From assembly GCF_024349685.1 (NCBI RefSeq), contig NZ_AP025944.1, positions 5,287,001-5,351,000 of the forward strand: a stretch of DNA of 64,000 nt, given 5' to 3'. This document shows positions 1 to 64,000 of the stretch, piece after piece. A program made the translations under genes and the position numbers. Each line of letters opens with the position of its first letter. Positions within the stretch are counted from its first letter, which is position 1. Source of the DNA: Pseudomonas sp. LRP2-20. GTDB lineage: Bacteria > Pseudomonadota > Gammaproteobacteria > Pseudomonadales > Pseudomonadaceae. The notes under the pieces are model-generated. The model did no database searches and was not told the DNA's origin. It saw nothing but the letters and a program-made list of their open reading frames with translations.

Positions 1-277
1 TGTCGGAGAAGTTGGCGCCACCGAAGCCGGCACCACCGCCACCCATGCTCGGGTCGACGCCGGCGTGGCCGTACTGGTCGAACGCTGCACGCTTGCTCGC
101 ATCAGACAGTACTTCGTAGGCCTCGTTGGCTTCCTTGAACTTGTCTTCCGATTCTTTATCGCCCGGGTTGCGGTCCGGGTGGTACTTCATCGCCAGGCGG
201 CGATAGGCCTTTTTGAGGTCGGCTTCGCTGGCGCCGCGCTCGACACCCAGGACCTCATAATAATCACGCTTGGACAT
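1..277 (-). CDS. dnaJ: Chaperone protein DnaJ, N-terminal part (runs off the window)
   Basis: Co-chaperone that stimulates DnaK ATPase and delivers unfolded proteins. About 92 residues are visible. The protein begins [11 protein letters not shown], and the J domain carries the HPD tripeptide in the stretch [12 protein letters not shown] Gly-rich segment then starts before the window edge. The start at 277 is the ATG that gives the standard J-domain N-terminus. The gene lies downstream of dnaK on the same strand, separated by about 200 bp with hairpins, so it may be read from the dnaK promoter. The zinc-finger and C-terminal domains are outside the window. Confidence 0.97.
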
Positions 278-393
278 AGGTCATTTGCACCTTGTGGGGC
301 GTCTGGCATCTGCGCCGCGCCATCAGCACCTGCCTGCAAGCCACGAATGGCCCGGACAAATGCTGTAAAAAATCTCGAATTCCAGATACACCA

Positions 394-454
394 ACGCGGG
401 AGCAAGCCCCCGCGCGGCGACATCCTACCAGTTCACCGGCACACGCCGGTGAAC
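394..454. other. Hairpin-forming dnaK-dnaJ intergenic region
   Basis: Two inverted repeats lie between dnaK and dnaJ. One is a perfect 10-bp stem with a 4-base loop at 431-454 (GTTCACCGGC / GCCGGTGAAC). The other is a G/C-rich stem at about 394-413 (CGCGGG / CCCGCG). Neither has an adjacent T-run on the minus strand. They may therefore attenuate, process or stabilise the dnaK-dnaJ message instead of ending it. This role is inferred from structure only. Confidence 0.45.
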
Positions 455-474
455 GGGTCGACAGCATGCAACGA

Positions 475-2400
475 TTACTTCTTGTCGTCGCCTTTCACTT
501 CTTCGAACTCGGCGTCAACCACGTCATCGTGCTTGGCTTCCGGCTCGGCTTGCTGGGCGCCGCCCTGAGGCTGTTCGGCCTGCTGCTCGGCGTACATCTT
601 CTGAGCAACCGGAGCCGAAACCTTGGACAGCTCTTCGACCTTGGCGTCGATGGCAGCCTTGTCGTCGCCTTTGACAGCGGCTTCCAGGGCAACCACGGCG
701 GCTTCGATCGCGGTCTTCTCTTCAGCAGTGACCTTGTCACCAGCGTCAGCGACCATCTTGCGAGTCGAGTGCACCAGCGCGTCACCCTGGTTACGGGCAG
801 CGGCCAGCTCTTCGAACTTGCGGTCTTCCTCGGCGTTGGCCTCGGCGTCACGCACCATGCGCTCGATTTCTTCGTCCGACAGGCCGGAGTTGGCCTTGAT
901 CACGATCGACTGGGTCTTGCCAGTGGCCTTGTCTTTGGCGCCCACGTGCAGGATGCCGTTGGCATCGATGTCGAAGGTCACTTCGATCTGCGGCACGCCA
1001 CGTGGCGCTGGCGGAATGTCAGCCAGGTCGAACTTGCCCAGCGACTTGTTCTGCGCAGCCTGCTTACGCTCACCTTGCAGCACGTGAATGGTCACGGCGC
1101 TCTGGTTGTCGTCGGCAGTCGAGAACACCTGCGACTTCTTGGTCGGAATGGTGGTGTTCTTCTCGATCAGCGCAGTCATCACGCCGCCCATGGTTTCGAT
1201 ACCCAGGGTCAGCGGGCTGACGTCCAGCAGCAGTACGTCTTTCACGTCACCGGCCAGTACGGCGCCCTGGATGGCAGCACCCATGGCCACGGCTTCGTCC
1301 GGGTTGACGTCCTTGCGCGCTTCTTTACCGAAGAAGTCGGCAACGGCCTTCTGCACCATTGGCATACGGGTCTGGCCGCCGACCAGGATCACGTCGTCGA
1401 TCTTGCCAGCGTCGATGCCGGCGTCTTTCAGGGCGATGCGGCAAGGCTCGATGGTACGGTTGACCAGGTCTTCGACCAGCGACTCCAGCTTGGCGCGGGA
1501 GATCTTCACGTTCAGGTGCTTGGGACCGGTGGCATCTGCAGTGATGTACGGCAGGTTGACGTCGGTCGACTGAGCGGAGGACAGCTCGATCTTGGCCTTT
1601 TCAGCGGCTTCTTTCAGGCGCTGCAGAGCCAGTGGATCGTTCTTCAGGTCCATGCCGGACTCTTTCTTGAACTCGTCGACGAGGTAGTCGATCAGGCGCA
1701 TGTCGAAGTCTTCGCCACCCAGGAAGGTGTCGCCGTTGGTAGCCAGTACTTCGAACTGGTGCTCGCCATCGACTTCGGCGATTTCGATGACCGAAACGTC
1801 GAAGGTACCACCACCCAGGTCATAAACGATGACGGTGTGGTCGCCCTTGGCCTTGTCCATGCCGTAGGCCAGCGCAGCAGCGGTCGGTTCGTTGATGATA
1901 CGTTTCACGTCCAGACCAGCGATGCGACCGGCGTCTTTGGTAGCCTGGCGCTGGCTGTCGTTGAAGTACGCCGGAACGGTGATGACCGCTTCGGTAACGG
2001 GCTCGCCGAGGTAGTCTTCGGCGGTCTTCTTCATTTTCTTCAGGACTTCGGCACTGATCTGCGGCGGTGCCATTTCCTTGCCGGCGGCTTCTACCCAGGC
2101 GTCACCGTTGCCGGCTTTGACGATCTTGTAGGGAACCAGCTTGATGTCTTTCTGCACGACGTCTTCTTCGAAGCGGCGGCCGATCAGGCGCTTCACTGCG
2201 AACAGGGTGTTGTGCGGGTTGGTGACAGCCTGGCGCTTGGCCGACTGACCCACCAGGATTTCGCCGTCGTTGGCGTAGGCCACGATCGAAGGGGTAGTAC
2301 GCGCGCCTTCGGCGTTTTCGATGACCTTGACGTTACCGTTTTCCAGAATGGAGACGCACGAGTTGGTGGTCCCCAGGTCAATACCGATGATTTTGCCCAT
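475..2400 (-). CDS. dnaK: Molecular chaperone DnaK (Hsp70)
   Basis: ATP-dependent chaperone that binds hydrophobic peptide segments and works with DnaJ and GrpE in the cytoplasm. It has 641 residues, the usual length. The N-terminus has the phosphate-1 motif [12 protein letters not shown] and the actin-like fold motif [10 protein letters not shown]. The substrate-binding domain and a Gln/Ala/Glu-rich lid follow, and the protein ends with an acidic tail of the EEVK type. It follows grpE on the same strand and has its own heat-shock promoter, whose -35 overlaps the end of grpE. Confidence 0.99.
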
Positions 2401-2478
2401 GTTATCTCTCCCGAAACTTGAATTTGGTGGCAGCGGCTACTTCTGGCCAACTGCGGTAATACTTGAACGCTTGACACC

Positions 2479-2507
2479 TAGATGGGGATGCCCCGACAGA
2501 TTTCAAG
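2479..2507 (-). promoter_or_regulatory. Sigma-32 (RpoH) promoter of dnaK
   Basis: Read on the minus strand there is CTTGAAA (2507-2501), a 13-base spacer and CCCCATCTA (2487-2479). This fits the known heat-shock consensus CTTGAAA-N13-CCCCATNT. It lies about 80 bp upstream of the dnaK start, and the -35 element overlaps the grpE stop codon, so dnaK can be transcribed without grpE. Confidence 0.9.
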
Positions 2508-3057
2508 CCTTCTCATCGATAGAAGGTTGCGGGGCCGCCGGCGCCTTGCTCACCACCACCATGGCAGGGCGCAGCAGGCGGCCGTTGAGCAGGTAGCCCT
2601 TCTGGAACACGTTGAGCACGCTGTTCGGCTCGACGTCGGCGCTTTCCTGCATGGCCATCGCCTGGTGGTGCTCGGCATTGAATGGCTGGCCGTGCGGGTC
2701 GATGGCTTCGAGGTTGTAGCGCTTGAGGGTGTCCTGGAACATCTTCAGGGTCAGCTCGACACCTTCACGGGTGTTCTTGACCTGCTCGTCTTCAGGGTCG
2801 AGGTGGGTCAGGGCCATCTCCAGGCTGTCGATCACCGGCAGCAGGTCGCCCGAGAACTTCTCGAGGGCGAACTTGCGGGCCTTGTCGACTTCCTGTTCAG
2901 CGCGGCGAATGCTGTTCTGCGCTTCTGCAGCGACACGCAGGGACTGATCCTTGGCGGCGGCCAGCTGCTCCTCGAGCTCCTGAACGCGGGCGCCGTTATC
3001 CAGTGCACCAGCCTCTTCGGCATTAAGGTCTTTCTCATTCAGCTGTTCGTCAGCCAT
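2503..3057 (-). CDS. grpE: Nucleotide exchange factor GrpE
   Basis: Releases ADP from DnaK during the chaperone cycle. It has 184 residues. The start at 3057 ([12 protein letters not shown]) was preferred to in-frame upstream codons because it gives the acidic, low-complexity N-terminus usual for GrpE. A long helical region follows (residues about 25-75, [12 protein letters not shown]...), then the C-terminal beta domain with the conserved region around NPEHHQAMA-like residues ([11 protein letters not shown]). It lies immediately upstream of dnaK and is preceded by its own sigma-32 promoter. Confidence 0.98.
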
Positions 3058-3113
3058 GGGTTCTCTCCTGGGCAATTTCTGTTGTACGAGCAAAGCTCGC
3101 CGTGTCTGCCGGC

Positions 3114-3142
3114 TATATGGGGCCGGAAAAACCAGCTTCAAG
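3114..3142 (-). promoter_or_regulatory. Sigma-32 (RpoH) promoter of grpE
   Basis: On the minus strand CTTGAAG (3142-3136), a 13-base spacer and CCCCATATA (3122-3114) match the heat-shock consensus with one deviation. It lies 57 bp upstream of the grpE start, in the grpE-recN divergent region. Confidence 0.88.
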
Positions 3143-3208
3143 GGGCAAGTGGGTTTTGCAGGCCGCAACAGAATCCGCCAGAGGGCATTGGCAGGGCTGA
3201 AAAAAGTA

Positions 3209-3224
3209 CTGTATAAATAACCAG
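3209..3224 (+). promoter_or_regulatory. LexA (SOS) box upstream of recN
   Basis: CTG-N10-CAG with an A/T-rich centre (TATAAATAAC), preceded by TA. This matches the gammaproteobacterial LexA consensus. It is 25 bp upstream of the recN start codon, where it would cover the promoter, as in other recN genes. Confidence 0.85.
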
Positions 3225-3248
3225 ACCTGAACTTCGGGAGCCGCCCCC

Positions 3249-4922
3249 ATGCTGGTGCACCTGTCCATTCACAACTACGCCATCGTCGAGCACCTCGACC
3301 TCGAAATCGCCCGCGGCATGTCGGTCATCACCGGCGAGACCGGTGCAGGCAAATCGATCATGCTCGACGCCCTCGGCCTGGCCCTGGGCGACCGTGCCGA
3401 CAGTGGCGTGGTGCGCCCCGGCACCGACAAGGCGGACATCCTTGCCACGTTCGACCTGGTGGACATCCCCGAAGCCCATGCCTGGCTGGCCGAGCGCGAC
3501 CTGGACAACGACGGGCTGTGCATCCTGCGCCGGGTGATCACCGCCGAAGGCCGCAGCCGCGGCTACATCAACGGCACCCCCTGCCCGCTTGGCGACCTCA
3601 AGGCGCTGGGCGAGCTGCTGATCGACATCCACAGCCAGCATGAACACCAGTCGCTGCTCAAAACCGACACCCACCGCCGCCTGGTGGACGAATACGCCGG
3701 CGCCATCGACCTGGCCCGCCAGGTGCAACTTGCCGCCAAGCGCTGGAACCAGACCCGCCTGGAACTCGAGCGGCTGAGCAATTCCGGCGACGAGCAACGC
3801 GCCCGCCACCAGCTGCTCAGCTATCAGCTTGAAGAGCTCGATAACCTCGGCCTGGGCGAAAACGAACTGGAGCAACTGGAGCAGGAGCACAAGAACCTGA
3901 CCAACGCCGAAGCCCTGTTCGGCATCTGCCGCCAGGTCATCGATCAGTGCAGCGAGAGCGATTCGGGCAACGTGCTCAGCGCCCTCACCTCCAGCCTCAA
4001 CCGCCTCGGCGCCGCAGCGAACGCCCCGCGCGCGCTGGGCGAGGCCGCGAACATGATCGCCAGCGCACAGATTCAGGTAGAAGAAGCGATGGGCGAACTC
4101 AACCGCTTCCTCGACAACTTCGATGCCGACCCCATGCGTCTGCAAGCCCTGGAAGAGCGCCTGGATACAATCTATACGCTGGCGCGCAAGCACCGCGTGC
4201 ACCCCACCGAGCTGCCGCACCTGCAGCAACAGCTGATGGACGAACTGGAAGGCCTGAACGCCAGCGACGAGTCGATCGAGCGCCTGGGCGAGGAGCTCGA
4301 CGCCTTTGCCCAGCACTATAAAGAGAAGGCACTGGAGCTGAGCGCCCTGCGCCAGCAGGCAGCCAAGCAGCTGGCCGTCGCGGTCGAGCAGGAAATCCAG
4401 CGCCTGGGCATGCCGGGCGGCCGGTTCTGCATCGAACTCACGCCCAATGAAGGCAACGACCTGTCACCGCACGGCCTGGAGCAGATCGAACTGCTGGTCA
4501 GTGCCAACCCCGGGCAGCCGCTCAAGGGCCTGGCCAAGGTGGCGTCCGGCGGCGAGCTGTCGCGTATCAGCCTGGCGATCCAGGTAATCACGGCGCAGAC
4601 CTCGCGCATTCCCACTCTGGTGTTCGACGAAGTGGATGTCGGCATCGGCGGCCCGACGGCCGAAATCGTCGGCCAGCTGCTACGCCGCCTGGGCGAGCGC
4701 GGGCAGGTACTGACCGTGACACACCTGCCACAGGTGGCCGCACAGGGTCACCATCACCTGTTCGTGCACAAGGTGCGCAACAGCGATACCACCCACACCG
4801 CAGTGGCTAGCTTGGGCAAGCGCGAGCGGGTCGAGGAAGTGGCCCGCATGCTGGGCGGCATCGACCTGACCAAGGAATCCCTGGCCCATGCGCGCAAGAT
4901 GGTGGTTTCCGGCAAGGCTTGA
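3249..4922 (+). CDS. recN: DNA repair protein RecN
   Basis: SMC-like ATPase that acts early in recombinational repair of double-strand breaks. It has 557 residues, typical for RecN. Walker A is GETGAGKS near residue 30. Long coiled-coil arms occupy the middle. The C-terminal ATPase half has ASGGELSR (signature motif) and [12 protein letters not shown] (Walker B). The start ATG follows a GGGAG-containing leader. A LexA box just upstream predicts strong SOS induction. A bidirectional terminator separates it from fur. Confidence 0.98.
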
Positions 4923-4937
4923 GATCTACTTCGCCCA

Positions 4938-5027
4938 ATTCGCGGGCAAGCCCGCTCCCACAGGACCTTCATAGGCCTTAAGCCTGCCGAAATCCTGTGG
5001 GAGCGGGCTTGCCCGCGAAGAGGCCGG
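4938..5027. repeat. Inverted REP pair between recN and fur
   Basis: Two oppositely oriented copies of a Pseudomonas-type REP sequence, with core GCGGGCTTGCCCGCG and flank CTCCCACAGG, at 4938-4966 and 4993-5027, separated by about 26 bp. Related REPs occur at 7591-7682, 59194-59274 and 63849-63882. They can form a large cruciform or hairpin. Confidence 0.9.
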
Positions 5028-5062
5028 TAGAAGCAGTGCATCTTTCTGCCTGCCCCAAACGC

Positions 5063-5090
5063 ACAAAGGCGACCCGAAGGTCGCCTTTGT
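5063..5090. terminator. Bidirectional terminator between recN and fur
   Basis: Stem AAAGGCGACC / GGTCGCCTTT with a short GAA-containing loop. A/T-rich ends on both sides suit termination of the convergent recN and fur transcripts. Confidence 0.8.
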
Positions 5091-5111
5091 CATTCATAAC
5101 GCGCTAAATCG

Positions 5112-5516
5112 TTACTTTTTCTTACGCACATAGAGGACCAGGTTGTGGTCCACGAGCTCGTAGCCATGCTCGGCCACGATCTCTTTCTGGCGACGCTCGA
5201 TTTCAGCGTCCATGAACTCGATCACTTCACTGGTATCCACGTTGACCATATGGTCGTGGTGACCGCCGTCAGCCAGCTCGAACACCGCGTGGCCACCGTC
5301 GAAGTTGTGGCGTACCACCAAGCCAGCCGCTTCGAACTGGGTCAGTACGCGATAGACGGTTGCCAGACCGACGTCCTCGCCAGCCTCCATCAGCGCCTTG
5401 TAGACATCCTCGGCGCTCATGTGACGTTGCTCGGTAGAGTCGAGCATTTGAAGGATCTTGACTCGAGGCAGTGTCACCTTGAGACCGGCTTTGCGCAATT
5501 CGCTATTTTCAACCAT
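5112..5516 (-). CDS. fur: Ferric uptake regulator Fur
   Basis: Iron-responsive repressor that binds Fur boxes with Fe(II). It has 134 residues, the pseudomonad length, starting MVENSELRKAGLKVT. It has an N-terminal winged helix with VGLATVYRVLTQFE (recognition region). His/Glu metal-site residues follow in GGHAVFELADGGHHDHM, near residues 83-93. The CXXC pair of E. coli Fur is absent, as is known for Pseudomonas Fur. The start at 5516 was chosen over upstream in-frame codons because it gives the conserved N-terminus. It is divergent from bamE. Confidence 0.98.
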   Translation of the reverse strand: MVENSELRKAGLKVTLPRVKILQMLDSTEQRHMSAEDVYKALMEAGEDVGLATVYRVLTQFEAAGLVVRHNFDGGHAVFELADGGHHDHMVNVDTSEVIEFMDAEIERRQKEIVAEHGYELVDHNLVLYVRKKK

Positions 5517-5540
5517 GGTCAGCTTTCTCGCCGATGCTGC

Positions 5541-5569
5541 TTCGCAGCTTCTCTTAATACGGGTATGAT
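5541..5569 (+). promoter_or_regulatory. Possible sigma-70 promoter of bamE
   Basis: TTCGCA (5541-5546), a 17-base spacer and TATGAT (5564-5569), about 45 bp upstream of the bamE start. The -10 is good and the -35 is weak. Confidence 0.45.
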
Positions 5570-5613
5570 CGGGGTTTACGTTGTCCAGCCAAGATAGTGG
5601 AAGTCGCCCACCG

Positions 5614-6147
5614 ATGCAAAACACCAAGCTCTTGCTAAACAGCCTCGCCCTCGCGGGACTGCTCGCACTCGCCGGTTGCTCGTTTCCCGGGGTTTACAAA
5701 ATCGACATCCAGCAGGGCAATGTCGTCACGCAAGACATGATAGACCAATTACGCCCCGGAATGACCCGTCGGCAAGTAAGGTTTATCATGGGCAACCCGC
5801 TGCTTCAGGACACCTTCAACACCAACCGTTGGGATTATCTGTACAGCCTGCAACCGGGTGGCGGCAAACGCCAGCAGGAACGCATGAGCATCTTCTTCAA
5901 CGACAGCGACCAACTGGTCAGCCTGTCCGGCGATTTCATGCCAGGCGTAAGCCGCGACCAGGAAATCCTCGGCGGCAGCAGCGACACAACTGTCAGCCCG
6001 AGCACCCAGCCAGAGCAGGCCAAGCCGCAGCCGGTAGAAAAACCCGCCAAGCCAGGCTCGACGGAAGAGTCCATCCAGCGCGAGATCGACACCATCGAGA
6101 CCACCCCAGTGCCGACACCGGCACCGCTGGAAACCTCGCCGCAGTAA
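5614..6147 (+). CDS. bamE: Outer membrane assembly lipoprotein BamE (OmlA)
   Basis: Component of the BAM complex that folds beta-barrel proteins into the outer membrane. It has 177 residues. It carries a lipoprotein signal with lipobox LAGC around residues 18-21. The SmpA/OmlA domain follows, with [17 protein letters not shown] and a [12 protein letters not shown] strand. A Pro/Thr-rich C-terminal tail is longer than in E. coli BamE. The start at 5614 places the signal peptide correctly. It is divergent from fur and followed by a strong terminator. Confidence 0.96.
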
Positions 6148-6161
6148 TTGCCGGCCAGATG

Positions 6162-6191
6162 AAAAAGCCCGGACCATGGTCCGGGCTTTTT
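6162..6191. terminator. Rho-independent terminator of bamE (bidirectional)
   Basis: Perfect palindromic stem AAAAAGCCCGGACC / GGTCCGGGCTTTTT with flanking A and T runs. It serves bamE and, from the other side, the rnfH-ratA transcript. Confidence 0.92.
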
Positions 6192-6208
6192 ATTGCCAGC
6201 CAGTTCAG

Positions 6209-6499
6209 CTAGCGCTTGGCCTTGGCCTGTGCAGCGCGCTGCCTGCGCGCCTCTTTGGGGTCGAGCAGCAGGGGCCGGTAGATTTCCAGGCGATCACCCT
6301 CCTCGACCAGGCGCTCGTGCGCGTCCGCTACCTGCTTGCCGAAAATGCCCACAGGGCATTGCTCGACATCCAGCCCGCCAACCTGCACGGCAATCCCGGA
6401 CAGGCGTAGCGCTTCACGCACGGTCGTCCCATCCGGCACGTCACAGGCCAACAGCCACTGGCGCTCGGCCGTAGCGTAGGCCACCTCGACTTTAACCAT
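6209..6499 (-). CDS. rnfH: RnfH family (RatB) small ubiquitin-like-fold protein
   Basis: It has 96 residues, starts MVKVEVAYATAERQ and ends in a basic tail (ARRQRAAQAKAKR). The visible features VPDGTTVREALRLSG and GIFGKQVADAHERLVEEGDRLEIYRPLL are typical of the UPF0125/RnfH family (beta-grasp, ThiS-like fold). Its biochemical role is not settled. It overlaps the end of ratA by 8 bp, the usual arrangement near smpB. Confidence 0.93.
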   Translation of the reverse strand: MVKVEVAYATAERQWLLACDVPDGTTVREALRLSGIAVQVGGLDVEQCPVGIFGKQVADAHERLVEEGDRLEIYRPLLLDPKEARRQRAAQAKAKR

Positions 6500-6926
6500 T
6501 GAGCTGCTTGGCACGCTGGCAGAAGGCATCCACCAGGGTATTGGCCGCCTGGTTGAACAGCGGCCCCAGCGTGGCTCGCACGATCGCCCCGGCATAGTCG
6601 AAGGTCAGGTCCAGGCTGATCTTGCAGGCTTTTTCACCGAGTGGCTTGAACACCCACAGGCCATGCAGCTGGGTGAACGGCCCCTCTTCCAGGTTCATCT
6701 CGATGGACTGCCCCGGCACCAGCACATTGCTGGTGACGAACTGCTGACTCATGCCGCCTTTGGCCACTTCCAGCTTCGCCCGCATGTGCGTGCCACTGGC
6801 CTCGATCACCGTCGACGCCGAGCACCAGGGCAGAAATTCAGGGTAGCTGGCCACATCATTGACCAGATCGTAGAGCGCCTGGGCAGGGTACGGCAGCAGG
6901 GCGGAGCGTTGAATATGGGTAGTCAT
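6492..6926 (-). CDS. ratA: RatA-type START-domain protein
   Basis: It has 144 residues, starting MTTHIQRSALLPYPAQALYDLVNDVASYPEFLPWC, in line with the polyketide-cyclase/START (COQ10/RatA) family. In E. coli the homologue was reported to bind 50S subunits as a toxin, and relatives act in ubiquinone binding. The role in this organism cannot be decided from sequence. The start at 6926 was chosen over an upstream in-frame codon because it begins at the conserved domain edge. It is divergent from smpB. Confidence 0.93.
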   Translation of the reverse strand: MTTHIQRSALLPYPAQALYDLVNDVASYPEFLPWCSASTVIEASGTHMRAKLEVAKGGMSQQFVTSNVLVPGQSIEMNLEEGPFTQLHGLWVFKPLGEKACKISLDLTFDYAGAIVRATLGPLFNQAANTLVDAFCQRAKQLNG

Positions 6927-7074
6927 CCAGGCGTCACTTCCAAGGCTGGTTGGCGGCGCTTCGCAGCGTGCCGAAAACAGGTTCTGTGCATAGAACAGGC
7001 CTTGTATTGTCCGGTATTCATTGCAGTGGCTCAAGCACACCGAAATCCCATAGCCGACCACGTGATGACTTGCC

Positions 7075-7080
7075 TATAAT
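7075..7080 (+). promoter_or_regulatory. -10 element of the smpB promoter
   Basis: A perfect TATAAT ends only 9 bases before the smpB ATG. Transcription would begin roughly 0-4 bases before the start codon. No good -35 is seen at normal spacing. Confidence 0.6.
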
Positions 7081-7089
7081 GCCGCCCCT

Positions 7090-7572
7090 ATGGCTAAACA
7101 AAAGAAACATCCGACCGGGACCATCGCGCAAAACAAAAAGGCGCGACACGATTACTTCATCGAACACAAGTTCGAGGCCGGACTGGTCCTGTCCGGTTGG
7201 GAAGTAAAAAGCCTGCGGGCCGGCAAGGCGCACCTGACCGACAGCTACGTGCTGCTCAAGGATGGCGAAGCCTGGCTGTTCGGCAGCCACATCACCCCGC
7301 TGACAACCGCCAGCACCCACGTCATCGCCGACCCCACGCGTACCCGCAAGCTGCTGCTGAACAAGCGCGAGCTCGAGCGCGTGGAGGCTGCCGTGGCGCA
7401 GAAGGGCTACACCTGCGTGGCCCTGGCGCTGTACTGGAGCAAGCACCTGATCAAGTGCGAGATCGCGCTTGGCAAGGGCAAGAAGGAGTTCGACAAGCGC
7501 GACACCATGCGCGAACGCGACTCCAACCGCGAGCTGCAGCGTGCGGTGCGGAACAAGGGCAAGGAAGAGTAA
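7090..7572 (+). CDS. smpB: SsrA-binding protein SmpB
   Basis: Binds tmRNA and brings it to stalled ribosomes for trans-translation. It has 160 residues. Conserved features include [28 protein letters not shown] at the N-terminal half, GSHITPL, and a basic disordered C-terminal tail rich in Lys/Arg ([18 protein letters not shown]...). Its partner ssrA lies about 7.7 kb downstream in this window. No Shine-Dalgarno is visible before the ATG. Confidence 0.98.
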
Positions 7573-7590
7573 ATCTTCTTAAGCCTGTTC

Positions 7591-7682
7591 CGGCCTCTTC
7601 GCAGGCGAGCCCGCTCCCACAGAGATAGCGTCGAATTCAAATTCAGCGCTGCACCTGTGGGAGCGGGCTTGCCCCGCGAAGA
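7591..7682. repeat. Inverted REP pair between smpB and lldR
   Basis: Two inverted REP copies (7591-7623 and 7653-7682) with the same CTCTTCGC and GCCCGCTCCCACAG core as at 4938-5027. They lie between convergent genes and may help transcription termination. Confidence 0.88.
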
Positions 7683-7696
7683 ATCCAGCACCGAGC

Positions 7697-8464
7697 TTAG
7701 CGCCCGCTGCGCCGCTCCGCTCGCGCCACCCGCTGGGCCTCGTCCTGCGCCTCTTCCAGCACCTCCTGCACATACAGAATGTGCCGGCTGGACACCTCCC
7801 GCGCATCCTCCGCCCTGCCCTCGACAATCGCCAGGTACAACTCGCGGTGCTGACTGATCAGCATGTCGCGTGTTTCCGTGCGCTGCTGATACATGCCACC
7901 GATGTTGGTCACCACGTTGCGCTTGAGCAGGTCGAACAAGCCACGGATCGTATGCAGCAAAACCGCGTTATGGCTGGCCTCGGCAATCGCCAGGTGGAAG
8001 CGCGCATCGGCCGCGCCCTCCTCCGCCCGCGTCACCTCGTCAGCCCGCGCGTAGCAATCCTGCAAGGTATCGAACGCTGCCTTCAGGCGCGCACGATCCG
8101 GCTCGGTGGCTCGCTGGGCCGCGTAATAGGCACATGACGCCTCCAGGGTATGGCGAAACTCGAGGAGGTCGCGCTGCGCCTCGGCACTTTGCTCGAGCAA
8201 CTGCAGCAATGGGTCGCTGAACGTCGAGCCGAGCGATTCGGCTACGTAATTGCCACCCCCCTGGCGGCTCACCAGCAGCCCCTTGGCCACCAGCTTCTGA
8301 ATCGCCTCACGCAGTGACGGGCGCGACACACCGAACTGTTCGGCCAGGACACGCTCCGCCGGCAGCCGCTGCCCGGAGGTCAGCGTGCCTTCCAGAATCA
8401 TCCCTTCCAACCGATCGACGATGTCGTCGGACAGGCGCCGTTGGCGGACCTGATCAAAAACCAT
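7697..8464 (-). CDS. lldR: Lactate-responsive FadR-family regulator LldR
   Basis: GntR/FadR-type transcription factor of 255 residues. It has an N-terminal winged helix (LTSGQRLPAERVLAEQFGVSRPSLREAIQKL, about residues 26-60). A FCD effector domain follows, with metal/ligand-type His residues (FHLAIAEASHN, SRHILYV). It is divergent from lldP-lldD-dld, and a perfect FadR-type operator lies in between. It therefore very likely represses the lactate operon until lactate is present. The ATG at 8464 has GGAGAG upstream. Confidence 0.93.
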   Translation of the reverse strand: MVFDQVRQRRLSDDIVDRLEGMILEGTLTSGQRLPAERVLAEQFGVSRPSLREAIQKLVAKGLLVSRQGGGNYVAESLGSTFSDPLLQLLEQSAEAQRDLLEFRHTLEASCAYYAAQRATEPDRARLKAAFDTLQDCYARADEVTRAEEGAADARFHLAIAEASHNAVLLHTIRGLFDLLKRNVVTNIGGMYQQRTETRDMLISQHRELYLAIVEGRAEDAREVSSRHILYVQEVLEEAQDEAQRVARAERRSGR

Positions 8465-8610
8465 CACATGCTCTCCACAAACCCCCGGCCAATTTCAGGG
8501 GGCGTCTATTCTCGCCGATCCACGCCGCGCCAGCACGTATCACCGACGATTTTCACAAGGCTCCAAGCGCCCGTTCATCGACCCACGACCAAAGTTTTGC
8601 ACGGGACAAA

Positions 8611-8639
8611 TTGACACACCCACGACAGCGCTTTTAACC
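8611..8639 (+). promoter_or_regulatory. Probable promoter of the lldP operon
   Basis: A consensus TTGACA at 8611-8616 is followed after 17 bases by a weak -10 (TTAACC, 8634-8639). It sits just upstream of the LldR-type operator, so a bound repressor would block early transcription. Confidence 0.5.
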
Positions 8640-8657
8640 TAGCGACCAGCCATTGTA

Positions 8658-8674
8658 AATTGGTCTTACCAATT
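8658..8674. promoter_or_regulatory. LldR operator
   Basis: Palindrome AATTGGT-CTT-ACCAATT, with perfect 7-bp arms. It has the TGGT-N3-ACCA core known for LldR/PdhR-type FadR-family regulators. It lies in the lldR-lldP divergent region, 46 bp upstream of lldP. Confidence 0.85.
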
Positions 8675-8719
8675 ATCCAATGCCAGTGCCTGACCAACAA
8701 CAATTAGGGGCCACCCCAT

Positions 8720-10390
8720 ATGCAAACCTGGCAACAACTCTATACCCCGCTTGGTAGTCTCGGCCTGTCCGCGCTGGCGGCGGTCATCCCTATCGTGTTC
8801 TTCTTCCTGGCCCTGGCCGTGTTCCGCCTCAAAGGCCACGTGGCTGGCAGCATCACACTTGCCCTGTCGATCCTGGTGGCGATCTTCGCCTTCCAGATGC
8901 CTGTCGACATGGCCCTGGCTGCTGCAGGTTATGGCTTCCTTTACGGCCTCTGGCCGATTGCCTGGATCATCGTTGCCGCGGTGTTCCTGTACAAACTCAC
9001 GGTCAAGAGCGGCCAGTTCGAAGTGATCCGCAGCTCGGTACTGTCGATCACCGACGACCAGCGCCTGCAGGTGTTGCTGATCGGCTTCTGCTTCGGTGCC
9101 TTCCTCGAAGGCGCGGCCGGCTTCGGCGCCCCGGTGGCAATCACCGCTGCGCTGCTGGTAGGCCTGGGCTTCAACCCGCTGTACGCCGCCGGCCTGTGCC
9201 TGATCGCCAACACTGCACCGGTAGCCTTTGGCGCCCTGGGCATCCCGATCATCGTGGCCGGCCAGGTTACCGGCATCGACGCCTTCCACATCGGCGCCAT
9301 GACCGGCCGCCAGCTGCCGCTGCTGTCGCTGTTCGTACCCTTCTGGCTGGTGTTCATGATGGACGGCCTGCGCGGCGTGAAAGAAACCTGGCCCGCTGCC
9401 CTGGTCGCCGGCCTGAGCTTCGCCGTGACCCAGTACTTCACCTCGAACTTCATCGGCCCTGAGTTGCCGGACATCACCTCGGCCCTGGCCAGCCTGATCT
9501 GCCTGACGCTGTTCCTGAAAGTCTGGCAGCCCAAGCGCGCGTTCGCCGAAGCCAAAGGCAGCGTCGGCGCCGCCGTGGTACAGCCAAGCGGCAGCCAGCC
9601 GACCCCGTACAGCTTCGGCGAGATCTTCAAGGCCTGGTCGCCGTTCCTGATCCTCACCGTGCTGGTCACCATCTGGACCCTGAAGCCGTTCAAGGCGGCC
9701 TTCGCCCCAGGCGGCGCGATGTACAACTTCGTGTTCAACTTCGCCATCCCGCACCTCGACCAGCTGGTGATCAAGACCGCGCCGATCGTCACCGCGCCGA
9801 CTGCCATGCCAGCGGTGTTCAAGCTCGACCCGATCTCTGCCACCGGCACCGCGATCTTCCTCTCGGCGCTGATCTCCATGTGGGTGCTGAAGATCAACTT
9901 CAAAACTGGTCTGACCACTTTCAAAGAGACCTTCTGGGAGCTGCGCTGGCCAATCCTGTCGATCGGCATGGTGCTGGCCTTCGCCTTCGTCACCAACTAC
10001 TCGGGCATGTCTTCGACCATGGCCCTGGTGCTGGCCGGCACGGGCGCCGCGTTCCCGTTCTTCTCGCCGTTCCTTGGCTGGCTGGGCGTGTTCCTGACCG
10101 GTTCCGACACCTCGTCCAACGCCCTGTTCAGCTCGCTGCAGGCAACCACCGCGCACCAGATCGGGGTCAACGACACCCTGCTGGTTGCGGCCAACACCAG
10201 CGGTGGCGTGACCGGCAAGATGATCTCGCCGCAGTCGATCGCCGTGGCCTGCGCCGCCACCGGCCTGGTCGGCAAGGAATCCGACCTGTTCCGCTTCACC
10301 GTCAAGCACAGCCTGTTCTTCGCCACCATCGTCGGCCTGATCACCTTGATCCAGGCCTATTGGCTGACCGGCATGCTGGTTCATCACTAA
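8720..10390 (+). CDS. lldP: L-lactate permease LldP
   Basis: Inner-membrane lactate:H+ symporter (also takes glycolate in relatives). It has 556 residues, the family's usual length, with about 12-14 hydrophobic segments across the whole protein. Conserved stretches include [16 protein letters not shown] (near residue 130) and the C-terminal [14 protein letters not shown]. It is the first gene of an operon with lldD and the D-lactate dehydrogenase. Stop-to-start distance to lldD is 63 bp. Confidence 0.97.
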
Positions 10391-10453
10391 AGTGAAAGGG
10401 GCCGGGCGCCCAGACGCGCCCGGCATCTCCTTCAACCCACGCTGCGAGAATCC

Positions 10454-11599
10454 ATGATCATTTCCGCCTCCACCGACTATCGCGCCGCGGCCCAACGCAA
10501 GCTGCCTCCCTTCCTCTTCCACTACGCCGACGGCGGCGCCTACGCCGAGCACACCCTGCGCCACAACGTCTCGGACCTGGCCAGCATCGCCCTGCGCCAG
10601 CGCGTGCTGAAGAACATGTCCGAGCTCAGCCTCTCCACCCGCCTGTTCGACGAAACCCTGAGCATGCCCGTGGCCCTGGCCCCGGTCGGCCTCACCGGCA
10701 TGTACGCCCGCCGTGGCGAAGTGCAGGCGGCTCGCGCCGCGGCGGCGCACGGCATTCCGTTCACCATGTCGACGGTGTCGGTGTGCCCGATCGAAGAAGT
10801 GGCACCCGCCATCGACCGGCCGATGTGGTTCCAGCTGTACGTGCTCAAGGACCGCGGCTTCATGCGCAACGCCCTGGAGCGGGCCAAGGCCGCTGGCGTG
10901 AAAACCCTGGTGTTCACCGTCGACATGCCGGTTCCCGGCGCCCGCTACCGCGACGCCCACTCCGGCATGAGCGGCGCGAACGGCCCGATGCGCCGCGTGC
11001 TGCAGGCCATGACCCACCCCGAGTGGGCGTGGGATGTTGGCGTGATGGGCCGCCCGCATGATCTGGGCAATATCTCCAAGTACCGTGGCAACCCCACGGG
11101 CCTGGCCGACTACATCGGCTGGCTGGGCAACAACTTCGACCCGTCGATCTCGTGGAAGGACCTGGAGTGGATCCGCGAATTCTGGGACGGCCCGATGATC
11201 ATCAAGGGCATCCTTGACGCCGACGACGCCCGTGACGCGGTCAAGTTCGGCGCCGACGGCATCGTCGTGTCCAACCACGGCGGCCGCCAGCTCGACGGCG
11301 TGCTGTCCAGCGCCCGCGCCCTGCCGGCGATTGCCGATGCCGTCAAAGGCGACCTGAAGATCCTCGCCGACTCCGGCATCCGCAGCGGCCTCGACGTGGT
11401 GCGCATGATCGCCCTCGGTGCCGACACCGTGCTGATCGGCCGCGCCTTCCTCTGGGCCCTGGCCGTGCATGGTCAGGCCGGGGTGAAGAACCTGCTCGAA
11501 CTGTTCGAGAAGGAAATGCGCGTGGCCATGGTGCTGACCGGCGCCAAGTCGATCAGCGAGATCACCCGCGAGTCGTTGGTCCGCGAACTGGGCGCCTGA
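10454..11599 (+). CDS. lldD: L-lactate dehydrogenase (FMN, quinone-linked) LldD
   Basis: Oxidises L-lactate to pyruvate and passes electrons to the respiratory quinone pool at the inner membrane. It has 381 residues. It is an FMN-dependent alpha-hydroxyacid dehydrogenase barrel with the active-site segment [12 protein letters not shown] (catalytic His plus substrate-binding Arg) and the FMN phosphate-binding region [23 protein letters not shown]. It is the second gene of the lactate operon. Confidence 0.98.
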
Positions 11600-11674
11600 G
11601 CGCCCCTCTACAGTACCGCCTGAATGACCGGGGCACGCCGCGCACCAGACGCCGCGGCCCCGCGAGGAGATTGC

Positions 11675-14488
<2,814 letters not shown>

Positions 14489-14493
14489 TGTTT

Positions 14494-14738
14494 TTGGCGC
14501 CTGGGAGATCGAGCGCCGCCCGCGCGGCGCATCGCGAGCTGCGCTCGCTCCTACGTTTGTTTCGGGCCAATGATTCCTGGGGGATTTGCGCGCGAACGCC
14601 TGGGCGCATGGCGCGATATCGCGTCGTACGAACAAGGCGGTCGCGCGCGCCTGTCACAGGCATCACTGGCCCGAAACAAACGTAGGAGCTCGCGATGCGC
14701 CGCGCGGGCGGCGCTCGATCTCCCAGACGCTGAACATC
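14494..14738. repeat. Long palindromic repeat, copy 1 (about 245 bp)
   Basis: Two arms of about 75 bp (14494-14570 and 14662-14738) are near-perfect inverted repeats containing GATCGAGCGCCGCCCGCG and CCTACGTTTGTTTCGGGCCA. They surround a loop of about 90 bp that includes AACAAGGCGGTCGCGC. The left arm has an extra GCGCTCG relative to the right arm. A second copy, including the loop, lies at 60309-60560. Together with the next 140 bp, which show nothing else clear, this fills the gap between dld and the following gene. Confidence 0.9.
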
Positions 14739-14881
14739 TCAGGCCAATACCCACCTTCCCACTGCAACATCCCGCCACACACCGCCATATCGCCAAGCCA
14801 TAACCCCAATGGAACCCTCGCAAAACCCCGGCAGTCCACCTTTATAGGCCCACCTCCCAGCGGCCATAAAAGGAGACACCC

Positions 14882-15175
14882 ATGAAAGGTACCGCGCTTT
14901 CGGCCCTCTTCGCGGCCGCTACCCTCCTGGCATCCCCGGCCTTCGCCGCCGATGACCTGTGCACCACCAACCTGCAGAAGATCGACGACAGCATGGCCAC
15001 CGCCGGCGCCACCTCCGAAGGCCTGGACAAAGCCCTCACCGAGCAGGTCGACAAGGCCAAGTCCGCCCAGGCCTCAGGTGACACCAAAGGCTGCATCGCC
15101 ATCACCAGCAAGGTGCTGGAGCGCCTGGAAAAGACCGAGAAAGGCGGCGGTTCGGCCGGCGGCAGCGGTGCTTGA
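14882..15175 (+). CDS. Small secreted (periplasmic) hypothetical protein
   Basis: It has 97 residues, with a clear Sec signal peptide (MKGTALSALFAAATLLASPAFA, cleavage after AFA near residue 22). A mature helical domain with two cysteines (LCTTN, KGCIAI) and a Gly/Ser-rich tail follows. An AAAGGAGA ribosome site precedes the ATG. Similar small exported proteins occur next to ssrA in pseudomonads, but I know no assigned function. The cysteines could form one disulfide. Confidence 0.85.
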   Translation: MKGTALSALFAAATLLASPAFAADDLCTTNLQKIDDSMATAGATSEGLDKALTEQVDKAKSAQASGDTKGCIAITSKVLERLEKTEKGGGSAGGSGA

Positions 15176-15230
15176 GCCCTCGCAGTGCGGACGACCGGGA
15201 CCGGTTGTCGACGTCGCCCGCGCAATGGCG

Positions 15231-15236
15231 TATACT
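15231..15236 (+). promoter_or_regulatory. -10 element of the ssrA promoter
   Basis: TATACT lies 42 bp upstream of the mature tmRNA 5' end, which fits a precursor with a leader removed by RNase P. A TTGTCG at 15205-15210 could be the -35 but has a long 20-base spacing. Confidence 0.5.
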
Positions 15237-15278
15237 CAGCCTCACGTGCCGTAAGGTGCGTTAGCCAAGAGCTAGTGT

Positions 15279-15670
15279 GGGGCCGATCAGGATTCGACGC
15301 CGGTAGCGAAACTCTAGGTGCATGCCGAGTTGGTAACAGAACTCGTAAATCCACTGTTGCAACTTTCTATAGTTGCCAATGACGAAAACTACGAGGGCTA
15401 CGCTCTCGCTGCGTAAGCAGCTGAGCCCGCTCTCCTGGTAGCTTCGGCTCCAGCAATCATCAGGGGATGCCTGTAAACCCGAAATGATTGTCATACAGAA
15501 CAGGATCGTCGTGTAGCACGTTGGGGGCAAAGCGACTAAAACTTACCCAACTCATCCAAAGCACCCTGCCCGTCGGGCGGCTGCGGATTAAATCAGTAGA
15601 CACGGCTAAGCATGTAGTACCGACAGCGGAGTACTGGCGGACGGGGGTTCAAATCCCCCCGGCTCCACCA
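15279..15670 (+). ncRNA. ssrA: Transfer-messenger RNA (tmRNA)
   Basis: It rescues stalled ribosomes with SmpB. The 5' end GGGGCCGATCAGGATTCGAC and the 3' end GGTTC...CCCCGGCTCCACCA are the diagnostic tRNA-like termini. The tag reading frame starts at GCC 15375 and ends with TAA at 15416, giving ANDENYEGYALAA. The length is 392 bases. The 3' end, an alanine-tRNA-like T arm and acceptor stem, is the insertion point of the adjacent island, which leaves the gene intact. Confidence 0.98.
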
Positions 15671-15683
15671 AATGATCAATCAA

Positions 15684-15707
15684 AGACGTCCACGGACGTC
15701 TTTTTTT
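15684..15707 (+). terminator. Terminator following ssrA
   Basis: Stem AGACGTC / GACGTCT with a CACG loop, followed by seven T. A closely similar terminator with the same downstream bases (TTTTTTTGTG.CTGAAA) sits at the right island end (50037-50060). This is consistent with duplication or replacement of the ssrA 3' flank on integration. Confidence 0.85.
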
Positions 15708-15783
15708 GTGCCTGAAACCCAGTAAATAAGGGGCTTTCAGCGCCATCAGGATCCGATAGCGTCCAACAGGATCTACGAGATTC

Positions 15784-15853
15784 GGTATTCCAAGTGGTAT
15801 TCCAAGCCATCTACTGGTAGTTTTTGGAATACCGAAACCGCTTTTGGAATACC
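15784..15853. repeat. Left-end integrase arm-type repeats
   Basis: The 10-mer GGTATTCCAA occurs as a direct pair at 15784-15793 and 15796-15805. Its inverse TTGGAATACC occurs at 15824-15833 and 15844-15853, directly before the integrase start. An almost identical direct pair is found at the right end (49937-49959). The repeats probably bind the integrase and also cover its promoter, which suggests autoregulation. Confidence 0.8.
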
Positions 15854-15855
15854 GC

Positions 15856-17103
15856 ATGTGCGCTCAAGCCACCCGCCTCTCGGACCTCAAAGTCAAAGCC
15901 GCTAAGCCTCAAGAGAAGGACTACGTCCTAAGCGATGGTGACGGCCTTCAAATGCGAGTGAGAAGTAATGGCTCTAAACTCTGGAACTTCAACTACCGAC
16001 ATCCGGTGACGAAGAACCGGATCAACATGGGCCTCGGGACCTTCCCCGAAATTTCATTGGCGCAAGCCCGCAAGCGTACCGTTGAGGCACGCGAGCTCCT
16101 CGCTCACGGCATCGACCCCAAAGAGAAACGGGATGCAGTGCAGCAGGCTAAGAAGGCAGCGACTGAGCACACTTTCCAGAACGTGGCGACGGCCTGGTAT
16201 GAGCTGAAAAAAGATGCAGTGACACAGGCCTACGCTGAGGACATCTGGCGCTCCCTCACACTGCACATCTTTCCGTATCTGGGACACACACCACTATCGA
16301 CCATAAGTGCCCCTCAGGTCATTAACCTGCTCCGCCCACTCGAAACCAAGGGCAGCCTTGAAACCGTAAAACGACTGACACAGCGGCTCAACGAGATCAT
16401 GACCTACGGGGTCAACTCGGGACTGATTCACGCAAACCCGCTCAGTGGCATCCGCTCCGTTTTCAAGAAACCGAAAAAGAAAAACATGGCGGCACTACCC
16501 CCCGATGAGCTGAAAGAACTCATGGTGGCAATCGCCAATGCCAGCATAAAAAGAACAACACGCTGCCTGATCGAGTGGCAGCTTCACACCATGACCCGGC
16601 CAGTCGAAGCAGCGACTACCCGCTGGGCAGATATCGACATCGAGAAGAAGATCTGGACGATTCCTGCGGAGCGAATGAAAAAGCGCCGCGCGCACATTGT
16701 CCCGCTCACGGAGCAGGCTCTTGCACTCCTCGAAGCGATCAAGCCCTACAGTGGACATCGGGAATTTGTGTTCCCTGCAGACCGAAACCCACGTACCCAC
16801 TGCAACAGCCAGACCGCCAACATGGCGCTAAAACGAATGGGCTTCGAGGGGCGTCTGGTCAGCCACGGCATGCGGTCGATGGCCAGCACCATCCTCAACG
16901 AGCATGGCTGGGATCCCGAATTGATCGAGGTAGCACTTGCCCACGTCGATAAAGACGAGGTTCGCAGTGCCTACAACCGCGCGGACTACATCGAGCGGAG
17001 ACGGCCGATGATGATCTGGTGGAGTGAGCATATCCAGGAAGCAGCGACGGGTAATCTGTCAGTGTCAGCTATCCAAGAAAATCGGCACAGGGAGGTCGTT
17101 TAG
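15856..17103 (+). CDS. P4-type tyrosine integrase
   Basis: Site-specific recombinase that would integrate and excise the island at ssrA. It has 415 residues, with an N-terminal DUF4102 arm-binding domain (LSDLKVKAAKP... DYVLSDGDGLQMRV) and a core-binding domain. The catalytic domain has R248 (TMTRPVEA), H337 and R340 (SHGMRSM), H363 (LAHVDKD) and nucleophile Y373 (VRSAYNR). All key residues are present. The ATG at 15856 begins the conserved domain. An in-frame TTG at 15844 lies inside an arm repeat. No clear Shine-Dalgarno is seen. Confidence 0.96.
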   Translation: MCAQATRLSDLKVKAAKPQEKDYVLSDGDGLQMRVRSNGSKLWNFNYRHPVTKNRINMGLGTFPEISLAQARKRTVEARELLAHGIDPKEKRDAVQQAKKAATEHTFQNVATAWYELKKDAVTQAYAEDIWRSLTLHIFPYLGHTPLSTISAPQVINLLRPLETKGSLETVKRLTQRLNEIMTYGVNSGLIHANPLSGIRSVFKKPKKKNMAALPPDELKELMVAIANASIKRTTRCLIEWQLHTMTRPVEAATTRWADIDIEKKIWTIPAERMKKRRAHIVPLTEQALALLEAIKPYSGHREFVFPADRNPRTHCNSQTANMALKRMGFEGRLVSHGMRSMASTILNEHGWDPELIEVALAHVDKDEVRSAYNRADYIERRRPMMIWWSEHIQEAATGNLSVSAIQENRHREVV

Positions 17104-17306
17104 ATCCGCTGACACTGCCTCAAAGTGGGCAGTCCCAACAGCCTAACGGCCAAAGGCGGTCATCAGCGATCAGCGTGATCGCTAATGAGGCTTTACTCAA
17201 CCTCGTAGCCGAAACAACGGCAATGTATCTATCCTCGAACATAATGACTCATACATCGGCTTGAATGCCTAGCCTGGCAAAACCACGAGGTCGACCAGGG
17301 ATGGCT

Positions 17307-18185
17307 TTAGTCTAAGCTCAGCCAGAGTTTCAACTCAGCCCGGTTCGCCAGCACCAACTGCTGGGCTTCAGGGCGGGCGTCATGCAGGTTCGGATTTACG
17401 TGAAACCGTTTCACTACGTACTTCGCCAATGCTTGTGAGCTTTTGACCACAAGCTGCCCATCAGTCATGGCGTAGTCCACTTCAATGATCGACCGTTGCG
17501 CCGGCGTCAGGCGCTCGTCCGGCTTGAAGATCACATCGATCTTGGTGTTCCACTCCACGTCGTGCTCGACACCATTTTCCGTCTGATCGTCGAGCAGTTC
17601 CGGCTCGCCTCGAAAACGGCTCAACACAAAGTCCCGGTACTCACGGTTCTTCTCGCAATAAGCCCGCACGTGCCAACGCATCCCGGTGTACACCAACGTG
17701 TGCGGCGCAATAGTGCGCCCTTCCACTTCCGGCGTTTTGAACGACACGTACTCGATGTCCAGACGCCGCTTTTCACGACACGCCTTGAGCAGTGGCCGCA
17801 GCACCTCGGGCCTCACTGAGCGATCGGGTACCTTCAACACTTCAGTGTGCGCGTAAGCCAGGTTCAACCCTTCGATATGCGGCGCACGCTCATCGTTGTG
17901 GTTGAGCAGGTCCAGGTAGGCACTGGCGCTGTCGTCGATGAACAACGGTTTGAACTGCTGGGTTGGCACGTAGCCTTTGATCTGCTTGTCGTAGACCAGA
18001 TTCTTCGAGGCATAGTCGGTGATGTAGGTGTTGATGTCCTTCGATGCTTGCTGCCGGCTGATGCCGAAGCACTGCATCAAGTGGTTGGTAGTCAGGCGCC
18101 CTTCCCACCAGACCACCGTTTCGATCAGGCGGTAGCGCAGGGCAAGGTCCCAGCGGATTTGATCCATGCTTTGCTTATGTTTCAT
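17307..18185 (-). CDS. WYL-domain transcription regulator (CapW/BrxR type)
   Basis: It has 292 residues. An N-terminal winged helix (WWEGRLTTNHLMQCFGISRQQASKDINTYI, about residues 27-56) precedes a WYL ligand-sensing domain with the stretch HTLVYTGMRWHVRAYC and YRDFVLSRF. The C-terminal extension is typical of BrxR/CapW proteins. Such regulators repress anti-phage systems. It sits next to the GTPase/ATPase operon and is clearly related to the BREX regulator at 46305-47237 (HSLVNTGLRWHVRAYC). Its target is likely its own promoter and possibly the neighbouring operon. Confidence 0.9.
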   Translation of the reverse strand: MKHKQSMDQIRWDLALRYRLIETVVWWEGRLTTNHLMQCFGISRQQASKDINTYITDYASKNLVYDKQIKGYVPTQQFKPLFIDDSASAYLDLLNHNDERAPHIEGLNLAYAHTEVLKVPDRSVRPEVLRPLLKACREKRRLDIEYVSFKTPEVEGRTIAPHTLVYTGMRWHVRAYCEKNREYRDFVLSRFRGEPELLDDQTENGVEHDVEWNTKIDVIFKPDERLTPAQRSIIEVDYAMTDGQLVVKSSQALAKYVVKRFHVNPNLHDARPEAQQLVLANRAELKLWLSLD

Positions 18186-18534
18186 CGTGGGCTCTGAATG
18201 ATTGGCAGCGGGTAGCGACCAGACAAATGACGTGTCGTGAAATCCTACATGTCTGCTAAATCACGATCAACACGCGCTAGATATGTAAAGTATTTATACG
18301 TATCAAGCAGGCGGTCGAAAATCTCCATTGCGAGAGCGCTTCCCTCTTGAGGCCATGCCATCCGCGGCCTGCACAATAGCATATTGCCTTCACCCTCCTA
18401 TCCACTCGCCAGTCAAGCGCAGACGGGATCTGCACCAATCCTTTACCTGTACAAGTAGCCAATATAGACATGTAGCGTTAGTGGACATATCGTTTCACTT
18501 AACGGCAAAAAGCCACTACTCAAGGAAGCGATAA
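18186..18534. promoter_or_regulatory. Regulatory gap with inverted CTACATGTCT motifs
   Basis: This is 349 bp of A/T-rich DNA between the WYL regulator and the small membrane gene. CTACATGTCT at 18245-18254 and its exact inverse AGACATGTAG at 18466-18475 flank it, next to the two divergent gene starts. TACATGTCTG also occurs before the BREX regulator (47285-47294). These are candidate WYL-regulator half-sites. No gene is supported here. Confidence 0.55.
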
Positions 18535-18780
18535 ATGGAAACCCTGCAGCTCGCACTGCTGAGCCTAAGCGGCATCACTCTGCTCGTTCTCGTGCTGGTG
18601 CACTCGCGGATGGGAGAGGTCTGGGATGTGGTCAGAAACGATCGGGATGTGCAGCGCATCGCTCGGATTCACGAGCACGAGAACAATGAACTGCGCTCCG
18701 AGTTGCGCGCTGAACGTGAGCTGGTGGGGCAACTGCGGCGTCAGGTTCAGATGCTGCTGGGAGTGGCGCCCGAGGGCTGA
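18535..18780 (+). CDS. Small membrane-anchored coiled-coil protein
   Basis: It has 81 residues. One N-terminal membrane segment (residues about 5-23, LALLSLSGITLLVLVLV) precedes a charged helical segment rich in Glu/Arg (HEHENNELRSELRAERELVGQLRRQV) that should form a coiled coil. AAGGAAG lies 8 bases before the ATG. It is convergent with the AAA ATPase operon. I do not recognise a family. Its place between regulator and operon suggests it may be an accessory part of the system or a general phage-type membrane protein. Confidence 0.65.
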   Translation: METLQLALLSLSGITLLVLVLVHSRMGEVWDVVRNDRDVQRIARIHEHENNELRSELRAERELVGQLRRQVQMLLGVAPEG

Positions 18781-18835
18781 AGTATCCCGGATGTGAACGT
18801 GAGCCAGCGCAAGCCTGGCTCACGGGTGGGTACTG

Positions 18836-21190
18836 CTAAAAACTGCGATGAATGCTGGAGAAAAAACCACCTCCACTCCCACCCAGGTGCCTGGTCTCCA
18901 TTATGTGCTTCTTGAACTTCATTTTTTGCTCGTGATCAAGGCATAGGGCTGGATTGTCTGACAGTGCTCGCTTGACCTGATAACTGCCGTCCTCGGCCAA
19001 GATTTGCTGAGCCTCTTTGATCAGCGAAGGATTGCTGGCCAGCTTCTCTCTTACATCCGGATCAGGATCGTTAGCGAGGTTCAGTTGCAAGGCGGCAGAC
19101 AGCTTGGGATTTTTGCTGAGGGTCCCCCTGAGTGCAGGGCTCGCATTACTGAGCAGCGAGCGCTGTTCATCCTCAGTCAAACCAGGGTGCTTGGCGAACG
19201 CTTGCCTCACACTGCTTTTGCCTTCCTCAAGCAACTTGGACTTCACACTGTTCAGTAGCGAGGGATTCAAGATCAGGCCAGCAACAACCGAAGCAAGACG
19301 GTCGCGAGCCAACTTGAACTGGAGGGCTTCGCCTTTGGCACAGGCCGCCAAGGACGCACGTAAATCATCGTCGAGTACATCCTCATCGATCATGCGTATC
19401 AGCAAATCTTGCGGCGCATTGCCATTCAAGCAAGCCAGCTTGAACATCCCATGGTCATACTGCGGTTGACCCTTGACGAGATTGAGCCGAATCGACAGCA
19501 CGTGCTCAGGACACCGCGGATTTGTATAGACCGCCTCCGCCACACTGCGCTGTGCATCCATGGAGAGTTTCTCCAACTGATCACCGGGGCAATCAGGATT
19601 ACGGGCTACCTCCTCCCGCTTCACATGGTTAGGGTCAGCAGCCATCTTGATCATCTGCGCCACGCTCAGCCCCTGATACTCGGATGCCGGGCGCAGCTTC
19701 AGTTTCTCGAATAGCTCCTCGTACTTGCCGACCTGGTCGCGCAAGGTTTCGCGCAAAGGAATGGTGGACTGAATAGCGTCCTTCAGATGCTGCTGCGTCA
19801 ATGCCCCTCCGCCGATGAAGGCGTTGGCTACGGCCTCATTGATCGAGTTCTCGATGTCGGCACCGCAGTAATCCCGACAGAGATTCACCAGCTCATCCAT
19901 TTCCAGGTCAGCGACTTGCTGCCCCGATTTATCCAGATGAATGCTCAGGATTTTTTCTCGCTCCACAGGGTTGGGGAAGCCGACATAGAAGATCTCGTCA
20001 AAGCGCCCCTTGCGCAGCAATTCCGGGGGCAGTGCGGTGATGTCGTTGGCGGTGGCGATGACAAATACGGCACCGGTCTTTTCCTGCATCCAGGTCAGGA
20101 AATAGCCCAGCAGACGAGCAGTCACCTCCGAGGCATTCCCACCGCCCATGCCTACAAACGCTTTCTCCAGCTCATCTACCCACAGGATGCAGGGGCTGAC
20201 AGTCTCGGCCATGCTGAGCGCGCGCCGCATGTTATGCTCGCTCTCCCCCACGTACTTACCCAGCAGAGAACCGATATCCAGACGCAACAGCGGCAGCTGG
20301 AACAAACCGGCAGCTACCTTGGCCGTGAGCGATTTGCCGCAGCCAGGCATGCCTGCGATGAGCACGCCTTTGGGCGTTTTGACGCCCTGCCTCGTTGCCT
20401 CGTCCAGGCGGCGGATAATGGTCGAACGTTGCTCAAGCCATTGCTTCAGGTTTTCCAGGCCACCGATATCGCTGACGCCGACATCGACCCGTACCATCTC
20501 CAGCACACCGCTCTTGACGATGATCTGCTCTTTCTCGTGGAGGATCGTATTCAACGACTGTTCATCGATGGTCTGGGTCTGGCGCGCAACCATCCTCAGT
20601 AGCTGAGCCATTTCGCTGGAGGTCAGCCCGCTCAGGCCAGAAACGGCCAGGTCACTCAGGTGATCCGGAACGGTGAGCTGCCCGCGAGACTCAGCCTCGG
20701 CCAGCATCGCTTTGATTTCAGTGCGGCTCGGTAGAGGCAACGGCAGCAACGTAACCTGGGCCTCGATCGACGCGGGGATGCACACCGCTTCCGAGACCAG
20801 AATGACCGAACACTCGCCTGCATAGTTGCGCTCGATCGAATTCAACAACTGTTTGAGCCGGGCCACCGCAAGCGTATTGTTCTCCAGGGCCAACCGAGCA
20901 CCTTTGATGACGATCAGCGTCTCTTCCAGATCCACGTCCAACAACGCCAACAGAGCGTGCTCCAGCTCCGTTTTACTTGAGTCGAGGTTACTCAGCGGGA
21001 GCTTGTTGTCGACATGCACCCAGCCATAGCCAAGGTTCCATTCGTGGATGCGCTTGAGGTTGGCCTTTTCCTTGAGTCCCAGCAGCAACTGATCGACACG
21101 TGCTTCTTCGGCCGATTGAATGTAGATGGCGGGAGCTCCAGCGAGGAAATGGTCTTCCAACTGGGTTTCGAAAGCCTTTTTATCGGTCAT
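18836..21190 (-). CDS. Ycf46-like AAA+ ATPase with C-terminal LRV-like repeats
   Basis: It has 784 residues and is the last gene of the five-gene operon. Residues about 1-215 look like the degenerate P-loop domain of Ycf46/FtsH-like ATPases. The active AAA+ domain follows, with Walker A at 280-287 (GMPGCGKS), Walker B at 335-340 (ILWVDE) and the LLRKGRFDE segment with arginines near 393-396. Residues about 525-760 consist of short repeats with ANP/SNP turns ([35 protein letters not shown]), resembling leucine-rich-repeat-variant helices. No peptidase motif is seen. It is probably a remodelling ATPase with a recognition domain. The ATG is 9 bp after the upstream stop. Confidence 0.85.
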
Positions 21191-21199
21191 CACTCAGCC

Positions 21200-22453
21200 T
21201 CAATCAAACAGCGATGTGAAGAGTTTTATCGCGCCGCCAACAACCTTCGCTCCCACTTCCTTGACTGTACTCACCACGCTGCGAACCACCTTCTTAGCAA
21301 CCTCGACAACCTTCCTTCCACCCTGTTCGATGAGTGTACCGACGGCTCTCCCTGCCGCACGGCCAACGACACCACCCACAACGCCACCGATAGCCGTACC
21401 ACCGGGACCGAACACAGCGCCTAAAGTAGCCCCCCACTGAGCTCCCAGTTCAGCGCCTTTCTGTTCCACAACCTGAGCCAATGAGCGGGCAGCCACCATG
21501 GTTGTGTGCTCGATTGCGTTGATCGCGGTATCCGCAAGAATGCCGCCTTCCCCGAGCTTGTACAGGGCTTTGGCCCGCTCCAGGCCAACGTAAGTCGTGA
21601 TCGCGACCTCCTCGGCGGAAGTGCCATTGAAGAAGCTCAACCAGCCGCTTTTTGCTGCGACCATCACCCCGCCAGAAACTGCAACCTGTGCACCAACATG
21701 GTCGGCCGACTTCAGCGAGCTATTGAAAAACGCCTGCATTGCCGCGCTGGCAGGTTCGTTTTCTTCACCACGCAGCCAATTCCAGGTGCGTTGTCCGAGA
21801 ATTCGCGCGCCGTGATACGACGCGTTCAGGGCTGCATTCAACAGCGCTTGCTTGTTGATCTCTTTGGAAATCTCCAAGCGGGATGTTTCGTCCCAATTGG
21901 TCACCTGGGTTTCGGCAAGAATCGACGAAGGTGCATGGGTCATATCGCCAGACACTGTGGAATGACGCACACCCGGCTCGAGCGTCTGCGCCAGCGACAC
22001 ATTGGCTGACGCCAGCATCCCCTGCACCTGGCTCGCGTACTCGCTCAGGTTCAACTCGGGATTGTTCTGAGCATCCTGTTCCAGCTCTCTGGCCAACCAA
22101 TTGACCGCGCTCTTTCCCCTGTCGAGGTTTCGTTGCAATGACGCTTTGTGCTGGTTGGTGCGCGAGATGGAGTTGATCAACGAGCGCGCGACAGTCTCGA
22201 CTTCGGCGTTGCCTTGCCACAGATGCGGATACTTATTGAATTCCTGGGTGAGCCATTGATCCAGTGACATCTCGCTGTGATGCTGGTCGTAGGATCGGAT
22301 GAAGCTCCAGATGACCGCAACCGCCTTAGGTGCGCAGGCTGTATCAGCGAAGGCGACCTGGCCAAGCAGGTCAGCTTGGCGCGCTTGTTCGTCTTCGTCT
22401 ACGAGGCGTTGCGCAGTAGCATCAGGGGAAGAAAGTACGTTTGAGGAACTCAC
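21200..22453 (-). CDS. Glycine-zipper protein with hydrophobic/amphipathic C-terminus
   Basis: It has 417 residues and starts with GTG preceded by AAGGA. The first 300 residues are helical and soluble-looking. The last 90 contain a Gly-rich zipper (GATLGAVFGPGGTAIGGVVGGVVG) followed by an alternating basic/hydrophobic helix (KKVVRSVVSTVKEVGAKVVGG). That layout is seen in membrane-inserting or pore-like proteins. I do not recognise a family. It lies between the tail-anchored protein and the AAA+ ATPase. A role as a membrane effector or assembly platform is an inference. Confidence 0.75.
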   Translation of the reverse strand: MSSSNVLSSPDATAQRLVDEDEQARQADLLGQVAFADTACAPKAVAVIWSFIRSYDQHHSEMSLDQWLTQEFNKYPHLWQGNAEVETVARSLINSISRTNQHKASLQRNLDRGKSAVNWLARELEQDAQNNPELNLSEYASQVQGMLASANVSLAQTLEPGVRHSTVSGDMTHAPSSILAETQVTNWDETSRLEISKEINKQALLNAALNASYHGARILGQRTWNWLRGEENEPASAAMQAFFNSSLKSADHVGAQVAVSGGVMVAAKSGWLSFFNGTSAEEVAITTYVGLERAKALYKLGEGGILADTAINAIEHTTMVAARSLAQVVEQKGAELGAQWGATLGAVFGPGGTAIGGVVGGVVGRAAGRAVGTLIEQGGRKVVEVAKKVVRSVVSTVKEVGAKVVGGAIKLFTSLFD

Positions 22454-22547
22454 GACGGGCTGTCCTTGACCGGTTCAAGAAGAGGAAAGGTGACGATCCG
22501 ACTGCAATGCACCGGTGCCGCGACTGTGCCGGGCACCTGTGAAGCTT

Positions 22548-23183
22548 CTACAGGAACGCCTTGGCCAAAAGTGCTACAAGCACTCCAAAGTTCACCGCAA
22601 GCCCCACGCACGTCCAGATGAAGCGCCGCCTGGATACAACATTCGTCGCCTGCGCCTCAGTCTGCTGCGCTGCAATCGCTGACGCGATCTCATCCAGTTT
22701 GACCAACGACTTCTGTTGAGCATCGCGGCTTTCAGCGCGCTGAGCTTGAAAGTCTGCGGCCAAAGTTTTCAGCGCGGTGTTCAGGTGATGCAGTTGTGCT
22801 GCGCCGAGCTTGCTCAGGCGCTCCTCTACACCGGCGATCCCTTCGGAAATTTGACGAGCGCTTTCGGCAACCTGCGCGCCAGCCCTCTCGAACCGGCTGT
22901 CTTGCGCCCCCTCAGCCTGCTGAACCAATGTCTCGACGCGCTTGGACACCTTGTGAACACTGCCAAGATCATCACCCAACTCTTCGAAGGCACTGTTCAG
23001 CTTTTTCAGCTCCGACCGCAAGCTGAGAACACAGGCCTCGAAGTCTCCCTTGAGCGTGAGCGACAGGCCGCCGCTCACCTCTTCAATGCTCCGCTTCACC
23101 GGTACATTGATATGCTTCTCCAGCAGCGCTGACAGCTCTTGATCAGCAGCCGCGATTTCGGCATCCAAATCGGATCGTTCCAT
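22548..23183 (-). CDS. Coiled-coil tail-anchored membrane protein
   Basis: It has 211 residues. Charged heptad-type helices run from residue 1 to about 180 (LRSELKKLNSAFEELGDDLGSVHKVSKRVETL). A single C-terminal membrane segment (WTCVGLAVNFGVLVALLAKAFL) follows basic residues RRR, so the protein is predicted to be anchored to the inner membrane with its body in the cytoplasm. Its ATG overlaps the stop of the GTPase gene (ATGA), which implies translational coupling. No known family was recognised. It may link the GTPases to the membrane. Confidence 0.8.
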   Translation of the reverse strand: MERSDLDAEIAAADQELSALLEKHINVPVKRSIEEVSGGLSLTLKGDFEACVLSLRSELKKLNSAFEELGDDLGSVHKVSKRVETLVQQAEGAQDSRFERAGAQVAESARQISEGIAGVEERLSKLGAAQLHHLNTALKTLAADFQAQRAESRDAQQKSLVKLDEIASAIAAQQTEAQATNVVSRRRFIWTCVGLAVNFGVLVALLAKAFL

Positions 23184-25036
23184 CAGAACTTCTTCCCTTC
23201 CAGCATTTTGTCTAGTTCGCCCAGCAGTACATGCAGGTAGAACATGTCGTAGATCTGCTCCAGCGCACTGAGCGGACGGCGGATGGCTTCCCGGACACGA
23301 TCGAGCTCGGCCTTGAAAGCTTCGAGGATGTATTGTTCGAACTTGTGCGAGTGGTCCATGCTGAATTGCATGCGGGCTTTGAATTGCGCGTGAGCCTGTT
23401 CAAGGTGATAGCGCTTGCCTTGTATGTCCTCCACCGCTTGCTGACGCTCTGCAACGGTTCTTTTCATGACGTCAAGCCGCCGCTTGTAGTCCGAATACTT
23501 ACGTTCCAGGCCACTCTCCTGATGCTCAAAGTACTTCTTAATTTCCAAGTTTGCGGCTTCGGCATAGGCATCCACCACCTTCACAGCTGCTCCAAGAAGC
23601 ATGCTCCGGTCAGAACGGAAGTTCTCGCTGGACCACCAGTAACCGTCGGTGAGATACCCGTCCATCTTCTGATAGAAGCTGCTCAGCGCAGTGGTTGCGG
23701 GTGGCGAAAGCTCAGCCAGCCGAACATGGGCCTGACGATGGGCGTGACGTTCGCACATTGCCTTCCATTTCGCCTGGATCCCGTTTTCGAACTGAATGGC
23801 AACCAACTTTAGGGCACTGACTGATTCGGTAGTATTCGGCAGAGGCTGAACGAAGAAGCCACGAACATCACTACCCTTGTACAGTTTCCGGTAACGGTTC
23901 AGGCGACGCCTGTGATGAACGAGCGTGCCGCTTTCTTCCTGACAGCCACTCAATAGCCCCTCAGCCTGCTTCAACGCATTCAGTTCATGCTGGAGGTCGC
24001 CTTCCAGCCCCTTCCTGTGCTCCTCGTAATGAACCTGCTCTCGATCAAGCCTGGCATCGATCAAGGTTTTCATCTTGAACGCGGACGCGAGCCGGCCGTA
24101 GGGGCTGGCCGACTCGGTGATGCTTGCCAATAGCTCGCGTCGTAATTGCTGAATCAATGTAACGGCTGCTTGATGATATTCAGGCGTCGCCCCCAGGCTT
24201 CGCAGCGAGTCGCCGAACTCCAGTGGGTACAACATCGCCTCGACCGACTTGGGCGGTTTGTAGTCATGGGTACCCAGCTCCTGGTAGAGCTTGGCCCTGA
24301 CCTGCTGAAGCGTTCGCTCGTCTTGGCCGAACCAGGTCTTGAAGCTGGCAGGCGAGAACGTATAGGAGAGCACCACCCGATAGCGGTTGGGCTGCAGCAT
24401 CCAGTCTCCCAACGCCGCCAACTTGAGCTTGTTGGGATGAAGGAAGCCCAAGTCATCTGCACGCCCGACCAGCAAGATCAGATCGGCCGTGGCCACATAC
24501 TTCTCCGCCACCCGCGCGACCTGGGCCTGCTCGGCTTCGTTGACCGCATTGATGCCCGGGATATCGAGAATGCGCAGATCCAGACTCAGCGCATCCCCTC
24601 CTCCTTGCTCGAAGAACATTGATGGCAGCCGCACGGACAACACGTCCACGGACTGTGCTCTACCTTCCTCCAGCTCGGTGCGTATCGCGGAAAACTGCAC
24701 CCTCGCGGCTTCATCATCCAGCGCACCACTGTTGTCGCCGATGTACCAGTAATCATCCTTCGAACGGCCGTAACGAATGGCACAGGCCGTCGAAGACTTG
24801 CCCATACGCTGGTCGCCCCGCAATACGCTGGAAGCACGTTCCAACGCCTCGCCGGTCACACCCAGCAAGTCCAGAATCAGCGTGGTCTTGCCGACCTGGG
24901 TCGCACCATAGACGGCGACCGTCACATGGCTGGAGCGGTTGAAGTCTCCAGCCAGGCTTGGATCTACCTCGCCGATGAAACGCTGATACGCGTCATAGGC
25001 CCAGCGATAGCGGTTGCTGTACTTCTCAAGCCACAT
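23183..25036 (-). CDS. Dynamin-like GTPase 1
   Basis: It has 617 residues from the ATG at 25036 (an ATG at 25057 is possible). G1 P-loop is GATQVGKT (44-51) and G3 is DIPG (158-161). A hydrophobic strand then ends LILLVGRADD, where a canonical N/TKxD is not obvious. The C-terminal 350 residues are largely long coiled-coil helices (EEHRKGLEGDLQHELNALKQAEG..., YKRRLDVMKRTVAERQQAVEDIQ), as in bacterial dynamin-like or septin-like membrane GTPases. It overlaps both neighbours (11 bp and 1 bp). It probably acts with GTPase 2. Confidence 0.82.
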   Translation of the reverse strand: MWLEKYSNRYRWAYDAYQRFIGEVDPSLAGDFNRSSHVTVAVYGATQVGKTTLILDLLGVTGEALERASSVLRGDQRMGKSSTACAIRYGRSKDDYWYIGDNSGALDDEAARVQFSAIRTELEEGRAQSVDVLSVRLPSMFFEQGGGDALSLDLRILDIPGINAVNEAEQAQVARVAEKYVATADLILLVGRADDLGFLHPNKLKLAALGDWMLQPNRYRVVLSYTFSPASFKTWFGQDERTLQQVRAKLYQELGTHDYKPPKSVEAMLYPLEFGDSLRSLGATPEYHQAAVTLIQQLRRELLASITESASPYGRLASAFKMKTLIDARLDREQVHYEEHRKGLEGDLQHELNALKQAEGLLSGCQEESGTLVHHRRRLNRYRKLYKGSDVRGFFVQPLPNTTESVSALKLVAIQFENGIQAKWKAMCERHAHRQAHVRLAELSPPATTALSSFYQKMDGYLTDGYWWSSENFRSDRSMLLGAAVKVVDAYAEAANLEIKKYFEHQESGLERKYSDYKRRLDVMKRTVAERQQAVEDIQGKRYHLEQAHAQFKARMQFSMDHSHKFEQYILEAFKAELDRVREAIRRPLSALEQIYDMFYLHVLLGELDKMLEGKKF

Positions 25037-27140
25037 GGCGGCTTTGCGCCTCATCAATGGCTTTGACCAGGTTCACCCGAGCGTGCTCCAGGCGCGTCAA
25101 CCCACGTGCCAGTGCGTCTTTTACCGTGAGGTCGGCGCCCAGGCCATAGGCCACCCGCAGGTTGCGCACCAGGCGCTCTTCGAGGGTTTCCATCAGGTCG
25201 TCGTAGAGCTCCAGGCCCTTCTTGATATGGGCCTCGGCGAACTGGTTGAGGCTTTCGGCGATGAAGCCCTTGCGCGCCGCATCATAACGCTGAATTTCGG
25301 TAGCACCGCGATAGGCGATGAAACCCAGGGTGATCGCGCCCGCAGCGGCCATGGACAACGAAGCGCCCAGCGAAGCAGCAGTCTGACCGCCCGTCAGCGT
25401 GCCCGCGATGGCGGGGATGGTGTCGATGGAGCCGTCGATGACCACGTCCACTGCGAGGATTGCCGCCAGGGTATTGAGCAGCGGTTTGGCCGATGCGGTG
25501 ACCTTGGGGAGGTCTTGCTGGATGGACGAGGCAAGCTTGCCGAAGTCGAAGGCTTCCAGTTCGGTGCGGGCCAACTCAGGGGTACGTATGGCAACTGCCT
25601 GATTGAGGCGGAAGTACTCCATAGTCATCGCGGGCAGCGCCTTCAGCACCTCTTCGACATGCTTCGCTTTGAATCGCTCGACGTCTTTGGTGGTAGTACT
25701 ACCCTTGGAAAGCAGCAGGCGCAGATCATGCTGCAGCTCTTGAGTACCCACCGCAGGAACTTCGAGAGAGGCACCTTCGTAACCCAGCAGTTTGTTCAAG
25801 CCTTCGTGCTTGATCGCAGCGAGCGCCGTAGGTTTGATTTCCTGAATGCCGAGCTCTTTCGCGGACATATCAGAGATGGCCAAGTAATCGGATTCCAGCG
25901 GTGATTGAAGAGTGTTGGTGCCGTTGCACCAGCAGTCGATAATTCGCGACCTGAAACGAGTCTCGTTTTCACCGGACTGCAACGTGAGGAAGTTCGCCGC
26001 GTGCCTGAGCTTGTTGGTGAAGCCCTCTTCTTCTTCGTTGTATTTTTTCTCAGCGATGTCTTTGACCTGGCCCAGGTAACTATTAGTGTGCTCGCGCAGC
26101 CGTTTGGCATAACGGTTCCGGTAGCGCTCCGACGCCTTGGTAAACACCTCTCGCATCCGCTCGGCTTGGCGCTCGGTCAGGTGTTCACTGATGCTCTGCG
26201 CGTCCATCTCACTTTCCAACGCAGCCTTGACCGTTGCCAGTTCCGTGTCCAGTAGCTTCTCCAGCTCCCGCAGACGACCTGCGTCCGAACCGCCTGCAGA
26301 CAGCGCATATTTGTTGATGACTTCGATGAGTTGGCTGGTCCAGGCAGAGCGGTAGGCCTCGTCGCCAACGCCGGTGAAGATCACACGGTCTTGCTCGTCA
26401 GAGCGGATCTGGAAAACTTCGGCCACGGTGCCGGCCAATTCATCCATTTGCTCAGGAGTAAGCGTTTCGGTCTTGGTGACGGCGATGGCGGGTTTGCGAT
26501 CGGGGAAGTAGCGGGCGACCAGATCGTTGAGAATCTGCTTCTGGCTGTTGTCGGCGACGCGGGTGCGGTCGGTGACCAGGATGCTGCCCAAGGAATGCAC
26601 CAGGGTGTGGCGCATGAGGCCCTGCCACTCGACGTTCTCCGGATTCAGCATTTCGTAGCCTGGGAGCAGTACGAAGCCGCAACGCTGTCCGTCGAAGTAG
26701 CGGCGTGGCACGTAGAGCTTGGGGAACAGGCAGTCGAGGTCACCGGAGTTGTCGTAGCCGCTGATCAGCGCTCGGAACGCCTCCTTGGAGATCGTTTCTT
26801 CTTGCTCGTTGCCTTGGGCGTCGTACTTGACGACTACGGCGTAGGGGGTGTCGCAGTCCTTTTCGAGGATGAACACCGGGATACGCTCGCCGCGACCCTG
26901 GTTGTCTGCAAGCCAGCCCTCGCCCAGAGCGTAAAGTTCGCGGATCAGACGAGTTTTGCCGGCACTTTGGCTGCCGGCTACGCAGATGTAGTAGACCGAA
27001 GATAGCTCGCGGGCAATGCGCAGTTTGCGCAGGATCGAGACCAAGGCTGGGCGGGGGTTGCTACGAGTCTTCAGCTCGGCTGAGATCTTGAGCACACCGG
27101 CTACAGCGGTTTCCATGTCTTTGATCAGGGGGGCTTTCAT
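25026..27140 (-). CDS. Dynamin-like GTPase 2 with membrane hairpin
   Basis: It has 704 residues and is the first gene of the operon. AGGAG lies 7 bases before the ATG. G1 is GSQSAGKT (56-63), the G3 position is degenerate (VLLPGYE, no Asp), and a G4-like VTKTE occurs near 220. A helical stalk follows, then two hydrophobic stretches at about 540-595 (LAAILAVDVVIDG and SMAAAGAITLGFIAY), resembling the paddle of bacterial dynamin-like proteins, and a helical C-terminus. Pairing of two different dynamin-like proteins is known in Leo/Eleos and some cyanobacterial/Bacillus systems, but those lack this AAA+ partner. I infer a membrane-acting defence role. Confidence 0.82.
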   Translation of the reverse strand: MKAPLIKDMETAVAGVLKISAELKTRSNPRPALVSILRKLRIARELSSVYYICVAGSQSAGKTRLIRELYALGEGWLADNQGRGERIPVFILEKDCDTPYAVVVKYDAQGNEQEETISKEAFRALISGYDNSGDLDCLFPKLYVPRRYFDGQRCGFVLLPGYEMLNPENVEWQGLMRHTLVHSLGSILVTDRTRVADNSQKQILNDLVARYFPDRKPAIAVTKTETLTPEQMDELAGTVAEVFQIRSDEQDRVIFTGVGDEAYRSAWTSQLIEVINKYALSAGGSDAGRLRELEKLLDTELATVKAALESEMDAQSISEHLTERQAERMREVFTKASERYRNRYAKRLREHTNSYLGQVKDIAEKKYNEEEEGFTNKLRHAANFLTLQSGENETRFRSRIIDCWCNGTNTLQSPLESDYLAISDMSAKELGIQEIKPTALAAIKHEGLNKLLGYEGASLEVPAVGTQELQHDLRLLLSKGSTTTKDVERFKAKHVEEVLKALPAMTMEYFRLNQAVAIRTPELARTELEAFDFGKLASSIQQDLPKVTASAKPLLNTLAAILAVDVVIDGSIDTIPAIAGTLTGGQTAASLGASLSMAAAGAITLGFIAYRGATEIQRYDAARKGFIAESLNQFAEAHIKKGLELYDDLMETLEERLVRNLRVAYGLGADLTVKDALARGLTRLEHARVNLVKAIDEAQSRHVA

Positions 27141-27468
27141 CAACTACTCCTGTTGAAACACGCGCAATGTTGGTGAGGTCATCGGCTTGTAAAGGGATTT
27201 CTTGATTATCTAACCGACGCAATGATGGCCATTAGCCCGCCATCAACTCAAGTCTGTATTTATCCTCGGACGCTCTCCTCTTTGGCACGTTTACTCTTTC
27301 AGCAAAAGTGGCGAATTGGCCCTTTAAATGCTGATGAATTGCTATAGAAATCAACAGTGAGGTCACCGATCGGACAGACGTGAGAAAGATACTCAGCAAA
27401 AAATCGACTCAAAAAAATTTCAATCACACATAACCCCAACGACATCATCACCATTGAGGTTCACCCCC
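27141..27468. promoter_or_regulatory. Divergent promoter region, GTPase operon / zinc-ribbon module
   Basis: This is 328 bp of comparatively A/T-rich DNA between two divergent operons. On the minus strand a GATAAT -10-like element (27210-27205) precedes the GTPase operon by about 65 bp, without a convincing -35. No CTACATGTCT motif is visible here. No gene is supported. Confidence 0.4.
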
Positions 27469-27798
27469 ATGTCGTTGCAATGCCCTCTCTGCCACTCCCC
27501 TAGAATCGCCTCCTTCCATCACGCTATGAAAGTCGGTGCGACCATAGGCACCGTAGGCGGTGTTGCGCGTGGCGTCAGCGCGGCCCTATCTGCCGGTCAG
27601 ACTGGCGCAGCCATCGGTGCTATCGCAGGACCGGTCGGCATCACCCTCGGCTCCGTATCAGGCGCCATATTGGGCGGCCTGGCCGGCGGTGTCGGTGGCT
27701 GCGTGCTTGGCGCTCAGCTAGGTGAATCACTCGATCGCCACGTCTTGGCCCACAACCTCTGCCTGCAATGCGGTCATCGCTTCAACCTGCCGACCTGA
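27469..27798 (+). CDS. Zinc-ribbon/glycine-zipper small protein
   Basis: It has 109 residues. An N-terminal CPLCHS knuckle and a C-terminal CLQCGH knuckle could bind one zinc. Between them lies a glycine-zipper hydrophobic segment (residues about 22-90, GTVGGVARG... AIGAIAGPVG... GGLAGGVGG). The start at 27469 has TGAGG upstream and gives the cysteine motif near the N-terminus. Such proteins often lead DUF932/YqaJ gene sets on plasmids and islands. Their function is unknown to me. Confidence 0.8.
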   Translation: MSLQCPLCHSPRIASFHHAMKVGATIGTVGGVARGVSAALSAGQTGAAIGAIAGPVGITLGSVSGAILGGLAGGVGGCVLGAQLGESLDRHVLAHNLCLQCGHRFNLPT

Positions 27799-27883
27799 TT
27801 GGCCCTTTCTCTTTTCATTTATACGTCCGGTGCTGCGCTTCGCGCAGCGCTTTATGCCTGCCCGTACTAAAGGAATCACCCAC

Positions 27884-28852
27884 ATGGCACATCTCATCGA
27901 AACCATGGCCTACGCTGGCACTACCCCGTGGCATGGCCTGGGTAATCCGCTCAGTCAGAAGCAACCTATCGAAGTCTGGCAACGCGAAGCTGGAATGGAC
28001 TGGCAGATTCTGGAAAGCCCCGTGCATTTCAAATCGGATGCTATCGGCCACCTGGGCGCGATCCACTCCTTCCCCGAGCAAAAGGTGCTCTATCGATCCG
28101 ACAGCAAGGCGCCGCTGTCGGTGGTCTCTCAGCGCTATCACACGGTGCAGCCCCGAGAGGTACTCGAGTTTTATCGTGACCTCACCGAAGTTTCCGGCTA
28201 CGAGTTGGAAACGGCCGGCGTGCTCAAGGGTGGGCGCAAGTTCTGGGCGCTGGCGCGTACTGGGCAAGGCGCGGCGCTCAAGGGCAACGACCAGGTGAAT
28301 GGCTATCTGCTGCTGGCGACCTCCTGCGACGGCACACTGGCCACCACAGCCACACCAACCACGGTGCGCGTCGTGTGCAACAACACCCTGACCATCGCCC
28401 TGGATGGCACCTGCCGGGCGATCAAGGTGCCGCACAACACCCGTTTCGATCCGAAGGCGGTGAAGAAGCAACTCGGTATCGCCGTCTCGCAATGGGACGA
28501 CTTCATGCACCGCATGCGTGCCCTGGCTGAGCGCAAGGTGCAGTGGCATGAGGCATTGGGCTTCTTCATGACCGTGATGTGCGAGACCAGTCCGACCGGA
28601 GTACTGCCGGAGCAACTGCCCAACGAGCGCGCCCTGCGCAAGGTTCAGGAGCTGTACGAAGGTCGTGGTCGCGGCAGCCAGCTGGACTCGGCGCGCGGTA
28701 CCGCCTGGGGCCTGCTCAACGCCGTGACCGAGTACGTCGACCACGAGCGCCGTGCGCGCAGCAACGAGTACCGCATGGACTCGGCCTGGTTCGGCCAGGG
28801 CGCGCAAATCAAGCAACGCGCCCTGGATGCTGCGCTGCAGCTCGCCGCTTAA
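27884..28852 (+). CDS. DUF932 (phage/plasmid-like, TIGR03299) protein
   Basis: It has 322 residues, starting MAHLIETMAYAGTTPWHGLG. The WHGLG region and later SQRYHTVQPREVLEFYRDL and CNNTL are typical of the DUF932 family found on plasmids, ICEs and phages beside recombination genes. Its biochemical role is unproven. AAAGGAAT precedes the ATG at 27884, which was preferred to an upstream frame overlapping the zinc-ribbon gene. Confidence 0.9.
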   Translation: MAHLIETMAYAGTTPWHGLGNPLSQKQPIEVWQREAGMDWQILESPVHFKSDAIGHLGAIHSFPEQKVLYRSDSKAPLSVVSQRYHTVQPREVLEFYRDLTEVSGYELETAGVLKGGRKFWALARTGQGAALKGNDQVNGYLLLATSCDGTLATTATPTTVRVVCNNTLTIALDGTCRAIKVPHNTRFDPKAVKKQLGIAVSQWDDFMHRMRALAERKVQWHEALGFFMTVMCETSPTGVLPEQLPNERALRKVQELYEGRGRGSQLDSARGTAWGLLNAVTEYVDHERRARSNEYRMDSAWFGQGAQIKQRALDAALQLAA

Positions 28853-28927
28853 CCCTCACTCACCTCAATCCTCGCGCCCGGTCAGCCTTGTGCTGATCGG
28901 GCCTTCTTATATCTGCAGGTGAATACC

Positions 28928-29932
28928 ATGAAAGCAACGTCATTGAACGGCAGCACCACCAAGAAACGCCCAGCCCTGCGCCTGGTCAGCACCAAGGAGC
29001 TGCCTCGCGAGGACTGGCTGCAGATACGCAAGCAAGGCATCGGCAGTTCGGATGCAGCCGCTGCCATAGGCCTGAATCCCTACAAGTCCCAGCTGGAGCT
29101 GTGGCTGGAGAAAACCGATCGCGATGCCGGCATGCCCAAGGCCAATCCCCACGATGAGGAAAGCCCGATGTACTGGGGGAATATGCTCGAGCCCATCGTG
29201 GCCTGGCACTACAGCAAACGCACCAGGCATAAAGTCCGTCGCATCAACGCCGTGCTGCAGCATTCGGATCCGGAGTTGCCTTGGATGCTCGCCAACATCG
29301 ACCGCGAGGTGATCGGTGCCGACGATGTGCAGATCCTCGAATGCAAGACCGTCGGAATAAACGGGGCACGCCTCTGGAAAGAGGGCGTCCCCGAGTATGT
29401 TCAGCTTCAAGTGATGCACCAACTCGCCGTCACCGGCAAACAGGCTGCAGATGTGGCGGTGCTGCTCGGCGGTCAGACGTTGGAGGTCCATCGAATTGAG
29501 AGGGACGAACAACTCATCACGCGCCTGATCGAACTAGAGCGCAAGTTTTGGCAGTACGTGGAGACCGATACGCCACCGCCAACCGATGGCACCGCCTCTG
29601 CTGAATCCGCATTGCGCTGCCTTTATCCGGAGGACAACGGCCAAGTCGTAGACTTCAGTGACCATGCCGGACTGAGCGCTGCCTTCATCGAGCTCAAGGC
29701 CGTCCGCCAGTCGATTGCCGACAAGGAAAAGCGCGAGGCCGAGCTCAAGCAGATATTACAGCAGGCCATGGGCGACGCCAGCCGGGCAGAGTTCACCGGC
29801 GGCTATGTCAGTTGGCGCAAAGCCAAGGACAGCGTCGGCCTTAATGTCGCTCAACTGCTCCAGGACAAGCCTTACTTGCAGGCCAAGTACCCACTACTGA
29901 AAGCTGGTGCTCGGCACTTCCTGGTCGGCTGA
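28928..29932 (+). CDS. YqaJ-type viral recombinase / exonuclease
   Basis: Lambda-exonuclease-like 5'-3' nuclease of 334 residues. It contains WLQIRKQGIGSSDAAAAIGLNPYKS at the N-terminus. The PD-(D/E)xK core follows, with MLEPIVAWHY, the segment LANIDRE, and the active-site pair LECKT (E-x-K) near residue 140, then QLQVMHQLAVTG. It probably resects DNA ends for a single-strand annealing partner. GTG at 28919 is an alternative start. It lies in a co-directional set with DUF932, the four-cysteine protein and RadC. Confidence 0.9.
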   Translation: MKATSLNGSTTKKRPALRLVSTKELPREDWLQIRKQGIGSSDAAAAIGLNPYKSQLELWLEKTDRDAGMPKANPHDEESPMYWGNMLEPIVAWHYSKRTRHKVRRINAVLQHSDPELPWMLANIDREVIGADDVQILECKTVGINGARLWKEGVPEYVQLQVMHQLAVTGKQAADVAVLLGGQTLEVHRIERDEQLITRLIELERKFWQYVETDTPPPTDGTASAESALRCLYPEDNGQVVDFSDHAGLSAAFIELKAVRQSIADKEKREAELKQILQQAMGDASRAEFTGGYVSWRKAKDSVGLNVAQLLQDKPYLQAKYPLLKAGARHFLVG

Positions 29933-30020
29933 TTTTCACATTCCTCACTCCATCCCCCTTGGTCAGTTCATGCAGTTCGCGCTGCGTGGCTGGCTTTTTT
30001 TCATTTTCAGGAGAACCACC

Positions 30021-30971
30021 ATGCTGAAAGGCTTAGCCCTGACGCCCCCAGTGCTCGGGCGCATCTCCATCGGTAAGGTCATCGAGAAAAATGGCAAGCG
30101 TCTGCCGGAGAAGGATGACCAGTTCACCATCACCTCCCAGGTACAAGCCAAGGACGGCTGGCTGTTGCACCCTCTCAACGACGGGCTTCGTCAGGGTAAG
30201 GACGACAAACTGCGAAGCATTCCGGTGCGCCTGCTGTTCAACGAGCCTGAGCTGAACCTTCGTGCCGACTACACCCTATTTGATCGACAGTCCGGACGAC
30301 CGCTGTGCGTGGGCAATGGTGAGACCTGCAAGCGCGTCACTCAAGAAGGTATGCAGTCTCTGCCCTGCCCTTCGCCGGATGCCTGCCCACTGGCCAAGGG
30401 TAATGCCTGTAGGCCCTACGGACGGCTAAACGTGATCATTGGCGATGAGGATCCGCTAGGTAGCTTTGTGTTCCGCACCACCGGCTTCAACAGCATCCGC
30501 ACGCTAGCTGCCCGGCTGTATTACTTCCAGGCCATTTCCGGCAACCGTTTGGCGTGCCTGCCGCTGGAGCTGCGCCTACGTGGCAAGTCGACTCGTCAGA
30601 GTCATGGCACGCCGATCTTCTACGTCGACCTGACAGTACGCGGCGGTATGGACATGGCTGAGGGGCTACAAGCCGCCAATGAGCTCGATGCGAAGCGGAA
30701 AGCAGCAGGCTTCGATCAAGCTGCGTTGGATGAAGCGGCGCAGCGTGGCTTCGCCAATGGCGCGTTCGAGGACAGCGAGGAAGACGCCGGCACCATCGTC
30801 GAGGAGTTCTACCCCGTCGAGGAGAGCCAATCCCCTATCGCCAAGACTCCCCAGCGATCCGTGAAAAACAGCCTGGCCGAAAAGCTGGAGGCGCAAGCCC
30901 TGCGCCATACCCCACTGCTGGATCATTACCAAGGAGCCCAGCATGCGACTGCACAAGCTGAAGGCCAGTGA
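30021..30971 (+). CDS. Four-cysteine RDF-like / 'hydrolase or metal-binding' protein
   Basis: It has 316 residues, starting MLKGLALTPPVLGRISIG after AGGAGAACC. A cysteine set (CKRV, LPCP, DACP, NACR, residues about 115-145) is likely to bind a metal or Fe-S cluster. The beta-rich core resembles proteins annotated as recombination-directionality-factor-like (Gp3-like). The Glu/Asp-rich C-terminus overlaps radC by 29 bp. By neighbourhood it may be the single-strand-binding or annealing partner of YqaJ, or it may control excision. Neither is proven. Confidence 0.75.
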   Translation: MLKGLALTPPVLGRISIGKVIEKNGKRLPEKDDQFTITSQVQAKDGWLLHPLNDGLRQGKDDKLRSIPVRLLFNEPELNLRADYTLFDRQSGRPLCVGNGETCKRVTQEGMQSLPCPSPDACPLAKGNACRPYGRLNVIIGDEDPLGSFVFRTTGFNSIRTLAARLYYFQAISGNRLACLPLELRLRGKSTRQSHGTPIFYVDLTVRGGMDMAEGLQAANELDAKRKAAGFDQAALDEAAQRGFANGAFEDSEEDAGTIVEEFYPVEESQSPIAKTPQRSVKNSLAEKLEAQALRHTPLLDHYQGAQHATAQAEGQ

Positions 30972-31440
30972 CTCGACCGGCACCTACCTAGTCGAGTCGC
31001 CGGTCACCGAAACCGACATTCTGCTGATGGCCCGCCAGCTGGCGAATCTGCGCCTGCGTCGAGGACGTGCACTGACATCACCCAAGGAGGTAACCTGCCA
31101 CTTGCAAGCCCTGCTGGCCGAGTATGAACATGAAGTTTTCGCCCTACTCATGCTCGACAGCAAAAACCGCGTCATCGTCTTTCACGAGCTTTTCCGGGGC
31201 ACCCTGGACGGCGCCAGCGTCTACCCACGCGAGGTCGTGAAGTTAGCTCTAGAGCACAACGCCGCTGCAATGATCCTGGTGCACAACCACCCATCTGGAG
31301 ATCCCGAGCCAAGCCTGGCGGATCGCAACCTTACCCGCAAACTGAAGGAGGCACTGGATCTGGTTGGGGTGCGAACCCTAGACCATATCGTGGTGGGCCA
31401 AGAAGGCTGTGTTTCGCTGGCAGAACAGGGCTACCTGTAA
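30943..31440 (+). CDS. radC: RadC-family JAB/MPN domain protein
   Basis: It has 165 residues, shorter than chromosomal RadC because the N-terminal HhH region is missing. Mobile-element RadC proteins often look like this. JAMM motif: Glu63 candidate, H114-x-H116 (HNHPSGDPEPS) and D127. The family's enzymatic role is still uncertain despite the metalloprotease-like motif. It overlaps the preceding gene, implying coupling, and is followed 9 bp later by a small membrane protein. Confidence 0.92.
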   Translation: MRLHKLKASDSTGTYLVESPVTETDILLMARQLANLRLRRGRALTSPKEVTCHLQALLAEYEHEVFALLMLDSKNRVIVFHELFRGTLDGASVYPREVVKLALEHNAAAMILVHNHPSGDPEPSLADRNLTRKLKEALDLVGVRTLDHIVVGQEGCVSLAEQGYL

Positions 31441-31449
31441 GGAGGCTGC

Positions 31450-31632
31450 ATGGAGATATTGCTACGCACCTTCGCAGCGGTGGTCGTGTTCGCCGGCATC
31501 CTTGCTGGCTCCTTGGCAAGCTTGCTGCTGGTGATTTTGATGGTGCGCTTTCCGCCACTCTTGATCGCGGTGATATTGGCTTGCTGGATCTTCGCTCGGC
31601 TGCGGAACCCAGAACAACATACCCCGCGGTAA
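31450..31632 (+). CDS. Small two-helix membrane protein
   Basis: It has 60 residues, mostly hydrophobic, with two predicted membrane helices (about 8-32 and 36-50) and a short polar tail. A strong AAGGAGG ribosome site sits 6 bases before the ATG. It is the last gene of the recombination module before a long perfect terminator. I do not recognise a family. Confidence 0.65.
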   Translation: MEILLRTFAAVVVFAGILAGSLASLLLVILMVRFPPLLIAVILACWIFARLRNPEQHTPR

Positions 31633-31635
31633 ACA

Positions 31636-31700
31636 GCCCACACCAACGTGAGCGGCCATTTGGCCGCTCACGTTGGTGTGGGCTAGCTTCTTCTTTTTTT
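31636..31700. terminator. 23-bp perfect hairpin terminator between convergent operons
   Basis: Arms at 31636-31658 and 31661-31683 are exact inverted repeats of 23 bp with a TT loop. A T-rich run follows on the plus strand (TTCTTCTTTTTTT). It separates the rightward recombination module from the leftward BREX operon and can act in both directions. Confidence 0.9.
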
Positions 31701-31732
31701 GTCTCAACGCTAGATCACAAATGGCTAAGCGG

Positions 31733-33775
31733 TCACTCCACAACCGCTTTAAACAAAGCATCACGTGCATCCTGGTAAAACTGGATGTCGATCTTGGTGG
31801 CCATGTCATCCGAGAGATCGTAGAGCTGGCGGCGCGCGGTCACCGGCATCAATAATGCGCTGGCGCCCTTCTCCACAGCCAGTTCGGCGATGTTTACTGC
31901 GTTGCTGATCGGTTCTATGGAGCCGCCTAGGTTGATTTCACCGACGACGATTAGCCCGCCCTTGACGGATTTCTTCAGCAAGCTACTACACATGGCGATT
32001 AGCGCTGCCATGCCCAACTTAGAGCCACGCTTCGCTGCATCAAAAGCCCGCAGCTGAATGGAAAACTCATGAGAACGCGGATCGCGGTCACCAATAAACT
32101 GCCCTGCGCGTGAGTACAGGTTTTGTTCAGCGTAGCGTACTGACTCCTTGAACGCGGGTGGTGCGGGGTTGTTGAGGATCTTCACCCCAGAACCCGGCCC
32201 CTCATTGACCTCAATGCGATACAGGCCGGCATTGTCATCAATATCGGCCCCACCTTCGCTGATGGTCCAGATCTGACCAGGCTCCAACGGATCGTCACCG
32301 ATCTCGTTGTCGGCTCTTAGCTCAGGGGTTGCAACGAACTTCTCGACGCCATCACCGCCGATGAAGTAACTGAAATGGGTATTGCGGAACTCGGCAGCCC
32401 CTACCCGTTTCTGCTGCTCTTTCACCCGCCGACGAACTTCAAGGCCCAAGCGGGTTGCCCACTCAAGATCCTCATCGGAGACTGCCATATCCTGTTTGGG
32501 GTACATCAGCTTGAGCAAACCAGACACCGTCTTGTTAACAGCATTGGTGTCACGACCACTCAGTGCCCCTCCCAGGTGAACACGGTTTTGCATAACGGAT
32601 ACGCGGCTCTCAAACCGCAGCCGGCTCATGCACTCGGAAAAGAAGTCACTTACCAAACCAAAGTGATCAGTGGTTAGATCCTTGTTCATCTTCGGCACAT
32701 CCCAGCCGGGAAGATAACAATGAATACGGTCCATCCACGCAGTGTCATCGCGCATTTCAGCGGGCAGCGGACCAAACAGGTGGCCAACGCGTTGCTGATG
32801 TTCTACGTCTACATCGAAGTTACCGACAAACACCATCGAGCCATCGGCACGAATGCTTTCCTTGCCACGACTGAACTCACCGGACTCCATGTAGCCCTTC
32901 ATGATGTTGATCCCCTCCTTTGTATCGAAGGAGATCCCACTCACCTCGTCAAAGCAAACCACGTCGTACTGGCATACCAGGCCGCGCTGGCCGCTCGCAT
33001 TATTCACGAACATTTTGGCGATAGTCGCCTTGCCACCGGAAATCAGGTGAGCATAAGGCGATACTTGCTGAAACAGGTGGCTCTTGCCGGTACCCCGCGG
33101 CCCTAACTCGACCATATTGTAGTTGCGCTCTACGAAAGGGATCATCCGTAGCAAGATGGCATCCTTGACACGCTGCGTCAGAGCGCTGGACTCCAAGCCG
33201 ATGGAGCGAACCAGAAAGTCACGCCATTCCTCGCTGCTGAAGTTGCTGCGCGCCTCAGCCATGATATCTAGCACATTGCGCTTGGACATCTGGATCGGCC
33301 GCAATTCGGAGATACCGAAGGCGTTGCCCTTCTCCTCTGCAATTACCCCGTCGTACTCAAGGGTGACCTCAGCATAAAATCCACCGGTCAACAGGCGCTC
33401 GTTATCATCGACAATCTGGTCTGGGATACGCACCCGGTTCAGGTTCAGGCTGGGCAGACTAGCCAGATAGCCCCCCTCCTTTTCCACGAAGCGCACGCTG
33501 ACAATATCAATTAGCTTTGCTGAACCCGTCTTGTAGGCCCTCGCCTTGAACAGCTCTTCCTCTCCCGCACGCACGGTTCTGGAAGACAGCTGGCGCTGCA
33601 CAATCTCCAGCCCCTCTTCGATTTCCTCAGGATTGGTGGACGCGCAGTACCGCCCCAGCATGAACTCAACTACATAGGTGGGTACCGGAAACTGGCGGGC
33701 AAAAGTTCGGACCAGATCCTTGCGGACCAGATACCCCTCGAAGGCCTCAGCAGCCTTTCGGTCCAGCGTGTCCAT
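31733..33775 (-). CDS. brxL: BREX protein BrxL (AAA+ with Lon-like domain)
   Basis: It has 680 residues and is the last gene of the BREX operon. The N-terminal region begins MDTLDRKAAEAFEGYLVRKDLVRTF. The AAA+ core has Walker A GPRGTGKS near residue 225 and Walker B VVCFDEVSG. The C-terminal Lon-like domain includes GSKLGMAALIAMCSSLLKK and GEINLGGSIEPISNAVNIAELAVEKGA. BrxL proteins of type I BREX form DNA-binding hexamers and are required for phage restriction but not methylation. The start at 33775 is 6 bp after the pglZ stop; a GTG at 33781 is an alternative. Confidence 0.96.
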   Translation of the reverse strand: MDTLDRKAAEAFEGYLVRKDLVRTFARQFPVPTYVVEFMLGRYCASTNPEEIEEGLEIVQRQLSSRTVRAGEEELFKARAYKTGSAKLIDIVSVRFVEKEGGYLASLPSLNLNRVRIPDQIVDDNERLLTGGFYAEVTLEYDGVIAEEKGNAFGISELRPIQMSKRNVLDIMAEARSNFSSEEWRDFLVRSIGLESSALTQRVKDAILLRMIPFVERNYNMVELGPRGTGKSHLFQQVSPYAHLISGGKATIAKMFVNNASGQRGLVCQYDVVCFDEVSGISFDTKEGINIMKGYMESGEFSRGKESIRADGSMVFVGNFDVDVEHQQRVGHLFGPLPAEMRDDTAWMDRIHCYLPGWDVPKMNKDLTTDHFGLVSDFFSECMSRLRFESRVSVMQNRVHLGGALSGRDTNAVNKTVSGLLKLMYPKQDMAVSDEDLEWATRLGLEVRRRVKEQQKRVGAAEFRNTHFSYFIGGDGVEKFVATPELRADNEIGDDPLEPGQIWTISEGGADIDDNAGLYRIEVNEGPGSGVKILNNPAPPAFKESVRYAEQNLYSRAGQFIGDRDPRSHEFSIQLRAFDAAKRGSKLGMAALIAMCSSLLKKSVKGGLIVVGEINLGGSIEPISNAVNIAELAVEKGASALLMPVTARRQLYDLSDDMATKIDIQFYQDARDALFKAVVE

Positions 33776-33781
33776 TTCCAC

Positions 33782-36100
33782 TTATTCGTCTCCTACCAAT
33801 GTCGGCTTCTTCGCTAGCACATTGCCTTGATCATCCAGCAGCACCAACACCGCAGAGCTGCCCTCATACTGGTCATCCACCATTAGGCTGCACTTGCATT
33901 CTTTGAGTGGCTTGCGTTTGCTGATTTCCGAATCCGGATCCCCCGGATGCGTTCTCAGCACCGCCAATATGCCGTCTGCTTGGGTTTCAGCCTGTACCTT
34001 GCAGGTCAGTCCCAACCAGCGAATATCCGACAGGGTCGCGGTAACTGCAGATACCGATACAGCGGGTTGTGCGCTACGAACTTCAATGACCGGGGTTAGA
34101 CACTCCTGCAGACTTAAACCACCATGATCATAGTGCTGACCGGCCTTGAAGCTACAGACGCCTGGCGCTACAGCGATGCTAACAGCGCTATTCCAATACC
34201 AACCCACCTGCTGATAACCCGTTTCAACAGAGTCCTTGATGACCGCACAGCGGCCCCAGCGAGTCTCTGTCAGATGCTTGGGCAAATCGACTTTCGACAT
34301 CGGTCTGGGCGTCAGGACCCAGCCATGGTCGGTGACAATCCGAATCTTCCGCCAGCCGGCCGCAATCAGCTCCTCAGCCCGCTCCACAACCTCATCAAGC
34401 AGGATGTCGATTCGCGCGGCAAGTTTCAGCCCTTTTACGTGGCCTTCCTTATCGATATCACCACTCTGCAGCCAGGCATTCGAAGATGGGTCGCCTGACT
34501 CCCCTTCTTCCAGGTATTGCCAGCCCTTTTCCTGCAGTAGCTTGCGCAGATAGTGGGCCGAAAAGTCTTTATCATCATCCAACAGACTTGGTTCAAAGTC
34601 TCGATCAGTCAAACGACCGGTCAAGCGATCATGCACTGGCGTGACCGCGGCCTTGGCAGTCGCGGTAACCGAAGGCAGCGCCGCCCAGTTAGAAGCGAGC
34701 TGAATATCGCCCAAACCTTGTAGTTTGCCAGCTAGGCGCTGAGCCGTATCGAAGCGCAAGCCATCTACAAAGAAAACCGCCTCTCCCGCTACGGCATAGT
34801 CAGCAGTAGCTTCATTGACCTGATCAGACCCCGGGTAGCCCTTGCTGCGAACCAGGTTCTGGAAATTGGATGTAATTCCATCTAGCCACGGGGTATAAAT
34901 CAAATCCAGGATGCCTTGGACCAATCCCTGCTGCATTGAAGACAGCGGATAAGCCAACGCCCGTAGGGCATGATCATCCGCCCGCCAATAGTGGTCTTTG
35001 TATTGACTTGCCATTTCCTCTGGGGCAGCACCTGAGAAGGTGGTTGAAGTGGCTTTCGCGATCTCACCTAGATGCTGTAGCACCCCAGCTAAGGGGGACA
35101 TATCAAGCGAGAACCAAACCCACTCACGGCGGTCAGCATGCCGAGCCTCAAGCTGCCCAATGGCCAAGCGCACTTTGGCTGGCTCCTGCTGAAGTAGCCC
35201 GCTTAAATCCCGCTCAAGCTGTTGTTCTTCACTGGCATTGATCGACGGGTAGCTGTCACCGCTAGCAGCGAGATCGGCCTGAACCTTCAAGAGCAACTGC
35301 GGTAACTGGGGATAATGGGCACAAGACTCTACAAAACGCTGCCAGACAGAATCCCAAACGCCCTGGCGTTGGCACAGCAACTCCGCAGCGGTGAGTTCGC
35401 CATCCTGCTCCGGATGAAAGTGGTATTCCGTATCGCAAATACCGACCAACGCCTGCCAACGAGCAAGCTCCCAGCGCTCACGGCTGGCTTGGCTGTCATT
35501 CATCCAGCTAAGCAAATCTCGAACCGGGTCGCTGCTGACAAGCTTGTTGAAGTCCGCTGCCTCCAGACGGCGATTACTCAACTCATCGCGTTCGCTTTCA
35601 AGAATCTCGGGCAGCACACGCAGCATGACCTGTTGGCTTTTTTCATCCTTAGCCACATCCAGCCCAGCGCCGCCGTTGCTAGATATCAGGAAGGCATTCA
35701 CCGTCCAATCCCGACCGGAATTGCTGTAGATCCACCAGCAACCACGGTACTGCAACTCAGCCAGCGGCTTGAGCGCCTCCGGGCACGTAGCTATAGCGCG
35801 TAAATCTCGCCGCTCATGGCCTGGCAAATAGACAATGGGTGTACGGTCGGCGGGCAGTTCAATGCCAGGTAAGACATCCTCTACCACACATTTGATCCAG
35901 ATAGCCGGTCCGGTTTTACGTTCAGGCGCATAGTCACCCAGCACAATCAGCTCGGGCATGGCAGCCTGAAGCAAGGGCAAGGCTGGCTCCCACTGGCGCA
36001 GCTTATCGGTCCAAAGAATGACGTTGGGTGCGGCTTGAACGTTAGAGTTGTAGGCAGCGCTGGCACGGACTTCGTTGGCCAACAGGTCAATCAGTTTCAT
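33782..36100 (-). CDS. pglZ: BREX alkaline-phosphatase-like protein PglZ
   Basis: It has 772 residues. The C-terminal PglZ domain carries the metal-site type segments VFFVDGLRFDTA and IRIVTDHGWVLTP, typical of the alkaline-phosphatase superfamily. The N-terminal half is the less conserved BREX-specific part. PglZ is a hallmark of all BREX systems and is needed for host methylation and phage exclusion. It is followed immediately by brxL and preceded 53 bp upstream by the DUF262 gene. Confidence 0.96.
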   Translation of the reverse strand: MKLIDLLANEVRASAAYNSNVQAAPNVILWTDKLRQWEPALPLLQAAMPELIVLGDYAPERKTGPAIWIKCVVEDVLPGIELPADRTPIVYLPGHERRDLRAIATCPEALKPLAELQYRGCWWIYSNSGRDWTVNAFLISSNGGAGLDVAKDEKSQQVMLRVLPEILESERDELSNRRLEAADFNKLVSSDPVRDLLSWMNDSQASRERWELARWQALVGICDTEYHFHPEQDGELTAAELLCQRQGVWDSVWQRFVESCAHYPQLPQLLLKVQADLAASGDSYPSINASEEQQLERDLSGLLQQEPAKVRLAIGQLEARHADRREWVWFSLDMSPLAGVLQHLGEIAKATSTTFSGAAPEEMASQYKDHYWRADDHALRALAYPLSSMQQGLVQGILDLIYTPWLDGITSNFQNLVRSKGYPGSDQVNEATADYAVAGEAVFFVDGLRFDTAQRLAGKLQGLGDIQLASNWAALPSVTATAKAAVTPVHDRLTGRLTDRDFEPSLLDDDKDFSAHYLRKLLQEKGWQYLEEGESGDPSSNAWLQSGDIDKEGHVKGLKLAARIDILLDEVVERAEELIAAGWRKIRIVTDHGWVLTPRPMSKVDLPKHLTETRWGRCAVIKDSVETGYQQVGWYWNSAVSIAVAPGVCSFKAGQHYDHGGLSLQECLTPVIEVRSAQPAVSVSAVTATLSDIRWLGLTCKVQAETQADGILAVLRTHPGDPDSEISKRKPLKECKCSLMVDDQYEGSSAVLVLLDDQGNVLAKKPTLVGDE

Positions 36101-36153
36101 AGTAGTCCTTGGCGGTTGGCTTCGTACCAGTCAAAACAAGGTTGAATACATAA

Positions 36154-37941
36154 TCACAAAACCGACAGAGGATACGTCTTCAGCAACTCTTGCACCAAAA
36201 GATCCGTTCGTACCTTGAGCTTATCCACGGTCCAACTGGTTTCGTTGGCCAACGCCTGGTTCAAGTACAGACCATTGTTGTAGCCAACCTTCCGCCCCTG
36301 GCTATCCACGCGGTTCTGCTTCTCGGCAAAGCTCTTGTTGCCAAGCGCACTGTTGTAGCCAGAGATGGTCAGGTTGCCCAGAGAATGGGCATAGGTCTGA
36401 CGGTACTGCTCAGCAAGGGCGGAGTCACCGCTGGCCATCATCTGCACCCAGGTATCAGGGATGTTCTCCCCCTGCGGGAAGATGTGCTCGATGGTCCAGA
36501 CGTATTGCTTGCCTTTCAAGGCCCAGAGATCAACCTGCGTCTCGCGGGTCATACGGTTTTCTTCCAGCGCGCAAAGTACAAAGCGGCAAACGGCTTTGTT
36601 GTCCTCGTAGATTGGTCCCTTGAGGCTCTTCTCAAACTGCTCATCGCTTGCGCTTTCGGCGGTCAGACGATGTTTGATTTGACTGACAACAGCATCCCCT
36701 CTCAACGCCATGATTGCCTCAGCCACATCCATGAAGATGCGTGTCAGATCTCGGGTAGGTGGGAGGTCGGTGGTATTGCGGCGCACAAAGAAGGCAATCA
36801 AGTAGTGAACAACCTGCTCTAGCTGAGAATGATCAAGCGCCAAAGCCTCCCGGTACTCAAACAGCACCATCAACAACAGATAAGCCGCCGCACCTTGGAT
36901 ACGGTCCAGCGACAGTAGCAGGCGGGACAACTTCGGCTGATCCGATACGGCACAGTAGCCAACAATCTGCGCGTAATGGATCGAGAGCCGAATCATCGCC
37001 TGCAGAAAGTTCTCAGCATCATGGGCGATCAGCTTCTCATAAACCTGCATCAGATTCGACTTGGTCGCCACCGGCACCGAGACAATAGTTTTCAGCTCCG
37101 GCTTGAACGCGTTGTAGTACTGCCGGAAAAAACGCTCCTGCACCGCGTAGTCATCACCCAGAGCATCGATGACCTTCTTCCAGCGGTTATATTGTTTGTC
37201 GATAGAGCCAGGATCCTTGGACTCCAATACCGCCAGCAGCTTGTTCTTGATCAGATCAATGGCCGTTAGCGGTACGCCACGATTGTTCAGCGACTCAAAC
37301 AAAGTATAGGCATCGGAATGCCCTGCTACCTCGATCTTGACCAAGTTGGCGGTGTTCACTTTTTCAAGCAGAGCTTGCAGGCTAGCTACCGGATCATTAA
37401 GCCCTACCAGATACTGCTCAATGCGCCACAGAAAGTGCCGGTAGGCTTTCAGCACGCGGCGGTTACCTGCATTCGGCACCAGCTCCACATCCTCCAAAAT
37501 CCCAGCCCTGTTGAGCACCGCGAAGTAATCCTGCTGGTTGTTGTTCTGTACCTGGGGAATCATCCGGGCCTGATCTGGCTTTTTCTTCAGCACCAGTTTG
37601 TGCTTAAGGTTGTAAAGCTCGATCTGTTGTTCCATGCCCAGATTGGGTTGCGCCTTGTAGCTTTCGTAAATCGCAGCCAGCAGCAATGACAACGTCGTCA
37701 TACGCTGCTGGCCATCCACGAGCTCCAGGCTTTGCACCGACAAAGCATCCTGCGACTGGTTGATGCAGATGATCGAGCCGAGGAAGTAATTAGCCTCGTT
37801 ATCCAGCAGGTCGTCAAACAGTGCATCCCACTGGGCGCGGGTCCAGGTGTACTCGCGCTGGTAGCGTGGGATGGCATAGATCACCCCACTTTCAATATCG
37901 AGCAAGGTGGAGACGGGGTAGTTGTGGACGGATTTGATCAT
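36154..37941 (-). CDS. GmrSD-like DUF262/DUF1524 nuclease within the BREX operon
   Basis: It has 595 residues. The N-terminal DUF262 domain has IPRYQREYTW (24-33) and DGQQR (76-80). The latter is the ParB/Srx-like motif that binds or hydrolyses nucleotide in type IV enzymes. The C-terminal DUF1524 HNH-type nuclease has WTIEHIFPQ, LGNLTI and YNSALGNKSFAEK. Single-chain GmrSD/BrxU-like enzymes cut modified phage DNA, so the gene would complement BREX against phages with modified bases. It starts 3 bp after the pglX stop and is part of the operon. Confidence 0.92.
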   Translation of the reverse strand: MIKSVHNYPVSTLLDIESGVIYAIPRYQREYTWTRAQWDALFDDLLDNEANYFLGSIICINQSQDALSVQSLELVDGQQRMTTLSLLLAAIYESYKAQPNLGMEQQIELYNLKHKLVLKKKPDQARMIPQVQNNNQQDYFAVLNRAGILEDVELVPNAGNRRVLKAYRHFLWRIEQYLVGLNDPVASLQALLEKVNTANLVKIEVAGHSDAYTLFESLNNRGVPLTAIDLIKNKLLAVLESKDPGSIDKQYNRWKKVIDALGDDYAVQERFFRQYYNAFKPELKTIVSVPVATKSNLMQVYEKLIAHDAENFLQAMIRLSIHYAQIVGYCAVSDQPKLSRLLLSLDRIQGAAAYLLLMVLFEYREALALDHSQLEQVVHYLIAFFVRRNTTDLPPTRDLTRIFMDVAEAIMALRGDAVVSQIKHRLTAESASDEQFEKSLKGPIYEDNKAVCRFVLCALEENRMTRETQVDLWALKGKQYVWTIEHIFPQGENIPDTWVQMMASGDSALAEQYRQTYAHSLGNLTISGYNSALGNKSFAEKQNRVDSQGRKVGYNNGLYLNQALANETSWTVDKLKVRTDLLVQELLKTYPLSVL

Positions 37942-37944
37942 CAG

Positions 37945-40900
37945 CTAGTTCCTTGCCGCCCGCTTGTCCGCCAAGCTCAGGTGATGATCATTGATCCGCG
38001 CACCTTCGCTTTCGTCGTACTGCAGACCGAGCGTGAACCAGGGAGCGGATTCGACGTCTTTACCTCGGTCCTTGGCCCACTTGATGTTAGGAGCCCAACG
38101 TAGGATACCGGAGCCTTTTTTGCCGACGTCGCGGGCGTAGATGAACGGGCGAATATTGAAGCGCACGCCGTCGTTGAGGTCGGGAGTCCAACCGATAGGT
38201 TGCTCGGCCAGGGGCTTCCAGCGGACGAAGATATCGTAAGGCTTTTCACCTTCCAGGATGGCTTCCAGCTGTTTCTTCAAGACCTCAGCGGCAGCGAGGC
38301 GCTCTTGGGCGCCGTCTTCGCCATTGACCAGACCTGCTTGCTGAGTACGGATCCAGTCACCCAGGTAGACGTAAATCAGGCGCTCAAGGATAGCCTTGTC
38401 GAGCCTGTGGTAATTGACCAGCACGCTGAAGCCGTCTTTGAGGCCATCCCAGAGATGCCAGATAAAGGGCCGGTGCTGGAACAGTTTGCAGTGCTGCTCG
38501 AAGAACTTGTCGCGCAGCCACAGGCTGAGGGACTTGCTGCCGACGGTTTCCAGCAGACGGTTTTTTAGCGGCGTAGTCCAAGCCTCGCCATAGGCGGCTT
38601 GCAGCAGGGCATCCAGGCGCTTATCGGCAGCCTTTTCACCGCGCACTGGCGGCAGGCAGACAATGCCGTCGTCATCGACAAACCCTGCCAGCTCCGCACA
38701 GCGATCCACCCACGCCCTCTGCTCGGCGGCCAGTTCCATTTCAGCGTCTAATTCAGCTGGCCACTGATAACCTAACAAACGCGCCACCGCCACTTGCAGC
38801 ACGGTGTCATCAACGCGCAGTTCGCCATGGGCGGTCCATTTGCTGTCTTCGTCCCAAATCACCGAACCACAAGGATGACCGTGGAAGATCCATTGGGTGG
38901 GGTCGTTCGTGTAGGGTTGGGGCAGACCATTGGGGTATTGCTCTTCGGCAACCTTTGTCCAGTACTCCAAGTCAAAGGGGACTTTAACGAGCGTGGCGTT
39001 AGTAACGTTTAGTTTTTGATCAATTCGCCGGACGGCCTCGGTGTAAGTAGGAGAAGCGCAGAAGCACCTAATAGCAAGTAGGTGTGATCCGTCTTTTGGG
39101 ACTATCACTGCAACGTTTTGATGAAAGCGCTCCTTGGCGTAGGTGTACGGGTATAATTGCCTCATCCGATGGATAGCCACACCTTCTTTGCCAATAGCTT
39201 TAAGCCCCTTTGTAGGATAAGCAGTAGGCAAAGACAGTAATAATCCATTTCCTTGTTCCCACCGAACCAACCAGGTCATCCCTGCGTCAGGCTTTAACTC
39301 AGTAGGGGTTCCTTGCATAAGTTCCCAGATAGCCCGATCAATATCCGACTGTTCCCAGAAGGCGCATACAAACATCGGATCATCACTAGTCTGAAGTCCT
39401 ACCAAGCCATCCGCATATTGGCTAAGCAGCGAGATGTCTCTAGCTTCATCAAACGACAACCGCGCATCAGGATTTTCAAGCTGCTTGGCCTGCAGCATGG
39501 ATTTCATTTCATCTAGCTGGAGCTGAGCTGCCTTTTCTTGCGCAGAGTGTTGCTCGGACACATCCACTCCACGAATCCAGTTGCCCGGCTCGCCACTGCG
39601 CAGCAGATCCGCCGACTGCCCCACTCCATTGCCACGACTCAGAGTAATCAGCGCAACGAATGCGCCTGCAGCGGCTGAGGACTCAAACGCTCCTTCACCC
39701 ATACGGGCAATCAAATGCCAGCTGTCATTCTGCAACAGCTTCTCGCGGAACTTGCGGTAGCTGGTAAGGAATAGCCAGTTTTGCGGGAGCACAATACTAG
39801 CGGTGCCACCCTGCACACAGAACTCCAGGCAACGGTCGAGAAATACCGTGGCCAGATCGTTCTTACCTGCGGGGTAATAGCTTTCGCAGTAGTTCTTGAG
39901 GGTGTCGTGCTGCTTGCCCCGCGCCAGGTAAGGCACGTTGGTGATTACCCAGGTGTATTGGCCAGCCAGTAGCTCAGCGGCTTTGACTAGGCCTTGAGCA
40001 ACAATGCCGGCTTCCAGGCGATTATTCAGGGTAAGGGTTTCGCCATCGGCCTGACCTTGCTGATTGGCCTGGTCCTGAGTCAGAGCCTCGCCCAGCAGTT
40101 GCTGCAACTCACTCCACTGGGCAATTTGGGCAGCCTTGCTGCGGCGTGGGTTGATCAGGCTGCCAAGGACTGGGGCATCCTTGAAGGTCTGGTACATCCA
40201 GTCCAGCGCAATGGTCAGGTTCTGTTTGCCCGCCTTGCGACTCAGCTCTTTCCATTCGTCGCGGGCGGCGGCGATGGACAGGCCACTGCAGGCTAGGTGC
40301 AACTCTGGCAGGCTGCGGTAACCGCCAGCATCCGGGAAGCGCCAGGCTTCCAGCGCCACGGCAAAGGCGGCCAGTTCGACGCAACGCTGATCCAGCTCTA
40401 GGCCGTGCAGGTTTTCACTGAGTACTTTATCGATCGCTTGCTGAGCAGTCAGCTGCTCGGCCTGCATGCGCATGGGCACCAGCATCAGGAAGGCAGCCAC
40501 CAGGAAGTGGCCTGAGCCACAGCAGGGGTCGAGCGCTTTCAGTTCACTGAGCCGTTTTGGCCAGGCGTCAAAGGTGCCGGAGGCCGGCTGCCACTGCTGA
40601 GCCCTTTCCTCTTTGACAAAACGCAGGTAGCTCAGCGGCATACCGGGGATGGCAACTTTTTCACGCAGTTCCTGTTCGCTTTGCGCGGTTTGCCAGTCAT
40701 CCGCCGTGAGGTGCTGGCCAGCCCACCAGGCACCCAGGCTATTATCCAGCAGGAAGCTGACCATATAGGGTTCGGTAAACAGCTGGGTGACCGGTGACAA
40801 CTCGTCGGCGCCGATCTTGACCTCCGACTTGTTGACCTCGTCCTTGCGCTTGCTTTGCCAGAATTGATAGACCCAGCCCAGGCTGTCCTGTGCCTTGAAG

Positions 40901-41463
40901 ATCTCTACCGCCAAACCAATGACCAGCCTTTCCAGCTCGCGCTGATGCTCAGGGGCAAACTCCAGCTCGAACACCGGCGAATCAACGCGGAAGATCTGCG
41001 GCAGCATTTTTGAGGCAAGTACGCCGGCCAGCTCCCAACCACTTTGGCAACGACGCTCCAGCTCATCACGCAGGCTGTCAGGGTCTTGTACCAGTTCGGA
41101 GCAGTCATCCAAGGTCAGCGACCAATGCTCGTCGTACATCAGCAGCTGGTTCTGCTCCAAAAAACGAGTAAATAACATGCGGTGCCAATGCTCGTAGGCC
41201 ACCTCGGTGATCAGCTTGTTGATGCTTTGCTTGTCATTGTCCTGCTTGATATCGCCGAGCTGGCGGCCATGGGCACGCAGCCGGGTACGCAGGCGGCGCT
41301 GCTCATCGTTCAGGTAATCCGCAGGTTTGGCATCCGCCACGCTCAGGCGCGTAAGCGCCTGGGCAGCCGCCTGTTCAGCAATATCACGCGCCTTGATGAC
41401 GGTGGCTTCCAGCGCCCGGCGCAGGGCTTTGTCGAGGGGCTGGCGGTGTTGGGCTTGGGTCAT
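37945..41463 (-). CDS. pglX: BREX adenine-specific DNA methyltransferase PglX
   Basis: It has 1172 residues. The SAM-binding motif LDPCCGSGHFLVAAF is near residue 315. The catalytic motif appears as NVPY (WVITNVPYLARG, near residue 510) instead of the usual NPPY. The large C-terminal target-recognition half is about 600 residues. In type I BREX this enzyme methylates the inner adenine of a 6-bp site and marks self DNA. The target here cannot be predicted by eye. The start codon overlaps the brxC stop (TAATG). Confidence 0.96.
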   Translation of the reverse strand: MTQAQHRQPLDKALRRALEATVIKARDIAEQAAAQALTRLSVADAKPADYLNDEQRRLRTRLRAHGRQLGDIKQDNDKQSINKLITEVAYEHWHRMLFTRFLEQNQLLMYDEHWSLTLDDCSELVQDPDSLRDELERRCQSGWELAGVLASKMLPQIFRVDSPVFELEFAPEHQRELERLVIGLAVEIFKAQDSLGWVYQFWQSKRKDEVNKSEVKIGADELSPVTQLFTEPYMVSFLLDNSLGAWWAGQHLTADDWQTAQSEQELREKVAIPGMPLSYLRFVKEERAQQWQPASGTFDAWPKRLSELKALDPCCGSGHFLVAAFLMLVPMRMQAEQLTAQQAIDKVLSENLHGLELDQRCVELAAFAVALEAWRFPDAGGYRSLPELHLACSGLSIAAARDEWKELSRKAGKQNLTIALDWMYQTFKDAPVLGSLINPRRSKAAQIAQWSELQQLLGEALTQDQANQQGQADGETLTLNNRLEAGIVAQGLVKAAELLAGQYTWVITNVPYLARGKQHDTLKNYCESYYPAGKNDLATVFLDRCLEFCVQGGTASIVLPQNWLFLTSYRKFREKLLQNDSWHLIARMGEGAFESSAAAGAFVALITLSRGNGVGQSADLLRSGEPGNWIRGVDVSEQHSAQEKAAQLQLDEMKSMLQAKQLENPDARLSFDEARDISLLSQYADGLVGLQTSDDPMFVCAFWEQSDIDRAIWELMQGTPTELKPDAGMTWLVRWEQGNGLLLSLPTAYPTKGLKAIGKEGVAIHRMRQLYPYTYAKERFHQNVAVIVPKDGSHLLAIRCFCASPTYTEAVRRIDQKLNVTNATLVKVPFDLEYWTKVAEEQYPNGLPQPYTNDPTQWIFHGHPCGSVIWDEDSKWTAHGELRVDDTVLQVAVARLLGYQWPAELDAEMELAAEQRAWVDRCAELAGFVDDDGIVCLPPVRGEKAADKRLDALLQAAYGEAWTTPLKNRLLETVGSKSLSLWLRDKFFEQHCKLFQHRPFIWHLWDGLKDGFSVLVNYHRLDKAILERLIYVYLGDWIRTQQAGLVNGEDGAQERLAAAEVLKKQLEAILEGEKPYDIFVRWKPLAEQPIGWTPDLNDGVRFNIRPFIYARDVGKKGSGILRWAPNIKWAKDRGKDVESAPWFTLGLQYDESEGARINDHHLSLADKRAARN

Positions 41464-44400
41464 TAGAAAGTCACCGGTCCGTCATTGAGCTTGCTGAGAA
41501 TTTGTAGCTTGACCGCGGCCAGCCAAGCATCCACATCGGCCTCACTTTCAAAGGTTTGGCGCGGCAGGTTGATGCGTTGCAGCTTGGGCTGCAGCAGTTC
41601 GGCGGCCTCCAGGCGGGCGCTGTCGAACTTGCTGGCCAGGGAGTCGGTACGGTCCGTCCACTGTTCCAGGCTGACCTCCCCGAGGCTGTCGAGAATGGCC
41701 TCGGCATCGTTCAACGTGGGTTGTTCCAAGGTCAGCAGCTTGCGTTTTTCCAGGATGGCGCGCTGCTGCTCATCGCTCAGCTTTTGCCAGTGGCTATCGG
41801 CTTGCAGCTGGGCCAGGCAGCTGGCATGCCGCTCCAGATAGGCCTGCACGTGGAACTGAACGGCATCGCGCAGTTTGCTCACCAGTTGCTTAATCAGTGC
41901 GCTGGTCGGATTGGGCTCATCCAGTAGCGAGCGCTGCTGAATGATGGCATCCGCTTCAGTCTGAATCGTCGCGTGGAAGGCCAAGCCACGGCTGACCTCC
42001 AGCAGGCTGCTCAGCAGTGTCCAATCACCCCGACGGGCTTCAATCAGCTTGGCGGTTTCGCTCCACTCCTTGATCGCTTGCTTGATCGCCTCCTGCTCAT
42101 CCAGCGCCTGCTTTAGCTGGGCATTGCCGGACTGACGCGCCAGCTCGTCAAAGACCTTGGTATCCGGTGCTACCGGGAGGGGCGCAGCGCCACCCGCGCG
42201 CTTGGCCAGCTCTCTGCCCTTTTCGGCCAACAGAGCGAGCTTGCTCGCCTCCTCGCCCCGCTGACAGTCAATGCCGCAGGTTTTGAGAAGGCTAAGGATC
42301 TTGATCATTTCCGCCACGCGAATGGTGATGCTTTCCGGGCGGAAGCTGGCCTGGGTGATCTGCTTGCGTTCAAGGGTGCTGGCGGTGACCGGGCTATTGC
42401 GGTTGTCGGTGGCAATCAGGATGCCACTGGCGAGCAGCACATAGAGCGCGCCGTCGATGGCATCCTGCGGCCAGCCATAGGGCGCGGCGAGGAAGTACTC
42501 ACGGATCTCGCTGCCCTTTTTCGATACGCCGATAAAGCGCTTGATGGCGGCGCAGACGGGATGCTTCTCGGCATCGTCCTTGTAGCCCAGCACTTCCAGG
42601 GCGTTCTGCCCACCGTCCTTGCTGGCCCGTTCAAAGACCTTACCCCAGGCCGGGTGGTCGGCTTGATCGAACTCACGGTACAGGCGCACCAGGGAGGCCT
42701 TGGCGGCCGTATCCACCCGCTCGCTGATGCTGTTGCCATCCACCTCGTTACCGCCGGCTTGCAAGACCTGCACACCGTCGAAGATTTCGCTCAACAGGGT
42801 TTGCACCTGCTTATGCGCCTCACGCTGGCGCGTTTGCATGGCGCTATACGCATCTTTACCGGCATCGGTCCCTGGCAAGCCACGATTATCGATGGTGGCC
42901 TGAGCGGCGTGCTCAGCGATGATGGCGTTGGTCAGCTCGGAACGATTACGCGCCGGCACATAAATGAAGATGGTCGGCTCGCTGGGGTTTCGGCTGCGGG
43001 CTTCGCTGGTGAAGCTTTTTTCATCCAAGGCCCAACCGTCCTGAACCCAGGCGTAGATTTTCTCGCTGGCGTCTTTGGGCAGTTCGGGCTCAAAGCAGGC
43101 AATAACCTGGCGCGGCTCGTTGCACTTGCCCTGGATCAGACGCACCTTGGCAATCTGGCTGCGCAGCTCCTTGTGCAGCAGATCCACCCGGATGTTTTCC
43201 ACGCGCTGCAGGTTGCCACGCAAGTCGGCCTCTTGCTGGCGCAGGGTGTCGTACCACTGGGCACTTTCCTGGGTTTGCAGGCGATACTCCGTACCGCTGC
43301 TGGTTTGCATCGCCATGACCAGCCCGTCGTCGGCCAGCTCTTGCAGCAGCTTGGGCACCTGGCTGCGGATGATCTCTTTGCCTTGGTTGAGATCATCAAT
43401 CAGCAGGTCACCCAGCATCTCGGCGGTGGCACGCACGCCGCAGTCGGCCGTCGGGTCGGTGGGCAGTTTGCCGATCAACAGCACCAAGGCCAGGATGCGG
43501 GACTTGAGCTTGTCGTCAGCAGTGCCGGCTGACAGGCGACCGATAGTTTCCGCGATTTCTTTGGAGATCACCCCGGTTTGCAGCAGGTTGACCGAAATCT
43601 GGTTGTAGATAAAGTCGGCGGCTACCACATGACCAATAGGTTGATCCGCAGTGGCCTGCGCGGCTTCATGGATGACTTTGAGCTGATTACGCAGCTGCGA
43701 AGCGGTACCGGTGGTATCGACAATGCGCAGGACCTTTTCCCAGAAGCGCCGGCGAACGGGCAGCAGCGGGTAGTCGGCGAGCATGATCTTTTCGTCGTCG
43801 CGGTGATGCTCAATCTTGGTCCCACGCAGCTGGCGGGAAATCTCCCCCAGGTGGGACTGCATGACCTGCTCCAGCTGCGGACGGGCTGAGGCCTTCTTGC
43901 GCAGGATGACCTTGCGAATCACGGATTCAACATCGGTATCCGACAGCTGCACAGGAATCTGGAAACGGCCAAGCAGACGCTGCAGGTTGGCCATACCTGA
44001 CAGTGCGCTCTGGCCGGTAGAGACGAACAGCATCTTGCTCTTGAACTTGGAGCTCTTGCAGCAGGTTTCGACGACCTCCTGCACCTGATGGGCTTTTTCC
44101 GAATCAGAGCCTACGTACTGCTGCACCTCATCGAGCACAACCAGTGTCAGCGGGAACTGGTCATCCTTAGCTAAGGCGTCGTAGATGGCATCGACCATCT
44201 GTTGGTTGGTCACATCCTGCACATTGGGATACTGCTCGCGCAGCAGCTGGCGCACCTGTTTGACGTCATCACCCAGGGTGCTATCGATGGCTAGCAAGGC
44301 ACGGGCGATACTGCTGGAGACGTAAAGGTCTTCCAACTCGTCTTCCCAATTGTCCCCTGCCTCTTCGACATGCGCTTTGACCTGATCAAAGATGCCCTGC

Positions 44401-44927
44401 TTTTGCAGCCTGAGCACAAAGCGCGCCTGGTGGTATTGCTCCGGCAGGCCGGCGGACTTGAAGACGATATTAAGCAGGGCCAGACGCACATTGTTGTTAG
44501 CGCCGGCGCCCAGGGTACCGGAGGCTGCATGCACACCGCCGTAGCGCGTGGCCTGGATGCTCAGCTCTTTGAAGTAGTCTTTGATTTCCTGCGGGAGCTC
44601 GGCAATGTCGCGCGCAGCAACGTCGTCGCTGAACTTTTGGTTGGTCCAGAGGGCGCGAAGCATTTTGGCGAGGTGCGATTTACCGGAACCGAAGAAGCCG
44701 GAAATCCAGACACCCGGCTGCTCATGGCCGTCACCCAGGTTCCGCAGATAGGCAGAGAGGATCTTGTCGAGACCCGCCTGGTACTCGCCATCACAGACAA
44801 ATGTCTGCAGCTCGTAGCGCAGCGTTTTCAGGGCCTGCTGGGATTGGTCGTCTTTGACCTCGGCGACACCGTTGTTTTCCAGACGGTTCTGTTGCGGGTC
44901 AAGATCGTAAATCTCGCGGTTCAACAT
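41463..44927 (-). CDS. brxC: BREX ATPase BrxC
   Basis: It has 1154 residues. Walker A is GFFGSGKS (77-84) and Walker B is about LTLVVLDEVQQY. A long helical remainder follows. BrxC is a required AAA+ component of type I BREX, probably in complex with PglX/PglZ/BrxB. The start at 44927 (MLNREIYDLDPQQNR) was preferred to a longer frame because it begins at the conserved N-terminus. It overlaps pglX by one base and follows brxB after 63 bp. Confidence 0.96.
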   Translation of the reverse strand: MLNREIYDLDPQQNRLENNGVAEVKDDQSQQALKTLRYELQTFVCDGEYQAGLDKILSAYLRNLGDGHEQPGVWISGFFGSGKSHLAKMLRALWTNQKFSDDVAARDIAELPQEIKDYFKELSIQATRYGGVHAASGTLGAGANNNVRLALLNIVFKSAGLPEQYHQARFVLRLQKQGIFDQVKAHVEEAGDNWEDELEDLYVSSSIARALLAIDSTLGDDVKQVRQLLREQYPNVQDVTNQQMVDAIYDALAKDDQFPLTLVVLDEVQQYVGSDSEKAHQVQEVVETCCKSSKFKSKMLFVSTGQSALSGMANLQRLLGRFQIPVQLSDTDVESVIRKVILRKKASARPQLEQVMQSHLGEISRQLRGTKIEHHRDDEKIMLADYPLLPVRRRFWEKVLRIVDTTGTASQLRNQLKVIHEAAQATADQPIGHVVAADFIYNQISVNLLQTGVISKEIAETIGRLSAGTADDKLKSRILALVLLIGKLPTDPTADCGVRATAEMLGDLLIDDLNQGKEIIRSQVPKLLQELADDGLVMAMQTSSGTEYRLQTQESAQWYDTLRQQEADLRGNLQRVENIRVDLLHKELRSQIAKVRLIQGKCNEPRQVIACFEPELPKDASEKIYAWVQDGWALDEKSFTSEARSRNPSEPTIFIYVPARNRSELTNAIIAEHAAQATIDNRGLPGTDAGKDAYSAMQTRQREAHKQVQTLLSEIFDGVQVLQAGGNEVDGNSISERVDTAAKASLVRLYREFDQADHPAWGKVFERASKDGGQNALEVLGYKDDAEKHPVCAAIKRFIGVSKKGSEIREYFLAAPYGWPQDAIDGALYVLLASGILIATDNRNSPVTASTLERKQITQASFRPESITIRVAEMIKILSLLKTCGIDCQRGEEASKLALLAEKGRELAKRAGGAAPLPVAPDTKVFDELARQSGNAQLKQALDEQEAIKQAIKEWSETAKLIEARRGDWTLLSSLLEVSRGLAFHATIQTEADAIIQQRSLLDEPNPTSALIKQLVSKLRDAVQFHVQAYLERHASCLAQLQADSHWQKLSDEQQRAILEKRKLLTLEQPTLNDAEAILDSLGEVSLEQWTDRTDSLASKFDSARLEAAELLQPKLQRINLPRQTFESEADVDAWLAAVKLQILSKLNDGPVTF

Positions 44928-44990
44928 CCTGAGCGTACTCCCTGTGCGCATATGCGCGATTCAATTCGAAGCGGCAGCTGCTGCCGGTAT

Positions 44991-45536
44991 TCAGTTGTCA
45001 GCGGTAATGGCCGTTGCCTGGTAGCCCCAGCCATCACGGGCATCCAGCAGGCGATAGGTGTTGTTGACGTATTCCCCAGGGAACAGCACCAGCAAACGCC
45101 CCGGCACATGCTCGGCCAGTTGCTTGACGAAATCGGAGACCGAGGCGAACCCGAACAGGGTGCCGCAGCCAACCAGGGCGACCAAGGTGTTGCTGTCGGC
45201 CTGGTTCTGGATTCGTTCTGCCAGTGCTACGACGGACTGGCGAGCAAAGGTTTTGTACTTCGAGGTGAGCGAGTCGGGGTCCTCGAAATAATCCTCGCGG
45301 TACTTTTGCTGCGCCATCCACTCTGGAAACAGGCGCGTAATATCCAGCTCCAGCCAGGGGTGGCCGGCACTTTCAGTAGCCAGGCGAAATTCTTCGATGC
45401 GGGCACGCAGCTTGAGCTCATCCTCCTTGTGGTAGACGGCAAAGAGCACCCGCTGCTCATTGGCCAAGCCGCTGATCCACGGCAGGCTAATGTGGTTGCT
45501 GTAGCTTTTCAGCAAACGGTTCAGGCGGTTACTCAT
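44991..45536 (-). CDS. brxB: BREX protein BrxB (DUF1788)
   Basis: It has 181 residues, starting MSNRLNRLLKSYSNHISLPW. The layout is that of DUF1788, including LVALVGCGTLFGFASVSDFV and VPGRLLVLFPGEYVNNTYRLLDARDGWGYQA. BrxB is essential in type I BREX, and its biochemical role is not fully defined. It overlaps brxA by 8 bp. Confidence 0.95.
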   Translation of the reverse strand: MSNRLNRLLKSYSNHISLPWISGLANEQRVLFAVYHKEDELKLRARIEEFRLATESAGHPWLELDITRLFPEWMAQQKYREDYFEDPDSLTSKYKTFARQSVVALAERIQNQADSNTLVALVGCGTLFGFASVSDFVKQLAEHVPGRLLVLFPGEYVNNTYRLLDARDGWGYQATAITADN

Positions 45537-46308
45537 GCAACCAAGCCTCCTCTTCCTTGGTCAGGTGGTCGGGGAAGGTGACTTCCACAACTTCGCTGGA
45601 ATGTTTGAAATTCAGCAGGCCGCTGTGATTGGCCTGACGAGCCAGCTCCAGTAGGCGCTCCTGACGGCAGCCGAGCAATTTGGTCCACTCGGTATTGAAC
45701 AGGCGGTTACCTGTTGCACCCTGCAGGTAGCCCATAAACAGCGCAAAGGCGACGTTCACCGGGCGGATGTCAGGCTCGGTGCGACGCTTTTTGCTTCGGC
45801 CTTGCAAGTAGCCGGCATCGGTCCACGTGCCGTTGACGTTCTGCGCCAAAGACTTGAGTGTTGCCGGGCTGTAGCGGTCGGGGAACTGTTCCTCAAAGGC
45901 CTGTTCCATTTCCTCGCGCGGCAACAACTGCCCAAGCACAAGCGACAAAACCTTTTCTTGCGACAGCCTAAGCAGTGGGTCCCGAGCCAAGGCTATTTGG
46001 CAGGTCAGCAAGGCGCGTGCGCTCGCGTCACTCTCCCACAAGCGGCGAAAGGCTCGGAATAGCACGACGTTTTTGTCCATCGTGTATAGATCAACCAGGT
46101 GACGCCAGGTCAGCTTACGGGCCTTTTCTGTCGGTTTATGCAGTACATTGAAGAGCTCGATGTCTTCCTGATACTGCGCCGTACTCGCCTCAGCTTCGCG
46201 GCCTTGGAACAACTCGGTGAGCTCAGCCAGCATCATGGTGCGCGCGGCATGCGCACCATTGCGGCCAAACTTGAAGCCAAATTTCTGCTGTGTCGCGTTA
46301 CTGGTCAT
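45529..46308 (-). CDS. brxA: BREX protein BrxA (DUF1819)
   Basis: It has 259 residues and matches the small helical DUF1819 family, which has a NusB-like fold and binds DNA in studied BrxA proteins. Conserved-looking stretches include ELFNVLHKPTEKARKLTWRHLVDLY and SPATLKSLAQNVNGTWTDAGYLQG. It overlaps the regulator gene upstream by 4 bp (ATGA) and brxB downstream, so the whole set is one operon. Confidence 0.95.
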   Translation of the reverse strand: MTSNATQQKFGFKFGRNGAHAARTMMLAELTELFQGREAEASTAQYQEDIELFNVLHKPTEKARKLTWRHLVDLYTMDKNVVLFRAFRRLWESDASARALLTCQIALARDPLLRLSQEKVLSLVLGQLLPREEMEQAFEEQFPDRYSPATLKSLAQNVNGTWTDAGYLQGRSKKRRTEPDIRPVNVAFALFMGYLQGATGNRLFNTEWTKLLGCRQERLLELARQANHSGLLNFKHSSEVVEVTFPDHLTKEEEAWLHE

Positions 46309-47237
46309 CGACAGTCGGTCTCTGAGGTAAATCCTGGAGCAATGGAGAGGTTGGCCTGCAGCGCAACGCTCTTAGGCTCGCGCAGAGCCAACTGATACTC
46401 GCCCGGGTTTAAGCCGGCACTCACGCTGCAATCCACTCCCCAACGCCGCAGCAGATAACCCGCTGTAGCGGCCCGCACCTGCACTCGAATGGGTTGCCCA
46501 GGCGTCAGCCCATAGTCCAGCTCGATGGCGTGGATATGCGGAGCATTGGGGTGGGGAATCAGCTCCAGTACAACCTCATGATTCCACTCTTTATCCCGCT
46601 CCCAAGACTCGGCTGCGGTTTCTACATCGCCATCCAGCTCATGGACCTGGGTGATACGGGTTAATACGAAGTCACGAAACTGAGCATGAGTTCTGCAGTA
46701 GGCACGGACATGCCAGCGCAGGCCGGTGTTAACCAGGCTATGCGGCACGATTTCTCGGCTGGATTCGCCACTACTGACCGATACATAACCAATAGCCAAG
46801 GCCTTGCCGGCGTAAATGGCACGAGACACCGAAGCCAGAGTCTCAAGATCAGGCTGATTGAGCGTCGGTGCGGCATCAACCATGATCGTTTGAGCACAAG
46901 CTTCGAACCCCACGCCCTGCCCCAAGGTCAGGGCCTGAAGGGTGTGCTCGCGGTCATAGGCGAAAAGCGGCCGGAACTCCGGAGTGCTTCGATAGACCTT
47001 CTCGCGATGGTCGTAGTCGAGATTGTCCGGTGCCAGGTGGCGATACAGTGTGAAATCACGGGTGGCATTAGACAGCGCGATTCCAAAGCGCCTCACTAAG
47101 TCTTGCCGAGTCACCTGGCCACGAAAACGCGCCAGAAAGTCGATCTGCCACAGCCGCTCTCGCTGGTTGGGCGAAGCATTTTCAAGTGCGATATTGGGCA
47201 TGCGAGGGAGGCTTTTTCCGTTCAGCTCAGATGTCAT
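46305..47237 (-). CDS. brxR: WYL-domain BREX regulator BrxR
   Basis: It has 310 residues from the ATG at 47237 (a TTG at 47258 or an ATG at 47201 are alternatives; no strong ribosome site was seen). The N-terminal winged helix (RGQVTRQDLVRRFGIALSNATRDFTLY) precedes a WYL domain (HSLVNTGLRWHVRAYC, FRDFVLTRI) and a C-terminal dimerisation region. BrxR proteins repress BREX through inverted repeats upstream. Such a repeat is seen at 47284-47320. It is the first gene of the BREX operon and is related to the regulator at 17307-18185. Confidence 0.92.
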   Translation of the reverse strand: MTSELNGKSLPRMPNIALENASPNQRERLWQIDFLARFRGQVTRQDLVRRFGIALSNATRDFTLYRHLAPDNLDYDHREKVYRSTPEFRPLFAYDREHTLQALTLGQGVGFEACAQTIMVDAAPTLNQPDLETLASVSRAIYAGKALAIGYVSVSSGESSREIVPHSLVNTGLRWHVRAYCRTHAQFRDFVLTRITQVHELDGDVETAAESWERDKEWNHEVVLELIPHPNAPHIHAIELDYGLTPGQPIRVQVRAATAGYLLRRWGVDCSVSAGLNPGEYQLALREPKSVALQANLSIAPGFTSETDCR

Positions 47238-47283
47238 ACTAAAAATGATGATAACCAAACGAAATAGATCAAACCAGCGCTAA

Positions 47284-47320
47284 TTACATGTCTGGGCCCA
47301 GGCAGTACTAGACATCTGTA
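47284..47320. promoter_or_regulatory. Probable BrxR operator
   Basis: TTACATGTCT (47284-47293) and AGACATCTGTA (47310-47320) form an imperfect inverted repeat. A CTGGGCCCAG palindrome overlaps at 47292-47301. It lies about 50-80 bp upstream of brxR, where BrxR-type operators are found. TACATGTCTG is identical to a motif before the other WYL gene (18246-18255). Confidence 0.65.
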
Positions 47321-47345
47321 GGACCTCGGAGATTAATCGCGCTCA

Positions 47346-48326
47346 CTACGGGGTGGACTGATGACTACCCCGGGGGGCCCTTCTTGCCTGCCCTTTACGC
47401 AAGCAGCGAGCACCTGCCGGTTTCAGCCGCAGATGCTGATTGTTTTTGACCAGATAGCGCATGGCGTAATGCACCTTACTCCGCGCGCTTAGATCCCACC
47501 GATGGATCAGCCCAACCCCTAGCCTGCCTCGGTATTTATCTTTATCAAGGTTGCAGTTGTTGAAGTAGCCCCGACCACGGGTGATGTGCTCCCACAGCCC
47601 ACCGATCCGCTTTGCCCTGTAGACATCGGCACTCACCTCAGAGCCGTTGAAGAAGAAGGCAGCATGGATGTGATACCCACGCTCCTCACCTTGCTCAACG
47701 GTGCAAATATAGCCAGTTTCACCCTCAAAAATCGGGTTGCGTTCACGCTCAGCAATCAGCTGACTCAGATCGTCGAATACTCGCTCCACCCGCAATCTCG
47801 TCTGAGCCTCCGCACGGTAATACAGGTCGACCCTGACCACACATGTACGGGCGTAGCGATCAAGCACGGCATCTACGTAACGACCAATCTCGATCTCTTG
47901 CTGAATGGCCAGGTAGCGCTGATCATGCTCCCGACGCTTGAATCTCTTCTTGGCAAGGAAAGTACGGATACACTTGGTCAGCTCATCCAGTGTCTCGCTG
48001 GCACTCAGATAGCGAGTTTCATCTTCGCTTAAGCAGGTAATTCCATATGGACTGAGCTCAATTCCAATGACCTGGCAGGCTTGCTGAAAAATCCCCAACT
48101 GCCAGCTGTACTGATAATCCACATCTCCCTCGAACAGCGTGATCATCTGCTCGACCCCACCGTAGTACTTGGACAGTTTGGTATCACGGACCTGTTCATC
48201 TCCATACTTCGAATATGTCTTTCGGAAGGCTTTGTTGTCTGTACGCTGAATAGCACTGATGAGGCGCTCAATTCGGATGGCGGTATCAGACTGAGACTGC
48301 AGAATGTTGATGCTTAGTTTTGCCAT
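47346..48326 (-). CDS. Inovirus-Gp2-like (YagK/YfjJ-type) replication protein
   Basis: It has 326 residues, starting MAKLSINILQSQSD. The central part resembles inovirus Gp2-family proteins. It has a possible HUH-like strand GYHIHAAFFFNGSEV and the segment ARSKVHYAMRYLVKNNQHLRLKP, which is frequent in satellite and cryptic-prophage homologues. It may start or control replication of the excised island. The catalytic tyrosine was not assigned. It is on the BREX strand and ends 108 bp upstream of brxR. Confidence 0.8.
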   Translation of the reverse strand: MAKLSINILQSQSDTAIRIERLISAIQRTDNKAFRKTYSKYGDEQVRDTKLSKYYGGVEQMITLFEGDVDYQYSWQLGIFQQACQVIGIELSPYGITCLSEDETRYLSASETLDELTKCIRTFLAKKRFKRREHDQRYLAIQQEIEIGRYVDAVLDRYARTCVVRVDLYYRAEAQTRLRVERVFDDLSQLIAERERNPIFEGETGYICTVEQGEERGYHIHAAFFFNGSEVSADVYRAKRIGGLWEHITRGRGYFNNCNLDKDKYRGRLGVGLIHRWDLSARSKVHYAMRYLVKNNQHLRLKPAGARCLRKGQARRAPRGSHQSTP

Positions 48327-48690
48327 GATTGTGTACCTGTAGGTGATTCCCATACTAAGTACGAAATGTGTATTTCTTTACCTATGCGCTACTCATAGAC
48401 CGGAAGGTACTGCTCAGCTCACAGCCACCCCTATTGAATAGTTAGTAATTGATAGGCGAAATCTTTATAGCTATTTATAGCTATATAACTAGATCCCGAT
48501 CCAATCACCTGTAGCAATCCCAGCCTGGTCTGACAATAGGGTGCTACATAACCGAACCAGCCGTGATATTCACAGAAAGCGCATGTTGAGAGAGTTAACT
48601 GAGAATGCCTTCTTCCTAACGGCATAAGCGCAGTGACTGGCTGTAGCCAGTCACTGCGCCCAGGGCTCCTTCAGCTAGCCACGCTCGTGG
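48327..48690. other. Non-coding gap with perfect 15-bp hairpin
   Basis: This is 364 bp of A/T-rich DNA between the Gp2-like gene and the alpA-type gene. A perfect 15-bp stem with a 2-base loop lies at 48628-48659 (GCGCAGTGACTGGCT / AGCCAGTCACTGCGC), just after the alpA-type stop, and may end that transcript though no T-run follows. TTTATAGCTA repeats lie near 48464-48485. No gene is supported. Confidence 0.55.
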
Positions 48691-48885
48691 CTAAGCACCG
48701 TTAGCTAAGTCGCGCTCCTCTATCCTTGCCAGGATCCAATCGTGCACTTCGCTATCAACCCAGCCGACACAGCGGTCGCCTAGTGACAACGGTCTGGGGA
48801 AATTGCCTTCCGCCATGTATTTGTAGATGGTCGACCGGGCCAAACCGGTCGAATCGATGACTTCTTTCAGACGAATGATCCTCAT
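48691..48885 (-). CDS. AlpA-family transcription regulator
   Basis: It has 64 residues. The helix-turn-helix region IRLKEVIDSTGLARSTIYKYMAEGNFPRPLSLG is typical of AlpA/MerR-like excisionase-type regulators of P4-like elements. In relatives it activates integrase or excision genes. GGAGACC precedes the ATG. It belongs to the island's right-end maintenance module with the Gp2-like gene. Confidence 0.93.
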   Translation of the reverse strand: MRIIRLKEVIDSTGLARSTIYKYMAEGNFPRPLSLGDRCVGWVDSEVHDWILARIEERDLANGA

Positions 48886-49429
48886 GAGCGGTCTCCTGTA
48901 ATTGGCTCAGAAGATCTGCAGAAATGGTAAAAAAAAACGATGAAACCTCAGACCCGACCTATCGAGCGGAATGACTATGGACCACAGCGAAATCGCCCCT
49001 CCCGCTGGAGTAAATGCTCTCAAACTCGACGCCTAATCCAAGCGCAGCTCTGAACTGCTATCAGGACAACGCGGCAGCCAGCAGCGGACCATTCAGTCAT
49101 ATTCAGGATCTCTTGCGGCTTGCAAAGGAAGACGACTGATTGGGATCAAGCGATTTTCTTGAAAAATCAGATAACAATTGGCATGCCCGCAATGCCTAAA
49201 AAATAGTCAATTCGGATGCAAATTATCTCTAAAATGGATGGAAACACCCAAGCCCGCATGACCTTTCGCCACATTAAAACACGCTTCATTACGCAGTAAC
49301 GTAACGCCATAAAGAAGCCAAAAAAACCAAAATTCGTTACGGCGTAACGCAACCAAGTTCCACTACAAGTGTTGTAACTAGGTAGCACAACTCGGTAACC
49401 TATCGCAGTTAACTATTAGGTAACCTTGT
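48886..49429. promoter_or_regulatory. Control region with matS-like GTTAC-N3-GTAAC palindromes
   Basis: This is 544 bp without a supported gene. Palindromes lie at 49336-49348 (GTTAC GGC GTAAC, perfect) and 49288-49300 (ATTAC GCA GTAAC, one mismatch). Further GTAAC/GTTAAC repeats extend to about 49425, directly before the MatP-like gene. The 5-3-5 form resembles the E. coli matS consensus GTGAC-RNY-GTCAC. These may be autoregulatory sites or origin/partition-type iterons. Confidence 0.6.
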
Positions 49430-49879
49430 ATGCGCGATAATCGGGCTGGTAGTAATGAAAGTACCGAGCTAGAGGAGCTGTTCCAGTCTTGGCTTGGCCT
49501 TCTCGATGAAAAGAAGGCTCGATGGGCAGTCGATTACCTGAGGGGGAAGGGGTTTATCGATAGCCAGCTCAGACTCGCCTCCCCGCGAGAGGTAATAATT
49601 GAGTGGAGCAGAGGGCGACGATATAGCCCTTCCATGGAACTGCTTATCAAAAATATGAAAGCAGCATGGCGGCAGAAGCAGTACAGGGATGGCTTAGCGG
49701 AGAGAAAGGCGTATAGCTTCACGCTCGACGTGCGTGTGAAGCAGCAGCTTGACCGCCTCGCTCGAAATCAAGGGAAAACAATTTCAGAAACCTTGGAAGG
49801 GTTGATAAAAAAAGCGCAGCTCAAGGCTGAAAAAGCTGAGGCAAAGGAACGCATCAAAAATCCCGGGCGTGACTGGTAA
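49430..49879 (+). CDS. MatP-like ribbon-helix-helix DNA-binding protein
   Basis: It has 149 residues. The N-terminal half is helical, with IIEWSRGRRYSPSMELLIKNMKAAWRQKQY resembling the four-helix part of MatP. The C-terminal ribbon-helix-helix (AYSFTLDVRVKQQLDRLARNQGKTISETLEGLIKKA, residues 94-129) is close to the MatP pattern, including the GKT-SET turn. MatP organises the Ter region by binding matS. This copy is on a mobile island and likely binds the palindromes just upstream. It may be a repressor or a stability factor. Confidence 0.75.
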   Translation: MRDNRAGSNESTELEELFQSWLGLLDEKKARWAVDYLRGKGFIDSQLRLASPREVIIEWSRGRRYSPSMELLIKNMKAAWRQKQYRDGLAERKAYSFTLDVRVKQQLDRLARNQGKTISETLEGLIKKAQLKAEKAEAKERIKNPGRDW

Positions 49880-49936
49880 GACATTCGAGCAGTGCTCAGG
49901 CACTGCTCGCCCCCTTAAGCTCAATTTCAGCTGCCA

Positions 49937-49959
49937 GGTATTCCAAATGGTATTCCAAG
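49937..49959. repeat. Right-end integrase arm-type repeat
   Basis: A direct pair of GGTATTCCAA separated by two bases matches the left-end pair (15784-15806) at 22 of 23 positions. This supports a shared integrase-binding role and marks the right end of the island. Confidence 0.8.
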
Positions 49960-50007
49960 GGAATTTCAAACCAATATTTTTTATTATTTTTCAACATGAT
50001 AAGCTAT

Positions 50008-50060
50008 CAATTCAGATTACCCGGCACCAAAAAAGAAGACGCCCTTGGGCGTCTTTTTTT
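50008..50060 (+). other. Probable attR with ssrA-type terminator
   Basis: TCAGATTACCCGGCACCAAA resembles the tmRNA 3' end (TTCAAAT...CCCGGCTCCACCAAA) with gaps. The terminator stem AGACGCCC / GGGCGTCT (50037-50054) follows, with a T-run and then GTGTCTGAAA, like the sequence after ssrA at the left end. The gaps mean this is not a clean duplicated core, so the exact crossover is unclear. Confidence 0.55.
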
Positions 50061-50400
50061 GTGTCTGAAATAATCCGAACTCTGCCATAAAGGCGTTACA
50101 GATTGTTTCGAAATGCAGCGAATAATCAGATTTGCCCCCTTTCTTGTAGGCCATTTCCAAAAGATACTCTCTGCCCCAGTTTTCCGTTGCCGTCCGTTTT
50201 TTTGGGTTCTAGTCTCGGTGGGTCGTTGCACATCAACGGCATGACTTTGACAGGTCGCAACGGTAAACAACAAAACGGTTCGTCGTTATGGCGGCTGTGC
50301 GTGCGCCGGAACTTGTTGTTTCCGCCGGTCTGTCAACCCGCGTACAGCTGCCACCCTCTGTTTGACAGCAGAAGGCGACGGCCCTGAAATGGAAGCAATC
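50061..50400. promoter_or_regulatory. Upstream region of the DUF6124-like gene
   Basis: This is 340 bp between the island end and the next gene. It holds a possible 25-codon leader frame (50288-50365, MAAVRAPELVV...) and the segment TGCGTGCGCCGGAACT at 50298-50313, repeated with one change at 52039-52054. No promoter or gene can be assigned with confidence. Confidence 0.35.
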
Positions 50401-50643
50401 ATGTTGAAGATAGTCCCCGATCCACCCCACCTCCTCCACTCCCTGGAAGACACGCTGATGATGGCCGCCGACTACGCGTTATGCGCCGAAGCCGTCGCCC
50501 AGCAAGCAATGCTGATGCAGCCAAAGTCACCTGTGTCGCTGCTGATCATGACGTCAATGCACGAGCTCGATAGCTTGCGCAGATTGCTCGAAACGGCGCT
50601 GGCCCAGATCCAGAAGCCCGCCGATCCGCAGACACTGCACTGA
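50401..50643 (+). CDS. DUF6124-like small hypothetical protein
   Basis: It has 80 residues, starting MLKIVPDPPHLLHSLEDTL. It is a compact helical protein with ...YALCAEAVAQQA... and ..HELDSLRRLLETALAQI, a pattern common in Pseudomonas small proteins placed next to DUF3077 genes. The function is unknown. GGAAG lies 8 bases before the ATG. It stands 62 bp upstream of the DUF3077 gene and is probably co-transcribed. Confidence 0.75.
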   Translation: MLKIVPDPPHLLHSLEDTLMMAADYALCAEAVAQQAMLMQPKSPVSLLIMTSMHELDSLRRLLETALAQIQKPADPQTLH

Positions 50644-50705
50644 TCCGCATCATGATCCGCCTGGCCTGCCAGGCCAGGCAACTATGACCTCAGGGAGATC
50701 AAACT

Positions 50706-50975
50706 ATGCCCACCGAAGAAAACAGATTCACCGTCGGCCAAACCACCTTCTTCCAAGGTGAAAACCAGACCCACCCACTGTTTCGCATTGAAGCCGGCAT
50801 CCCTTGCCGGGCCGCCCGCGAACAGGCCTCGGAACTGATGGGCTACGCTCGCGACCTTTCCATCGACGGGCTGATGGAGGACAAACCTCAGTTGCTCTGG
50901 GCCTCGCACTACCTCTGCGCCCTGGCCAAAGCCCTGCTGGATGACGCCGAACTCGGCATGATGAAGCAGCCATGA
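50706..50975 (+). CDS. DUF3077 protein
   Basis: It has 89 residues. The region GIPCRAAREQASELMGYARDL and the closing SHYLCALAKALLDDAEL are diagnostic for the pseudomonad DUF3077 family. It is soluble with no signal peptide, and its function is not known. GGGAGAT precedes the ATG. Paralogues commonly accompany DUF6124-like genes, as here. Confidence 0.85.
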   Translation: MPTEENRFTVGQTTFFQGENQTHPLFRIEAGIPCRAAREQASELMGYARDLSIDGLMEDKPQLLWASHYLCALAKALLDDAELGMMKQP

Positions 50976-51039
50976 CCTCAGCCCACTCCAGCAGCCATCT
51001 ATGGGAGCGGCCTTGTGCAGCGTTTGACGGCGCCCCGCG

Positions 51040-51948
51040 CTACCGCAGCGGGATATAGATATCCGTCTGCCACTCGTCCAGCGGCGTCTCAGGAAAGACG
51101 CTCAGATAGTGAAAGAACAGCGGGTGGTCACGGAGTTCTTCGTTGCTGCCGGGCAGCCAGTCGCGATAGATCGGATAGATGCTCTCGCCGATGTGATCAG
51201 GCGAGCCGATGTGGCGCACGACCACGCAACGGCCACCGGGAATGATCAGCTCGCGGACGCCGTAGTCGTTCGGTGCCACTGTCCCGTCGATCTCGCCGCA
51301 GAGATCAAAGCGAAATTCTTCTGCCGGCGTTGTGTCGGGGTTGCCATAGGGAATGCCGAAGGTGCGGCTCGCGCCTACCGGTGACTGCCCGCTGCCCATG
51401 CGCCACTGGATGAACTGGCGCACGCTCGCGTCGAGCTGCGCGGGAGAGCCGCTGTGTTCAAGGGCGGCGACCCGCACTTCGGCGAAATCGACGATACGTA
51501 CCTGCATGGTAATGCTCCTGGAAAAGTGGGGAACAGTGAAAACCGCATGCCAGGTCTGCCAGTTCGGCTGCCGTCTGAAGGCGCTGGGCGTCATGCCGAA
51601 GTCCCTTCGAAACGCCCGGCTGAATGCCTCGGGGCTGTCGAAGCCGGCTTCGAGCGAGGCGTCCAACACCGAGCATTGCGAAGCGGACGCCAAACGATGC
51701 GCTGCGCGCCGTAAGCGCATCAGCTGCACATAACGTGCAACCGGCACCCCCACATAGGCGGTGAACTGCCGATGGAAGTGAAACGCCGAAAAATGCGCCA
51801 CCTCGCTCAGTGTGTTCACCGAGAGGTCACCCTCAAGATGGCCATCGATGTAAGCAAGCACGGCATCGAAGCGTTTGGCGTAGACAGTCGGAATATCGGG
51901 CACCGGGCGCAAGCTCCTGGTTATGCGGTCAGCGACAGGATCACCCAA
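51040..51948 (-). CDS. AraC-family regulator with GyrI-like effector domain
   Basis: It has 302 residues. Two N-terminal helix-turn-helix motifs (LSEVAHFSAFHFHRQFTAYVG and DASLEAGFDSPEAFSRAFRRDFGMTPS, residues about 30-125) are followed by a GyrI-like/effector-binding domain (VRIVDFAEVRVAALEHSG...). This is the layout of Rob/SoxS-type multidrug- or small-molecule-responsive activators. It lies alone between DUF3077 and the sensor cluster, so its target is not evident. Confidence 0.9.
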   Translation of the reverse strand: MGDPVADRITRSLRPVPDIPTVYAKRFDAVLAYIDGHLEGDLSVNTLSEVAHFSAFHFHRQFTAYVGVPVARYVQLMRLRRAAHRLASASQCSVLDASLEAGFDSPEAFSRAFRRDFGMTPSAFRRQPNWQTWHAVFTVPHFSRSITMQVRIVDFAEVRVAALEHSGSPAQLDASVRQFIQWRMGSGQSPVGASRTFGIPYGNPDTTPAEEFRFDLCGEIDGTVAPNDYGVRELIIPGGRCVVVRHIGSPDHIGESIYPIYRDWLPGSNEELRDHPLFFHYLSVFPETPLDEWQTDIYIPLR

Positions 51949-52060
51949 TGCGGTGAAGGCGTGCCTAGCAGGACTTGCTCAGTTTACGCCTGTGGCAGAC
52001 CGTACCCCCTGATGTCGTGGCGGCCGTTGATGGGGGTATGCGTACGCCGGAACTGAGGCT

Positions 52061-54010
52061 TTAGCCTCGCCCTGCTGCCATCGCCAACCTGACTTTCTCC
52101 AACAACTCACCCAAGCGGAATGGCTTCACCAGCATATCCATCCCTACCCCCAGAAACGCCTGCCGGTCCAGCGCCTCATCGGCATACCCGGTCATGAACA
52201 AAACTGGCAACCCGGGCCTGAAGGTCCTGGCCATGTCCGCCAACTCGCGCCCACTCAAGGTCGGCAAGCCCACATCGGTCAACAGCAAATCCGGCCCCGG
52301 CTCTTGCCGCAACTGTTCAAGCGCTTCATCAATGGTCGATGCCAATGTGCAGCGGTACCCCGCGTCGGCCAGCGCTTCGGCCACCGACAAGCGCACCGAA
52401 GCCATGTCCTCGACAATCAGCACACGCTCACCATTGCCCTGGGCATCTTCTGCTGCCTGACGGTGCGGGGCCACAGCGCAGTCACCCGTCGCGGGCAACA
52501 TCAGGGTTACGTCGGTCCCCTCGCCCAGCACACTGTGCAACGCCACGTGACCACCCGACTGGCGGGCAAAACCGTAGATGGTCGACAGCCCCAGGCCCGT
52601 GCCCTGCCCCACCGGCTTGGTGGTGAAGAACGGGTCGAACACCTTGTCCAGTAGCGCCGCGTCGATCCCACAGCCATCGTCACGCACCGTCACCGAGACA
52701 TAAGGCCCGTCACGCAGGTTTGGGTCGCCCTGGACCCGCGCCGTGCAGGTGGTGACCCAGATATGCCCGCCCTTGGGCAAGGCATCGCGGGCATTGATCA
52801 CCAGGTTGAGCACGGCGCTTTCCAGCTGCACCGGGTCCACCAGCGCAATGGCTGACTGCTCGGACAGATCCAGATTGAGGGTGATGCGTTCGCCAATGGT
52901 CCGCGTCAACAGTACCTCCAGCGAGCGGATGTGCTGGTTGACATCCACCGGCCGAGTATCCAGCGGTTGCTGACGGGCGAAGGCAAGCAAGCGGTGAGTC
53001 AGCACGGCAGCGCTGCTGGCGGAACCCAGCGCGGCCTCGATGTACTTGGGGACATTTTCCGTTCGGCCTTCGGTGACACGCTTGCGAATCAGCTCAAGGC
53101 TGGTGATCACACCGGTCAGCAGGTTGTTGAAGTCGTGGGCGATGCCCCCGGTGAGGCTGCCCAAGGCATCCATCTTCTGCAGTTGCAACAGCTGGGCTTC
53201 GGTGCGGGCATGTTCCGCCACCTCCTTGGCCAGCTGTGTGGTGGCATCGTCCAGCCGGGCCAGGTGAAAGCGCTCGCGATGACGATGCTCGGTCACATCC
53301 TCGACAAAGACCAGGCACAGACCGGGGGTACGGTAAGGCGACAGCTGCCACTCGGTGTCGCGGGGCTGGCCGTGCACCAGCATGCCCAACTGGCCCTTCC
53401 AGCGCTCGCCCGAGTCGATGTGCTGGCGCAGCGCGCACAGCGCGGCGTCCTGCTGGCTGGCAAAGCATTCGCGCAGGTATTCGGGGTGGCGATTGTCCTG
53501 CACCAGCTGGACAAAAGCATTGTTGCACTCATGCACCTTGAGCTCGGCATCGAGCACCGCGATAGGCGCCGACACGCTGCGGAAAATCTCCTGAAAGCGC
53601 GCCTCGCTCTCGCGCAGCGCCCGTTCGCTGTCGCGCACGCGCAGCAGGGTGCGCAGGGTGGCCAGCAAGACATCCGGGTCCACCGGGTGAATCAGGTAAG
53701 CATCGGCGCCGGCGTTCAGGCCGGTGATGATGTCGCCGCTCTGGATCGACGCCGCCGACACGTGGATCACCGGCAGCAAGGCGGTGCGGGCATCCTCGCG
53801 CAGCTGGCGGACAATGTCGAAACCGCTCATGTCGGGCAGGTTGACGTCGAGGATGAGCGCATCCACCCGCTGCTCTCGGATCAGCGCCAGCCCTTCACCG
53901 CCGGTACCGGCCTCGAGCACCTCATAGCCATGTACACCCAGGCGCCGACGCAAGGCGTAGCGGGTGGCCGCGTTGTCGTCGACGATCAGCAGGCGCACAT
54001 CAGGTTTCAT
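52061..54010 (-). CDS. Hybrid sensor kinase (REC-PAS-HisKA-HATPase-REC)
   Basis: It has 649 residues and is the last gene of the stressosome-like operon. Domains in order: receiver (DD at 11-12, phospho-Asp D55), PAS, HisKA with GGIAHDFNNLL (phospho-His near 290), HATPase (LNLVINARDAL, DDGCGID, GTGLGLSTIYG) and a C-terminal receiver (LLLTDVGLP, Asp near 577). No membrane segments are seen, so it is cytoplasmic. It overlaps the upstream kinase gene by 11 bp. Probably one output arm of the Rsb-like module. Confidence 0.92.
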   Translation of the reverse strand: MKPDVRLLIVDDNAATRYALRRRLGVHGYEVLEAGTGGEGLALIREQRVDALILDVNLPDMSGFDIVRQLREDARTALLPVIHVSAASIQSGDIITGLNAGADAYLIHPVDPDVLLATLRTLLRVRDSERALRESEARFQEIFRSVSAPIAVLDAELKVHECNNAFVQLVQDNRHPEYLRECFASQQDAALCALRQHIDSGERWKGQLGMLVHGQPRDTEWQLSPYRTPGLCLVFVEDVTEHRHRERFHLARLDDATTQLAKEVAEHARTEAQLLQLQKMDALGSLTGGIAHDFNNLLTGVITSLELIRKRVTEGRTENVPKYIEAALGSASSAAVLTHRLLAFARQQPLDTRPVDVNQHIRSLEVLLTRTIGERITLNLDLSEQSAIALVDPVQLESAVLNLVINARDALPKGGHIWVTTCTARVQGDPNLRDGPYVSVTVRDDGCGIDAALLDKVFDPFFTTKPVGQGTGLGLSTIYGFARQSGGHVALHSVLGEGTDVTLMLPATGDCAVAPHRQAAEDAQGNGERVLIVEDMASVRLSVAEALADAGYRCTLASTIDEALEQLRQEPGPDLLLTDVGLPTLSGRELADMARTFRPGLPVLFMTGYADEALDRQAFLGVGMDMLVKPFRLGELLEKVRLAMAAGRG

Positions 54011-54863
54011 CGGGGTTCTCCTGGGCCAGGGCCAGCGGGATGATCACGAAGAAGCAGGAGCCAATTCCTGGTTCGCTGGTCACGCCCACTTCACCGCCCA
54101 GCAGCGTGGCAAAGCGCTTGCACAGCGAAAGGCCCAGGCCGGTGCCGCGCAGGCGCTTCTGCAGCGGCGAGTCGACCTGGGCGAAATCCTCGAACAAGGT
54201 GTTCAACAGCCCGGACGGGATGCCGATGCCGGTGTCGCTGACGGCGAAGCAGATCTTGTCTTCGCCCTGTAGTCGGGCAGATACCCGCACCTCCCCGCGA
54301 GAGGTGAACTTCACGGCGTTGGAGATGAAGTTGCGCAGGATTTGCGCGAGCTTCTTGTCATCGGTGTACAGCCTTGGCAAGCCGACCGGTTCTTCGAAGA
54401 TAAGGTCTACCGCGCTGGCGTCGACAATCGGCCGGAACATGCCACGCAGGGCCGCGAACAGGTCGAGCATGTCGAACCAGGCCGGCGAGATGGTGATGCG
54501 CCCGGCCTCGATCTTGGCCAGGTCGAGCAGGTCGTCGACCATGTCCGACAGCTCGCGGGTAGCGGTGCTGACGAACGCGACCTGACGGTGCTGCTCTTCC
54601 GACAAGGGGCCATCCAGTTCGTCGGCCAGCAGGCTGGTGATGCTCAGGATCGAGCCCAGCGGTGTGCGGAACTCGTGGCTCATGTAGGACAGGAAGCGGC
54701 TTTTCAGGTCCGATGCCTGGCGCAGTTGTTCGGCCTGGATATCCAGCTCGGCATACAACGCCAGCACGCCCTGGTTGGTTTCGTCGAGTTCAGCGCGCAG
54801 CGCTTGGTTTTCGGCGAGCAGGCGGGCGACCAGTGCCGCCTGCTCGGTCAGGGGTTCAGCCAT
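54000..54863 (-). CDS. Cytoplasmic histidine kinase
   Basis: It has 287 residues, with an N-terminal coiled coil, HisKA MSHEFRTPLG (H63), and HATPase with N-box FISNAVKFT, G1 VSDTGIGIP and G2 GTGLGLSL. No sensor or membrane domain is present, so it must receive its signal from partners. It overlaps the PP2C-type gene upstream (8 bp) and the hybrid kinase downstream (11 bp). Co-occurrence with RsbRST-like proteins suggests that the released switch kinase acts on it. Confidence 0.92.
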   Translation of the reverse strand: MAEPLTEQAALVARLLAENQALRAELDETNQGVLALYAELDIQAEQLRQASDLKSRFLSYMSHEFRTPLGSILSITSLLADELDGPLSEEQHRQVAFVSTATRELSDMVDDLLDLAKIEAGRITISPAWFDMLDLFAALRGMFRPIVDASAVDLIFEEPVGLPRLYTDDKKLAQILRNFISNAVKFTSRGEVRVSARLQGEDKICFAVSDTGIGIPSGLLNTLFEDFAQVDSPLQKRLRGTGLGLSLCKRFATLLGGEVGVTSEPGIGSCFFVIIPLALAQENPDET

Positions 54864-55872
54864 GGGTGGGCTCCAGGTCGACGACCAGCACCGTCACATC
54901 ATCCCGCCCACGGCAGAAATCACGGTGCAGCACGGTCGCGATCACGGCCGGGTGGCGATGCACCAGGCCAGGGTAGTCTTGAAGGTTCCAGCGCGATTGC
55001 AGGCCGTCGCTGTACAGAATGAGCAGGTTGCCATTCACCTGAGCGTAGTCGAAGGCTTGCGCCTTGCGGTACTGGCCGCCGACGATGCCCGGCAGCGAGG
55101 CCAGGCCACGCATCTGGGTGCCTTGGATCAGGCTGGCGCCGATATTGCCGATGCCGCTGAAAGTCAGGCGGTTCTTGCTGGCATCATGCTGGGCGATCGC
55201 CACGGCGCCACCGCGGGTGCCGACCATCGCCTGATGCAGGCGACCGACCAGCAGCAGCGGGTCGATGAATACATCGGCGGCAAAGGCCGCAGCGCCTGCC
55301 TGCGCGGCTGTTTCGGCGTCTGGCCCGTGGCCCAGGCCATCGACCAGCAACGCGCTGAGGCGGTTGCCGTCGATCGCTACGTGCCAGGTGTCGCCACAGG
55401 CCGGGTCGTCATGCAAGGCGTGATGGCTCACGCCGATTCGCACGTCGAGGGCTGCGGCCTGGCGCCGGTACAAGCGCGCCATGATCACCGAACCACGCGC
55501 ATCGGTGTGCACGTCGAACACCTGGGCCAGGCGTGCTATGGCACCAAGGCCGATGCCTTGGGTGCCGCCGGTGGAATAACCGTCGGCCAGGCAGAGCGCG
55601 GTATCAAAGCCCTGCGCGCGGTCAACCGCCAGCAGTTCGATACCGCAGTCGTGGGCGCCGGGCACCGCGCGCAAGTGCAGTTCGCCGCGCTGCGCATGCT
55701 TGAGCACGTTGCTGCTGAGCTCGGTGGCGAGCAGCGCCACGCGGCCGGCGTCCTCGCTATCGAAACCTTGCTGCTCGGCCAGTTTCTGCGCCACGCGTCG
55801 GGCGTGACCGACCTGACTGCTGTCTTCGAGTGGCAGCACCAGCGTACGGCTGGCGTGGATGTTCATGCCCAT
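54856..55872 (-). CDS. HATPase + SpoIIE/PP2C phosphatase (RsbX-like)
   Basis: It has 338 residues. An N-terminal GHKL ATPase domain (LLATELSSNVLKHA, GGTQGIGLGAIARL) is followed by a SpoIIE-type PP2C phosphatase with SALLVDGLGHGPDAE and GIGNIGASLI. In stressosome loci RsbX removes phosphate from RsbR/RsbS, and the fused ATPase domain may add an RsbW/T-type function. It overlaps the RsbT-like gene (10 bp) and the kinase gene. Confidence 0.9.
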   Translation of the reverse strand: MGMNIHASRTLVLPLEDSSQVGHARRVAQKLAEQQGFDSEDAGRVALLATELSSNVLKHAQRGELHLRAVPGAHDCGIELLAVDRAQGFDTALCLADGYSTGGTQGIGLGAIARLAQVFDVHTDARGSVIMARLYRRQAAALDVRIGVSHHALHDDPACGDTWHVAIDGNRLSALLVDGLGHGPDAETAAQAGAAAFAADVFIDPLLLVGRLHQAMVGTRGGAVAIAQHDASKNRLTFSGIGNIGASLIQGTQMRGLASLPGIVGGQYRKAQAFDYAQVNGNLLILYSDGLQSRWNLQDYPGLVHRHPAVIATVLHRDFCRGRDDVTVLVVDLEPTHG

Positions 55873-56267
55873 CGTGTAATCGTCACCCGTGTGCCCTCGC
55901 CGGGAGCGGTATCCAGTTCGAACTCATCGACCAGGCGCCGGGCACCGGTCAATCCGAGGCCGAGACCGTTGCCGGAGGTCCAGCCGTCGGTCAGCGCCAG
56001 GTTGATATCGGGGATGCCGGGGCCTTCATCGCGGAACACCAGGCGCAAACCGGTGCGCCCTCCCTCTTCCAGAACCTGCCAGTCCATATCACCACCACCG
56101 CCGTACACCACGGTGTTGCGGGCCAGTTCGCTCACGGCGGTGACCAGCTTGGTCAGGTCGACCAGGCGCATACCGCACTCACCGGCCAGCTTGCGGGCCA
56201 GCTGGCGGGCCAGCACCACATCCTGCTCGATACGCACCGGCAGGCTGCCACTGTCTTGGGCACTCAT
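55863..56267 (-). CDS. rsbT: RsbT-like switch kinase
   Basis: It has 134 residues. It is a GHKL ATPase with N-box SELARNTVVYGGGG, G1 FRDEGPGIPD and G2 NGLGLGLTGARRL. In Bacillus and Vibrio RsbT phosphorylates RsbR and RsbS and then leaves the stressosome to activate downstream partners. It overlaps the RsbS-like gene by 4 bp (ATGA) and the RsbX-like gene by 10 bp. Confidence 0.92.
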   Translation of the reverse strand: MSAQDSGSLPVRIEQDVVLARQLARKLAGECGMRLVDLTKLVTAVSELARNTVVYGGGGDMDWQVLEEGGRTGLRLVFRDEGPGIPDINLALTDGWTSGNGLGLGLTGARRLVDEFELDTAPGEGTRVTITRWA

Positions 56268-56626
56268 GCGCGCCTCACTGTCTGGCGAAGCCGTTGCATG
56301 CCACGCTCGACGTTCAGCGCAGTACTCACGCCCGGCAAGGTGAGGCCCAGCTCGACCAGGGTGATGGCCACGGCCGGCTGCATGCCCACCAACATCACTT
56401 GGGCATCCATCAGCCGCGACAGGCTGGCGATGTCGGCGATCATCCGACCGATGAACGAGTCGACCATGTCGAGTGCAGAAATATCCAGCAACAGGCCACG
56501 GGCCGAGGTGCTGCTGATGCGGTCGGTAAGGTCGTCCTGCAGGCGCATGGCCAGCTCGTCATGCATGTCGACCTGGATGGTCACCAGCAGGAATTCACCC
56601 ATTTGCAGGATTGGTATGCGGTCCAT
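56264..56626 (-). CDS. rsbS: RsbS-like STAS-domain antagonist
   Basis: It has 120 residues and is a single STAS domain. The segment DISALDMVDSFIGR contains the conserved phospho-Ser of RsbS, and VMLVGMQPAVAITLVELGL matches the second conserved helix. It would form the stressosome core with the RsbR-like protein and hold RsbT. It starts 3 bp after the RsbR-like stop and overlaps rsbT. Confidence 0.93.
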   Translation of the reverse strand: MDRIPILQMGEFLLVTIQVDMHDELAMRLQDDLTDRISSTSARGLLLDISALDMVDSFIGRMIADIASLSRLMDAQVMLVGMQPAVAITLVELGLTLPGVSTALNVERGMQRLRQTVRRA

Positions 56627-56629
56627 GGC

Positions 56630-57481
56630 CTATACCCGCTCGGCCAGGCTCACACCCAGGCGCGACAGGGCCAGCTTCAAGGCGTCGGCAAGGTTGGCCT
56701 TGGTGGTCAGCGTGCCCAGGTCGAGCCCCAGATGCACAATGGTCTGGGCGATCTGTGGGCGCACGCCACTGATGATGCAATCGGCGCCCATCAGGCGGAT
56801 CGCGGTGACCGTCTTGAGCAGGTGCTGGGCCACCAGGGTGTCGACGGTCGGCACACCGGTGATGTCGATGATGGCGATTTCCGAGCCCGTGTCGACGATG
56901 CGTTGCAGCAGCGATTCCATCACGGTCTGGCTGCGTTGCGAGTCCAAGGTACCGATCAACGGCAATGCCAGCACCCCGTCCCACAGCTTCACCACCGGCG
57001 TGGACAGCTCCAGCAGCTCTTCCTGCTGGCGCTTGATCACCGCTTCGCGCGTCTTTTGGTAGGTGCGGATGGTGTGCATGCCCAGGTTGTCGAGCAGTTC
57101 GGAGATGACCCATAGCTGCTCGGACAGGCGTGCGGGTTCGTTGCTGTAATGGGCCTGCAGCAAGCCGAACAGCGGGCCCTTGAGGGCGAAGATGAAATAC
57201 ACCGTCTGGTGCGAGTCATGCCCCAGCTGGGCCCGGCTGGCAGAGAGTTTTTCCAGGAACCGGCGGATTTCGTCCCACCCTGCTGCGCCAACGTTGTTGC
57301 CACTGTCTGTTTGCAGGCCGTCGGTCAACAGCTGGAGGAACTCGCGGGTTTCCTGGCTGAGCGTCTGTTCCTTGATGTTGCGCGTGGCGCCGCTGGTTTC
57401 CAGGCTTGAAATCCATTCATTGAGCAATTGTGCCTGATTGGTCTTGATCGCTTCCAACGTGCTGCCGTGCAGTGCTGCCAT
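56630..57481 (-). CDS. rsbR: RsbR-like stressosome sensor (N-terminal sensor + STAS)
   Basis: It has 283 residues. An N-terminal helical RsbRD-type domain (residues 1-150) lacks haem or flavin motifs that I can see. The C-terminal STAS domain has IIDITGVPTVDT (phospho-Thr site) and CIISGVRPQIAQTIVHLGL. It is the probable sensor and shell of the complex. The start at 57481 has AGGAG upstream and was preferred to an in-frame codon 13 residues earlier. It is the first gene of the operon. Confidence 0.92.
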   Translation of the reverse strand: MAALHGSTLEAIKTNQAQLLNEWISSLETSGATRNIKEQTLSQETREFLQLLTDGLQTDSGNNVGAAGWDEIRRFLEKLSASRAQLGHDSHQTVYFIFALKGPLFGLLQAHYSNEPARLSEQLWVISELLDNLGMHTIRTYQKTREAVIKRQQEELLELSTPVVKLWDGVLALPLIGTLDSQRSQTVMESLLQRIVDTGSEIAIIDITGVPTVDTLVAQHLLKTVTAIRLMGADCIISGVRPQIAQTIVHLGLDLGTLTTKANLADALKLALSRLGVSLAERV

Positions 57482-57601
57482 GTGCCTTTCGCTCCTGTGC
57501 GTTAAGGCCGGTATCCCCATGTCATCGCCGGCCTGCAGAAAGTGACATCCGCGCTTTCAAATAGTTGTGGGGCACAGGAAAGATAGTTCCAATAAGCCAC
57601 C

Positions 57602-59128
57602 TTAGCGCGCGGTTTGCAGCGCGGGGCGGGGCAACGGGCGGCTCAATAGCGCGCCGACCACCACGGCGAATAGCAGTGCTGCGCAGCCAGCACACAGCAG
57701 CATCGCCTGGAACCCGCCCATGAAGGCCTGCAGGACGAGTGGTGCGATAACTTGGCGAAGGCCCGGTTCGACCCCTGCCAGTGCTGCTGGCATATCACCT
57801 GCGGCGACGCGTGTGGCCATGGCGGCGACATTGCCCAGCTGCTCGGGCGCCACCTGCTGCAGCGCTTGTCGCAACAATTGCTCGCCACGGGTGGCCAGTA
57901 CACCACCGAAAATGCCGATGGCGAGCACAATGGCGCCAAACCGGGTGGTGGTGCTCAGCCCGGAAGCCATCCCCGTACGCTCCCGCGGCACACAAGCCAT
58001 GATGTTCTTCTGCGTATCCCCATTCAGCAGCCCGGCCCCCGCCCCCAACACCAGGCTGGCCAAGGCAAACGCCACATACCCCCCGACACCCACAGCCCAG
58101 GCACACAGCAGATTCCCCACCCCCACCAACACCAGCCCCAGGGCAAACACCTGAGCCGGGCTCAACCACACAGCCAAGCGCATCCCCCAGCGCGGCGCCA
58201 GCAACATCGCCACGGCAAACGGCAGCATCCCCGCCCCTGCCGCCAGCGCCGACAGCTGCAGCCCGTTCTGCAGATACAACGGCAACAACGTCATCATCAC
58301 TTGCGCACAGGCGGCATACGCGAACATCCCCAGCAAGGCCCCGATGAAGCGCCCGCTGCGCATCAGTTGCAGGTCGATCATCGGCCGTTCCTGGCTGCGT
58401 TCGACCATGATGAACAGCCCCATCAGGAACGCGCTGATCAGCAGGCGCCCGAGCGTATCGACGCTGGTCCAGCCCACCTGATTGGCCTCGATCATCGCCC
58501 AGATCAGGCAGCCCAGGCTGCCGGCGAAGGTCAGGCTGCCCATCGGGTCGAGCCTTGCGGCAGCGCTGTCGCGAGACTCTTCGATACTGCGCAGCACCAT
58601 CAGCGCCAGCACCGCCACCAGCGGCAGGTTGATGTAAAAGATCCAGCGCCAGCCGAGGGTGCTGGCGATCACGCCGCCGAGCAATGGCGCGAAGGTGATG
58701 GTCGCGCCCATGCAGGCGCCCCAGAACGCCCAGGCACGCAGGCGCTCCTGCGGTTCGTGGAAGCGGTGGCCGATGGCGGCCAGGGCTGAGGTCAGCAGCA
58801 TTGCCGCGCCCACGCCTTTGGCTGCCCGGGCCAGGTCGAGGAATAGCAGGCTGGGGGCGGCACCGCAGGCGAGCGAAGCAACGCCGAACACGGCCAGGCC
58901 GATCAGCAGCATGCGCTGGCGGCCGAAGCGGTCGGCCAGGCTGCCGGCGGGCAGCAGGCAGGCGGCGAAGGCCAGCAGGTAGGCGCTGACCACCCATTCG
59001 ATATCGGCAAACGAGCCGGAGAGGTCGCGGGCGATGCTGGGCAGGCTGACGGCGACGATGTTGGTGTCGAGGATGATCAGGGCACAGACCAGGGAGGCGG
59101 TGAGCAGGGTGAAGCGTGCAGAAGGCAT
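57602..59128 (-). CDS. MFS multidrug-type exporter (DHA2, 14 TM)
   Basis: It has 508 residues with 14 predicted membrane segments. The N-terminal LDTNIVAVSLPSIARDL (motif typical of DHA2/EmrB-QacA) is followed by motif A GSLADRFGRQRML. It is likely a proton-driven drug or metabolite exporter; the substrate is unknown. The start at 59128 was preferred to an upstream frame that runs through a REP sequence. It is divergent from a LysR regulator that probably controls it. Confidence 0.92.
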   Translation of the reverse strand: MPSARFTLLTASLVCALIILDTNIVAVSLPSIARDLSGSFADIEWVVSAYLLAFAACLLPAGSLADRFGRQRMLLIGLAVFGVASLACGAAPSLLFLDLARAAKGVGAAMLLTSALAAIGHRFHEPQERLRAWAFWGACMGATITFAPLLGGVIASTLGWRWIFYINLPLVAVLALMVLRSIEESRDSAAARLDPMGSLTFAGSLGCLIWAMIEANQVGWTSVDTLGRLLISAFLMGLFIMVERSQERPMIDLQLMRSGRFIGALLGMFAYAACAQVMMTLLPLYLQNGLQLSALAAGAGMLPFAVAMLLAPRWGMRLAVWLSPAQVFALGLVLVGVGNLLCAWAVGVGGYVAFALASLVLGAGAGLLNGDTQKNIMACVPRERTGMASGLSTTTRFGAIVLAIGIFGGVLATRGEQLLRQALQQVAPEQLGNVAAMATRVAAGDMPAALAGVEPGLRQVIAPLVLQAFMGGFQAMLLCAGCAALLFAVVVGALLSRPLPRPALQTAR

Positions 59129-59193
59129 GGATAGGCTCCGGGGGCGAGCGGGTTGGTTGGCCTGTGAGATCGCCGGGGCTGCTTTGCAGCCCA

Positions 59194-59274
59194 TCGCAGG
59201 CAAGCCAGCTCCCACAGGTACAGTGCAGGCTCCAAGGGCGGCGCTGTACCTGTGGGAGCCGCGCTTGCCGGCGA
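59194..59274. repeat. Inverted REP pair in the exporter-LysR gap
   Basis: Two inverted REP-like copies (59194-59218 and 59249-59274) with GGCAAGCCAGCTCCCACAGG and its near-inverse. They are diverged from the recN and smpB pairs. Confidence 0.8.
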
Positions 59275-59379
59275 TGGACCGCGCAGCGGTCCCCTGCATG
59301 TTGGACTCACCTTAATGCCTTCGGCCCCGAAGCTTGTTAGCCTCAAAGGACCGCTTCATTAGCTTGCAGGTAACACCGC

Positions 59380-60243
59380 ATGGAAATTCGTCATTTCCGT
59401 TACTTCCTCTGTGTCGCCCGCCACGGTCACTTCACCCGTGCCGCCGAGCAGCTGGGCATCGCCCCGCCCACCCTCAGCCGGCAGATCCAGGACATGGAGC
59501 GCGAGCTGGGCGTGCGGCTGTTCGAGCGCAATCAGCGCGAAGTGAACCTCACCGCCGCCGGGCAGGCGCTGCTGGTTGAAGCTGAGCAGGCGGTGCGTCA
59601 GTTCGATGCCGCGCAGCTGGGCGCGCAGCGTGCCGGGCGTGGTGAAAGCGGGCGTATCGAACTGGGCTACGTGGCGTCGGCGGCGTACTCGGGCATGTTG
59701 CAGCGGCAGGTGGTCAGCTTCAGTGATGCTCACCCCGGTGTGCGCCTGAACATCCGTGAACTGCCTATGGCCGAGCTGCCGGGCATGGTTCGCGATGGCC
59801 TGCTCGACCTGGCCTATGTGCGATCGCCGATGGAGCTGCCGGAAGAACTGGAAGCCATCGCCTTGCACCAGGAGGGTTTCGTACTCGCCCTGCCCGCCAG
59901 TTCGCGGATCAACGAACTGCAGCAGATTCCGGCAGCGCGACTGGCCAACGAGACCTTCATCCTGCCAGAGCAGATTTCCGGCACGCTGGAGGCGGCGGCG
60001 CAGGGTGGGTTCGTTCCTCGGCTCGGACCACAACCGGGTAGCCTGGTGGCGGTGATTACCTTGGTGTCGCTGGGGCAAGGGATCGCAGTGGTGCCGGAGT
60101 CGGTGGTGCAGCGCATCAGCCTGCCGCAGGTGAACTACCGGCGGATTGCCGATTGCCAGGCCAGTTCGTGGTTGAGCCTGGTCTATCGGCGCTTCGAGAA
60201 AGCGCCGGCTGTGAACAGGTACATCGAGATGGTAAGCGACTAG
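59380..60243 (+). CDS. LysR-family transcription regulator
   Basis: It has 287 residues. The N-terminal winged helix MEIRHFRYFLCVARHGHFTRAAEQLGIAPPTLSRQIQDMERELGVRLFERNQREV is typical, and the periplasmic-binding-like effector domain follows. It is divergent from the MFS exporter with 251 bp between, so it probably controls that gene and itself. The effector is not known. Confidence 0.95.
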   Translation: MEIRHFRYFLCVARHGHFTRAAEQLGIAPPTLSRQIQDMERELGVRLFERNQREVNLTAAGQALLVEAEQAVRQFDAAQLGAQRAGRGESGRIELGYVASAAYSGMLQRQVVSFSDAHPGVRLNIRELPMAELPGMVRDGLLDLAYVRSPMELPEELEAIALHQEGFVLALPASSRINELQQIPAARLANETFILPEQISGTLEAAAQGGFVPRLGPQPGSLVAVITLVSLGQGIAVVPESVVQRISLPQVNYRRIADCQASSWLSLVYRRFEKAPAVNRYIEMVSD

Positions 60244-60308
60244 ACCTCGAACAATTTGTCTCATCGCTGGTGAGACTTTTATTGCTGCCTGGTGCTCACC
60301 GCAATATT

Positions 60309-60560
60309 TTCAGCGCCTATGAGATCGAGCGCCGCCCACGCGGCGCATCGCGAGCTGCGCTCGCTCCTACGTTTGTTTCGGGCCAATTTTTCCTGCGGAA
60401 TTTACGCGCGAACGCCTTGGCGCATGACTCGATACCGTGTCGTACCAACAAGGCGGTCGCGCACGCCTGCCACAGGCGTTACTGGCCCGAAACAAACGTA
60501 GGAGCGAGCGCAGCTCGCGATGCGCCGCGCGGGCGGCGCTCGATCTCATAGGCGCTGAAG
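60309..60560. repeat. Long palindromic repeat, copy 2 (about 250 bp)
   Basis: Arms at 60309-60386 and 60479-60560 are inverted repeats of about 78 bp with GATCGAGCGCCGCCC and CCTACGTTTGTTTCGGGCCA. The loop of about 90 bp (AACAAGGCGGTCGCGCACGCCTG...) is also similar to copy 1 at 14494-14738. It fills most of the 424-bp gap between the LysR gene and gabP. The rest holds the terminator below. Confidence 0.9.
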
Positions 60561-60606
60561 GGTTCATGGCGAACACATTCCCGCCCCTTCACATTTCCAG
60601 ACATGG

Positions 60607-60642
60607 CACAAAAAACGAAGGGCACCCATCCACTGGTGCCCT
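60607..60642 (-). terminator. Terminator of the gabP-like gene
   Basis: On the minus strand a hairpin GGGCACC / GGTGCCC (60619-60642) is followed by TTCGTTTTTT, 25 bp after the stop codon. Confidence 0.85.
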
Positions 60643-60667
60643 CGCCCTTGTTGCAAGGTGAACTCAA

Positions 60668-62059
60668 TCACCCCATCGACCGCGCCCCCACCATTTGCGC
60701 ATGGCCCCGCGAGGTGACGATCCCCAGGAAGGAAATCACGATCGCCAGGCCCAAGGTCGAACTCACTTCCGCCCGGTGCTCAGGCGTGTACATCATCACC
60801 GCCAGCGCACCGGCGATGAAGACGATCACTGCCCAGGTCAGGTACGGGAACAGCCACATGCGGAACTTCAACTCGGTATTCTCGCGCTCCAGGCGGCGGC
60901 GCATGCGCAGCTGGGAGATGGCGATGACCATGTACACCAGCAGCGCGATGGCGCCGGAGCTGGCCAGCAGGAACTCGAACACGCCCTTGGGTGCGAAGTA
61001 GTTGAGGATGGCGATGGCGGCGCCGATCAGGGTGCTGCCGAACACCGCGGCGCGTGGCACACCGACCTTGGAGGTCTTGTTGAGAAACGCCGGGGCGTCG
61101 CCGCGCTTGGCCAGCGAGTACATCATCCGCGAGGCGATGTAGATCGACGAGTTCATGCAGCTGGTCACCGCCACCAGCACCACCAGGTCGACCATGAAGG
61201 CCGCGTTGGGGATGTTCATGATTTCCAGCGCGCGCTGGTACGAACCCACCACCGCCAGCTGCGGGTCGTTCCACGGCACCACCGAGATGATCACGAAGAT
61301 CGACAGGATATAGAAGGTGCTGATCCGCCAGATCACCGAACGGGTGGCCTTGGCAATGTTGCGCGACGGGTCGCTGGATTCGGAGGCGGCGATGGTCACG
61401 GCCTCGGTACCGATGAAGCTGAACATCACGGTGATGAACGCACCGATCACCGCCGACCAGCCTTTCGGCACAAAGCCGCCATGCTCGGCCATCAGCCCGC
61501 TCAAGCCGCTGACTTCGCGGTTGGGCAGCCAGCCCATCAGCGCGGCGAAGCCCAGGCCGATGAAACCGAGAATTGCCGTGACCTTGAGGATGGCGAACCA
61601 GAACTCGAACTCGCCGTACTTGGCCACGCTGAACAGGTTGGTGCCTGCCAGCAACAGCACCGAGGCAAGGGCGAAGATCCAGCTGGGGATATCGGGGAAC
61701 CAGGCGTTGAGCACATGCCCCGCCGCCAGCGCTTCGATCGGGATCACCAACACCCAGAACCACCAGTACAACCAGCCGATGGTATAGCCGGCCCAGCGGC
61801 CGATGGCCTGGTCCGCGTAGGTGGAGAACGATCCAGTGTCCGGGTGTGCAACGGCCATTTCGCCGAGCATGCGCATGACCAGTACCACCAGGGTGCCGGC
61901 CACGAAATACGAAAGAATGGTGGCTGGCCCGGCCGCCGCAATGGCGTGCCCGGAGCCGACGAAAAGTCCTGCGCCGATGATGCCGGCGATGGACAGCATC
62001 GTTACATGACGTGGCTTGAAACCTTGTGCAAGGTTGCCATCAGATCCCACGGTGTTCAT
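60668..62059 (-). CDS. gabP: Amino acid permease of the AAT family, GabP-like
   Basis: It has 463 residues with 12 membrane segments. The N-terminus reads LAQGFKPRHVTMLSIAGIIGAGLFVGSGHAI, the APC/AAT hallmark, with PDTGSFSTYADQAIGRWAG after it. The sequence is closest in look to GABA permeases. Substrate choice by eye is limited, so related amino acids are possible. It stands alone with its own terminator. Confidence 0.85.
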   Translation of the reverse strand: MNTVGSDGNLAQGFKPRHVTMLSIAGIIGAGLFVGSGHAIAAAGPATILSYFVAGTLVVLVMRMLGEMAVAHPDTGSFSTYADQAIGRWAGYTIGWLYWWFWVLVIPIEALAAGHVLNAWFPDIPSWIFALASVLLLAGTNLFSVAKYGEFEFWFAILKVTAILGFIGLGFAALMGWLPNREVSGLSGLMAEHGGFVPKGWSAVIGAFITVMFSFIGTEAVTIAASESSDPSRNIAKATRSVIWRISTFYILSIFVIISVVPWNDPQLAVVGSYQRALEIMNIPNAAFMVDLVVLVAVTSCMNSSIYIASRMMYSLAKRGDAPAFLNKTSKVGVPRAAVFGSTLIGAAIAILNYFAPKGVFEFLLASSGAIALLVYMVIAISQLRMRRRLERENTELKFRMWLFPYLTWAVIVFIAGALAVMMYTPEHRAEVSSTLGLAIVISFLGIVTSRGHAQMVGARSMG

Positions 62060-62424
62060 TGATGTTGTTCTCTTTTTGCTGACACAAGGAAGGACGGGCA
62101 GGCGTAGGCGAAAATATCTCCTTTCAAATCAATAAGTCGACACGTTGCTGGTGCTCTGTTGTTGATCTTTGGCACGCGTCACAGAGCAAGATGCCGGTGC
62201 GGTTCGGGCTTCATTTAAGCCCCGCGAGGCTGTGGGAAATTACACGAGAACGCCTCGGAACTGTTCGATCACGACAGCGCATTTCCATAAACGCCAGATC
62301 TCGCGAACGGCTTGTCCAATCACGCCAGCAGGCCGTCTGAAGCTTTCGCAATTCAATTGGGTGGGTTTGTCGCGCGCACAAAAAAGCCCCGGTCACCCAG
62401 GGCCTCTGTTGCTCAGGCGTCTGC
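62060..62424. other. Non-coding gap with terminator of the ACS transporter
   Basis: This is 365 bp upstream of gabP and downstream of the MFS gene. A terminator at 62380-62406, read on the minus strand, has stem GGCCCTGGG / CCGGGGC followed by TTTTTT. The other 300 bp should contain the gabP promoter, but no convincing elements were identified. Confidence 0.6.
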
Positions 62425-63768
62425 CTACGCCTGCCCGGTACGCTCGAAGCGCCTGGCCAGCAACAGGTAAGCGAAGATTCCCAGCACGCCATGGGCGGCC
62501 ACGAACCAGAGTGCGTTGTGGAACGAGCCCGTGCTGGCGACTACGTAGCCGATCACCAGTGGGGTGACGATGCCGGCGATGTTGCCGATGCCGTTGAACA
62601 CGCCGCCACACAGCCCGACCATCTTCTTCGGCGCCACATCCGACAACACGGCCCAGCCCACCGCCGCCAGGCCCTTGCCGAAGAAGGCCAGGGTCATCAG
62701 CGCGATCACCGCCGCGTTGCCCTCCACATAGTTGGCCAGCACCAGGCTGGTAGACAGCGCCATGCCGATCACGAACGGGGTCTTGCGCGCCTTGGATGGG
62801 TGCACGCCGCGGCGGATCAGGCAGTCCGAGACGAAGCCGCCGAGGATGCCGCCGGTGAAGCCGCAGATGGCCGGCAGCGCGGCGACCCAGCCGGCCTCCA
62901 TGATGGTCATGCCACGGCCTTTGATCAGGTAGATCGGGAACCAGGTGATGAAGAAGTAGGTGAGCGCGGTGATGCAGTACTGGCCCAGGTACACCGCCCA
63001 CAGGTTGCGGCTGGTGAACAGCTGTGCGATCTCGGTGCGGGTCGGTTTGCTCCTGGCCGTCTTGCGTTCCTTTTCCAGGTCGACCAGCGCACCGCCTTCG
63101 CGCATGTAGTCCAGCTCTTCGCGGCTCAACCCCGGCGCGCTGTGCGGCTCGTGATAAAGCCGGAACCACACCACGCTCAGCACCAACCCCAGCACGCCCA
63201 TCCAGATGAACACCTGCTCCCAGCTCAGGGTGTGGGTCATCCATGCCATCAGCGGGGTGAACAGCACCACGGCCATGTACTGCGCCGAGTTGAACAGGGC
63301 CGAGGCCGTACCGCGTTCACGGGTGGGGAACCAGCAGCTGACGATGCGCGAGTTGGCCGGGAACGCCGGTGACTCCACCAGGCCGAGCATGAAGCGCATG
63401 GAAAACAGCGCCACTGCCGCCGAAGCACCGGCCAGCCCCAGCCAGCCGACTGTGCCCTGCAGCAAGGTGAACAGTGACCAGAGGATCAGGCTGACGCCAT
63501 AGACCCGGCGCGCGCCGAAACGGTCGAGCAGCCAGCCGCCAGGGACCTGGCCCAGGGCGTAGGCCCAGGCGAAGGCCGAGAAGATCATGCCCAGCATCAC
63601 AGGGTCCAGGCCCAGGTCTTTCAGTACTTCGGTGCCGGTGATCGACAGGGTGGCGCGGTCGGCGTAGTTGATGACGGTGATGACGAAGATCAGCGCCAGG
63701 ACCAGGAAGCGATGGCGACCGATCCCGGCCACGGCCTGCGATGCGGCGACGGCGGATTTGCTGTTCAT
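62425..63768 (-). CDS. MFS transporter, anion:cation symporter (ACS) type
   Basis: It has 447 residues and about 12 membrane segments. The start segment VLALIFVITVINYADRATLSITG and PGGWLLDRFGARRVYG are typical of the glucarate/galactonate/phthalate (ACS) branch of MFS. The likely cargo is a sugar acid or similar organic anion. It stands next to a 2-hydroxyacid dehydrogenase that could act on the same type of compound. Confidence 0.9.
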   Translation of the reverse strand: MNSKSAVAASQAVAGIGRHRFLVLALIFVITVINYADRATLSITGTEVLKDLGLDPVMLGMIFSAFAWAYALGQVPGGWLLDRFGARRVYGVSLILWSLFTLLQGTVGWLGLAGASAAVALFSMRFMLGLVESPAFPANSRIVSCWFPTRERGTASALFNSAQYMAVVLFTPLMAWMTHTLSWEQVFIWMGVLGLVLSVVWFRLYHEPHSAPGLSREELDYMREGGALVDLEKERKTARSKPTRTEIAQLFTSRNLWAVYLGQYCITALTYFFITWFPIYLIKGRGMTIMEAGWVAALPAICGFTGGILGGFVSDCLIRRGVHPSKARKTPFVIGMALSTSLVLANYVEGNAAVIALMTLAFFGKGLAAVGWAVLSDVAPKKMVGLCGGVFNGIGNIAGIVTPLVIGYVVASTGSFHNALWFVAAHGVLGIFAYLLLARRFERTGQA

Positions 63769-63848
63769 TTGGACCCTCTTGCTTCTCGGTGGAAGCGATT
63801 GTTCTTGTGCGGAGAAGGTGTGGCTCTTGGGCCTTGTGTTGCCTGTAC

Positions 63849-63882
63849 CGGCCTCTTCGCGGGCTTGCCCGCGAAGAGGCCC
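63849..63882. repeat. REP hairpin
   Basis: A single palindromic REP unit, GGCCTCTTCGCGGGC / GCCCGCGAAGAGGCC, ends at the stop codon of the partial dehydrogenase. It may serve as a 3' stabiliser or terminator. Confidence 0.85.
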
Positions 63883-64000
63883 TAAAGGTCGATCACCCGA
63901 TTCGGCGGCAGCTCACCGCGAAAACAGGCTTCAAGGTTGTTCAGCACCATGCGCCCCATCTCCAGCCGGGTCTGCAGCGTGGCGCTGCCGCGATGCGGCT
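63882..64000 (-). CDS. 2-hydroxyacid dehydrogenase, C-terminal end (partial)
   Basis: The visible end reads PHRGSATLQTRLEMGRMVLNNLEACFRGE and closes with PPNRVIDL. It matches the C-terminus of D-isomer-specific 2-hydroxyacid dehydrogenases (glyoxylate/hydroxypyruvate or 2-ketogluconate reductase type), where the PH-GSAT segment contains the catalytic His. About 38 residues are in the window. Co-direction with the ACS transporter suggests use of the imported sugar acid. Confidence 0.85.
   Translation of the reverse strand, partial: PHRGSATLQTRLEMGRMVLNNLEACFRGELPPNRVIDL

Follow-up and report, generated by a model that had tools for sequence, protein, structure and literature searches.

Dynamin-like GTPases encoded together are known in bacteria from Eleos (LeoA-LeoBC) and from paired genes such as those of 5owv and 5oxf, which we take to be a Campylobacter dynamin-like pair. 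To our knowledge, the DynA protein of Bacillus subtilis does not belong to a unit of three genes carried by mobile DNA. DynA is a dynamin-like protein linked to phage resistance (PMC8844932). The type III-A CoCoNuT extension, published in 2024, has a glycine-zipper protein adjoining a SpoVK/Cdc48-like AAA+ ATPase with a C-terminal repeat element (available text of PMC11090510), and the pairing of glycine zipper and AAA+ is thus already known. A eukaryotic set of dynamin, adaptor and AAA ATPase consists of Dnm1, the tail-anchored Fis1 and Yta4/ATAD1 (PMC10465003, available sections); it is compared here only for how it works, and no homology of the adaptor is claimed.

The window (the whole stretch of 64,000 nucleotides analyzed here) contains five genes that we read, with a probability of roughly 0.6, as two defence-type modules lying next to each other on an island integrated at ssrA, namely a dynamin cassette (G2-G1-CC, the core) and a GZ-AAA pair, since core and pair recur separately. 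The five leftward open reading frames and the GTPase motifs reported in the initial annotation are real, and all five frames lie on the minus strand:

25026-27143, minus strand: G2, 705 aa, dynamin-superfamily protein with P-loop GSQSAGKT, LLPG replacing DxPG, and TKTE
23183-25057, minus strand: G1, 624 aa, dynamin-like GTPase; P-loop GATQVGKT, DIPG present, TKxD absent
22548-23183, minus strand: CC, 211 aa, third protein of the core, coiled-coil-like and anchored by a hydrophobic segment near its C-terminus
21200-22453, minus strand: GZ, 417 aa, short-type glycine-zipper protein
18836-21193, minus strand: AAA, 785 aa, AAA+ ATPase of the Ycf46/SpoVK/Cdc48 type whose tail consists of LRV/HEAT-like repeats

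By these coordinates, G2 and G1 overlap by 32 nt (with G1 taken from its first possible start) and G1 and CC by 1 nt, and the gaps between CC and GZ and between GZ and AAA are 94 nt and 6 nt, respectively. The coding strand of the CC-GZ gap has no terminator-like or promoter-like site, and such sites are not more numerous across the whole stretch than in shuffles, so a single transcript across the five genes is possible.

The initial annotation had placed the genes on an ssrA island with BREX, beside a putative CapW/BrxR-type WYL regulator, and this defence-island setting was upheld, with the tmRNA gene, integrase and BREX genes confirmed and the neighbour identified as a WYL protein by Pfam and PADLOC:

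15279-15670, plus strand: ssrA, the tmRNA gene, where the island is likely to have integrated
15683-15717, plus strand: 35-bp stretch over a hairpin just after ssrA, likely left island end
15844-17103, plus strand: tyrosine-type integrase
17307-18185, minus strand: WYL-domain regulator
31733-47258, minus strand: BREX genes (BrxL, PglZ, a DUF262/HEC-06-like gene, PglX, BrxC, BrxA and a WYL gene)
50036-50070, plus strand: second copy of the 35-bp stretch, 30/35 identical, likely right island end

Going by its gene set, the BREX system reads as type I. Close relatives of the WYL regulator at 17307-18185 are located beside the dynamin core in one other genome (G271) and near GZ-AAA in P. iridis. 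Location among defence genes is, in itself, no proof of defence.

The dynamin character of the two GTPases is supported by a Pfam scan, in which G1 matched Dynamin_N (E 1.7e-7, above the family cut-off), and by the predicted single-chain models of G2 and G1, both of which match bacterial dynamin-like proteins (BDLP, IniA) and mitofusins; G2 matched no Pfam family above its cut-off. GIMAP matches rank below the dynamin matches in one structure search of the models, and a second search gave GIMAP and IRG matches at E 1e-3 or weaker. The LeoA structure is absent among the best 50 structure matches per search of these models, which is uninformative either way. Searched against PDB sequences, the G1 profile gave nothing at E <= 0.1 and the G2 profile gave Sey1 at E 3.6e-5, with the match covering the P-loop region; its 41 remaining matches are weaker, most of them noise from helices or P-loops. 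The G1 model has a very long helix (477-593), and hydropathy places two hydrophobic segments in G2 (555-573 and 592-610) and one in CC near the C-terminus (187-205), in agreement with the tail-anchored coiled-coil protein first proposed.

Neither GTPase has all three of the P-loop, DxPG and T/NKxD motifs by which a dynamin is judged: LLPG occupies the DxPG position of G2 in 31/31, and TKxD (T/NKxD after strand 5) is absent from G1 in 25/25. These losses are reciprocal, which, with the third anchored gene, distinguishes the core from the paired bacterial dynamin-like proteins (5owv/5oxf, BDLP, IniA) whose folds its models match. Divergence may reflect relaxed constraint, as dN/dS is 0.236 or less where computable (two comparisons were saturated); we make no case for positive selection on G1 and CC, these values being well below 1.

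G2 adjoins G1 in 52 of 54 distinct loci, and a C-terminally anchored third protein is present in 41 of the 54 (homology is shown for part of the loci). The core ranges from Pseudomonas to Bacillota, at least two bacterial phyla, and in Pseudomonas sp. 8O, where GZ was not found, G2 is 94.5% identical to that of the window. Megablast of the locus DNA against E. coli genomes gave no match, and a viral-contig scan with G1 gave two stretches that fit the pattern, with no relative confirmed; the one match of G1 in phage records is weak (25% identity over 45%) and lies in an unannotated 6.7-kb record. A literature search, with most subscription papers outside its scope, gave no name for the core, and none of the titles and abstracts covered names a defence system made of two dynamins and a third, tail-anchored gene product. 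The "dynamins" named for Pseudomonas GI-Hotspot 9 in the available part of PMC12629846 could include this core.

Vesicle release has been linked to LeoA and LeoB (PMC4159319, available part) and membrane surveillance to DynA (PMC8844932), and both links would suit a core whose task, on mobile DNA, is to maintain the envelope or release vesicles rather than to defend against phage. We judge this to be quite improbable because the core is patchy, being present in 7 of 348 Pseudomonas genomes, and the neighbours of the sampled core loci are rich in defence families. Still less probable, and in our view very unlikely, is that the core is a divergent Eleos and the remaining genes are passenger DNA. 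Core and Eleos alike are dynamin pairs located in defence islands, and PADLOC matched G1 to LeoBC (E 2.1e-11) and LeoA (E 8.1e-7), G2 to LeoBC (E 0.0094) and CC to LeoC (E 0.017) and LeoBC (E 0.028). However, the LeoBC model is unspecific, matching something in 76/76 genomes and 14/14 controls, and a 529-aa frame in the window's own genome scores better with it than G1 (E 1.2e-14 vs 3.1e-9). Profiles of G1, G2 and CC had no match at E <= 1 to Leo-type proteins from three Pseudomonas loci, and hhalign found only short G-domain overlaps (5% and 17% for G2; 49% over 64 columns and 91% over 94 columns for G1), compared with 94% over 178 columns between G1 and G2. Eleos was set aside on these grounds, and the core is, as the initial annotation held, distinct from it by sequence: it is not recognizably homologous beyond the G domain, has no split GTPase gene, and has a coiled-coil-like, C-terminally anchored third protein.

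For the second module, the Pfam scan matched AAA to PF00004 (E 1.6e-28), with LRV repeats below the cut-off, and the best PDB matches are of the VCP/p97 type, in line with the Ycf46-like AAA+ ATPase originally called. Three genomes have frames of 515-545 aa with which AAA shares 35-43% identity, and the source of one homologue, P0286, calls it SpoVK/Ycf46/Vps4. Its AAA+ domain seems to be preceded by a degenerate ATPase-like part, judging from the sequence and the available text of PMC11090510. GZ matched Gly-zipper_YMGG only, below the cut-off (E 0.0052). A middle domain present in relatives of 489-566 aa is missing from the window GZ; going by a D...QxK pattern and PMC11090510, it is probably the part that corresponds to the inactivated PD-(D/E)xK domain of the CoCoNuT glycine-zipper protein. 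In a tree, the short-type GZ proteins make up a single 27-member clade. Matches to GZ that were weak (E 2.1e-6 to 9.9e-4) came from 14 of the 348 Pseudomonas genomes and were rejected, as they span the zipper stretch only. A viral-contig scan with GZ gave 277 stretches that fit the pattern, with no relative confirmed, and GZ had no match in phage records.

AAA adjoins GZ in all eight distinct loci whose context was read. As in the CoCoNuT extension, the glycine-zipper gene of the window is followed directly by the SpoVK/Cdc48-like AAA+ gene; unlike it, GZ is without the middle domain and the neighbour is the dynamin core. The other operon members expected of a type III-A CoCoNuT, namely a McrB-like GTPase, McrC/DUF2357 and the TerY-P triad, were each absent from the 21 distinct window ORFs scanned (Pfam/PADLOC). 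Relatives of the pair also occur without dynamins in plasmid operons, and in a search among locus ORFs the window GZ matched the two plasmid GZ proteins (E 5.5e-58 and 1.2e-57) and the window AAA the two plasmid AAA proteins (E 5.1e-117 and 2.8e-115). The operon on plasmid NZ_CP056712.1 (VWA, hypothetical (GZ), AAA, CARF, VWA, PP2C, kinase, AAA helicase, hypothetical, "ParA", DUF2357) fits the description of the type III-A CoCoNuT extension in the available part of PMC11090510.

The initial annotation had taken the five genes as one system. One integrated system in which the AAA+ ATPase, with GZ, controls the dynamins, for example by extracting the anchored CC from the membrane, would be in keeping with the tight gene spacing in the window and with the action of Yta4/Msp1 on Fis1 and Dnm1 (PMC10465003, available sections). 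The expected conserved co-occurrence of the five genes is largely absent in other genomes; what stands of it are hints from P. iridis and from contigs of equal size. In P. iridis, a short-type GZ and AAA lie on the core's contig, but the modules are ~9 kb apart with other genes between them. Homologues of G1, GZ and AAA each lie on a contig of 18,706 bases, and homologues of G1 and AAA each on one of 165,135 bases. Some coupling of the modules may exist, as P. iridis and the 18,706-base contigs show both near each other more than once. In both short-type GZ contexts read, the island or contig also carries the core; the sample is biased, however, since it was the window or the core that led to each of them. 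Against one system, only one of 50 genomes with the core yielded GZ; the nearest fetched relative is among the 49 in which it was not found. GZ and AAA were found in the same 4 of the 348 Pseudomonas genomes, of which 3, with the pair placed after a WYL gene, have no core; within this sample, core and pair occur together in the window's own genome alone. We therefore consider a single five-gene system unlikely; two adjacent membrane-acting modules, with a putative anti-phage role, are the best reading.

In the two-module reading, G1 and G2 would form a hetero-oligomer at the inner membrane, into which a hydrophobic hairpin of G2 would insert. Because its DxPG aspartate is lost, G2 may be mainly a structural or regulatory partner, and the DxPG side that is still intact would come from G1. 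CC, anchored at its C-terminus, could recruit or license G1-G2, akin to the tail-anchored adaptors that bring Drp1/Dnm1 to mitochondria. Disturbance of the membrane by infection would then lead to nucleotide-driven assembly that remodels it, and the damaged membrane would be either held together or broken. AAA may act as a Cdc48-like hexamer that unfolds or loads the membrane-inserting glycine-zipper protein, its repeat tail possibly serving as a binding arm. The two modules stand head to tail on the island, perhaps with a common transcript. In a bolder and rather doubtful version, the core is a widespread anti-phage system that still lacks a name: one catalytic and one pseudo-GTPase dynamin, with complementary motif losses, share a working site and are recruited by CC as a tail-anchored adaptor (a bacterial counterpart of Fis1/Mff for Drp1). 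The window lineage would have added a streamlined CoCoNuT-like GZ-AAA, which extracts the adaptor from the membrane and so resets the assembly.

As a study case the core is compact and testable: its two dynamins have lost complementary GTPase motifs and are in most loci accompanied by an anchored partner of their own. Should the core prove defensive, it would reveal how bacteria turn membrane remodelling on phages. That GZ-AAA has a history of its own suggests a mobile cassette that can stand after a WYL gene without other CoCoNuT genes and that was trimmed in one clade. In the plasmid relatives, the order of GZ and AAA is as in the window, with a gap of 2 nt vs 6 nt.

The window (G000:C1:5287001-5351000) comes from a genome that is one 6.03 Mb contig. 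The initial annotation had described an unfamiliar five-gene operon here, and its five ORFs, gene order and motifs were all borne out by ORF calls, hydropathy and a motif check: the paired dynamin-superfamily proteins G2 and G1 and the third protein CC (together the core), followed by the glycine-zipper protein GZ and the Ycf46/SpoVK/Cdc48-type AAA+ ATPase AAA. The operon is located on an island bounded by ssrA and the second copy of a 35-bp imperfect direct repeat, which spans the hairpin past ssrA, not a tRNA-like 3' end. The second copy has a local score of 45 vs 25 for the next unrelated tile, and the pair likely marks the island ends. Besides the operon, the island carries integrase, DUF932, YqaJ, Gp3-like and BREX genes.

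15683-15717, 35-bp repeat, copy 1, over the hairpin directly 3' of ssrA
27722-30971, + strand, genes for DUF932, a YqaJ recombinase and a Gp3-like (recombination directionality factor-like) protein, in the interval that separates BREX from the dynamin core
50036-50070, 35-bp repeat, copy 2, 30/35 identical to the copy at ssrA

One study describes a Pseudomonas defence hotspot with a YqaJ-like flanking gene and 'Dynamins' in its cargo (PMC12629846). Within the BREX genes, those for PglX and PglZ flank a DUF262/HEC-06-like gene (36154-37941, -), and a 114-aa ORF (27454-27798, +), on the opposite strand upstream of the operon, has a glycine-rich zipper-like stretch with a weak GZ match (E 0.01).

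Core loci were collected by scanning genome contigs with the G1 alignment (50), to which three loci from plasmids and three more from genomes were added; two of the 56 rows are duplicates (L132 of L008, L134 of L014), leaving 54 distinct loci. L005 was excluded beforehand; this Sphingomonas plasmid locus (L005:5967-9752) encodes a fused-looking 1261-aa protein, part of which resembles G1 and which may be a fused pair; its gene is preceded by a phospholipase D-family gene. G2 is immediately upstream of G1 in 52/54 loci (cut by the contig end in L018, L028 and L043), and in the other two, L008 and L020, G2 is in two pieces. A same-strand third ORF follows G1 in 52/54 loci (absent in L028 and L054); those of L003, L032, L035 and L044 resemble fragments or other genes, and the remaining 48 are 173-462 aa long. 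The third protein has a C-terminal hydrophobic segment (Kyte-Doolittle mean of at least 1.7 over 19 residues) in 41/54 loci, and a profile built up from the CC of the window matched 13 ORFs, in 13 of the 56 sequences searched, so that homology of the third proteins is shown for part of the loci. G1 was found at E <= 1e-20 in 7/348 Pseudomonas genomes (G000, G007, G211, G236, G271, G289, G316), and the closest homologue among the matches listed is a P. juntendi protein (99% identity). Plasmid records searched with G1 gave 12 matches, none covering 80% of G1. The core of P. viridiflava is followed not by GZ but by an ORF (L007:12606-13895) for a candidate defence protein that resembles PDC-S26 (E 5.8e-29).

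Among aligned G1 sequences, D[IL]PG is present in 25/25 and GxTQVGKT in 24/25 (one row is truncated), while T/NKxD past strand 5 was found in 0/25. All 31 aligned G2 sequences have LLPG[YF]E and a hydrophobic segment (at least 1.6) beyond residue 480; [TS]KTE occurs in 21/31 and GRTE in 2/31, and the eight Bacillota rows have neither. The motif names used here are those of the G motifs. Compared with their counterparts in Pseudomonas sp. 8O (L006), the window proteins are 94.5% (G2), 79.3% (G1) and 78.2% (CC) identical. The first six 50-residue blocks of G1 are 84-100% identical and later blocks as low as 42%, and dN is 0.027 for G2, 0.047 for G1 residues 1-340, 0.248 for G1 residues 341-624 and 0.117 for CC.

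The core was compared with Eleos, from which the initial annotation had set the five-gene operon apart. PADLOC models matched window G1 (LeoBC, E 2.1e-11; LeoA, E 8.1e-7), G2 (LeoBC, E 0.0094) and CC (LeoC, E 0.017; LeoBC, E 0.028). The LeoBC model matches something in 76/76 genomes and 14/14 control genomes; its best match in 45/48 same-genus genomes (1e-10 to 7e-15) is mostly a frame of ~494-529 aa, which we take to be probably EngA/Der, and in the window's own genome a frame of that type (1.2e-14) beats G1 (3.1e-9). The three genomes with strong LeoBC matches supplied comparison loci L109-L111, where G1, G2 and CC profiles found no match at E <= 1, and hhalign of the core against Leo-type proteins gave short overlaps only. 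By sequence the core is not Eleos, which supports the earlier distinction.

After removal of four near-duplicate loci, 79 ORFs (39 loci) were sampled randomly from the core neighbours (45 loci, 387 ORFs) and compared with 79 control ORFs from 13 (of 20 requested) stretches of ordinary chromosome in the same genome set, a contrast that includes general island enrichment. At E <= 1e-10 the neighbours matched 79 PADLOC families vs 13 for controls, counted as families, several overlapping, not as proteins. The 25 neighbour families listed include ZacA/ZacB, HEC-06, SngB, bSEFIR, type II methyltransferases, BrxD and IetS; control families include mad3, AriA and PDC-M56A (best E 2.7e-136).

GZ and AAA have a distribution of their own. 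GZ has 90 homologues at E <= 1e-3. Of 348 Pseudomonas genomes, 18 have a GZ match; four are strong (G000, G130, G319, G332) and the remaining 14 span the zipper stretch only. AAA was found at E <= 1e-100 in the same four genomes only and adjoins GZ in each. A WYL gene lies upstream of GZ in G332, with a 99% identical protein in the same place in G130. AAA is 1419 aa in G130 and G332 and 1480 aa in G319; the 1419-aa relatives (L080:4748-9007, L081:5267-9526) have very long LRV/HEAT-like tails, the window protein being 785 aa and the plasmid ones 715 aa. In the class sample, GZ reached E <= 1e-10 in 2/369 genomes, the window's own and G403, where GZ and AAA are each in two pieces and are followed by Card1-like, kinase and helicase genes, as on plasmids. 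GZ was found in 15 plasmid records, and contexts were examined in NZ_CP084774.1 and NZ_CP056712.1. The latter is annotated VWA, hypothetical (GZ), AAA, CARF, VWA, PP2C, kinase, AAA helicase, hypothetical, 'ParA' (an annotation label), DUF2357. In the second extended Type III-A CoCoNuT, the glycine-zipper protein carries an inactivated PD-(D/E)xK fold, and its neighbour is a SpoVK/Cdc48-like AAA+ protein with a C-terminal repeat (PMC11090510). By annotated gene order the NZ_CP056712.1 operon fits this system, and it is assigned to CoCoNuT here on that fit.

Co-occurrence of all five genes as a block was largely not borne out, with some hints in its favour. In P. iridis (G747) the core (37092-41987) and GZ-AAA (23899-27777) share a contig, separated by an MkoA-like helicase gene, ORFs of 510 and 222 aa, a WYL gene and two further ORFs, with an additional 215-aa ORF on the opposite strand. 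Longest-contig sizes were compared among the homologues listed (the first 54 for G1, 27 for GZ and 65 for AAA; two G1 rows lacking a value were omitted); ten are common to GZ and AAA, two to G1 and AAA (18,706; 165,135) and one to G1 and GZ (18,706), a shared size being indirect evidence of co-occurrence. Against a block, GZ is present in 1/50 core-bearing genomes, and both modules only in G000 among the 348 Pseudomonas genomes. AAA was found at E <= 1e-60 in 4/18 genomes or records (81% identity in P. iridis; 35-43% in the three others, in frames of 515-545 aa). The core and GZ-AAA are thus adjacent as a combination at the level of the island, though there are some hints that they have been paired repeatedly.

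The window GZ is without the middle domain. In a midpoint-rooted FastTree tree (92 sequences, 388 columns; three listed proteins below 380 aa excluded), the 27 GZ sequences shorter than 450 aa form a single clade (support 1.0), which makes a single loss of the domain probable. The clade adjoins a group of long forms, those of G319 and G332 among them.
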